From an uncultured Methylococcaceae bacterium (lineage in GTDB: Bacteria > Pseudomonadota > Gammaproteobacteria > Methylococcales > Methylomonadaceae): a DNA stretch of 34,240 nucleotides. How positions within the stretch are numbered: the first letter of the stretch is position 1; each line of letters opens with the position of its first letter. The position numbers and the translations under genes are program-made. Shown here piece after piece: positions 1-34,240 of this stretch. Location of the stretch: assembly GCA_903945605.1 (NCBI GenBank), contig CAJAWH010000096.1:1-34240 (forward strand), in the 5' to 3' direction. Under the pieces are notes generated by a model. The model did no database searches. It was not told the DNA's origin and saw nothing but the letters and a program-made list of their open reading frames with translations.

Positions 1-80
1 GCGGTCAGGTTACAGACCACCAGCAACAACGCTGCGGCGAGCTGGCTGATGGGCTTGGGTCGGGTGCGGTTTTGCTTCAT
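1..80 (-). CDS. N-terminus of an exported protein (partial)
   Basis: Only the first 26 codons lie in the window; the gene continues past the left edge on the minus strand. The ATG is at 78-80 (reverse). A GAGG ribosome binding site lies about 7 bases upstream and a good promoter further up. The translation begins MKQNRTRPKPISQL and continues with a hydrophobic run (AAALLLVVCNLTA). A basic start followed by a hydrophobic core is the usual shape of a signal peptide; the Cys in this run could mark a lipoprotein, but the lipobox is not convincing. Function cannot be inferred from this fragment. Confidence 0.6.
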   Translation of the reverse strand, partial: MKQNRTRPKPISQLAAALLLVVCNLT

Positions 81-134
81 GGTTGGCCTCAAATATTTAT
101 TAAATACAGTGGGTTTGCCCTAACAGGCAGGGTT

Positions 135-163
135 ATTTAACCCATCTCATCAAGCAATGTCAA
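135..163 (-). promoter_or_regulatory. sigma70-like promoter for the left-edge exported protein
   Basis: Minus-strand reading gives a perfect -35 box TTGACA (158-163), a 17-base spacer and -10 box TTAAAT (135-140). Transcription would start near 128, leaving a leader of about 48 bases before the ATG. A 7-bp inverted repeat (GTGGGCA/TGCCCAC, 176-198) sits just upstream of the -35 box and could bind a regulator. Confidence 0.6.
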
Positions 164-289
164 ATTTTTTGTAAAGTGGGCAAGCTGTTTGTGCCCACGC
201 GGAAACTTTATTTTTTGTAGAGTACAATACGCCTGTCCTTTTACCCTTAATCTTACCCTAAGCCCAAACAGCCAACACCCTCCCTCCCC

Positions 290-1762
290 ATGGGCATTAT
301 CAGCAAACTGGCATCACAAACCGCCATTTATGGCCTCAGCAGCATTTTTGGGCGCTTCCTCAATTATTTGCTGGTGCCCCTGTACACCTACTATTTCTCA
401 ACGGCAGAATACGGGATAGTGTCAGAATTTTATGCCTATGCCGGTTTTTTTTCGGTGCTGTTAATGCTGGGTTTTGAAACCGGCTATTTCCGCTTCCGCA
501 ACAAACAGCAAGCTAACCGTGATATCACTTATTCCACCGCACTGATTTTCATCGTGTTATTGAACGTGGGCTTTTTGGCACTGATTTTAAGCGCCAACAG
601 CCAACTGTCCAATGGCCTCAACTACCCGCAACATCCAGAATATATTTTATATTTCAGTGGCATTTTAATACTGGATGCGATAGCAGCCCTGCCCTTTGCA
701 CGGTTGCGGGCAGAGAACCGCGCGTTCCGTTTTGCCGGTATCAAACTAACGGAGATTTTGATCACCGTATTGTTAAGCCTGTTTTTTATTGTCTATTGCC
801 CGCCATTTTTTTCCGCCCACCCACAAACCTGGCAACAACAGGCCGTGGCCTTGGTTTATTTGCCCTCCATTGGCGTGGGTTATATTTTCATAGCCAACCT
901 AATTGCCAGCGCCATAAAAACGGTATTGCTGACCCCGCAACTGCTGGGCATTGCCTGGGGCTTTGACCGCCAACTGCTGGTAAAAATGCTGGGCTATTCC
1001 TTACCGATGGCGGTCATCGGCTTTGCCGGTATCATCAACGAAATGCTTGACCGCGTGCTGTTGAAATACCTGCTGCCTTACGATAGCCAAACCAACCTGA
1101 AGATGCTGGGCATTTACGCAGCCTGCTATAAGCTGTCCATTCTGATGTCGTTGTTTATCCAAGCTTTCCGTTATGCCGCCGAACCGTTTTTCTTCGCTTA
1201 CGCTGACCACAACGATGCCAAACCCGTTTATGCCAAGGTGCTGCGCTATTTTGTCATTTTTTGCGTGTTCATCTTTTTACTGGTGGCGCTATATTTGGAT
1301 TTTTTCCAATATTTCTTGGGCGAACCGTTCCGTAGCGGTTTGGCGGTAGTGCCTATCTTGTTGCTGGCCAACTTATTTTTGGGCATTTATGTCAACCTGT
1401 CAGTCTGGTACAAGCTCACTGACCGCACCTTAATGGGCGCGTGGGTGTCGATAGCGGGCGCAGTACTGACCATTGCCTTAAATATCTGGTGGATACCCTT
1501 GTTTGGCTTTGTCGGTTCGGCTTGGGCCACCTTGGCCTGTTATGCCTATATGGCCTTGCTGTCCTATGGTTTGGGGCAGATTTATTATCCGGTGGCTTAC
1601 CCAGTTTGGACTATCACCGGTTATATCGTCTGGGGGCTGGTGCTGTATGGCCTACAGGGGCAAGCCTTGCAGTTTTACCCGCACCCTTGGCTGGTTTCAT
1701 CGGGTCTGTTGCTGGCTTACCTGTTAAGCGTCGCCTGGTTTGAAGGCAGACGTAAACGGTAA
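290..1762 (+). CDS. polysaccharide/oligosaccharide flippase (Wzx/MATE-like)
   Basis: A 490-residue integral inner-membrane protein with about 12-14 hydrophobic segments spread along its full length and short charged loops. The N-terminus (KLASQTAIYGLSSIFGRFLN, then a hydrophobic stretch ending YYFSTAEYGIVS) is typical of the polysaccharide biosynthesis / O-antigen flippase branch of the MOP superfamily. These proteins move undecaprenyl-linked sugar units across the inner membrane. The length matches the family. The start chosen is ATG 290; no strong Shine-Dalgarno is seen, but a TACAAT box at 223-228 could serve as a -10 element. No glycosyltransferase or polymerase genes are next to it, so the polysaccharide it serves is unknown. 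A drug/Na+ MATE role is a less likely alternative. Confidence 0.82.
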   Translation: MGIISKLASQTAIYGLSSIFGRFLNYLLVPLYTYYFSTAEYGIVSEFYAYAGFFSVLLMLGFETGYFRFRNKQQANRDITYSTALIFIVLLNVGFLALILSANSQLSNGLNYPQHPEYILYFSGILILDAIAALPFARLRAENRAFRFAGIKLTEILITVLLSLFFIVYCPPFFSAHPQTWQQQAVALVYLPSIGVGYIFIANLIASAIKTVLLTPQLLGIAWGFDRQLLVKMLGYSLPMAVIGFAGIINEMLDRVLLKYLLPYDSQTNLKMLGIYAACYKLSILMSLFIQAFRYAAEPFFFAYADHNDAKPVYAKVLRYFVIFCVFIFLLVALYLDFFQYFLGEPFRSGLAVVPILLLANLFLGIYVNLSVWYKLTDRTLMGAWVSIAGAVLTIALNIWWIPLFGFVGSAWATLACYAYMALLSYGLGQIYYPVAYPVWTITGYIVWGLVLYGLQGQALQFYPHPWLVSSGLLLAYLLSVAWFEGRRKR

Positions 1763-1786
1763 TATCGTGCCGTATCCTACCCACAG

Positions 1787-1803
1787 CAAAACTGGCAGTT
1801 TTG
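1787..1803. promoter_or_regulatory. 17-bp perfect palindrome upstream of eutB
   Basis: CAAAACTGGCAGTTTTG is a perfect inverted repeat of 8-bp arms around one base, in the 98-bp gap before eutB. The one-base centre is too tight for a good RNA hairpin and no T-run follows, so an operator is more likely than a terminator. No regulator gene is adjacent. Confidence 0.3.
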
Positions 1804-1860
1804 TCCAGCAAATGCTAATCTTGCCCTGTCCAAGCCCGCCCCTGTCGCCAAGCCGCCGCC

Positions 1861-3258
1861 ATGTACACCACCCATATCGCCCAACAAACTTATAATTTTG
1901 TCAGCCTACGCAATTTGCTGGCAAAAGCCAGCCCTGCCCGTTCCGGCGATTATTTGGCGGGCGTGGCGGCAAGCAGCCATTTGGAACGGGTCGCGGCGCA
2001 ATGGGTGTTGGCGGATGTGCCGCTCAAGCAATTTTTGACCGAAGCCGTAGTGCCTTACGAAACCGACGAAGTGACGCGGCTGATTATGGACGGGCACGAC
2101 CCGGCCGCTTTTGCAGCCATCAGCCATTTGACCATCGGTGATTTCCGCGATTGGCTATTGTCCGAACAGGCCACTACCGAAACCTTAACCGCCATTGCGG
2201 CTGGCCTGACACCGGAAATGGTCGCCGCCGTGTGCAAAATCATGCGTATCCAAGATTTGATTTTGGTGGCGAAAAAATGCCGGGTGATCACCCGTTTCCG
2301 TGGCACGATAGGTCTGGAAAACCGCTTATCGACACGCCTGCAACCCAACCATCCAACTGACCACCCTGCCGGAGTCGCTGCCAGCATTTTAGATGGCTTG
2401 CTGTATGGTTGCGGGGATGCCGTCATCGGCATTAATCCCGCTTCTGACAACCTTGAAGCCACCGCACGTCTTTTATATATGCTAAATGACGTGATCGAGC
2501 GTTACCAAATACCCACCCAAGCCTGTGTATTGGCACACGTCACCACCACCTTGCAAGCAATGGCGCAAGGTGTGCCGGTCGATTTGGTGTTCCAGTCCAT
2601 CGCTGGCACGGAAAAGGCCAATGACAGTTTCGGCATTAACTTGGCGTTGCTGCAAGAAGCGCACCAAGCTGCCTTATCCCTGCAACGGGGCAGCCAATTT
2701 GCTGATGGCATTGGCAACAACTGCATGTATTTTGAAACCGGACAGGGCAGCGCACTATCCGCCAATGCCCACCAAGGCATGGACCAACAAACCTGCGAAG
2801 CCCGCGCTTATGCCGTGGCACGGCAATTTAAACCGCTGCTGGTCAACACCGTGGTGGGCTTTATTGGCCCGGAATATTTATACGACGGCAAGCAAATCAT
2901 CCGCGCCGGTTTGGAAGACCATTTTTGTGGCAAACTGCTGGGCTTGCCGATGGGCTGTGACATTTGCTACACCAACCACGCCGAAGCCGACCAAGACGAT
3001 ATGGATATGTTACTGACGCAATTTGCCGTGGCGGGCGGCACCTTTATCATGGGTGTGCCGGGGGCGGATGATGTGATGCTGAATTACCAATCAACCTCGT
3101 TCCATGATGCCTTATATATCCGGCAGGTGTTGGGGCTACGCCCGGCACCAGAATTTGAGGCTTGGCTGCAAAATAACCAGATTTTTAACCACCACAACCA
3201 ATTGTCCCGACCGGAACTGCCCGCTTTGTTCCGTTCGGCATTGGCCAGCCAAGGTTAA
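1861..3258 (+). CDS. eutB: ethanolamine ammonia-lyase, heavy (alpha) subunit
   Basis: EutB is the catalytic TIM-barrel subunit of adenosylcobalamin-dependent ethanolamine ammonia-lyase, which converts ethanolamine to acetaldehyde and ammonia. At 465 residues it matches the family length (about 450-470). Recognisable stretches include the N-terminal segment YNFVSLRNLLAKASPARSGD, the block around IAGTEKANDSFGINLALLQE, and the C-terminal AGGTFIMGVPGADDVMLNYQ (residues 391-410). ATG 1861 is chosen because it gives the standard N-terminus; no clear ribosome binding site is visible. The gene is followed after 4 bases by eutC, so the two are co-transcribed. No eutA reactivase, dehydrogenase or microcompartment shell gene is present, so the enzyme probably works free in the cytoplasm for nitrogen supply. 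Confidence 0.95.
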   Translation: MYTTHIAQQTYNFVSLRNLLAKASPARSGDYLAGVAASSHLERVAAQWVLADVPLKQFLTEAVVPYETDEVTRLIMDGHDPAAFAAISHLTIGDFRDWLLSEQATTETLTAIAAGLTPEMVAAVCKIMRIQDLILVAKKCRVITRFRGTIGLENRLSTRLQPNHPTDHPAGVAASILDGLLYGCGDAVIGINPASDNLEATARLLYMLNDVIERYQIPTQACVLAHVTTTLQAMAQGVPVDLVFQSIAGTEKANDSFGINLALLQEAHQAALSLQRGSQFADGIGNNCMYFETGQGSALSANAHQGMDQQTCEARAYAVARQFKPLLVNTVVGFIGPEYLYDGKQIIRAGLEDHFCGKLLGLPMGCDICYTNHAEADQDDMDMLLTQFAVAGGTFIMGVPGADDVMLNYQSTSFHDALYIRQVLGLRPAPEFEAWLQNNQIFNHHNQLSRPELPALFRSALASQG

Positions 3259-3262
3259 CATT

Positions 3263-4057
3263 ATGTCCCAACACCCGCCAACCACCCCTGACACTTGGCA
3301 ATGCCTAAGCCAATTTACCGCCGCACGGATTGCCTTAGGTCGGGCGGGTATCAGCCTGCCCACCCGTGCTTGTTTGGATTTTCAGCTAGCCCATGCCTTG
3401 GCGCGGGATGCTGTCAACCTGCCGTTAGATTTTGACCAGCTGGCGCACAGCCTGTCCGTGCAGGGCATTGCCTCGCTGTGCCTGCACAGCCAAGCCGCCA
3501 ACCAACAAATCTATCTGCAACGGCCTGATTTGGGACGCTTGTTAAGCCCTGCCAGCCAGCGCAGCTTACAAAAACTGAAACCTTCTGCTGCCGATGCGGT
3601 TGTGATTATCTCCGACGGCCTGTCATCAACCGCCATAACCCATCATGCCGAAGCTTTCCTTAGCATATTGCTGCCCAGCCTACAAGCCCAACAGTACCGG
3701 ATGCCGCCCGTGTGTTTGGTCAAACACGGACGGGTTGCCATTGGTGATGCCATAGCCGACCACTTTGCCGCCCGTTTATGCATTGTGTTGATCGGCGAAC
3801 GCCCCGGTTTAAGCTCGCCGGACAGTATGGGCATTTATTTCACCTACCAAGCCCGCTCCGGCTTTAGCACCGATGCCGACCGCAACTGTATTTCCAACAT
3901 CCACAGCAACGGCCTTAGCTATGCCCAAGCCTTACATAAACTGCTGTTTTTAATAGCCGGTGCGGAACAGCTCAAGCTATCGGGCGTGGCCTTAAAAGAC
4001 CAATCGACCGAAGCAGACTTGGCACTGCCACAAGCCAATTTCTTATTGGATTTTTAA
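3263..4057 (+). CDS. eutC: ethanolamine ammonia-lyase, light (beta) subunit
   Basis: This 264-residue subunit helps bind adenosylcobalamin and assembles with EutB. The family hallmarks are near the C-terminus: LIGERPGLSSPDSMG and the DRNCISNIHSNGL block. ATG 3263 starts MSQHPPTTPDTWQCLSQF, 4 bases after the eutB stop. The open frame extends upstream into eutB, but that extension is out of frame with EutB and has no EutC character. The sequence is somewhat short at the N-terminus compared with enteric EutC (about 295 residues), which often carries a variable N-terminal extension. Function is secure by sequence and by its position behind eutB. Confidence 0.94.
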   Translation: MSQHPPTTPDTWQCLSQFTAARIALGRAGISLPTRACLDFQLAHALARDAVNLPLDFDQLAHSLSVQGIASLCLHSQAANQQIYLQRPDLGRLLSPASQRSLQKLKPSAADAVVIISDGLSSTAITHHAEAFLSILLPSLQAQQYRMPPVCLVKHGRVAIGDAIADHFAARLCIVLIGERPGLSSPDSMGIYFTYQARSGFSTDADRNCISNIHSNGLSYAQALHKLLFLIAGAEQLKLSGVALKDQSTEADLALPQANFLLDF

Positions 4058-4093
4058 AAATAGCCATTGCCCTAGTATTTTTTTCAATAGCCC

Positions 4094-4122
4094 TTGACTT
4101 GCGTGATATTAAAGCCCATACT
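4094..4122 (+). promoter_or_regulatory. promoter of the cold-shock gene
   Basis: TTGACT (4094-4099), a 17-base spacer and CATACT (4117-4122) form a plausible sigma70 promoter. It would start transcription near 4129, leaving about 145 untranslated bases before the cold-shock ORF. Confidence 0.5.
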
Positions 4123-4128
4123 CTGATC

Positions 4129-4273
4129 CAGCTTGAAAATAAGATTTACCCTCTGTTTACCATTTCGATGTATCTGTGTTGTTTCTCGTCCGGTTTTTCA
4201 AAGTAATCTCCCATTTTTACCAGCTCCATCAGCCCTAGGGCTTTATTTATCTTTACAATTTATAGGACTTATC
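4129..4273 (+). promoter_or_regulatory. long 5' leader of the cold-shock mRNA
   Basis: About 145 bases separate the predicted start site from the ATG. Long structured leaders are a known feature of cspA-type mRNAs, where they act as a cold-responsive RNA switch. I do not see an exact cold-box match, so the regulatory role is inferred from length and position only. AGGA at 4264-4267 is the ribosome binding site. Confidence 0.35.
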
Positions 4274-4483
4274 ATGTCTACTACCACCGGCGTCGTCAAA
4301 TGGTTTAACTCTGAAAAAGGTTTTGGCTTTATTGAGCAAAAATCTGGCCCAGATGTTTTCGTACATTTCAGAAACATCAATAACTCAGGCGGCTACAAAT
4401 CTTTAGACGAAGGCCAAAACGTTCAGTTCACAGTGACCCAAGGCCAAAAAGGCCCACAAGCAGAAAACGTCACTGTTATCTAA
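4274..4483 (+). CDS. cspA: cold-shock protein, CspA family
   Basis: A 69-residue single cold-shock domain (OB fold) that binds single-stranded RNA/DNA and acts as an RNA chaperone. Both RNA-binding motifs are present: KGFGFIEQ (RNP1, about residues 15-22) and VFVHF (RNP2, about 32-36), plus the start [18 protein letters not shown] 4274 is chosen over the longer open frame beginning at 4133 because the family starts exactly here and AGGA lies 6 bases upstream. It is monocistronic, with its own promoter and a strong terminator. Whether it is cold-inducible or constitutive cannot be told from sequence. Confidence 0.95.
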
Positions 4484-4493
4484 ATAGCCTTCT

Positions 4494-4547
4494 AAAAAAA
4501 CCCGCTGTTGATGCCGGCTTGTCTGGTGTTGGCAGCGGGTTTTTTTG
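4494..4547 (+). terminator. rho-independent terminator after cspA
   Basis: AAAAAAACCCGCTG (4494-4507) pairs with CAGCGGGTTTTTTT (4533-4546), with a 25-base loop that can itself form a small inner stem (TGCC/GGCA). The A-run/T-run pair makes it effective in either direction. It insulates cspA from the KAP gene. Confidence 0.85.
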
Positions 4548-4590
4548 TTGTCTGAAATTTGGTAACAATAAGGTAAATGGGAGCAAATAG

Positions 4591-7551
4591 ATGCCTGAAT
4601 CGCGCCAGAAATTAAAAGTACCAGAGTTGCTTGTTTTCATTAGAATTTCAGCACTATGGTTTATCTTAGCAGGATGCTTCCGTATCGCCTACTACGCAGG
4701 CCAACAGTCTTTACCTTTATTATCTGGCGTTGCTTGTACTTTTCAAGCAGTAGGCATTATCGTCTGCCTGATTGTTTGCTTAGCCTACGCTTGGATGCGG
4801 GATGTTAAATCAACCATAAGCCGCCTTTTGCGTAGTTACCGCTTCGACATATTCGCTTTCGCAATTATTGGAGTTTGGTCAAACTATTTGGCATCGCCTT
4901 GGCTGTTAAAAGTACAGCCCGTCATTGATGGGATAGACCCTCGGTGGATTCCTACCATTTTGATAGCCCTGTTTTTGATGCTTCTATCGTCCATATTTAG
5001 GGGATACTGGATACTGAAAAAACCGCCACCCTCCCAATTCCACTTTTTTGGTGACGATGCAATTAAGACCGAAAATGAAAATACCCTGCAAAATAATGAA
5101 CTGGCGAGGAACTTCGCTGAGACGGTATTGGCAAGTAGAGCGCACTCAGGGCTCGTGTTTGGCATTGATGCCCCCTGGGGTATAGGCAAAACCAGCTTTG
5201 TCAATCTTGCGGAACGCTATTGGAAGAAGGCTGGGGGAGATTCGGTAATCGTTTTTCGTTTTGAACCTTTACGGTACGCTGCCGAACCCGATCTATCGGA
5301 GCGTTTTTTACGCGACCTTACAGCTGCTATTCAACAGCAGGTTTATGCACCAGAGTTCCTACCAGCCGCTTCGCGTTATTCGCGGATGATTAAGAGCATC
5401 TCGCTTTTTGGCTTCAGGCTGTCTATTGAACCACTGAATGAAACCATTGATGAATTAATGGAAGATATTGACGATGTCCTTAAAAGTATTCGCAGGCGCA
5501 TCATCGTCGTTATAGATGATCTAGATCGACTTGAACCTAAAACGGTCAACAACGTATTATTTGCTGTTAGACGCACGTTCAACCTATCGCAAGCAACATA
5601 TATCCTATGCTACGACACTGAAAATCTAGTGAAGGGAAAAGACGATGGCAGCAATGCACGTGAGTTTCTTGAGAAGTTTGTAACTGTGAAATTAAGCCTA
5701 TTTGTTGACAGTGCCATGCTCCGAGACTTCTTGAAAACGGACTGGCGAAAAAATGAGCATTCCATTCCGACCATTCCAATAGAAAACCTGAACAAGCTCG
5801 AGGCCGTTTTGAGCAAACTAGCTGAGATATTGGACTGGGATTTTGCGCCGAATTATTTCCCATTAATTGGCGATATGCGTAAACTGAAGCGTTTTGTCAA
5901 TGCAGTTCTTATGATGCAGATAGAGAAATCAGACTTAAGTAAAACAGATTTCAATGTGCATGACCTCGTCAACCTGATGCTTTTGCATCTTAACTATCCA
6001 GGAGTGTTTCGACATATCTATGCAGAAGAAACAGAAGGAAGGCAAGGTATATTTTCAGCAAAACGGAGTATTGAAGCGGGAACAGCAACATTCTTCAACA
6101 ATGAGAAATTTGAGCAAGTATTGAAAGAATACGATGCCACCGCAAGCTTCTTGTTAAAACAGTTATTCGACGTGGAAGTGCTAAATCTTGGGAAAATCGA
6201 TCTAGCTAATGAAAGCCTCCTAAGTTCCCGTGCCTGCTTCAACATGGCGCCGTTCCGGAATCTAGAAAAGTACCTGAAGCTAATCGTCAGATTAGCTAAG
6301 CCAGAACAGCGAGATACATTCAAGTTTTACCAAGATGCCGTCAATCGCGTTAAGAATGGCAATTCAGTTGATGCCATTTTAAAAGAAGTAGAGTTCAACC
6401 TGCAAAAAGGTGGATCAGCACACGAAAAATTTTGGCAGGTTTTGGTCAACCAGTCATACGAACTTACAAAAGATCCAGCCAAAGATGCTATCAATACCCT
6501 CGTGAAATATTTACCGCGTTATTCTTCAATTCCCGACTCCGGCGAATATATATCTTTGAGAAAAAGCACGATATTATCCTTAATCTACCTGTTGGATCGT
6601 GCTGGGTGGGGCCGCACCCAAGGACGTAGATTAGAAAATACCAAAGAAAATATACTCGAAATTGCTGAGCGTATCTACGGTGAAGGTAATTTCAAAAATG
6701 AAGGATTGATCCGTCGTTTGGCATCGGCGAAACGAGGGACACTTGGCTGGCACGATTTAATGCAATTCAGATTGCATTGTTCGGCTGACCGACTAGGACA
6801 AACACGCAATCTCCAAAGTGCGTTGATCGTTCATGATGACATAAATGCCCAGACGGATGGCATGGTTTCCACTCTCGCGTTAAAAGGTATGCGAACAATT
6901 TCCCAATCGGTGTTTAAACTGTTTAAAGAGACCTATATTGAACGTAATATTAATTTTTTTACCGAGGTTGATAACACACCTGACCATGAATTTTATGGAG
7001 ATTCCGAACAGTGGCTTAAAGCGCAAAGTTTACAAGTTGAAGATGGCAATCGGCTGGAAGATCAATTGTTAGCCACCCGTTCGGCTATAAAAAGCTTTGT
7101 TATATACCAGCTTGCCAATCGAGAAGATGGTCACGGTTCAGGTGTGGGAGTCGGTGTATATGATGAGTCGGGTACCGGTAATTTATCGGGCATTAGCTCT
7201 ATAATGAACGACTATATCTTTGATTTGTGCTTTAACCCATTGGTTGACGAGGACAACATCTATCATTTTACTGACCACTGCTTGCGTAACCTAAGCAGCG
7301 GTTTTTTTGGTGCTGATCAGGACGTGAAAGGGTATGCCGCCACAGGGAAGAGTTTAAGTACTGGACTTATTCCAGAAAAACTGCATGAATACTGGAAAAA
7401 TCACGGCCCATATATTAAGGGGAGAAATCTGCAAAATAAGGAAATGCCTGTTTTTACGTTTAATTATGTAGCAACATATACCGAACATTTGCCAAAAGTA
7501 TTTGAAGTGCTGGACAAAATGACAGCAGCTCCCCCTAAAAACAACGAATGA
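4591..7551 (+). CDS. membrane KAP-family P-loop NTPase
   Basis: A 986-residue protein. Four hydrophobic segments (about residues 13-36, 43-68, 85-106, 118-142) put the N-terminus in the inner membrane. A KAP-type P-loop domain follows: Walker A APWGIGKTS (194-202, lysine 200) and Walker B VVIDDLDRL (aspartates 309, 310 and 312). KAP NTPases are STAND-related P-loop ATPases of mostly unknown role; some occur in anti-phage systems. The C-terminal ~500 residues are not recognised. ATG 4591 has GGGAG about 9 bases upstream. Base composition looks more AT-rich than the flanking housekeeping genes, and a broken HTH gene follows, so transfer is likely. A defence role is possible but no partner nuclease or toxin is present in the window. 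Confidence 0.85.
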   Translation: MPESRQKLKVPELLVFIRISALWFILAGCFRIAYYAGQQSLPLLSGVACTFQAVGIIVCLIVCLAYAWMRDVKSTISRLLRSYRFDIFAFAIIGVWSNYLASPWLLKVQPVIDGIDPRWIPTILIALFLMLLSSIFRGYWILKKPPPSQFHFFGDDAIKTENENTLQNNELARNFAETVLASRAHSGLVFGIDAPWGIGKTSFVNLAERYWKKAGGDSVIVFRFEPLRYAAEPDLSERFLRDLTAAIQQQVYAPEFLPAASRYSRMIKSISLFGFRLSIEPLNETIDELMEDIDDVLKSIRRRIIVVIDDLDRLEPKTVNNVLFAVRRTFNLSQATYILCYDTENLVKGKDDGSNAREFLEKFVTVKLSLFVDSAMLRDFLKTDWRKNEHSIPTIPIENLNKLEAVLSKLAEILDWDFAPNYFPLIGDMRKLKRFVNAVLMMQIEKSDLSKTDFNVHDLVNLMLLHLNYPGVFRHIYAEETEGRQGIFSAKRSIEAGTATFFNNEKFEQVLKEYDATASFLLKQLFDVEVLNLGKIDLANESLLSSRACFNMAPFRNLEKYLKLIVRLAKPEQRDTFKFYQDAVNRVKNGNSVDAILKEVEFNLQKGGSAHEKFWQVLVNQSYELTKDPAKDAINTLVKYLPRYSSIPDSGEYISLRKSTILSLIYLLDRAGWGRTQGRRLENTKENILEIAERIYGEGNFKNEGLIRRLASAKRGTLGWHDLMQFRLHCSADRLGQTRNLQSALIVHDDINAQTDGMVSTLALKGMRTISQSVFKLFKETYIERNINFFTEVDNTPDHEFYGDSEQWLKAQSLQVEDGNRLEDQLLATRSAIKSFVIYQLANREDGHGSGVGVGVYDESGTGNLSGISSIMNDYIFDLCFNPLVDEDNIYHFTDHCLRNLSSGFFGADQDVKGYAATGKSLSTGLIPEKLHEYWKNHGPYIKGRNLQNKEMPVFTFNYVATYTEHLPKVFEVLDKMTAAPPKNNE

Positions 7552-7584
7552 ATTGCGGTTTCTGTCGGTGAATCGGTCAGGATT

Positions 7585-7776
7585 ATGCGTGAACTCCAAT
7601 AACTAAGCCAACATCAGTTGGCTGCACTGACTGGTATTTCCCAACCAACCCTTTCAGCAATTGCGCATAACCAAGTCAGTTTAGACCTTGAACAGGCAAA
7701 AATTCTAGCAAAAGCCCTTAAATGTCATCCTGCTGTGTTAGTTTTCCTTGGCTGGGATATTGAAGCCGCCGCTTAA
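7585..7776 (+). pseudogene. broken XRE/HTH regulator (HigA-like)
   Basis: Reading from ATG 7585 gives MRELQ, then TAA at 7600-7602. In the same frame it continues LSQHQLAALTGISQPTLSAI and AKALKCHPAVLVFLGWDIEA to TAA 7774-7776. This is a complete small Cro/CI-type helix-turn-helix protein (64 codons) with one in-frame stop inside helix 1. Antitoxin-like XRE proteins with this C-terminus (KALKCHPAVLVFPGWD-type) are common. No downstream start would keep the first helix. It was probably the regulator or antitoxin of the element that also carries the KAP gene. A sequencing error at 7600 is the alternative. Confidence 0.75.
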
Positions 7777-7794
7777 TTTTCAGCTTTGAATTGT

Positions 7795-7820
7795 CAGCCT
7801 AAAATTGAAATTTTGGGCTG
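7795..7820. terminator. hairpin between converging KAP/HTH block and kup
   Basis: CAGCCTAAAATT and AATTTTGGGCTG form a stem of about 11 bp with one G-U pair and a tight loop. It lies between genes that converge. No clear T-run follows on either strand, so it may only be a weak or bidirectional terminator. Confidence 0.35.
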
Positions 7821-7855
7821 GGCATTATGGGTTGTCGATAACTTCATTATGGTTT

Positions 7856-9742
7856 TTATAACTCAATCCTAATCCCAATCTCCACCACTTGATCAACCGG
7901 AATTTTAAAGAATTCAATGGCACTGGATGAGTTGTGGATCAGGAAGCGGAATAAAGCCCGTCGCCAATTGGGCATGGCACTTTTGCGCTTGAACGACACT
8001 TTTTCGCTGCCGATAAAAAACGATACAAATTTGGTGTCTATCCCCAAGCCTTCTTCAACCGCCAGCTTTAAAGCCCTACGGACATCTTGGGTTTGTTGGA
8101 AGCCGTAATAAAGTTTGACGCGGAAAAATTTGCGTTGATGCCCAAAGGTGCGGATTTTTACCCGGCGCGCCTCTTCCACATAAGGTTCATCCGTGGTCAC
8201 CACGGTAAGCACAATGATTTGCTCGTGCAAGACATGGTTGTGGCGCAAATTGTACAACAGCACTTGCGGTACGCCGTGGACGTGGCGGGTCAGGTAAATG
8301 GCGGTGCCTTTGACAGTGCACAATTCATGCTCTTGCAGTTGTTCTTCGAGGTCTTCAAACAATACCCTGCGTTCCGCCATATATTCTGACAGCATGGCAC
8401 GGCCTTTAATCCATGTGGTCATCACCAGGTATAAAACCAGTCCCACCGCTAAGGGCAACCAACCGCCGGACGGTATCTTTAGGCAGTTGGAAGATAAAAA
8501 CACCAAGTCGATGGACAAGAAAAAGGCCAAAAACAATATGCTGGCGGAGGTTTTCCATTGCCACAATTCCCGAATCACCAAAAATGCCAACAGCGTAGTG
8601 GTGACCATAGTGCCGGTTACGGCAATGCCGTAAGCCGCCGCCAAGTTAGTGGAGGATTTGAAGCTAAGCACTAAGATGAACACCGCAAACATCAGCATCC
8701 AATTGACGGCGGGGACATACACCTGGCCTTTTTCTTCGCCGGATGTGTGCAAGATGGGCATACGCGGGCTGTAGCCAAGCTGGATGGCTTGTCGGCTGAT
8801 GGAAAAGCAACCGGAAATCACCGCTTGTGAGGCAATGATGGTTGCCAAGGTCGATAAGATCAGCAGCGGATAGAGCGCCCAATTAGGGGCCAACAAATAA
8901 AAGGGGTTTTGGATGGCATCCGGGTGCTGCAACAGCAATGCACCTTGACCAAAGTAATTGCATAACAGGGCCGGAAAGACAAAGCTGAACCAAGCCAGCC
9001 GGATGGGCTTAAGGCCAAAATGGCCCATGTCGGCGTATAAGGCTTCCGCGCCGGTCATCACCAACACCACTGCACCCATGATCATAAAGCTGTGCCAACC
9101 CATGGTATGCAGCAGGTTAAGCGCGTAATGCGGGCTGATGGCCAATAATACGGTGGGTTCGTCAATAATGTTGATAATGCCTAGCACCGCCAGCACTGCA
9201 AACCAGAAACACATGACGGGGGCAAACATTTTACCGATGGCCCCTGTCCCTTTGGCCTGAATAATGAACAACACGCACAGGGCGGCGATAGTGCCGGGCA
9301 AAATGTAGTCATGTAAGGTAGGGGTGATGATCTCCAGCCCTTCCACGGCACTTAACACCGAAATGGCAGGGGTGATCATGCTGTCGCCATAAAACAACAC
9401 TGTGCCTATCAGACCAACGGTAAGCACATACTGTTTACGTCGGGGGTTATTGTTGGCCCCAAAAAGCGTCAGGGCCATTAACGCCATTATGCCGCCTTCA
9501 CCTTTATTGTCCGCACGCATGATGAAAATGGCATATTTAACGGTGACGACCAGCATCAACGACCAGAACACTAACGACAAAACCCCTAGCACATGCTCCT
9601 GGTCAATGGGCACGCCAGCAAGGAACACCTCTTTCAGTGCATATAAGGGGCTTGTGCCAATATCGCCAAAAACCACGCCAATAGCACTTAATGCCAGGCC
9701 CATAGTTTGTTTTGTCGTATGATTTTGATGGATTGCAGACAT
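7856..9742 (-). CDS. kup: low-affinity potassium transporter Kup
   Basis: A 628-residue KUP/HAK/KT family K+:H+ symporter, the normal length (E. coli Kup is about 620). The N-terminal family signature ALSAIGVVFGDIGTSPLYAL is at about residues 17-36. It is followed by about 12 membrane segments and a hydrophilic cytoplasmic C-terminal domain of about 170 residues (after WIKGRAMLSEYMAERR). ATG 9742 is chosen; the ribosome binding site is weak. The gene stands alone on the minus strand. A TATAAT sequence lies at 9864-9869 (minus) about 120 bases upstream, but no good -35 box matches it. No K+-responsive regulator is adjacent. Confidence 0.96.
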   Translation of the reverse strand: MSAIHQNHTTKQTMGLALSAIGVVFGDIGTSPLYALKEVFLAGVPIDQEHVLGVLSLVFWSLMLVVTVKYAIFIMRADNKGEGGIMALMALTLFGANNNPRRKQYVLTVGLIGTVLFYGDSMITPAISVLSAVEGLEIITPTLHDYILPGTIAALCVLFIIQAKGTGAIGKMFAPVMCFWFAVLAVLGIINIIDEPTVLLAISPHYALNLLHTMGWHSFMIMGAVVLVMTGAEALYADMGHFGLKPIRLAWFSFVFPALLCNYFGQGALLLQHPDAIQNPFYLLAPNWALYPLLILSTLATIIASQAVISGCFSISRQAIQLGYSPRMPILHTSGEEKGQVYVPAVNWMLMFAVFILVLSFKSSTNLAAAYGIAVTGTMVTTTLLAFLVIRELWQWKTSASILFLAFFLSIDLVFLSSNCLKIPSGGWLPLAVGLVLYLVMTTWIKGRAMLSEYMAERRVLFEDLEEQLQEHELCTVKGTAIYLTRHVHGVPQVLLYNLRHNHVLHEQIIVLTVVTTDEPYVEEARRVKIRTFGHQRKFFRVKLYYGFQQTQDVRRALKLAVEEGLGIDTKFVSFFIGSEKVSFKRKSAMPNWRRALFRFLIHNSSSAIEFFKIPVDQVVEIGIRIEL

Positions 9743-9865
9743 TTTAAGGTCGGGGTTAAGAAAAAACGGAGCGGGTTAATGGTTTGGCGGCTGCCGGGGC
9801 GGGACTATGACCGGCCTCTTGTTGGCAGTTTTCTTGGTGCAAGACCGCCCAGTAATTTTTTATAT

Positions 9866-9883
9866 TATAACCTGATGTTACGC
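9866..9883 (-). repeat. dispersed 18-nt motif, copy 1
   Basis: Minus-strand reading is GCGTAACATCAGGTTATA. It differs at one base from the copy at 23508-23525 and resembles the copy at 27069-27086. It lies 66 bases from a REP palindrome and overlaps the possible kup -10 box. Confidence 0.5.
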
Positions 9884-9910
9884 GACAGGTGTTGTCTGTG
9901 CGGCAAGCTG

Positions 9911-9944
9911 TAAAAAGCTCAAGCCAGTTTTTTGGGCTGGCTTG
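9911..9944 (-). terminator. candidate terminator of the bufABC operon
   Basis: Read on the minus strand, CAAGCCAG (9944-9937) pairs with CTGGCTTG (9927-9920) around a 9-base A-rich loop and is followed by AGCTTTTTAC. It is an 8-bp stem with a short U-run, placed about 150 bases downstream of the bufC stop, beyond the two REP elements. Confidence 0.5.
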
Positions 9945-9948
9945 GGGA

Positions 9949-9974
9949 TTCCCTTCGACTTCGCTCAGGGAACG
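9949..9974 (+). repeat. REP-like palindrome R1
   Basis: Core CCCTTCGACTTCGCTCAGGG, an imperfect palindrome of the family CCCTTCGRCTACGCTCAGGG. It pairs in inverted orientation with R2, giving a BIME-like arrangement just downstream of bufC. Confidence 0.75.
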
Positions 9975-10030
9975 TACCGTTTTTGCAGAGGAAAAGCTTC
10001 TGGCATCGGAAGGGCCAAGTAAAACCGCAC

Positions 10031-10058
10031 CCGTTGGCTGAGCGTAGCCGAAGCCCTG
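10031..10058 (-). repeat. REP-like palindrome R2
   Basis: Minus-strand core is GGGCTTCGGCTACGCTCAGC, the inverted partner of R1 with 56 bases between them. Confidence 0.75.
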
Positions 10059-10095
10059 CCAACATCCGCTTTTTGCAATTAGCCATAACCAAACG

Positions 10096-10875
10096 CTACC
10101 CGCCCTCGACCACAATGATATGTTTTGCCAGCATGTTTTGCAGGATTTGCAAGCCACCCGCGTGGATAATGGCGGGATTGGGATGACCTGATTCTGCCGC
10201 CACTTGTTGCAGGCAATCCGCCACGTTAATGGCTGTTTGTTGCTGGATGATTGCCAGCAAACGGTAAGTCATGGGGGTGATTTCGATAAACGCCACGTCA
10301 TCACTGACATTACGGTGCACCACCAAAAAAGTGGGCTGTGCCGGTGCTGTGTTAGGGATAAAATCAGGGGCAATTTTATGGACGGGGTATTGGTAGGCCA
10401 AAGGCCAAGCCAGCGGTGATAAGCTGATGGTTTGCCGGGCCAGATCGCTGCCGTCAACATTGTTGATGGTTAAGCTGTCTTGGCTGATCGCCAAGGCCAT
10501 TTCCACCCATTCGTAATGTGCCAGCTCCACCAAAAAGGGCAGATCATCGGGATGCTTGCGTTCGTTCTGCAAGTAATCAATAAATTCTTCGGGAATTTCC
10601 GAAAAATACGGAGTTTGGCAGCGATGCTGGGCAAAAAAACCATTAACCAGTGCCAGCCATTGCGGCCCGTCCAGCAGGCTGAACAACACCGGAAAATTGC
10701 TGCTGAGAAAGCCATTGATATTATTGAACAGCAGTTCACGGTAAATGGCGACACGGGGCAGCGGGGCATCCGCCGGTGGCGGGAAGCGGTCTGGGGAGCG
10801 CAGATAATCGGCAAATTCGCGCTGTTTGGCGGCAAAATCCACCCGCCCGCCACGACTAGGCGGACTGTTGTGCAT
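10096..10875 (-). CDS. bufC: DUF2063/HvfC-type RiPP partner protein
   Basis: A 259-residue protein with an N-terminal DUF2063 domain (FAAKQREFADYLRSP at about residues 14-28, then YRELLFNNINGFLSSNFPVL) and a C-terminal domain typical of BufC/HvfC/MbnC-like partners. Such proteins form a complex with a DUF692 enzyme and help present the precursor peptide. ATG 10875 is chosen although the frame stays open to 11199: the upstream part overlaps bufB in another frame and looks nothing like the family. The start lies inside bufB (20-base overlap), so translation is probably coupled. It is the last gene of the operon and is followed by REP elements. Role is inferred from family and context; sequence similarity alone gives only DUF2063. 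Confidence 0.88.
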   Translation of the reverse strand: MHNSPPSRGGRVDFAAKQREFADYLRSPDRFPPPADAPLPRVAIYRELLFNNINGFLSSNFPVLFSLLDGPQWLALVNGFFAQHRCQTPYFSEIPEEFIDYLQNERKHPDDLPFLVELAHYEWVEMALAISQDSLTINNVDGSDLARQTISLSPLAWPLAYQYPVHKIAPDFIPNTAPAQPTFLVVHRNVSDDVAFIEITPMTYRLLAIIQQQTAINVADCLQQVAAESGHPNPAIIHAGGLQILQNMLAKHIIVVEGG

Positions 10876-11710
10876 GTTGTGCGCCCCAGGCACTTTGGAT
10901 GTCTTTGATAGTGGCCACTTCGCGCATGAGTTCGGCAAGTGGCGGAATATTAAAATCCCTTTCCAGTAAGGTGGGGAACACGCCAAACAGCTCGTAAGCT
11001 TTGCCCAGCAACTTCCAAACCGGATCAATAATTTCTGCACCGTGGGTGTCGACCAAGAAATCATCGGCTTCAACATAATGGCCCGCCACGTGCGCGTAGC
11101 TGATGCGTTGCCCGGGCATGGCGCGCAGAAAGGCCTCGGCATCGTAGCGGTGGTTGATGCTGTTGACGTAGATGTTATTGATGTCGAGCAGAATGTCACA
11201 ATCGGCTTCAGCTACGACGGCATTAAAAAATTCTATTTCGCTCATCTCCTGCCCTAATGCGGCATAGTAAGAGGCATTTTCAACGGCGATGCGTTGCCCC
11301 AATATGTCTTGCACGCGCCTGATGCGGGCGGCGACATGGCTAACGGCTTCGGCGGTGAAGGGAATGGGCAATAAATCGTACAGATGGCCATTTTTGCTGC
11401 AATAGCTCAGATGTTCGCTATACAACTTGATTTGATGGCTATGCATGAATTGCTTGACCGACAACACTAATTGCTCGTCGAGCGGGTCGGTGCTGCCTAA
11501 GGACAAGGACAGCCCGTGGCAGATGACAGCGTGCCGTTCGGTGACTGCACGGAATTGTTTGCCCAGTTTGCCGCCGATGGTTATCCAGTTTTCTGGTGCC
11601 ACTTCATAAAAGCCAACATCCAGCGGCGTATCGATAACGTGTGACAGAAAAGACCGGCGCAAGCCCAAACCAGCACCTTGCACCAAGTTTTGGGTGGTGT
11701 CCATAAGCAT
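10856..11710 (-). CDS. bufB: DUF692/MNIO-family multinuclear iron oxidase
   Basis: A 284-residue TIM-barrel protein of the DUF692 (MbnB/TglH/HvfB) family. These enzymes use a two- or three-iron centre to oxidise cysteine residues of a peptide substrate, for example to thio-oxazole or oxazolone-type groups. Likely metal-binding residues are visible: EN 40-41, H65, EH 99-100, EN 144-145, D176/N178, H207, H211 and D221/H223. The start GAGLGLRRSF (12-21) and the block DILLDINNIYVNS (172-184) are family signatures. The first ATG (11710) is used; ATG 11704 is a possible alternative. It follows bufA by 82 bases and overlaps bufC. With bufA it almost certainly modifies the BufA cysteines; the exact product is inference. 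Confidence 0.92.
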   Translation of the reverse strand: MLMDTTQNLVQGAGLGLRRSFLSHVIDTPLDVGFYEVAPENWITIGGKLGKQFRAVTERHAVICHGLSLSLGSTDPLDEQLVLSVKQFMHSHQIKLYSEHLSYCSKNGHLYDLLPIPFTAEAVSHVAARIRRVQDILGQRIAVENASYYAALGQEMSEIEFFNAVVAEADCDILLDINNIYVNSINHRYDAEAFLRAMPGQRISYAHVAGHYVEADDFLVDTHGAEIIDPVWKLLGKAYELFGVFPTLLERDFNIPPLAELMREVATIKDIQSAWGAQHAQQSA

Positions 11711-11743
11711 ACCTATAGCGGGTAATGGGGCACAAGCAAGATA

Positions 11744-11765
11744 AGGGGCATAAGGCTATGCCCCT
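11744..11765 (-). promoter_or_regulatory. hairpin between bufA and bufB
   Basis: AGGGGCATA (11744-11752) and TATGCCCCT (11757-11765) form a perfect 9-bp GC-rich stem with a 4-base loop in the 82-bp bufA-bufB gap. On the minus strand it is followed by TTATCTTGCTTG, a poor T-run. It may act as a partial terminator or mRNA-end stabiliser, so that the precursor is made in excess over the enzymes. Confidence 0.55.
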
Positions 11766-11792
11766 CTTCCACACATGCGGACAGCTGATCGA

Positions 11793-12413
11793 TTAATGTT
11801 TGGCTGGTGCTGCTGGAGTGGTTGCTGGTGCAGGTGTCACATTGGCTGCACAGCCGCCTTCTTTGCCTTTCATCATTTCGGTGCAACCTTGCATGTTGTC
11901 GCCACAGCCTTTCATAGCCGCGCCACAAGCACCTTCTTTGGCTTTGGCATCAGGGCAGCTTTTCATGTGTTCGCCACATTGGTTGGCGCATTTGCCTTCT
12001 GGCATTTTACCGGCCCCACAGGCGCCTTCTTTACCTTTCATGGATTCACCTTTCATCATTTCACCGCAAGCGCCTTCCTTACCTTTCATCATGGCACCGC
12101 AGGCTGATTCCATGCCTTTTTTCATTTTGTCGCCATCCATCATATCGCCACATTTGCCTTCAGTGGTTTTTTGGGCAGCGGTTTTTTTGTTGTTGCCAGC
12201 ACAAGCGCCCTCAGCCGCTTTGGGTGTACCCATGCCCATGGCTGCACCACAAGCCATTTCAGCGGCTTTGGTAGCTTCTGCAACTTGCATATAGCCAGAA
12301 GACAATTCGGTCATGCCAAAAGGATTTTCTGCATGGGCAGCGGTGGCGGCAACTGAAGAAATAAATGCCATGCCCATGGCGGCGGCTAAAGGAGATTTGT
12401 TGGTTGTTTTCAT
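11793..12413 (-). CDS. bufA: bufferin/HvfA-like secreted RiPP precursor, Cys- and Met-rich
   Basis: A 206-residue protein. Residues 1-28 are a Sec signal peptide (MKTTNKSPLAAAMGMAF..., cleavage after AAHA). The mature part has 13 Cys (55, 71, 88, 105, 116, 132, 142, 146, 153, 163, 170, 177, 188) and about 20 Met. Nine Cys sit in an E-x-x-C-G/A motif, mostly EGACG with one EGKCG. In known bufferins the EGKCG cysteines become copper-binding thio-oxazoles. Units such as MMKGKEGACG recur. The C-terminus is a short Ala/Pro/Thr tail ending in KH. ATG 12413 has GAGG 7 bases upstream. The next genes are bufB and bufC. The most likely role is copper buffering in the periplasm; the family assignment is strong, while the chemistry on Ala-variant motifs is inference. 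Confidence 0.88.
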   Translation of the reverse strand: MKTTNKSPLAAAMGMAFISSVAATAAHAENPFGMTELSSGYMQVAEATKAAEMACGAAMGMGTPKAAEGACAGNNKKTAAQKTTEGKCGDMMDGDKMKKGMESACGAMMKGKEGACGEMMKGESMKGKEGACGAGKMPEGKCANQCGEHMKSCPDAKAKEGACGAAMKGCGDNMQGCTEMMKGKEGGCAANVTPAPATTPAAPAKH

Positions 12414-12466
12414 GTTGGCCTCGTAAATTGAGTGTAAGTAATGGGAAATGCTTTGCTTAACGATCT

Positions 12467-12495
12467 ATTATAAATGCAAATTGCCTTAATAATAA
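12467..12495 (-). promoter_or_regulatory. promoter of the bufABC operon
   Basis: Minus-strand reading: -35 TTATTA (12490-12495), 17-base spacer and a perfect -10 TATAAT (12467-12472). The predicted start near 12460 leaves a leader of about 47 bases before bufA. The -35 box is weak, which fits a promoter needing an activator; no copper-responsive operator was recognised. Confidence 0.5.
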
Positions 12496-12570
12496 GGGTT
12501 TGTTGTTGTCAGGCACGGCTTGCACTGTGTTTGGCTGGTGTGGTGTCCGGTGTTGTTGTCCCCATGCGGG

Positions 12571-13209
12571 TCAAGCCGTTGCTGTTTTGGCATCGAACTC
12601 GCAGCAATCAGCCAGCAAACAACCTTGGCAACGCGGCTTTCTGGCTATACAAGTGTAACGCCCATGCAGAATAAGTAAATGATGGGCTTCTTTTTTGTGT
12701 CGTTTGGGCACCCATTTGTCCAATTTTTTTTCCACTTCCAGCACATTTTTGCCCGGTGCAATGCCAGTGCGGTTGGCAACGCGGAAAATATGCGTGTCCA
12801 CAGCAATGGTGGGCTGCCCAAACGCGGTGTTTAGGATAACATTAGCAGTTTTTCTGCCCACCCCCGCCAGTGCCTCCAGCTCTTGACGGGTGGATGGCAC
12901 CTGCCCGTCATGCCGTTCGATCAGCTGTTGGCTAAGGAGGATAAGGTTGCTGGCCTTGTTGTTGAACAGGCCAATGGTTTTGATGTGTTGTTTTAGGTTG
13001 TCCACGCCTAAAGCCAGCAAACTGGCCGGGGTGTTGGCAACTGGAAACAGTTTGGCGGTAGCCTTGTTGACCCCCTTATCGGTGGCTTGTGCCGATAACA
13101 CCACTGCAACCAATAATTCAAATGCCGTTGTGTAATGCAGCTCTGTACTGGGATTAGGGTTGGCTGCCGCCAAACGGTCAAAAATTTCCAGACGTTTTTG
13201 TGCGTTCAT
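12571..13209 (-). CDS. nth: endonuclease III (DNA glycosylase/AP lyase)
   Basis: A 212-residue HhH-GPD DNA glycosylase that removes oxidised pyrimidines in base-excision repair. The helix-hairpin-helix LAGVGRKTAN carries the catalytic lysine 120, and aspartate 138 is in AVDTHIFR; both match the E. coli numbering. The [4Fe-4S] cluster ligands are complete at Cys 187, 194, 197 and 203 (C-x6-C-x2-C-x5-C). The length equals E. coli Nth. It is the last gene of a possible minus-strand run behind the ABC and GH5 genes, 51 bases after the GH5 stop. It is unrelated in function to either neighbour. Confidence 0.97.
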   Translation of the reverse strand: MNAQKRLEIFDRLAAANPNPSTELHYTTAFELLVAVVLSAQATDKGVNKATAKLFPVANTPASLLALGVDNLKQHIKTIGLFNNKASNLILLSQQLIERHDGQVPSTRQELEALAGVGRKTANVILNTAFGQPTIAVDTHIFRVANRTGIAPGKNVLEVEKKLDKWVPKRHKKEAHHLLILHGRYTCIARKPRCQGCLLADCCEFDAKTATA

Positions 13210-13260
13210 GCCTGTTCTGTTGGGCGGGCAGGTTTACGGGGCATTGGCTGGGCACGGCGG

Positions 13261-14436
13261 TTAATGCTGGTTGCCGCGCAAAATGTCTTCTTGCAATCCG
13301 GCAAACTGGTCAAGATCATTTAAATTGGGAATCCAGCCGCGCTTGACACAATCCCGATAACACCAAGCGGGCGTGGTTTCGGTTTTGTAAGTCCAAAAGA
13401 ACCAGCCCAAATATTTTTCAAAAGCCAGCAATTCGGCGGCGGCATAAGCACGATAAGCGACAGACAGCTGGAATGCATCCATCTCTTGTTGGTCATGGTT
13501 AAAAGGGTCCTGTTGCCAGTGTGCGAGCATCCTTAAATCCAGCCCCAAGCTCCATTCCCCACAATACACCGGCAAGGCCAATCCGCTGATAATGGCATCG
13601 GCTTCTTGTTTCCAGTCTTGTATGGTTTTTTGGATATGGCCAAAAATATCCAAATTAAGGTCTGCTTCCACAAAACATTGGTAACGGTGAATATCCAGCA
13701 CGACATTTTGAAATTCTGGCGCGGTCAAAAAACCCAGGTATTCTTGATAAGTGCGGAAACCATCATGGAACACCACGGACACGGCTTCTGGACGGCAATG
13801 TTTGCGGATACGGTGATAAGCGGCGGTGGTGTAATGTTTTAATAGGTCTGTGGCAATGTCCCAGCGCGGTTCGTTCAGCACTTCTATGCCGTGCAAGGCG
13901 GGGTAAGCGGCATAGCGTTCCGCCAAGCGCTCCAGCACGTCAAGCGAATGGTTTATATACGCTTCGTTAGTGTGCCATTCACAGACATCTTTAATGCCGC
14001 CGTTATCAAAACCGTTTTGGCAACCAGGCGCGGCATGTAAATCCAACACGATGAGCAAACCGCATTCGGTGGCCCACTGAAAAGCGCGGTCAAGCACCGC
14101 CACACCACCTGGCACATAAGGATAACGGTTGTTGCCGTAACTGCTGTGGTAAGGGTAATCGGCACCAAACAGCCAATGGCCCACGGGGATGCGCACCGCG
14201 TTGATACCTGCTTTAGCTAACCAAGCAAAATCTTCGCGGGTGATAAAACTGTCCCAATGGGAGGTCAATCGTGAAGCCGCTTGTGAACCCAATTCCACGC
14301 AAAAAGACGTTTCATCTTGGGCTGCCAAGCCGGTAAAAAGACTAGGGGTGATCCATTTCTCCAATACCAGCCAACCGCCTAGGTTGACACCACGGATTTT
14401 TTTGCGCGGATAAGATGTGGCAATAAAATCCGTCAC
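13261..14436 (-). CDS. GH5 family glycoside hydrolase, exo-beta-1,3-glucanase-like
   Basis: A 391-residue (beta/alpha)8 enzyme of clan GH-A. The opening RGVNLGGWLVLEKWITPSLF (15-34) is characteristic of the GH5 branch containing fungal exo-beta-1,3-glucanases. The acid/base is E189 in EVLNEP and the nucleophile is E294 in YCGEWS; HAAPG (134-138) is also conserved. There is no signal peptide, so it is predicted to be cytoplasmic, unlike most relatives. The start is GTG 14436, with GAAGGA about 7 bases upstream; it overlaps the ABC gene stop in a GTGA, so translation is coupled. The substrate is probably a beta-1,3/1,6-linked glucoside or a glycolipid; this is not resolved by sequence. Confidence 0.88.
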   Translation of the reverse strand: MTDFIATSYPRKKIRGVNLGGWLVLEKWITPSLFTGLAAQDETSFCVELGSQAASRLTSHWDSFITREDFAWLAKAGINAVRIPVGHWLFGADYPYHSSYGNNRYPYVPGGVAVLDRAFQWATECGLLIVLDLHAAPGCQNGFDNGGIKDVCEWHTNEAYINHSLDVLERLAERYAAYPALHGIEVLNEPRWDIATDLLKHYTTAAYHRIRKHCRPEAVSVVFHDGFRTYQEYLGFLTAPEFQNVVLDIHRYQCFVEADLNLDIFGHIQKTIQDWKQEADAIISGLALPVYCGEWSLGLDLRMLAHWQQDPFNHDQQEMDAFQLSVAYRAYAAAELLAFEKYLGWFFWTYKTETTPAWCYRDCVKRGWIPNLNDLDQFAGLQEDILRGNQH

Positions 14437-16121
14437 AATAATATCCTTCGCGAATGGAAAGCTTCCGCCGAGGGCTGATTGGTGATGCTCAACAACGTTG
14501 CCTCGGGCAATTGCATGCAGATCAACCGGAACATGTCTGCTTCAGCTTCTGGATTAAGGGAATCAAACGCTTCTTGCAATAATATCCATTTGGGACGGTA
14601 CAACAACAGGCGTACCAAGCCCAACCGTTGCTGGTCACTGCGTGGCAAAGCTTTATCCCATACTTCAACCACATCCAATTGGCTTAGCAGGTCATCCAAG
14701 CCCGCCAGCCGGAGTGCCGCCACAATCGCCTCCTCGCCAAAATGGCTGCTGGCACTCGGGTAACAAATGGCTTCGCGTAGGTTGTCGGTGGGCAAATAAG
14801 GGCGTGGTGGCATAAAAAACATCGGGTCATCATCGGGCAAGATAATGCGCCCATGCCCCCAAGGCCATAATCCGGCAATCGCCTTGAACAATTTGGCACC
14901 TAGGGTTGCATCACCGTGGATAAGCACCCGCTCACCCAAACGGATTTCGGTGTCAATGCAGGCAATGATGGCATCACCATTAAATTTGCTGATGCATAGT
15001 TTTTCAAAGGTCAGTATTGGCAATTCGTCCTTTTCCAAGACTATACGGTTGGGGTCGGGCCGGACAATTTCTTGCTCCAAATCTTCCAAAGCTTTGACCA
15101 GCCCCAAAACCCGCTCGACCGAAGCCCGCCACTCGGCAACTTTCGCCATATTGTCCACCGGCCAGGACAGGGCTGAAACGGTTTGCTGGAAAGATTGCAC
15201 TGCTTGCATCAGGGCACCCAAGGTAATGCTGCCCAAGATATAACGGGGTGCTGTCACCAAAACCGGAAAGGCCATCGACAACACCGAATAACCGGAGGTG
15301 AACATCATGATGCTCAGCCAAGCTTGGGTCTGTTGCGACCAAATGCCGACAATTGCGGCAAACGAGCGATGCAAACGGGATTGCTCGGTGGTTTCACCGT
15401 GGATGAGTGCTATTGATTGGGAGTTTTCCAGCGCCGACACTAAATTGAAGCGAAAATTGGCTTCGGCGGTTTGTTTGGCTTCGGTGGCGACGGTTAATGA
15501 CCGGCCTATCCACCAGCCCAATGAGGATGCACAACCGGCATAAATAAACGCCAGCCAGACCAAATGCCCGTGTATGGGAATCTGGAACAGACCCAAGTCC
15601 AGCACCACCACACCGGAGAGCGTCCATAAAATTTTAGTGAAACTGACCAGCAATAACACGCTAAAAAGCAGGGAATGGCAAAGATCAATCGCCGATTCAG
15701 TGGCAATACGGATGTCTTCAGCAATGCGCCCGTCGGGGTTGTCGTGCTCACCTTCAATATGGGTGACCAGATAATGACGGCCATTGACCATCCAACGGCC
15801 AATAAGGCGTTCGGTCAGCCAAGCCCGCCAATCCACCTGCAAGCTACGTTTAATTTTTAAATGATTGGCGGTGACGGCAATGTTGGCGATTAAGATCAGT
15901 ACAATCAGGCCAATTTGCTTGAACAACCCCCCCATTGACCGCTGGTCCAAAGCATTGAACAAGTCGGCGCTCCATTCCGTGATAAACACGGCAATGGCAA
16001 TTTGCATCACAGTAAGCAAAACCAGTAGCAGTGCGCGAAACTTGGCCGCTGATTTTTCATCAAGCCAAAACGAACCAGCCAATCGTAAAAATTGTATAAA
16101 AAAGCTGTTGCTGTCCAACAT
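14433..16121 (-). CDS. SbmA/YddA-like ABC transporter with degenerate ATPase domain
   Basis: A 562-residue fusion of an ABC_membrane_2/SbmA-BacA-like membrane domain (about six segments, residues 25-330) and an ABC-type C-terminal domain (about 370-562). The nucleotide-binding motifs are all damaged. The Walker A region is GDATLGAKLF (403-412), lacking GKS/T. The Q-loop Gln is Pro 439. The signature is LPRSDQ (492-497) instead of LSGGQ-like. The Walker B Asp is Gln 516 (ILLQE). The H-loop His is Asn 548. The fold is kept, as shown by AIAGLWPWG and QQRL. It probably does not hydrolyse ATP and may work on proton motive force as SbmA does. ATG 16121 has AGG upstream. It is coupled to the GH5 gene. 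Confidence 0.82.
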   Translation of the reverse strand: MLDSNSFFIQFLRLAGSFWLDEKSAAKFRALLLVLLTVMQIAIAVFITEWSADLFNALDQRSMGGLFKQIGLIVLILIANIAVTANHLKIKRSLQVDWRAWLTERLIGRWMVNGRHYLVTHIEGEHDNPDGRIAEDIRIATESAIDLCHSLLFSVLLLVSFTKILWTLSGVVVLDLGLFQIPIHGHLVWLAFIYAGCASSLGWWIGRSLTVATEAKQTAEANFRFNLVSALENSQSIALIHGETTEQSRLHRSFAAIVGIWSQQTQAWLSIMMFTSGYSVLSMAFPVLVTAPRYILGSITLGALMQAVQSFQQTVSALSWPVDNMAKVAEWRASVERVLGLVKALEDLEQEIVRPDPNRIVLEKDELPILTFEKLCISKFNGDAIIACIDTEIRLGERVLIHGDATLGAKLFKAIAGLWPWGHGRIILPDDDPMFFMPPRPYLPTDNLREAICYPSASSHFGEEAIVAALRLAGLDDLLSQLDVVEVWDKALPRSDQQRLGLVRLLLYRPKWILLQEAFDSLNPEAEADMFRLICMQLPEATLLSITNQPSAEAFHSRRILL

Positions 16122-16177
16122 AGCCGTTACCTGAGTTGTTATTATTGTGCGGTGGGCAATGTTGGATTATATACAGG

Positions 16178-16198
16178 ATTTTGCCGGAACGGCAAAAT
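16178..16198. promoter_or_regulatory. 9-bp inverted repeat in the divergent ABC/carbonic anhydrase gap
   Basis: ATTTTGCCG GAA CGGCAAAAT (16178-16198) is a perfect 9-bp inverted repeat with a 3-base centre. It lies 57 bases upstream of the ABC gene and 118 upstream of the carbonic anhydrase. It could be an operator shared by the divergent genes or a small hairpin. Confidence 0.4.
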
Positions 16199-16250
16199 TT
16201 AACTGGGGCGACCCGCTACACCACACCTATGCCAGATACTTAAAATAACC

Positions 16251-16266
16251 AACACATCAATGTGTT
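16251..16266. promoter_or_regulatory. operator-like palindrome upstream of carbonic anhydrase
   Basis: AACACATCAATGTGTT is a perfect 7-bp inverted repeat with a 2-base centre. It abuts the likely -10 element TATGAT (16266-16271) of the carbonic anhydrase gene, a placement typical of a repressor site. Confidence 0.4.
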
Positions 16267-16315
16267 ATGATATTATGGCGGATATATACCATCAATCTGA
16301 CTTAATATATAGCGC

Positions 16316-17050
16316 ATGAACGCAAAAATATATCGCGCCTTAATCTTGTTTGGGTTTAGTGTGGTGTGGTTGCATAACGCACTGGCTAAAGGCCATGACA
16401 ACACCGCAGCCAGTGAACAAAGCCAAATCCATGCCGCTGTTGCCCATGTGTTAAAGGCAAACAAAGGCTTTGTTGCCCAGCATAAAACCAGCTATTTCCT
16501 GCCTTTTATCCAAGGCCAAAAGCCCAAGGCAACAGTGGTGACATGTGCGGATTCCAGGGTGCATTCCCATGCTATTGACCCGCACCCTGATGGTGATCTT
16601 TTTATGGTACGGGATATTGGCAATCAGGTCGCTACGGCTAAAGGCTCGATTGAATACGGTGTCCGCCACTTGCATACCCCGTTATTGCTGATTGTGGGCC
16701 ACTCAATGTGCGGTGCCGTCAAGGCGGCGATGAGCGATTACTCGGCTATGGAACCCGCCATTAAGGAAGACCTCAGCACCATCCATGTGCCGCGCGGTGA
16801 TCCAGATGACCCCATACAAGTCAAGAGTGCCGTAGAAACCAATGTTAACCAACAGGTTGACCTTGCATTAAAAATGTTTCAAGACGAGTTGGCGCAAGGC
16901 AAGCTAATGGTCATTGGTTCGGTATATGATTTCCGCAATGACTACCAAAAAGGTTCCGGGCGTTTGGTTTTTACCAATGTCAATGGCGAAACAGAGCCAG
17001 GCAAAATTAAACAATTGCTGTCCTTGTCAAAAGGCGTGACCACCAAATAA
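16316..17050 (+). CDS. exported beta-carbonic anhydrase
   Basis: A 244-residue beta-class carbonic anhydrase (CO2/bicarbonate interconversion). Zinc ligands are C77, H129 and C132, and the catalytic dyad is D79/R81 in CADSRV; VGHSMCGA carries the second ligand pair. Residues 1-24 (MNAKIYRALILFGFSVVWLH, then NALA) form a signal peptide, so the enzyme should act in the periplasm. Most bacterial beta enzymes are cytoplasmic, but an exported subset exists. The usual RNAGN segment reads RDIGN (99-103). ATG 16316 has little Shine-Dalgarno. It is divergent from the ABC gene and convergent with the giant repeat gene. It probably supplies bicarbonate or CO2 across the envelope. Confidence 0.93.
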   Translation: MNAKIYRALILFGFSVVWLHNALAKGHDNTAASEQSQIHAAVAHVLKANKGFVAQHKTSYFLPFIQGQKPKATVVTCADSRVHSHAIDPHPDGDLFMVRDIGNQVATAKGSIEYGVRHLHTPLLLIVGHSMCGAVKAAMSDYSAMEPAIKEDLSTIHVPRGDPDDPIQVKSAVETNVNQQVDLALKMFQDELAQGKLMVIGSVYDFRNDYQKGSGRLVFTNVNGETEPGKIKQLLSLSKGVTTK

Positions 17051-17088
17051 CAGCTGCACAGTGCGCTGGCTGAATCATCGCCTGAATG

Positions 17089-17113
17089 CCCCCTTCGGCT
17101 ACGCTCAGGGAAC
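17089..17113 (+). repeat. REP-like palindrome R3
   Basis: Core CCCTTCGGCTACGCTCAGGG, in the 114-bp gap between the convergent carbonic anhydrase and giant repeat genes. It is the best match of the five to the shared consensus. Confidence 0.8.
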
Positions 17114-17164
17114 ACCAGCCTCGCTTGCCAACCACTATCGGCGCAGCTCCCTTGGGAAGCCCGC

Positions 17165-20100
17165 TTACAACACCTGCACCATAGTATTGCCAATACCCAA
17201 CAGATGCAATTGGCTTTCGGTATTGTTGGCAAAAAATAGCTGATGGACTACTGCGCCATTGCTTGCCACAATAGCAATTTCCGTCCCCGTGCTGCCATAA
17301 GCCTTTTCTGTGATGGAATCTCCGGCCAGACTAATGTGCGACAAATTTAAGTCGGTGATTTGACGGTTTTCGGTCAATGTTGCCAGCAATGATGTGGGCA
17401 TAATTTCTATAAGGCTTGTTTGTATAGCACCCAAAGCCAAACCATTGAGGTTGGCGGCAGTGTCTTGCACCGACAACAAATAAGGTGATTGGATAATATT
17501 TAGCACCCCTACGTCGCTGCTGGCCTGTGCGGCAGTCACTGTTACAGTGGGCGTACCAGCATTGGTCAGTTTTATGTTGGCGATTTGCCCAGCAATTCCC
17601 TCCAGCCCATCGATTTTGGCCTCTAAATTTGCCGCCGAGTCGCCAACGGTGGCAAATGTTTCAGGATTGCCCTTGCTATCAGTCATTTTAGGTGCGAGCG
17701 CCAATACATCAGCAATGTTGATTTGCCAAGTAAAGAGATTGTTGCCGGAGCTGTCTTGTACTGACAGCAGTTGCTTGCCCATGGCCGCCATGGTGTCTAG
17801 GCTACTGGACATGCTCCAGCCAGAGTCAACTATTCGGATGGGTATGGTCAAGCCTTCTTGAACAAAAACTGTGGCATCAAAGATGCCTAAAGTCACTGAT
17901 TTGCCATCCGAGTGCAGATTGCCGAATTGCCCGAACGAGATGCCGTTGGGCAAAGTAAAAGCACCCAGCGCATATCCCAAGGACAGCAGCTTGGCTTGGT
18001 TGGCATTGATGTGTGCGGCTGTGTCAGCAACAGTCACCAACAGCTTGTCGCCTAGCGTGGCAAGCGCGGTGATATTGCTTGCCACGTTCGCCGCTGTGTC
18101 GGTCACCTGGATATTGCCATTGTCGATTTGTGGCCCCAGTGCCAGTAGCTGGGTGGCTTTGGTTGCTACATTTGCGGCACTGTCGCTGATGGTCACGGAT
18201 AGCTCATTGCCAAGTTTTGCCAGTGCTTTCGCATTGGCGGCTATATGTGCCGCCGTATCGGTGATATGGATTCCGCCCGCAACGATTTTTGTACCTAAGG
18301 CGCGTAACTCGCGGATGTGGGCGGCTACGTCCGCCGCCGTGTCGGAGACATTATTGAAGGTGTAGGGGATGCTTGCACTATCGGTCATCTTAGGTGCAAG
18401 TGCCAGCAAGTCCGCCACGCTGATTTGCCAATAAAAAGGATTTTGGCCGGAGCTGTCCTGTAAAGACAGCAGTTGCGTACCCATAGCCGCCAATGCGTCC
18501 AAATTGTTGGCTATATTGCCATTAGAATCGACTACATGGATGGGGGCCGCCAACCCTTCCTTGATAAAAGCGATGGCATGTGCAATATCTAAGGTCACTG
18601 ATTTGCCGTCAGTATGCAGGTTAGTCAGTAATATGCCGTCGGGCAGCTTGAAGCCTGCCAGAGTGCTACCCAAAGACAGCAGCTTGGCTTGGTTGGCGTT
18701 GATTTGGGTAGCTGTGTCGTTAACCGTGACTGACAACTCGGTGCCTAATGTGACCAGTGCCGCTGAGTTGGCGGCAATGTTTGCCGCCGTGTCCGTCACT
18801 TGGACACCTCCCCTGCTGATGCGTGCGCCCAAAGCGAGCAGTTGTGCTGCGTTGGTGGCCACATTCGCGGCAGTGTCATTGATGGTAACCGAGAGATCAG
18901 CACCCAATATGGCCAGCGCCGCCGAGTTGGCGATAACCTGCGCTGCCGTGTCGGTGATATGGATGCCGCCCGTAGCAATTTGCAAACCTAGCGCGAACAA
19001 CTGGGCAGCATGGGCGGCAATATTGGTGGTTGAGTCCGTGATGTTGCTGAAGGTGTCAGGATGCCCCCAGTAGTCGGTCAGCTTGGGGGCTAGTGCCAGC
19101 ACGTCCGCCGCGCTGATTTGCCATTGGAAAGGCTGGTAGCCGGAGATATCTTGGACAGACAGCAGTTGGTCGCCTATAGCTGCCAGCGCGTCCAGGTTAT
19201 TGGACAGGACATCACCATAATCAACCACATGAATGGGCGCGACCAACCCTTCTTTGATGAAGGTGATAGCATCAGCGATATTCAATGCCACTGACTTGCC
19301 ATCCGCATTCAGGTGGCTAAACGATGCCCCATCAGGCAGTTTGAAGCTAGCTAGCGCACTGCCTAACGACAGTAGCTTGGCTTGGTGGGCGTTAATTTGC
19401 GCCGCTGTGTCAGTGACCGCCACTGAAACTGCAGCGCCCAGTGTGACCAACGCCGCCGCATTGGCGGCAATATTGGCGGCGGTATCAGTGATGTGGATAG
19501 CACCAGCAGCGATGAGTGCGCCCAAGGTGAGCAACTCAGCAGCATGGTTAGCCACATTTGCCGAAGAGTCATTGATTGTTATAGATAACTTGTTGCCCAG
19601 CGAGGCCAATGCCGCAGTGTTGGCGGCAATATGCGCCGCAGTATCAGTGATATGAATGCCACCGGTGGCGATTTGCGAACCCAAGGTCAGTAACTGCGCC
19701 GCGTTGCCAGCTACGTTAGATGCTGAGTCAATGATATCACTAAATATTTCTGGTTTGCCGGATTTGTCGGTCATCTTGGCAGCCAGTGCCAGCACGTCGG
19801 CGACACTGATTTGCCAAAAGAACGGGGAATATCCTGAGAGGTCTTGCACCGACAGTAATTGAGCGCCTATGGCTGCCAGCGCATCGAGGTGGTTGGAAAT
19901 GTTCCAGCTAGAATCGCCCACATGGATAGGGGCAACCAGCCCTGCCTTGACAAAGGCAAGAGCATGGACGGTATCCAAGGTCACCGATTCGCCATCTGAA
20001 AGCAGGTTGGAGAATGATGTGCCATCTGGCAAAACCAGACTGCTTAGCGCATTGCCCAAAGCCAGCAGCCTATTTTGGTTGGCGTTGATATTTGCGGCAT

Positions 20101-23086
20101 TGTCTTTGACAATCAGTGTCAGCTTAGCCCCTAGCGTAACCAGTGCCGATGCATTGGCGGCCACGTTAGCCGCATTGTCGGTGACGTGGATACCGCCAGG
20201 GGCGATTTGACTGCCTAGCGCAAGCAGCTTGGCTGCGTTAACAGCCACATCAGTTGCGCTATCGACAACAGTCACTGACAGCTCAGTGCCTAAGTTGACC
20301 AGTGCCGTCTGGTAGGCTGTGATATGTGCTGCGCTGTCAGTGACACGGATACCACCCGTAGCCACTTGCGTACCTAGCGCAAGCAGCTGGACGGCATGGG
20401 CTGCCACGTTCGCCGCAGTATCGGTGATGTGGTTGAAGGTATCGGCGTTACCATAATAATCGGTCATCTTGTGCGCCAGAGCCAGCACGTCCGCGACACT
20501 GATTTGCCATACGAAGAAGGCATAACCGGAATTGTCCTGCATTGACAGCAATTGGTCGCCCAAGGCAACCAGCGCGTCTAAATTGTTGGTCATATTGGCA
20601 CCAGAATCCACTATATGGAACGGCACAAGCAATCCGGCCTTGATAAAAGCGAAGGCATGGGTGACATCCAAAGTCACTGACTTGCCGTCTGCATTCAAAT
20701 TGTTGAACACTGTGCCATCAGGCAGGCTAAAACCAGTTAGCCCGTTTCCTAAAGACAGCAGTTGGATTTGGTTAGTGTTGATGTTTGCGGCAGTGTCGCT
20801 GACAATGACTGTCAGCGCCTCGCCTAGCGTAGCCAATGCCTTGGCATTGGCAGCAATGGCGGCGGCAGTGTCGGAAACGTGGATACTGCCGGCTAGGAAT
20901 TGCGCACCCAATGCAAGCAGCTGGGTAGTGTGGGCGGCCACATTGGCAGCGGTGTCGTTGACGGTCAATGACACCGCCGTACCCAGCAAAGCCAATGCTG
21001 CTGCATGGGCGGCAATATTGACCGCACCGTCAGTGATTTGGATAGTGCCAATGGCTATTTGCTTGCCCAAGGCGAGCAGTTTGGTAACGTTAGCAGCCAC
21101 ATTTGCGGCAGAGTCGCTGATGGTCACCGATAGTTCCGTGCCTAATACAGCCAAAGCCGTCGCGTTAGCATAAACATGCGCGACCGTGTCGGTGATATGG
21201 ATGCCGCCAGTGGCGATTTGCGGCGCCAACATGAGCAATTGGCTGGCATGGGCAGCCACGTTCGCCGCCGTATCGGTAATCATATTGAAAGTGTCGGGAA
21301 CACCATAATAAGCGGTCAATTTAGGCACCAGCACCAGCACATCAGCGACATTGATTTGCCCAGTGAAAGTGCCGCTATTCGAGGTGTCATGCACCGACAG
21401 CAATTGACTGCCCATTGCCGCCAAAGCATCAAGGTTTTTAACAATATTGTCGACAGAATCCACGACATGGATCGGCACGGTTAGCCCTTCTTTGGCAAAG
21501 GCGACCGCTTGGCTGGCATCCAAAGTTACGGATTTGCCGTCTGTGTACAAATTACTGAACACTGTTCCGTCCGGTAGGGCAAAGCTGCCCAGCGCGTTAC
21601 CTAACATTAGCAGTTGGGCTTGGTTGGCGTTGATGTTGGAGGCCGTATCGGTGACCATCAGCGACAACTCGGCACCTAATGAGGCTAGGGCAGTCAGGTT
21701 CGCGGCAATATTTGCAGCCGTATCATTGGCTTGGATGCCTCCAGCAGGGATTTGCATACTTAAGGTGAGCAACTGGGCGGCATGGCTGGCAACATCTGTT
21801 GCATTGTCTTTAATGGTTATTGATAACTCAGTGCCTAGCGATGACATTGCCGTCACATTGGCGGCAATGTGTGCAGCAGTATCGACGATGTAGATACCGC
21901 AATGGTCAATTTGCGATCCTAACGCAAGCAATTGGGGGGCGAATGCCGCCACATTTGCCGTGCTGTCGTTGATGGTCAGCCACAGCTTGTCCCCCAGCCC
22001 AGCCAATAACACAGCATTGGCGGCAACATTCGCCGCCGTTTCCGTTATTTGGATGCCACCATTGCCAATTTGCGTGTCCAGTGCGAGCAATGCTGATGCA
22101 TGGGCAGCCACCACTGCAGCCGAGCCATTGACATTGCTGAAGATGCCGGGATTGCCAGATTTATCGGTCATCTTGGTTGCGAGCAGCAGCACGTCAGCGA
22201 CGCTGATGTGCCAAGAGAATGAGTAGTAGTCTGATGTATCTTGGACTGACAACAATTGACCGCCCAAAGCTGCCAGTGCATCGAGGTTATTGGCAATATT
22301 GCCGGCTGAGTCCACCACATGGATTGGTGCAGCCAAGCCTTCCTTAACGAAAGCAATGGCATGGGCAGCATCTAAGGTCACTGAATTGCTATCAGCGTTC
22401 AGGTTGCTGAACAACGTACCATCAGGCAGGACGATGCCATGCAGTGCATTACCTAAAGACAACAACTTAACCAGATTGGCGTTGATGCTGGTGGCAGTGT
22501 CGGCGACAGTCACTGACAGTTCGCTCCCTAGTGGAGCGAGTGCTAGTGCGTTGGCGGCAATGTTGGTGGCGGTGTCCGTGACGTGGATGCCGCCCACAGG
22601 GATTGATGCAGCCAAAGCGAGCAGTTGGCTAGCATTGGCTGCAACATTATAAGGTGAGTCATTGATCGTCAAAGAAATATTGATGCCTAGCGAAGCCAGC
22701 GTGGCGGCATTAGCAACTATGTGGGCTGCGCTGTCGGCAACTTGGATGTGGGCAAGGGTTATTTGCGTACCCAGCGCGAGCAGTTGGGCTGCATGGGCAA
22801 TAATATTGGCGGCCGTGTCTGTAACGTTGTAAAAAGCATTGACTGGGATGCCTAGAATATTGGTTAATTTGGGGGCGAGCGACAATACCCCAGCAGCGTC
22901 GATAACCCAAGGGAAATAAAGGGTGTTCCCAGTGAACTGCGCGGATACCAGCTGTTTGCCCAAAGCTGCCAGCGCGTCGGCGTTGGCGGCTATGGCAGAA
23001 CCTGTGTCGACTACAGCAATAGGCGCATGGGAGGTTTTGGCGAAGGCTAAAGCTCGGGCGACAGATAAAGTGGCGGGGGTTGTCAT
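17165..23086 (-). CDS. giant Ala-rich alternating 25/28-residue repeat protein, unknown function
   Basis: A 1973-residue uninterrupted ORF. Almost all of it is repeats of the form D-T-A-A-N-(I/V)-A-A-N-A-x-x-L-x-x-L-G, then a short beta-like strand. Unit lengths alternate between 28 residues (ending GGIHVT-like) and 25 residues (ending LSVTVN-like). Units are grouped into about eight modules, each opened by an 85-residue head (IHVVDS, NNLDALAA, WQISVADVLALA, KMTD) and closed by LPDG plus DGKSVTLD. There is no signal peptide, no membrane segment and almost no Cys. The last ~190 residues are non-repetitive and end LLGIGNTMVQVL. A helix-strand solenoid is likely; a secreted or surface scaffold/adhesin (type I-like) is possible but no secretion gene is adjacent. 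ATG 23086 has AAGGA 11 bases upstream. Confidence 0.85.
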   Translation of the reverse strand: MTTPATLSVARALAFAKTSHAPIAVVDTGSAIAANADALAALGKQLVSAQFTGNTLYFPWVIDAAGVLSLAPKLTNILGIPVNAFYNVTDTAANIIAHAAQLLALGTQITLAHIQVADSAAHIVANAATLASLGINISLTINDSPYNVAANASQLLALAASIPVGGIHVTDTATNIAANALALAPLGSELSVTVADTATSINANLVKLLSLGNALHGIVLPDGTLFSNLNADSNSVTLDAAHAIAFVKEGLAAPIHVVDSAGNIANNLDALAALGGQLLSVQDTSDYYSFSWHISVADVLLLATKMTDKSGNPGIFSNVNGSAAVVAAHASALLALDTQIGNGGIQITETAANVAANAVLLAGLGDKLWLTINDSTANVAAFAPQLLALGSQIDHCGIYIVDTAAHIAANVTAMSSLGTELSITIKDNATDVASHAAQLLTLSMQIPAGGIQANDTAANIAANLTALASLGAELSLMVTDTASNINANQAQLLMLGNALGSFALPDGTVFSNLYTDGKSVTLDASQAVAFAKEGLTVPIHVVDSVDNIVKNLDALAAMGSQLLSVHDTSNSGTFTGQINVADVLVLVPKLTAYYGVPDTFNMITDTAANVAAHASQLLMLAPQIATGGIHITDTVAHVYANATALAVLGTELSVTISDSAANVAANVTKLLALGKQIAIGTIQITDGAVNIAAHAAALALLGTAVSLTVNDTAANVAAHTTQLLALGAQFLAGSIHVSDTAAAIAANAKALATLGEALTVIVSDTAANINTNQIQLLSLGNGLTGFSLPDGTVFNNLNADGKSVTLDVTHAFAFIKAGLLVPFHIVDSGANMTNNLDALVALGDQLLSMQDNSGYAFFVWQISVADVLALAHKMTDYYGNADTFNHITDTAANVAAHAVQLLALGTQVATGGIRVTDSAAHITAYQTALVNLGTELSVTVVDSATDVAVNAAKLLALGSQIAPGGIHVTDNAANVAANASALVTLGAKLTLIVKDNAANINANQNRLLALGNALSSLVLPDGTSFSNLLSDGESVTLDTVHALAFVKAGLVAPIHVGDSSWNISNHLDALAAIGAQLLSVQDLSGYSPFFWQISVADVLALAAKMTDKSGKPEIFSDIIDSASNVAGNAAQLLTLGSQIATGGIHITDTAAHIAANTAALASLGNKLSITINDSSANVANHAAELLTLGALIAAGAIHITDTAANIAANAAALVTLGAAVSVAVTDTAAQINAHQAKLLSLGSALASFKLPDGASFSHLNADGKSVALNIADAITFIKEGLVAPIHVVDYGDVLSNNLDALAAIGDQLLSVQDISGYQPFQWQISAADVLALAPKLTDYWGHPDTFSNITDSTTNIAAHAAQLFALGLQIATGGIHITDTAAQVIANSAALAILGADLSVTINDTAANVATNAAQLLALGARISRGGVQVTDTAANIAANSAALVTLGTELSVTVNDTATQINANQAKLLSLGSTLAGFKLPDGILLTNLHTDGKSVTLDIAHAIAFIKEGLAAPIHVVDSNGNIANNLDALAAMGTQLLSLQDSSGQNPFYWQISVADLLALAPKMTDSASIPYTFNNVSDTAADVAAHIRELRALGTKIVAGGIHITDTAAHIAANAKALAKLGNELSVTISDSAANVATKATQLLALGPQIDNGNIQVTDTAANVASNITALATLGDKLLVTVADTAAHINANQAKLLSLGYALGAFTLPNGISFGQFGNLHSDGKSVTLGIFDATVFVQEGLTIPIRIVDSGWSMSSSLDTMAAMGKQLLSVQDSSGNNLFTWQINIADVLALAPKMTDSKGNPETFATVGDSAANLEAKIDGLEGIAGQIANIKLTNAGTPTVTVTAAQASSDVGVLNIIQSPYLLSVQDTAANLNGLALGAIQTSLIEIMPTSLLATLTENRQITDLNLSHISLAGDSITEKAYGSTGTEIAIVASNGAVVHQLFFANNTESQLHLLGIGNTMVQVL
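17942..22819 (-). repeat. coding tandem-repeat array of 75/84-bp units
   Basis: The array encodes about 39 units of 28 and 25 residues in the giant protein. By reading the protein, modules 1, 4, 5, 6 and 7 contain five units and modules 2 and 3 contain seven. The units are conserved in amino acids but clearly diverged in DNA, so the array is old and kept by selection, not a recent slippage product. Confidence 0.75.
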
Positions 23087-23197
23087 AGCGGCAGGTATCC
23101 TTCAATACAGGGTGGTTGGTGATTAAAGCCGCCTAGCCATCCAGTATCTGAATGATCAGGCTAATATGTTGTTTTTATAATAGTAATCATAGTCAGG

Positions 23198-23226
23198 ATT
23201 GTATATTGAGGGTTGTTTCAAGTCAA
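23198..23226 (-). promoter_or_regulatory. near-consensus sigma70 promoter of the giant repeat gene
   Basis: Minus strand: -35 TTGACT (23221-23226), exact 17-base spacer, -10 TACAAT (23198-23203). Five of six bases match consensus in each box. Transcription should start near 23191, giving a leader of about 105 bases. This indicates strong expression. Confidence 0.7.
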
Positions 23227-23437
23227 TGTTTTACAACTATTAAAAATGGTAGTGGCTAAACCGTTACTGCACATTACGAAAACAAGCCCTTCAAAGATGC
23301 GCATTAGTTGGTTTTAGTGTCCGCTAGCCGGCATGTAAACAGTTACAAGTTATCCACTACCAAAGTGTTCACATAAGCAAGTGGTAACTGGTTTTACGCA
23401 GCACGTTGGCTTGCCTGGCCATTGTGCTTGGTTGAAG

Positions 23438-23462
23438 TCCCCTTCGGCTACGCCCAAGTAAC
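23438..23462 (+). repeat. REP-like palindrome R4 (degenerate)
   Basis: Core CCCCTTCGGCTACGCCCAAG; the left arm matches R3 but the right arm has drifted. Confidence 0.6.
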
Positions 23463-23507
23463 AGACAGTTTTATCTTGACCACTCTTCTAGAAACAGACA
23501 GCCACTT

Positions 23508-23525
23508 GCGTAACATCAGGTAATA
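23508..23525 (+). repeat. dispersed 18-nt motif, copy 2
   Basis: GCGTAACATCAGGTAATA, 17 of 18 bases identical to copy 1. It lies 45 bases downstream of REP R4. Confidence 0.5.
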
Positions 23526-23579
23526 GGGCGAAATATCGTATGTTTTATGTTTGCGGACTAGCTGGGAAAATGCCGTCAC

Positions 23580-24590
23580 TTATTGCAAATAAGGCACTGG
23601 GTTACTGGCAATTTCGCGGGCGGCCAAGAATTGTGCATAATAGTTACGGGAGGCAAATCCAAAGGAAGAGCCATTGTAAGTATCAACAATACGGACAAAA
23701 TCGCGCCCCACTTGATTTTGTGCCCGCTTCATGCCGCCAATGCCATGATTATAGGAGGTGATGGCGGTAGGCCAATCGCCCAGTTTGTTGTAGGCATAGC
23801 GCAAGTAACGGGCTGCGCCGATGGTGGAGGCAACCGGATCAAGGCGTTGGTCAATGCTGTCGCCGCCCGGCATAAAGGTTTTTGCGGCACCCTTAGTGAA
23901 TTGCCACATACCGACCGCTCCGGCGGAGGATTTGGCGCCCGGCTGAAAAGAAGATTCCACATGCGGCAGGTACGCCAAATCTTCCGGCAAACCGGCATCA
24001 TGGAATATTTTTCTGAACTGACGGTCATAGTTACGGCTGATTTCCAGCCCTTTCACAAAGCGTTCGCGGGTGCCGCGTTGCGAACGTAAGCGGTCAGCAG
24101 CACCGACCAATACGCTGTTTAGCGACCGGCCGTTATTTTGTAGTTTGGCGATCATTTGCCGGTCGTTGGCGGACAGTTTTTGGTTAAAGCGCACTTTACT
24201 TTCCAGAAACGTCAGTTGTGCTTTCCAATACTCGCGCCGCTGGCTGACCATTTGCTTCTGCGCACTAGTCAAGCTATCGCCGACATTGCCGGGCAACACC
24301 ATCACTTCGTAAACCACATCCAGATAACGGTCATCATGGAAGGCCACTTCGGAACGCCGCCATTTTGCATAGGTTTTACGCCAAAACTCCACCGCTGGCT
24401 CCAGTGCAGCGGGTTTGTGGAAAACACCGGACAAGCTATGGCTCGGGTAGCGTGGCGATGTGGTCTGCCCGACGCTAGGGCGCTGTGTTGACTGCTGCCC
24501 TGAGTTTTCGATGGTGGGGGTGCTGCTACAGCTATCCAGCAACACTATAATGGCCAGTAGTAATGCGGTGCGTAGTATGGGTCGGTTCAT
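23580..24590 (-). CDS. MltD-like membrane-bound lytic transglycosylase (lipoprotein)
   Basis: A 336-residue murein lytic transglycosylase that cleaves the MurNAc-GlcNAc bond and forms 1,6-anhydroMurNAc. Residues 1-20 are a signal peptide ending LLDSC, with Cys21 as lipidation site; Asp before Ser is unusual in a lipobox and may affect sorting. The SLT/MltD-type catalytic domain starts near residue 185; the catalytic glutamate is E212 in HVESSF, with GAVGMWQF and the SYNHGIGG motif after it. Residues 60-180 are a helical, charged linker. It lacks the C-terminal LysM domains of E. coli MltD. ATG 24590 is chosen. It stands 243 bases downstream of the TrpD2-like gene on the same strand. Confidence 0.9.
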   Translation of the reverse strand: MNRPILRTALLLAIIVLLDSCSSTPTIENSGQQSTQRPSVGQTTSPRYPSHSLSGVFHKPAALEPAVEFWRKTYAKWRRSEVAFHDDRYLDVVYEVMVLPGNVGDSLTSAQKQMVSQRREYWKAQLTFLESKVRFNQKLSANDRQMIAKLQNNGRSLNSVLVGAADRLRSQRGTRERFVKGLEISRNYDRQFRKIFHDAGLPEDLAYLPHVESSFQPGAKSSAGAVGMWQFTKGAAKTFMPGGDSIDQRLDPVASTIGAARYLRYAYNKLGDWPTAITSYNHGIGGMKRAQNQVGRDFVRIVDTYNGSSFGFASRNYYAQFLAAREIASNPVPYLQ

Positions 24591-24833
24591 AGTATTGGGA
24601 TGATTATGTGTGACGCTATTTTAGGATGCATTCTATTTGTTACGCATGTGCGTGACAAGCGCAATGATGGGGTAAACTGAACGCCGAATTGATAAATTAA
24701 ATCCATTTTGGTGGCAATCATTACGACCTTGCCGGATAGTGTTTCAAGGTTGCCGAGACAATCACCAAGCTTCATTAGCCTTTACCCCACTGCAACCAAA
24801 ACGCAAAGCAATAAAGGGTTAATCTCCGCGTTG

Positions 24834-25862
24834 TTATTGCAGCGGGCCAAAGCGGCCCCGGTCACGGCCGTGCCACCATGTTGCCGCCAAGTCATGCGCC
24901 TGTTGCAGGCTATCGGCTTTGCCTAACAGCTTAACTGCCACTGCCGCCGTACCCAGCACGGACATTTCGGCAAATTCATCTTGGCTATGGCCTTGCCAAA
25001 CTAGGGCTAGCTGTGCGGGTTCCAGTAACGGGGGTTTTATATGGCGACGAGTAAAGAGTGCCGGCCACAGTTCATCAAACAATTGGCCTTGGTGGACGCT
25101 TTGCACTAAACAGTCCATATCCGGATTACGTTCTGTCTCCCCCCCTTCGCCTTTTAATACTGCCATGTGCGGCTGCTGCAACAGGGCGGCGGCGTGTTGG
25201 TGCACAGCGCGGTAGCTGGGATGAAAAATACCTTGGATACTGTAATCGGCATTAAAGGGGTTAAGCAAGCGCACTAGGGTATGCACAGGAGAGCGTAAGC
25301 CCAAAATGGGCCGAAGTTCGATAATGTCATGTAGCTTGGGGCAAAATTGCTGCAACGGCAAATAGCTGAAGTGGCTTTGTTGCAGTTGTTGCCGGGCTTG
25401 CCCTATCGAATCGGCAGCTGTCAGACCCAGATAAGCCAAGGCGTTTTCGGTGTACAGGCGGTCTGCCGAATGACCGTTGGCACCGTGCATAAAGACTTTA
25501 ATGCCATTTTCTGCCAGTAGCAATGCCGACAACAAAAACCACGGCAAATGGCGGCGTTTGCCCGCATAAGTTGACCAATCCAAGTCCGCCGCTTGCGGAG
25601 CGGCAACTTGCCCAAACGATTCGCGTGCCGCTAAGACAAAACCGGCCAGTTCTTCCGGCGTTTCTTCCTTGATGCGCATCAGCATTAAAAAAGCACCCAA
25701 CTGCACCGGCAACACTGCATCAGCCAGAATCATCTTCATGGCGCGATAAGCTTCGTCTTGGGTCAGCGGCCTAGAACCCTTTTTGCCTTTGCCGAGTATC
25801 CGGACAATTTCCGCAAAAGGGTGTTCCTGATGGGGCGTTTGCTCGTGGTGGGTGGCTTTCAT
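24834..25862 (-). CDS. ybiB: TrpD2/YbiB-like nucleic-acid-binding glycosyltransferase-fold protein
   Basis: A 342-residue protein with the anthranilate phosphoribosyltransferase fold. The N-terminal helical domain (FAEIVRILGKGKKGSRPLTQ, then DEAYRAM, VLPVQLGAFLMLMRIKEETP) is the YbiB/TrpD2 signature. These paralogues are not tryptophan enzymes; E. coli YbiB binds nucleic acids. The phosphoribosyl-diphosphate loop of true TrpD (GTGGD-type) is absent: the matching region reads YAGKRRHLPWF. The N-terminus begins with a His-rich stretch. Its ATG overlaps the cyoE stop as ATGA, so it is translated from the cyoE message. Its cellular task is unknown. Confidence 0.82.
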   Translation of the reverse strand: MKATHHEQTPHQEHPFAEIVRILGKGKKGSRPLTQDEAYRAMKMILADAVLPVQLGAFLMLMRIKEETPEELAGFVLAARESFGQVAAPQAADLDWSTYAGKRRHLPWFLLSALLLAENGIKVFMHGANGHSADRLYTENALAYLGLTAADSIGQARQQLQQSHFSYLPLQQFCPKLHDIIELRPILGLRSPVHTLVRLLNPFNADYSIQGIFHPSYRAVHQHAAALLQQPHMAVLKGEGGETERNPDMDCLVQSVHQGQLFDELWPALFTRRHIKPPLLEPAQLALVWQGHSQDEFAEMSVLGTAAVAVKLLGKADSLQQAHDLAATWWHGRDRGRFGPLQ

Positions 25863-26746
25863 AATTTCAGCATCACATAATGGTCCAGCAGCAGTGCGGC
25901 AAACAGTGCGGTAATGTAGACAATGGAATAGCCAAAGGTTTTCATGGCGGTTTTGTTGTCTTTAAGGCGTATCATCTGCACGGCAAGAAAGATGAACACC
26001 ATGTCTAATGGCAATGCCAAGCCCAAGTAGATCAACCCGCTCATGCCGGTCAAATAGGGCAACACGGTCACCAATAACAGCAGTATGGTATACAACAGAA
26101 TTTGCAGGCGGGTAAAGTCAGCCCCGTGGGTGACCGGCAACATGGGTATTTTGACTTTAGCGTATTCTTCACGCCTGGCAATTGCCAATGCCCAAAAATG
26201 TGGCGGGGTCCAGACAAAAATAATCAGCATCAGCAGCAAGGCATACGGATGCACTTCACCGGTCATGGCGCACCAACCCAATAGCGGCGGGGTAGCCCCA
26301 AACGCTCCGCCGATGACAATATTTTGCGGTGAAGCGCGTTTAAGATACAGGGTATAAATGATCGCATAGCCAAACAATGACAAAAACGTCAGGATGGCGG
26401 TCAGGGTATTGACCATTATCACCAACAGCAACATGGAGCTAACACCCAAAATAAAGGCAAAACCCAACACTTGCGGGGCGGTTAACGTGCCGCTGGGCAA
26501 GGGGCGGTTTTCGGTGCGTGCCATTGCCGCATCGGCTTTACGGTCGATATAATGGTTAATGGCGGCGGCGGATGAGGCAGACAAGGCAATCCCTAGTGTG
26601 CTGTAGGCAACCAAATCCAAAGGCGGCATGGCGGGTACAGCCAGCAACATGCCAACAATGGCGGTGAACAACATCTCGGCAACCACATTGGGTTTGCAAA
26701 GTGTCAGATAATTTTTCCAAGCTATGTTAGCAGATGAATTGGGCAT
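25859..26746 (-). CDS. cyoE: protoheme IX farnesyltransferase (heme O synthase)
   Basis: A UbiA-family prenyltransferase that adds farnesyl to heme b, making heme O for terminal oxidases. The motif NHYIDRKADAAMARTENRPL holds the Asp-rich prenyl-diphosphate/Mg2+ site (N-x3-D-x3-D). About eight to nine membrane segments follow the normal pattern. ATG 26746 (MPNSSANIAWKNYL) gives 295 residues; an in-frame TTG three codons upstream is possible, but neither has a clear ribosome binding site. No cytochrome oxidase genes are adjacent, unlike the usual cyo/cta operons, so the gene has been separated from its partners. It is coupled to the ybiB-like gene by ATGA. Confidence 0.95.
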   Translation of the reverse strand: MPNSSANIAWKNYLTLCKPNVVAEMLFTAIVGMLLAVPAMPPLDLVAYSTLGIALSASSAAAINHYIDRKADAAMARTENRPLPSGTLTAPQVLGFAFILGVSSMLLLVIMVNTLTAILTFLSLFGYAIIYTLYLKRASPQNIVIGGAFGATPPLLGWCAMTGEVHPYALLLMLIIFVWTPPHFWALAIARREEYAKVKIPMLPVTHGADFTRLQILLYTILLLLVTVLPYLTGMSGLIYLGLALPLDMVFIFLAVQMIRLKDNKTAMKTFGYSIVYITALFAALLLDHYVMLKL

Positions 26747-27068
26747 GAAAGGCAACCAGTTAGAGTGTTCGCTGGCATGATACCGTGAACGTTTGATTAT
26801 GGAAATACTTGTAATGGCCGTTATAGTGAAGCGAAACTATGCTAACGGTAACATACTGGCGCGATAAATGTTCAGCCCATCACTAAACAGCACGCAAATC
26901 GGCATAAAAAGCCTTATTTCATGGGCAAAAAATGCTGCTGTACTCTCTAAGTTGCAAGGACAATCGCTTAAAACGCTATCCCACGCGCTTGGTTAGCACC
27001 TAGATTAAGCTAATAAATAACACTTCATCATTTTGATAAAACTCGCCAATAACATTCAGCTTGTTCCC

Positions 27069-27086
27069 TAATAACTGATGTTAGGC
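27069..27086 (-). repeat. dispersed 18-nt motif, copy 3 (diverged)
   Basis: Minus-strand reading GCCTAACATCAGTTATTA shares GCxTAACATCAG with copies 1 and 2, and the rest is AT-rich as in them. It lies 30 bases before the large hairpin and 140 bases before REP R5. Confidence 0.4.
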
Positions 27087-27116
27087 ACAGAGCCATCTGT
27101 TTGTAGAAGAGCGTCC

Positions 27117-27158
27117 AAACTGAACAGCCACCAGCTTTAGCTGGCGGCTGTTCAGTTT
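27117..27158. terminator. 19-bp-stem hairpin, no obvious parent gene
   Basis: AAACTGAACAGCC then ACCAGC (27117-27135) pairs with GCTGG then CGGCTGTTCAGTTT (27140-27158) around a TTTA loop, with a single A/C mismatch. It looks like a terminator or a miniature-element palindrome. No annotated gene on either strand ends here. Confidence 0.55.
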
Positions 27159-27225
27159 AATGAGGTTGCTTTGAACCGTTGAGGCGAGACCGAAGGAAAT
27201 TGCAGGCAAGCCTGGGCTGTAGCCG

Positions 27226-27250
27226 GAGCTTCGACTACGCTCAGCCAACG
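27226..27250 (+). repeat. REP-like palindrome R5
   Basis: Core GCTTCGACTACGCTCAGC followed by CAACG. The outer bases vary from R1/R3 (GC...GC for CCC...GGG) but compensate to keep pairing, as does R2. Confidence 0.7.
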
Positions 27251-27322
27251 TGCCGCGTAACAGCAGTTGCCTAATGGAAAATTCGCCTATAATGTGGCTT
27301 TTAGGTTTAGCGGGCCCCGGCC

Positions 27323-28501
27323 ATGAACACACCTAGCACGCCCCGTACAAGAAAACGCCCCGTCCCCAAAGTCCCTATTGACGCGCCTGTGCAAGAGGTG
27401 ACCAACACACCTAAAGCCCGCACCCGCCGCTCACCCTCGCCAAAACCAAGCACTGATACCAAGCCTGCGCCGAAAAAACCCCGCAAGCCACGCAAAGCAC
27501 CGGCTAAGCCAGCATTATCTGCCCAACCTGTTAAAGGCAAACTGAGAAAAACGCTATTGCTGATTGGCCTGGAAGCGTTAAGCCTGATATTTTCCGGAGT
27601 GATAGCAATCATTGTATTGTTGGGGTATACGGCAAACCGGTTTTCTGGCAGCAACTGGGCTGACAATCTATTACCGTTTGCCTTGGGCATTTTGGCACTG
27701 ATGCTGTCAGGGGCATTGACGTTGATTGCTTGGTGGAAGCTGCGGCGTTGGCTACGTTCTTATTCTAATTGGCTTATGCCCATATTATCGTTGTGCTTGG
27801 CATTAGGGATAGGCTGGCTGGCCTTGCATGAACGCTTCACCTTTGCTTTTGGCCAGTTTAAAACCTTGGTGGGCGGGCAACACGAAGCGGAGCGGGTCAC
27901 TCTGACGCATCAGGTGTTTGCCGCCTATCGCCGGCAAAACCAAGGCAACCTGCAAACAATGATGACCAGGGCGGAACCTTATAGTGACTTGATTGACGAA
28001 GCGGCCCAGGCATTTGAGGTGGACAGCCAGTTGCTGCAAGGCATTGCCGCCACCGAATCGTCGTTTTTGCCACGCACTAGCCAAGATGGTGGGCGTGGCT
28101 TGTTTCAGATCACCTTAGTGCCCAAGTCGGTGCTGGCGGACGCGGCGCGTCTGCTGGCGGTGGAAAAAGTGGTGCTGGACAACCACCGCCATAATGCTTT
28201 TGTGGCGGCGGCAACATTAAAATATTATTTGGCACAAATGGACAATGACCCGTTTTTGGGCTTACTGGCTTACAACATTGGCCCGGCAAATGGTGGGCTA
28301 CGCTTCATTATGCAGCAATATGGCGTGACTGACTTTGTCACCATCCAACCGTACTTACAACAGTTGCCAAGAGACTATCCCATACGAGTATTGACTTATG
28401 CAGTGGCATTCCGGTTATGGCGGCAAGAAGGCAAGCTGCTGGCTTATGAAGAAGGTAATAATGCCTTAAAAATACAGCGTATGGGTATTCCGGGCTTGTA
28501 A
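27323..28501 (+). CDS. membrane-anchored SLT lytic transglycosylase
   Basis: A 392-residue protein. Residues 1-72 are a very basic Pro/Lys/Arg/Ala-rich disordered cytoplasmic tail. Three membrane segments follow (about 77-100, 115-137, 149-167). The periplasmic part has a lysozyme-like SLT domain: catalytic E245 in AATESSFLPR, then GRGLFQIT and the LAYNIGPANGG motif. It should cleave peptidoglycan at the inner-membrane face. The disordered cationic N-terminus is unusual for the family and may bind nucleic acid or anionic lipids. ATG 27323 is used; GGCCCCGGCC precedes it and no good ribosome binding site is seen. Unlike the MltD-like gene at 23.6 kb it is not a lipoprotein. Confidence 0.87.
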   Translation: MNTPSTPRTRKRPVPKVPIDAPVQEVTNTPKARTRRSPSPKPSTDTKPAPKKPRKPRKAPAKPALSAQPVKGKLRKTLLLIGLEALSLIFSGVIAIIVLLGYTANRFSGSNWADNLLPFALGILALMLSGALTLIAWWKLRRWLRSYSNWLMPILSLCLALGIGWLALHERFTFAFGQFKTLVGGQHEAERVTLTHQVFAAYRRQNQGNLQTMMTRAEPYSDLIDEAAQAFEVDSQLLQGIAATESSFLPRTSQDGGRGLFQITLVPKSVLADAARLLAVEKVVLDNHRHNAFVAAATLKYYLAQMDNDPFLGLLAYNIGPANGGLRFIMQQYGVTDFVTIQPYLQQLPRDYPIRVLTYAVAFRLWRQEGKLLAYEEGNNALKIQRMGIPGL

Positions 28502-28872
28502 GCGCGAGGCAATCTCCCGCTGGCCTTGTGAGCAACGCGCGCCCACCATTAGGCAGCCACATAAAAAACTTGATTCCTTCCCAAGTATTGGGTTTACAAT
28601 TGCCGATTGCCACAAATCAAACCACTGTACCAGCCCATCAAAACCCGTTTTATTGGGTCTGAACTGGCATTGGCCCAACAGCAAAAACGGATACCTTTCA
28701 GTGACCATCATAAAACCAGACATACCGTGCAACAGATGGCACAGCGGCTAAATCCCGCGCAACAATCCTGCCGCACAGCAATCCGGCATTAACGCCTGAC
28801 CCAGCAGTTTAAGCGCTGCCAAGCCCGGTTGTCACGCTTATCCGGCCTCATGCCCCCAGCCCTATCCTCATC
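28502..28872. other. 371-bp intergenic region before the hybrid kinase
   Basis: No gene can be supported. A 61-codon frame with a TTG start (28607-28792) has no ribosome binding site or family resemblance. No strong promoter or terminator was recognised. Confidence 0.5.
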
Positions 28873-31800
28873 ATGAAAGCAATTACGAGAAACCTTAATA
28901 TACCTGCCATTTCATTGATTATATTAACGGCAATAGCGGCTGGCGGTTATCTCACTTGGCAGTATTATGTTGACACCACCAACCGATTTGTCCAACAAGG
29001 TCAGCAAACTGCCGCCCTATTGTCCAACATACTTGAGGACAGTGTCCAACGCCAAGACCTTGGCGCAATTGCCCGTACCCTGCAAGCCTTGCAAGGCAAC
29101 CCCGACATGGCTTACCTCGCTGTTTTCAACAAAACAGGCCATATGTTAGGACAACACAACTATCAATCGCTCCACACCCTGCCCAAACTGGATACAACGG
29201 TTTTTTTCGCCCATACAGGCACAAACAACGCCGGCCATCATCAGGATTTATTTGATCCGCAAACCCAAAAAACGCTCAGCTATTTTAGCCAAGCGATTGA
29301 TATTGAATACACTCATTACGATACTGCCAAGCCGATGGCAAACCCTGAACAGATCGGCTATTTGCAACTGGGCCTTAGCCAAGACCACTTGCAGCAATCC
29401 TTGCAACAACTGATGCTCAGCTCGCTGTTGGCAGTGGCCTTAGTGATTGTGTCGGGCGTTTTTTTCGCTTTATGGCAATCCCGTTTTAGTACGCGCCACC
29501 TCAAGAAGCTGCTTTCCGAACACAGGAGCAACTTACAGGCACAAACCGCCCAAGCGCACCAACAGGCGGCAACCGCCGACGCTGCCAACCGTTCCAAAAG
29601 CGAATTTTTGGCCACCATGAGCCACGAAATCCGTACACCTATGAATGGCGTACTGGGCATGACCGAACTGCTGTTAAAAACCGAGCTTAACCCACACCAA
29701 AAACGTCTGGCACAAACCGCGTTCCGTTCAGCCGAATCACTACTGGGTATCATCAACGGTATTTTGGACTTTTCTAAAATAGAGGTCGGCAAATTGCAAC
29801 TGACCCACCATGAATTTGACCTGCGCCAACTAGTGGAAGAAACCGCAGAGATGATGTCTCTGCAAGCCCACCAAAAAGGCTTGGAACTGATCCTGAATTT
29901 GCCTGCCACACTGAACGGCACGGTATGTGGCGATGCTGAACGCTTACGGCAAGTATTGGTCAATTTATTGGGCAATGCCATTAAGTTTACCGAATCTGGC
30001 GAAATCCAACTGAAAGTTGCGTATCTCGGGCAGTCAGAAAATAGCCCATTGATCACCCTGCAATTTGAAATCATTGATTCCGGCATTGGCATTCCACCCG
30101 CACAACAGCATCTGATATTCGACAGCTTTAGCCAAGGCGACCCTGCTGCCATTGGGCGATTTGGCGGCACTGGCCTGGGTCTGGCCATTGCCAAACAACT
30201 GGTGGAATTGATGGGCGGCGAATTGGCATTGGATAGCCAGCCAGGACAAGGTTCGCGCTTTTATTTTAGCCTAGCAATACAGCAAGCAAACCCGATGGTC
30301 ATGGCTAAGGCCGATATGACCGCCTTGCACGCCCTGACCGTGTTGGTGGTGGATGATAATGCCAACCACTGCAATAGCCTGCGCGACCAACTTACCGGCT
30401 GGGGGGTCAATTGCGTATGTGCCGCCAATGGCATCCAAGCCTTACAACATTTAAAGCAAGCCGCCCAACAAAACAAGCCGTTTGGTATTGCCCTGATCGA
30501 CTGGGATATGCCCATGATGAACGGCCCTTCATTACTCAAAGCGTTACGCACTGACCCGGGCATTCCGCCGCTGTCCATTGCCATGCTGAACTCTGACAGC
30601 ACCGGCGTGAACGAAGCCGACAGCCAACCGATGGAGGTCAATTATTTTTTAAACAAACCGGTCAGCCAACAAAAACTGCTGGATTGTTTGTTGGATTTGT
30701 TAGCTAAGCAGCAACGGCGCAACCCTTTGCCCGCCGTACCTAAGAACTGGCGCTTAAATGGCAAAATCCTGTTGGCTGAAGACCCTAGCGGCCATCAAGC
30801 CATTCAAGTGGCTACTCTGCGCGGCTTCGGTTGCCAAGCGCAAGTGGTGGCTACCGGCAAAGAGCTATTGGCGGCAGTGTCGAAACACCGTTTCGATTTG
30901 ATTCTGCTGGACTGCCAGCTACCTGACATGACCGGTTTGGAGGTGGCGGCGTTAATCCGCCAGCACGAAAACAGCCTGCCCATACAATCGCGGGTGCCTG
31001 TTATAGCCCTCACCACCGATGAACAAAAAGACCTCATTGAACGCTGTCTAGCAGCCGGTGTGGATGATTGCCTAAGCAAACCGTCCAGCAAACAGCAGTT
31101 GCGTGGGATATTGGAAAAATGGTTGCCTTACAACTCCAGCCAAAGCTATCCGGCAGTGGCTGCCAGCAACGTTTTCGATGTTATCGGTCAACGCCAGACG
31201 GTCAAGATCAATCCAGCCGCTCTAGAAAATTTACGCCAGCTCAGCTCTTCCAGCGGCAGCAGCTTGCTGAACAAAGCGATAGAAATGTTTGTTGATAAAG
31301 CGCAACAGGATATTGCCGCCTTGCGGATAGATTTTGCCTCACATAAGCCCTTGGCACTGGCGCAGAAGGCGCATCGCTTTAAATCGTCGTGCACCAACGT
31401 CGGGGCGGATGCTATGGCAAACCAAGCCGCCGCGCTAGAGATTCTTGGCCACCAAGGCCAGCTGCACGGAGCCGAAGCCATTTTGACAGATATGGAAAGT
31501 GCTTTACCCAAACTGCTGGAGGCTTTAACGGCAGAACTAGACCCTGTGTTAATGGAACCCAGACAACTGTTGCAAGTTAGGGGGCGTGCGCTGCGCGTAT
31601 TATTGGTTGATGATGATGCCGGTTTCCGTTTAGTCACCGCCGCCGCTTTGCGCTCATCCGCGTTTTGGGTCGATGAAGCCGACAGCGGATTCCAAGCACT
31701 GGAAATAGCCAAACGGCAAGCCCCAGATATTGTGTTGCTGGATGCCGTCATGGACCGCCTAGACGGCTTCGAAACCTGCCAACGGCTCAAAGCAGAAGCC

Positions 31801-33657
31801 AACATGCTGGATGTGCCGATTGTCATGCTAACCCGGCTCGATGACAGTAATTCCATGAACCTGGCCTTTAATGCTGGTGCCAGCGATTTTATAGTCAAGC
31901 CCGTCGCTTACCCGCTGTTGGTCAGTCGGCTGTATTTTATTTTAAGGGCCAGCCAAAACACGGCCGAACTGCGTAGCAATCGCTTACAACTGACCACCCT
32001 CGCGGCACTGACTTCTGCCCAACGCATTGCCCGTTTGGGGTACTGGATTTGGTATGCCGAAAAATCATTGTTCCATATTTCCAGCCATCTTGCCGAATTC
32101 TGCGGCATTGCTATCGAACAATTTGAAGACTCATTAGAAGGCTTTTTAAAATGGGTTCACCCAGACGACCTGGACAAAGTGAAGCACAGTATTGTTGCTT
32201 CCATCAACCAGCAATCATCAGAAGCGATTGAGTACCGCATTACCACTGCCGTCGGTAAAACCCTTACTGTACACCAAGAAATTGAAATCATCATCGACAA
32301 GGATGAAACCATTGTCACTGGCACGGTACAAGACATTAGCAGCCAAAAGGAAATCGAGACGCAAATCCACCGCTTGCTCTATTATGACAACTTGACCGGC
32401 TTGGCTAGCCGCACTTACTACCATGAGCGTATCGAAAAAATCATCAGGACGGCACAACTCCGTTGCGAGCAATTTGCCTACCTGTTTTTGGGTTTGGATG
32501 GTTTTAAAGAAATCAATGATGCCTTCGGGCATAATACAGGCGATTTATTTTTAAAAGCTGTTGCTACACGGTTGGCACAAGCGACCCGTGAAGTGGATTT
32601 TATCGCACGCTTGGGGGGCGATGAATTCTGCATTTTGGTCACCCACCTGAACAACGATGCAGGGGCTATGGAAGTGGCGGAACGCTGCCTAAAACTGGTG
32701 TGCGAACCGTTGGCAATCAACGGTCACCCGTTCAGCCCTAAAATGAGCATCGGTATTGCCCTTTATCCGCGTGACGGCAATACCGAAAGCGAGCTGATCA
32801 AAGCCGCCAATATGGCCTTGGGCACCGCCAAACAGGAAGGCAAACACAGCTACGCGTTTTACACCTACGATATGTCTTATCAGGCCAGCCAACGCCGCGA
32901 ATCCAAGCAGCGTCTTCGGATCGCCTTAAAAGAAGGCAAGTTCGTCATCCATTATCAGCCCCAGATATCCATGGCCAGCGGCAAATTGGTTGGCTTGGAA
33001 GCCTTGGTGCGTTGGCAACGCTCAGAGCTGGAAATGATCTTGCCCAGCCACTTTATCGGTTTGGTGGAACAAATGGGGCTTATTGTCGAGCTGGGCAATT
33101 GGGCATTGGCGACCGCGTGCGAACAACTTGCCAAATGGCAACAAGCCGGGCTACCGCCGATACGCGTATCGGTCAACTTGGCGCCCATACATTTCCAAGA
33201 TGCCAGCTTGCTCAACACCATCCAACAATTGCTGGCGTTGCACAACATTCCTGCCAAATCCCTAGGCTTGGAAGTGACCGAAAGCGCCATGCAGACACAA
33301 AGCAATATCGATATGTTAATTCAATTGCGGGCATTGGGCATCAGCATTGCCATAGACGATTTTGGCACCGGCTTCTCCTGCTTGGCATCGTTACAAAAAT
33401 TGCCGCTGGATTGTCTAAAAATAGACAAGGTGTTTGTGGATGACATTGTGGTCAACCCCCATTCATCATTATTATTGGGCACTATTGTCGGCTTGGCAAA
33501 AACCTTAGGCTACAATATGATTGCCGAGGGCGTAGAAACCATAGAACAAGCCAATGCCATCAAAACCTTAGGCTGTGACATCGTGCAAGGCTTCTTTTTT
33601 AGCCCAGCAGTACCCGGTGAAGACGTACCGGCCCTGCTCAAGACCGGAACGGGTTGA
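28873..33657 (+). CDS. hybrid sensor kinase / phosphorelay / GGDEF-EAL protein
   Basis: A 1594-residue inner-membrane signalling protein. Order: membrane helix (8-28), periplasmic sensor (29-180), membrane helix (181-203), coiled coil, HisKA with H251 ([10 protein letters not shown]), HATPase with DSGIGIP and [13 protein letters not shown]1 (D543), REC2 (D680), HPt (H834 in KAHRFKSS), REC3 (D957), PAS (about 1040-1160), GGDEF (1248-1252) with inhibitory site REVD (1239-1242), and EAL (E1376) with DDFGTGFS and EGVET. All phospho-sites and REC lysines are present, so a full His-Asp-His-Asp relay could control cyclic-di-GMP synthesis and breakdown in one chain. No cognate regulator is adjacent. 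ATG 28873 is the first in-frame start before the membrane helix. Confidence 0.93.
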
Positions 33658-33666
33658 GTGGTTTAA

Positions 33667-33678
33667 TTTGTATACAAA
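33667..33678. promoter_or_regulatory. 12-bp palindrome TTTGTATACAAA
   Basis: A perfect palindrome 10 bases after the hybrid-kinase stop. The core TTGTATACAA resembles sites of FCD-type GntR regulators, but no promoter or GntR gene is next to it, so a chance occurrence is possible. Confidence 0.2.
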
Positions 33679-33807
33679 CGCGCTCGGTTATGTCAAGGCA
33701 TCTGCCGGGGTGCGCGTTGTCCGACCCAGCCTACAGTGCTGAAAGTTAAACTCAGGTTGCCATGCACTGCCGCATTAAAGGCAAAATGCCTGTAAACATA
33801 GTGAATT

Positions 33808-34100
33808 CTAATAAATGTCTTCAACAGAATAAAAGCTAAAAACATCAGTGACCGTGACATTCATAACATCAAGGATAACCGGTCTTTTATCAACCAGCTT
33901 ATTTATAATATGCCTGGTCAAATCTTTTTCGGCGTGATGAATCGCCCTATGGCAATTAGGACAAAGGCTGAAAATGTTTTCTATCACATCAAGTTTTTTT
34001 GTTATGACATTTTGCAAAGCCAAGGGTATCAAATGGTGCGCCTCAAGGTAAGGCATCAATGAATGGCGCGAATTGAACAAATGATGTGACGCATTATATT
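33808..34100 (-). pseudogene. 3' remnant of an HNH restriction-type endonuclease, cut by IS256-family element
   Basis: The readable frame from the IS boundary to TAG 33808-33810 encodes about 97 residues: YNASHHLFNSRHSLMPYLEA, HHLIPLALQ, ENIFSLCPNCHRAIHH. The HNH motif is complete (EAHHLIPL, N in ENIFSLC, CHRAIHH). The pattern (YLExHHLIPL, about 20 residues, LDVxENIFSLCPNCHRxIH) is that of the C-terminal module of larger HNH restriction endonucleases. A TTG (34080) or ATG (34056) could start a short product, but the N-terminal part of the gene is missing because the IS begins at about 34101. Probably inactive. Confidence 0.75.
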
Positions 34101-34240
34101 GAGAGTGTAAAACTTTTCGTGTAAACCGCCACTAAAAAACTTCTGAAAGTCGGTCGCCATACAAAATCATAAGCTGATTCAAGGCAGGTTTCCAATTGTG
34201 GATTGGCATCGTCCACTTTTTGGCGGCCTGATCAATCGCC
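34101..34240 (-). mobile_element. IS256-family insertion sequence, right end (runs off window)
   Basis: The minus strand from the window edge encodes AIDQAAKKWTMPIHNWKPAL, then NQLMILYGDRLSEVF and stop TAG (34132-34134). The AxKKWTMPIxxWKxALNxF-type C-terminus is characteristic of IS256-family (mutator-like, DDE) transposases. After the stop, TTTACACGAAAAGTTTTACACTC (reverse of 34101-34124) looks like the family terminal inverted repeat, placing the element end near 34101. The rest of the transposase lies outside the window. Confidence 0.8.

Follow-up and report, generated by a model that had tools for sequence, protein, structure and literature searches.

A probable copper RiPP operon in a Methylovulum-like methanotroph

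At positions 10096 to 12413 of the window (the whole stretch of 34,240 nucleotides that was analysed), the list of open reading frames and profile searches place three genes on the minus strand. They encode a precursor with a signal peptide, an MNIO (DUF692) and a DUF2063 partner, the trio that the original prediction had described at this place. The features of the locus are as follows.

10096..10875, minus strand: HvfC-type DUF2063 partner with an NGO1945 C-terminal domain (NF050145, PDB 3dee)
10856..11710, minus strand: MNIO (DUF692) RiPP maturase of the HvfB type (PF05114, NF003818, PDB 3bww)
11743-11766, minus strand: terminator-like stem-loop between the precursor and MNIO genes (hairpin folding)
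11793..12413, minus strand: RiPP precursor, HvfA-like, 206 aa (open reading frame, alignment with relatives)
11850..11999, minus strand: C-terminal module, about residues 139-188, with the M-x-x-C cysteines Cys153, Cys170 and Cys177 plus Cys146 (pattern)
11850..12260, minus strand: Cys/Met-rich core, residues 52-188, in which nine cysteines have the [E/D]-x-x-C-[G/A] context and four do not
12279..12326, minus strand: conserved NPFGMTELSSGYMQVA segment after the signal peptide (alignment A2)
12330..12413, minus strand: Sec signal peptide, residues 1-28, with likely cleavage between AHA and E at 28/29 (judged by eye)
12467..12472, minus strand: TATAAT, possible -10 element (sequence only)

The DUF2063 and MNIO genes overlap by 20 bp, and the MNIO gene has an alternative ATG at 11704. 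The operon lies between genes for a Kup potassium transporter and for endonuclease III. Among the neighbours scanned with profiles we found no copper gene and no adjacent DoxX gene, and PF07681 had no match across the genome. The lack of DoxX had been read as a departure from typical cases; the absence itself was seen, but DoxX occurs in various combinations in EGKCG-class clusters (Antoine et al., PMC12452194) and is thus optional in the published range.

The host is a Methylovulum-like methanotroph, with Methylovulum miyakonense and M. psychrotolerans among the members of its genus. Its assembly (175 contigs, 99.94% complete) holds the AMO/pMMO family, one MNIO match and one precursor match; DUF326 (PF03860) has no match in it. 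Since there is no second MNIO, the genome is without the methanobactin enzyme. Because their particulate methane monooxygenase requires copper, the handling of this metal is central to methanotrophs, and to our knowledge the management of copper in methanotrophs that lack methanobactin is not settled. Among the matches listed in searches of the open-access literature, none was, by its title and the opening of its abstract, a paper on the operon in Methylococcales.

The enzymes belong to the HvfB and HvfC families

The MNIO scores 350 bits with Pfam PF05114 and 435 bits with the HvfB model NF003818, which passes the cut-off of 360. It stays below the cut-off of the BufB equivalog NF050167 (274 bits; cut-off 310) and far below that of TIGR04159, the MbnB equivalog of methanobactin (53 bits; cut-off 325). 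The DUF2063 partner passes the HvfC model NF050145 (306 bits; cut-off 142) and in Pfam matches PF09836 (85.5 bits) and NGO1945_C (107.5 bits). Both proteins align with solved structures, the MNIO with PDB 3bww (E 2.5e-71; shared motifs include HGLSLSLG, LVDTHG and LLERDFN) and the partner with PDB 3dee (E 5e-13), and both structures are assigned to such clusters in PMC12668002.

MNIOs that act on Lys-Cys precursors are reported to conserve two Arg and one Phe (PMC12668002). The window MNIO carries these markers as the RR in GLRRS and the DF in ERDF, and so do all 69 relatives that could be read among 92 loci examined, the other 23, including precursor loci without an adjacent MNIO, being unreadable by pattern. 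As evidence of specificity the markers are weak, because FonB with its RR and F residues changed to Ala still made thiooxazole (PMC12668002).

Judged by these models, the window enzymes are of the ordinary HvfB and HvfC kinds. Together with the class-marker residues, the curated models of enzyme and partner support a copper RiPP operon of the HvfABC type; a bufferin in the strict sense is not supported. The original prediction had called the operon "Bufferin/HvfABC-type", and the second half of that name holds while the first does not, as the MNIO is below the BufB cut-off and the precursor matches neither DUF2282 nor BufA. It had also listed grouping of the enzyme with non-RiPP DUF692 proteins as grounds for refutation; probed through curated models, the enzyme fits HvfB best. 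Of the three families it named for profile searches, DUF692 and DUF2063 were found, and the precursor matched neither DUF2282 nor HvfA.

The precursor is a lineage-specific variant missed by family models

A genome scan revealed 196 stretches that encode a relative of the precursor, which is therefore not a chance open reading frame. Eighty loci were kept; 10 are labelled no further than 'uncultured proteobacterium' and the others bear names that we take to be those of Methylococcales. Of the 80, 79 gave a readable precursor (L075 did not). The window precursor has 206 residues with 13 Cys and 23 Met, 20 of the latter in the 178 residues that would remain after cleavage, in agreement with the predicted counts. 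The repeated E-G-x-C-G motifs that had been noted are also present: the strict form occurs four times and E-G-x-C seven times. In the NPFGMTELSSGYMQVA segment, P31, F32, E36, G40, Y41, M42 and Q43 are invariant in all 37 sequences of alignment A2, which makes this a possible recognition segment. The signal peptide probably also acts as a leader, a role deduced from work on oxazolin and bufferins (PMC13419390).

No Pfam or NCBIfam family matches the window precursor at E ≤ 10; the HvfA models NF050188 and NF050137 fail at this threshold, and DUF2282, BufA/BufA2 and DUF326 in these two collections have no match to it. This failure reflects divergence rather than the absence of a model, because NF050137, a KCGExKCG model, finds precursors of other families of the order (EGKCG precursors L031 and L026, with 93.9 and 58.6 bits). 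Other precursors are caught at times: one from Methylobacter tundripaludum (L102) passes NF050137 with 24 bits (cut-off 19.5), one from Methylovulum miyakonense (L039) has a weak score with NF050188, the HvfA equivalog (21.9 bits; cut-off 95), and L127 is detected by the BufA2 model. Six Pfam families each matched a single A1 member at E ≤ 10, the best being DUF1388 (E 0.00094); these matches were taken as composition.

The residue before the Cys in the 378 E-G-x-C sites of the 79 relatives is Ala in 251, Lys in 65, Ser in 46 and another residue in 16, and in seven precursors of other families (L024, L026-L031) it is Lys at 36 of 37 sites. EGKCG has thus mostly turned into EG[A/S]CG among the relatives, and since the other families keep Lys, the drift appears to belong to the lineage of the window. 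The precursor, then, is a lineage-specific variant, a branch found in methanotrophs and missed by the public family models tried.

Two cysteine contexts in one chain

Among the 37 long precursors aligned in A2, nine Cys columns are alike: of their 310 cysteines, 309 carry E or D at -3 and every one is followed by G or A at +1. The cysteines of the C-terminal module differ from these. M stands at -3 at Cys153 (36/36), Cys170 (37/37) and Cys177 (37/37), and Cys146 has G or A at this position. At +1, 27 of the 36 Cys153 sites carry P, D or E (Pro in the window), six A and three T, S or N; for Cys170 this residue is G in 36 of the 37 sequences, and for Cys177 it is one of G, S, A and T in 34 of the 37. 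Across the 79 relatives, the 733 Cys past residue 30 have E or D at -3 in 583 cases and M in 111, and G or A at +1 in 678.

How these sites might be treated can be judged from FonBC, which on a two-repeat test peptide accepts Ala for Lys and tolerates several changes at the first motif position, and which is reported to leave a Cys followed by Pro or a charged residue unprocessed (PMC12668002). Since its +1 residue is mostly one that FonBC refuses, we infer that Cys153 stays unmodified in most members. For Cys170 and Cys177 the +1 residue looks compatible with modification, and the -3 context alone differs. The +1 rules are not strict, because a Cys-Tyr test peptide was modified once (PMC12668002).

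There are at least two ways to read this pattern. One is that this is an HvfABC operon of the ordinary sort: every one of the 13 cysteines would be modified, and EGACG and M-x-x-C would have drifted without functional meaning. The tolerance of FonBC, the modified Cys-Tyr peptide, the unchanged class markers of the enzyme and the Gly that follows Cys170 agree with this view; the exceptionless M at -3 at three positions of the long class and the residues after Cys153 argue against it, and on balance we consider it doubtful. The other reading, which we prefer, is that HvfB would oxidise the nine [E/D]-x-x-C-[G/A] cysteines of the thirteen to 5-thiooxazoles, with the M-x-x-C cysteines, Cys153 above all, predicted to remain unmodified as thiol/thioether ligands or to form disulphides.

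Long and short precursors and a split clade

By motif pattern, the C-terminal module is present in 38 of the 79 relatives (166-229 aa) and absent from 41 (126-276 aa, one of which runs off its contig). The Cys count is 12 or 13 in 35 precursors and 6 in another 35. The precursor had been called unusually long, a description that does not hold: published EGKCG-class precursors range from 31 to 506 residues (Antoine et al., PMC12452194), and nearly half of the relatives have the long form.

A quick tree was built from 69 enzymes, those of the window and of 68 among the 79 relatives; 10 of its 65 inner branches are starred, and the state of the module requires at least 10 changes on it. Two loci with identical enzymes, L049 and L112, have precursors with 13 and 6 Cys, respectively. 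The module thus seems to come and go on the enzyme tree, with the qualification that collapse of repeats in short-read assemblies could mimic some losses. This natural pair, together with the two cysteine contexts, makes the site selectivity of the enzyme directly testable.

The precursor lies directly upstream of the MNIO gene in 65 of the 79 relatives, and in 12 neither the MNIO nor the partner is found beside it. All 12 genomes hold one MNIO elsewhere, so the precursor as a true orphan was rejected. By motif pattern, the roughly 1.2-1.5 kb to each side of this MNIO contain no precursor. In L114 the MNIO follows mnmE (identified by sequence) and precedes a DUF2063-like gene, and in the two split loci checked the precursor comes after an SLT_2 lytic transglycosylase gene. 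The split state needs one change on the enzyme tree, which suggests that one clade separated its precursor from the enzymes. These 12 loci, and the failure of the HvfA models, would fit a precursor that works unmodified as a Met/Cys-rich, metallothionein-like peptide while the enzymes act on something else. The enzyme retained in each split genome and the conserved arrangement of 65 loci speak against this explanation, which we regard as very improbable.

Comparison with known systems and proposed function

The window operon resembles HvfABC, which makes oxazolin, in gene order, in the classes of MNIO and partner and in a signal-peptide precursor with E-G-x-C sites. Its precursor differs in failing both HvfA models, in being Met-rich, in carrying the extra M-x-x-C module and in replacing the Lys of most E-G-x-C sites by Ala or Gly, and the operon lacks DoxX. 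With FonABC (fontiphorin) and the captophorins it shares the RR and DF markers and the minimal three-gene cluster, but FonA has EGKCG repeats with seven modified sites where the window precursor has mixed motifs and a second cysteine context (PMC12668002). MmrABC (bulbicupramide) of Microbulbifer is likewise conserved across its taxon and combines an MNIO with DUF2063; unlike the window operon, it is found in a non-methanotroph and has EGKCG cassettes with five to eight Cys (PMC12538549). The bufferins BufABCD (Buf1, DUF2282, and Buf2) are similar in being Sec-exported copper RiPPs with an MNIO and a DUF2063 partner, and differ in precursor family, in a BufB that the window MNIO does not match above cut-off and in having DoxX. 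A last parallel is the copper storage protein Csp1 of Methylosinus, which we take to be an exported, Cys-rich copper binder of a methanotroph, also with 13 Cys. DUF326 does not match the window precursor, for which no confident fold was predicted either: the model is disordered (pLDDT 43.9), a low confidence that makes it uninformative on metal sites or a four-helix bundle.

In homologous trios, 5-thiooxazoles (tentative in one) and copper binding are reported (PMC12668002, PMC13419390, PMC12538549), and the oxazolin of HvfABC has itself been revised to 5-thiooxazole (PMC12668002, PMC13419390). The explanation that fits the whole best, and that we consider likely, is that the operon makes a periplasmic copper-binding thiooxazole RiPP of the HvfABC (captophorin) kind. 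The Sec signal peptide would guide the precursor to the HvfB-HvfC pair, and after modification Sec would export the peptide, which is expected to be largely unfolded and, by analogy with the characterised homologues, to buffer copper in the methanotroph periplasm, possibly with unmodified thiols beside the thiooxazoles. The natural trigger could instead be another metal or redox stress. Gold induces the gig bufferin operons, and further stresses have been discussed, but the characterised members described in PMC12668002, PMC13419390 and PMC12538549 bind copper, and we hold such a trigger to be improbable.

Of the 201 genomes of the order, 197 have a match to the HvfB model (E ≤ 0.001), among them 180 of the 182 good ones, and 183 score over its cut-off; these counts are for the enzyme, not the precursor. 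The AMO family occurs in 166 of the 201. Such breadth, and a host genome with neither a DUF326 match nor a second MNIO, would suit a peptide that serves mainly as a copper store or delivery agent for particulate methane monooxygenase rather than as a detoxification buffer. We think this unlikely. A presence so saturated is not a correlation, and the AMO family is also present in three of the four genomes without an HvfB match (G038, G159 and G207), so the link between operon and pMMO is not a strict one; such clusters are, moreover, reported from about half of Pseudomonadota reference genomes (PMC12668002).

A more speculative proposal, to which we give a rather low probability, is that the precursors form a near-universal Methylococcales captophorin branch with two kinds of copper site per chain that acts as an exchangeable periplasmic reservoir for methane monooxygenase. 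Thiooxazoles would form at [E/D]-x-x-C-[G/A], the module would supply unmodified M-x-x-C thiol/thioether sites, and the module itself would be gained and lost by recombination between repeats. If true, a two-site peptide would serve methanotrophs that, like the host genome, have neither the methanobactin enzyme nor Csp. As it stands, a copper-RiPP operon whose enzyme is in nearly every genome of the order examined, and whose precursor the models tried have missed, is a concrete target.

A recurrent stem-loop between precursor and enzyme genes

The single terminator-like hairpin of the original prediction exists and recurs in relatives, but it sits between the precursor and enzyme genes, not at the end of the operon. 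Of the 8 bases that follow the stem in the window, 4 are T, and folding of the whole spacer is not significant alone (z -1.34; 19 of 200 shuffles as good). The window stem-loop is supported because a hairpin recurs in the spacers of relatives. Two of the 66 spacers (65 besides that of the window) exceeded 200 nt and were excluded (L062, L089), and in all 64 that remained the best 36-nt hairpin beats all 10 shuffles (median -18.3 versus -7.9 kcal/mol). The 64 stems have 53 different 5' arms, so pairing is kept despite sequence change, although the stems were chosen for pairing and their arm diversity is not an independent covariation test. Hairpin energies were also obtained, with no shuffles, for plasmid-borne relatives from Acinetobacter, Moraxella and Thiothrix (-13.9, -14.5 and -23.0), for five further loci of the genus or family (-12.7 to -24.8) and for seven from other families whose spacers measure 27-47 nt; five of these seven lie between -0.7 and -5.5, the remaining two at -9.8 and -11.5.

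A T-rich tail (at least 5 T among the first 8 bases) follows the stem in 12 of the 64 spacers, and an intrinsic terminator was therefore rejected for most relatives. The probable role of the stem-loop is to hold precursor mRNA above the level of enzyme mRNA. Rfam has no match in 9700-12700 at E ≤ 1.

For the one promoter that had been predicted, the candidate -10 element TATAAT at 12467-12472 lacks statistical support: the promoter scan gave 2 promoter-like sites against 2.8 in shuffles, and the TATAAT is not among them. Some 8-mers are common to up to 24 of the 79 upstream regions. The last 90 nt upstream fold better than 10 shuffles in 26 of the 79, and a stretch further up does so in 7.

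Additional genes and hairpins at related loci

Because the genus-mates G008, G016 and G009 carry a second MNIO (57-58% identity), some of them may have two clusters of this type per genome. At four relatives' loci, the main precursor gene is adjoined by a second small precursor-like gene encoding 95-114 aa with 2 Cys:

L044 5615-5902, second small precursor-like gene
L048 4500-4793, second small precursor-like gene
L099 5453-5755, second small precursor-like gene
L105 4648-4992, second small precursor-like gene

Among the 12 split loci, where neither MNIO nor partner gene lies beside the precursor gene, three (L106, L110 and L111) have strong hairpins followed by T-runs downstream of the precursor gene, an arrangement like that of classical terminators.

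Other features of the window

Window 4591-7551 (+), KAP P-loop NTPase, 986 aa (PF07693)
Window 13261-14436 (-), GH5-like glycosidase gene
Window 14433-16121 (-), SbmA/BacA-like ABC transporter gene, adjoining the glycosidase gene
Window 17165-23086 (-), repeat-built protein, 1973 aa, with many repeats of type ITDTAANIAANAAALA

The KAP NTPase was matched by PADLOC to PifA and QatA, and a role in phage defence is possible. The 1973-aa protein, for which Pfam matches were weak only (DUF5036, 34.5 bits; DUF6989, 17.2 bits), probably belongs to the large repeat proteins that are secreted or displayed on the surface. The sequence CCCTTCGACTTCGCTCAGGG occurs twice (window 9951-9970 and 17091-17110; one copy with 2 mismatches), where none is expected by chance, and looks like an intergenic repeat.

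Follow-up and report, generated by a model that had tools for sequence, protein, structure and literature searches.

The closest RiPP precedent for the element described here is the inverted repeat between cinA and cinM, which excerpts of PMC5408092 describe as an attenuator on the evidence of S1 mapping, cinA transcripts being more abundant than those of cinMX. That arrangement resembles the one in the stretch of DNA analysed here (the window, 34 240 nucleotides in length) in that, within a single operon, the gene for a RiPP precursor is separated by an inverted repeat from the first of the modification enzyme genes. It differs in belonging to another RiPP class and another phylum, and in that attenuation was demonstrated there by S1 mapping and transcript levels, whereas the case for the window's operon is one of conservation over many species. 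A hairpin between the precursor and the B gene is reportedly present in the astexin-1 lasso peptide cluster. For expression of that cluster, which is of a RiPP class different from the window's, a table in the excerpt of the review PMC7549694 gives 'removal of the hairpin' as a measure alongside an exchanged ribosome binding site.

Two further systems come from excerpts of papers on operons with internal stem-loops. In the ABC importer operons of Ruminiclostridium, which are not RiPP operons, ratios are set by internal terminators that lie after the genes for substrate-binding proteins and have a lower U content and longer, GC-rich stems (PMC9045158), and, as in the window, a stem-loop with a U-tract weaker than canonical follows a gene needed in excess. 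The cip-cel operon likewise has intergenic stem-loops, there taking part in selective RNA processing that sets ratios within one operon (PMC10311766). Both differ from the window in their evidence, termination having been measured in the importer operons (PMC9045158) and endoribonuclease cleavage reported in cip-cel (PMC10311766). No hairpin in a precursor-maturase gap was found in searches of open-licence PMC papers, several of which returned mainly unrelated work, and this does not prove that none has been published; a word search within PMC12452194, PMC3621798, PMC13097082 and PMC13419390 returned no mention of one.

The source of the window is an uncultured Methylococcaceae bacterium, a member of a methane-eating group, and its minus strand carries a three-gene RiPP operon of hvf/buf type consisting of precursor, maturase and partner genes. 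The precursor gene (11793..12413, minus strand), named bufA in the original prediction and hvfA/Buf-EGKCG-like by its ORF and motif counts, encodes 206 amino acids including 13 Cys and four EGxCG motifs, three of which read EGACG, and has an N-terminal signal-like stretch (a signal peptide as judged by eye). No Pfam or NCBIfam model matched this protein, so that its assignment rests on motifs and gene neighbours; it is a probable copper-peptide precursor, and copper binding by the operon product is suggested by what excerpts of PMC13097082 report on related peptides. The maturase, an MNIO enzyme (10856..11710, minus strand, start probably at 11704), matched PF05114 (MbnB_TglH_ChrH) with 350 bits and the NCBIfam HvfB family model NF003818 with 435 bits (cut-off 360), but reached only 273.9 bits against the BufB model, below its cut-off of 310. 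The partner gene (about 10096..10875, minus strand) encodes a protein with DUF2063 and NGO1945_C matches that scored 306 bits against the HvfC model NF050145 (cut-off 142), in scans that used the translation from 10881 and not from the candidate ATG at 10875. As the HvfB and HvfC models pass and BufB stays under its cut-off, hvfABC is a better name for these genes than the buf names first given to them, and the combination of an MNIO maturase with an HvfC-type partner is that of an HvfABC/Buf-EGKCG (oxazolin-type) operon. A perfect TATAAT on the minus strand at 12467-12472, 53 nt upstream of the precursor start, is a candidate promoter -10 box for the operon; it is absent from the promoter scan listing, probably for want of a good -35.

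If the partner gene starts at its candidate ATG (10875), it shares 20 nt with the end of the maturase gene; the gap between precursor and enzyme genes (11711..11792, minus strand) is wide by contrast. Its length of 82 nt to the first ATG agrees with the original prediction, but its end point is at odds with most relatives. The maturase start region (11702-11710) reads ATG CTT ATG, and most relatives begin at the position of the second ATG (11704); AGGTGTTC precedes the start in their alignments, and the window's first ATG (11710) falls within their spacer. The maturase therefore probably starts at 11704 and not at 11710, further upstream, and the gap then measures 88 nt. Where the relatives' consensus has AGGTGTTC, the window has a Shine-Dalgarno-like AGGT (11711..11714, minus strand). 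The consensus fold of the relatives shows no pairing of the start signal with the stretch that follows the hairpin, whereas the fold predicted for the window pairs AGGT weakly with that stretch (11711-11738), so that the signal may not be fully free; this weak pairing might dampen the maturase start in the window's species.

A perfect 9-bp core stem with a 4-nt loop lies in this gap at 11744..11765 (minus strand; arms 11744-11752 and 11757-11765, 100% complementary), just as had been predicted between the substrate and enzyme genes, although 'GC-rich' is only a moderately apt description of it, five of the nine pairs being G-C. Read on the minus strand, the stem has 10 pairs at 11743-11766 with a G-U at 11743/11766 (-15.6 kcal/mol), and the full hairpin (11739..11770, minus strand), which begins 22 nt after the precursor stop codon, comprises 13 pairs with one 1x1 mismatch and the tetraloop (-18.2 kcal/mol). 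The nearest relative (L003/L032; the L003 maturase is 97% identical) has a perfect 15-bp stem with an energy of -23.0; 4 nt of the 5' arm of that stem are missing in the window.

Perfect stems of at least 9 bp with a loop of 3-8 nt occur three times in the whole window, where 20 shuffles gave an average of 1.3 (sd 1.5). When the 82-nt gap was dinucleotide-shuffled, such a stem arose in 6 of 5000 cases, and the best 36-nt local fold of the gap was matched by none of 100 (z -2.8); the folding of the whole 101-nt region is not special (z -1.62). A loose terminator pattern scan listed the stem among 11 sites in 4 kb, compared with 5.7 (sd 2.2) in shuffles, and is thus unspecific. The window's palindrome occurs at one place in the 2.88-Mb genome. 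Rfam covariance models gave no match in positions 10000-13300 up to E = 1, and membership of a known Rfam family was set aside. Taken by itself the hairpin is weak evidence, since it is unremarkable window-wide, and its real support is conservation.

Maturase matches were present in 96 of the 101 genomes searched, the window's own included. We worked with 80 named loci (the best 80 of 91) from the genome collection and 40 stretches from the list of maturase matches, counting identical gaps once because these two sources overlap. The family-level set comprised 105 loci, namely family f1 of the maturase matches plus the named loci L032-L079, the latter admitted by a maturase identity of at least 69% and not by tree. 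A candidate precursor ORF was obtained at 99 of them, giving 87 distinct gaps, of which 72 measured 45-200 nt (the window's being one), 12 were longer and three shorter. A hairpin of -12 kcal/mol or better was found in 71 of the 72 distinct gaps of 45-200 nt, and in 63 the best hairpin had its 3' end 16-46 nt upstream of the maturase start, with a median of 29 and quartiles of 26 and 32; the 16-46 range was chosen after the distances had been seen. At most 5 of 100 dinucleotide shuffles folded equally well in 68 of the 72 gaps, and at most one in 66. The conservation in related operons that the original prediction named as a check is thus strongly borne out, in presence, in position and, as detailed below, in pairing.

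In the remaining nine of the 72 gaps the best hairpin is not at the usual place. Other hairpins precede the maturase start at 29 nt in L031 (a second one, -18.7), at 26 nt in L120 (-11.7) and at 22 nt in L131 (-9.0), while the stem of L026 (-20.9, 22 nt before the start) was rejected by the hairpin finder for its larger internal loop. The finder used gave no strong hairpin at 16-46 nt in L019, L025, L072, L122 and L132; it undercounts, because stems with an internal loop larger than 2 nt are not accepted, and for L122 it returned -1.8 where the best 36-nt fold reaches -18.0. Among the 12 long gaps, which lie outside the 72, a strong hairpin is present no more than 90 nt from the precursor stop in L021, L062 and L066. 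In L077 and L078 a hairpin of -12.7 precedes the maturase start by 18 nt, and the remaining seven have neither kind. In L077, L078, L079, L117 and L125 precursor and maturase are separated by about 600 nt instead of about 80, probably with another gene inside, and the first 90 nt past the precursor hold no strong hairpin. Three of the 63 positioned hairpins (L018, L042 and L045) are a different, repeat-like palindrome, longer and based on TTGGGTTA; it looks as if a dispersed repeat had replaced the hairpin there.

Two sets of control stretches were compared for position. Of 70 stretches of equal length just upstream of the same precursor genes, which are approximate because the precursor start was set at the first start codon of the ORF, eight contained a hairpin reaching -12 or better and six had it at the corresponding distance; among the gaps of these 70 loci, 69 contained one and 61 had it at position. 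The second set, other gaps of 65-125 nt between genes running the same way, was derived from approximate ORF calls in 248 kb of the window's own genome (the window included, and possibly this gap) and 400 kb of genome G019, which belongs to the window's genus. It had a hairpin in 8 of 42 cases and at position in 3 of 42, against 56 of 59 at position for the family-level set's own gaps of 65-125 nt. A Fisher p of 8e-21 was obtained, which does not take relatedness into account.

Pairing is kept in these hairpins while the sequence changes. An alignment of 58 of the 59 gaps of 60-125 nt (A1) was poor and gave a weak consensus (5 pairs, -2.16 kcal/mol), because the arms of other species at the same place differ greatly (e.g. 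L012, L049 and L133). A second alignment (A2) contained 34 of these 58 gaps, selected for the common stem type, and its covariation therefore speaks for that type only. On these 34 gaps RNAalifold predicted a 10-pair stem of -16.87 kcal/mol with compensatory changes at all ten pairs. Pair counting found 94.0% of 333 cells paired, as against 81.6% when shuffled and 46-60% when the arms were slid; 47 cells were changed on both sides compared with 13.1 in shuffles, slides of 1-3 columns coming nowhere near, and the covariation of 0.487 (0.263 in shuffles) was reached by none of 500 shuffles. As position and pairing persist while sequence turns over, a function of the RNA hairpin is very likely. 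The hairpin itself is real and conserved, and it is very probably a functional RNA.

The same alignments bear on the idea that the element is a DNA palindrome bound by a regulator and not an RNA element. The sites are indeed near-perfect inverted repeats, but the arms vary widely among relatives with pairing maintained, the loop ranges from 3 to 9 nt, and G-U cells outnumber A-C cells by 15 to 3 in the inner pair columns 34-41 (19 to 7 over all ten columns), an excess that fits coding-strand RNA and not a DNA palindrome; the promoter scan, moreover, lists no sigma-70-like promoter in the gap. We consider this explanation very unlikely, and an operator palindrome was rejected as the arms differ among relatives where a conserved recognition sequence would be expected.

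A chance inverted repeat or a dispersed repeat could draw on the three perfect stems in the window where 1.3 would be expected, and on the three relatives with an apparently dispersed TTGGGTTA palindrome in the gap. Conserved position and covariation speak against it, as do the single copy of the window's palindrome in 2.88 Mb and an exact-pattern search in which the common stem type turned up once among 61 genomes, in the same gap of G033 (a result that, with one genome positive, speaks for that genome), and we regard it as extremely improbable. A REP-like dispersed repeat, which should occur in many copies, was discarded with the palindrome at one place in the genome.

With respect to translation, the hairpin begins at a median of 28 nt past the precursor stop codon (minimum 10, over 63 gaps), which by our estimate leaves it clear of both ribosome footprints, that of the precursor end and that of the maturase start. 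It should thus be able to fold while ribosomes occupy both gene ends, with the AGGTGTTC start signal outside the stem. This placement between two likely ribosome footprints would also suit a translational device, in which the hairpin prevents ribosomes leaving the precursor from coupling to the maturase start, or shapes the accessibility of that start, and the weak pairing of AGGT predicted for the window points the same way. The conserved AGGTGTTC signal, however, lies outside the stem and is unpaired in the consensus fold, and such a device seems unlikely to us.

The sequence after the stem is less uniform than the stem itself. In the window an interrupted T-rich stretch (11732..11744, minus strand) covers the end of the 3' arm and beyond, with a longest T run of 2, seven T in the 12 nt past the last G-C pair of the 10-bp stem and five in 12 for the 13-pair stem. 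The stable, GC-containing coding-strand hairpin of a canonical intrinsic terminator is present (-15.6 and -18.2 kcal/mol), but the uninterrupted U-tract of about 6-8 U is not, and with its T run interrupted the window's hairpin is no canonical terminator; it scores as terminator-like under the loose pattern scan only. Over 64 hairpins (the 63 positioned ones and the second of L031), T after the stem exceeds A before it (Wilcoxon p 2e-6, relatedness ignored). Of the 17 hairpins known by handle to belong to the window's genus, 11 have at least six T in the 12 nt past the stem, as do 21 of 47 others, the mirrored counts of at least six A in 12 before the stem being 3 of 17 and 5 of 47. A terminator d score was above 0 in 9 of the 72 gaps only (window -32.8); it separates poorly and proved uninformative in these genomes, as no more than 2 of 44 convergent gaps score above 0. 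With T counts varying in this way, what is conserved is the hairpin, and the tail varies by degrees; a U-tract is not conserved across the gaps.

These tails bear on the reading as a purely weak intrinsic terminator, at which polymerase would stop past the hairpin in a fixed fraction of passages and the structure would matter during transcription only. The high T counts in the window's genus agree with it, L016, L133 and L031 being very terminator-like, and so does the asymmetry of T over A, since at least five T in 8 nt occur in 29 of 72 gaps (the mirrored count for A being 11 of 72), and in 9 of 22 strong hairpins in convergent gaps of two genomes (better strand taken). The median distance of 28 nt past the stop codon would suit it too, as termination efficiency grows with distance from the translated gene according to an excerpt of PMC4824070. 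The low share in other genera and the interrupted tail of the window count against it, and overall we give this reading a substantial, though less than even, chance. A purely 3'-end stabiliser, for which a full-length transcript would be cut in the gap and the hairpin would block exonucleases from the precursor message, has in its favour that conservation is much stronger in the hairpin than in the tail, and that intergenic stem-loops with such a role are documented for the cip-cel operon (excerpt of PMC10311766). It leaves the oriented T-rich tail unexplained, and no conserved cleavage-like sequence is seen by eye beside the stem in the alignments, so that we hold it only tentatively, as a somewhat doubtful sole explanation. 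The original prediction had named a leaky terminator and a stability hairpin side by side, and sequence does not separate the two. A regulated attenuator with a competing anti-terminator finds no support, the alignments showing no conserved upstream sequence or alternative helix.

The reading we prefer, and consider likely by analogy with the described systems, is that the hairpin is an intercistronic attenuator and/or 3'-end stabiliser that raises precursor over enzyme. It would act as an RNA element on the coding strand, within a transcript presumably shared by precursor and maturase genes, and would make the precursor part of this transcript more abundant than the maturase part, resulting in a high precursor-to-enzyme ratio. 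This could come about by a weak internal terminator that only a fraction of polymerases pass, by protection of the precursor message at its 3' end, or by the two routes together. A greater abundance of precursor than of enzyme transcript is the function best supported by analogy with the measured cases. The locus has the layout of a RiPP attenuator of the cinA-cinM type, with an inverted repeat between the precursor and modification enzyme genes on one strand, and the structure is kept in related operons, which is expected of this type though not strictly defining. The hairpin belongs with the known intercistronic attenuator or stabiliser hairpins of operons that need one product in excess.

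Outside the family set, a candidate precursor was found at 37 of 45 loci, with 22 gaps shorter than 45 nt, five longer than 200 nt and 10 of 45-200 nt. Six of these 10 hold a significant hairpin, three of them (L089, L090 and L091) outside the order by record title. As 22 of the 37 gaps are too short for a hairpin, the operon type works without one, and the gap counts make the hairpin a feature of the operon in the window's lineage, with scattered parallels. A further 20 MNIO loci, other than the main one, were read roughly. In three of the same order but distant (L199, L208 and L211), unrelated hairpins precede the maturase start by 27, 30 and 31 nt; those of L199 and L208 are followed by T runs and come with believable precursors, while the precursor ORF of L211 is wrong or doubtful. 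Eight others with a believable precursor (L192, L193, L196, L201, L203, L205, L206 and L207) have gaps of 9-34 nt and no real hairpin. At the remaining 10, L211 among them, the upstream ORF pick was wrong or doubtful and they were left uncounted. The hairpins of L199, L208 and L211 and the six outside the family set would fit a general rule for MNIO-type metallophore operons, of which the window's hairpin would be one instance. By this rule a fast-evolving, purely structural RNA element, placed some 30 nt upstream of the maturase start and possibly lost and gained anew on separate occasions, fixes the precursor-to-enzyme ratio; the 22 of 37 short gaps outside the set argue against such a rule, which we put forward as speculative and somewhat doubtful.

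Copper-binding MNIO peptides are presumably needed in large excess over their maturase. If the preferred reading is true, a conserved, exchangeable hairpin would be the means by which MNIO operons set the ratio of precursor to enzyme, and it would be useful for expressing such clusters in other hosts, with about 70 natural variants forming a series for measuring how stem and tail tune the operon.
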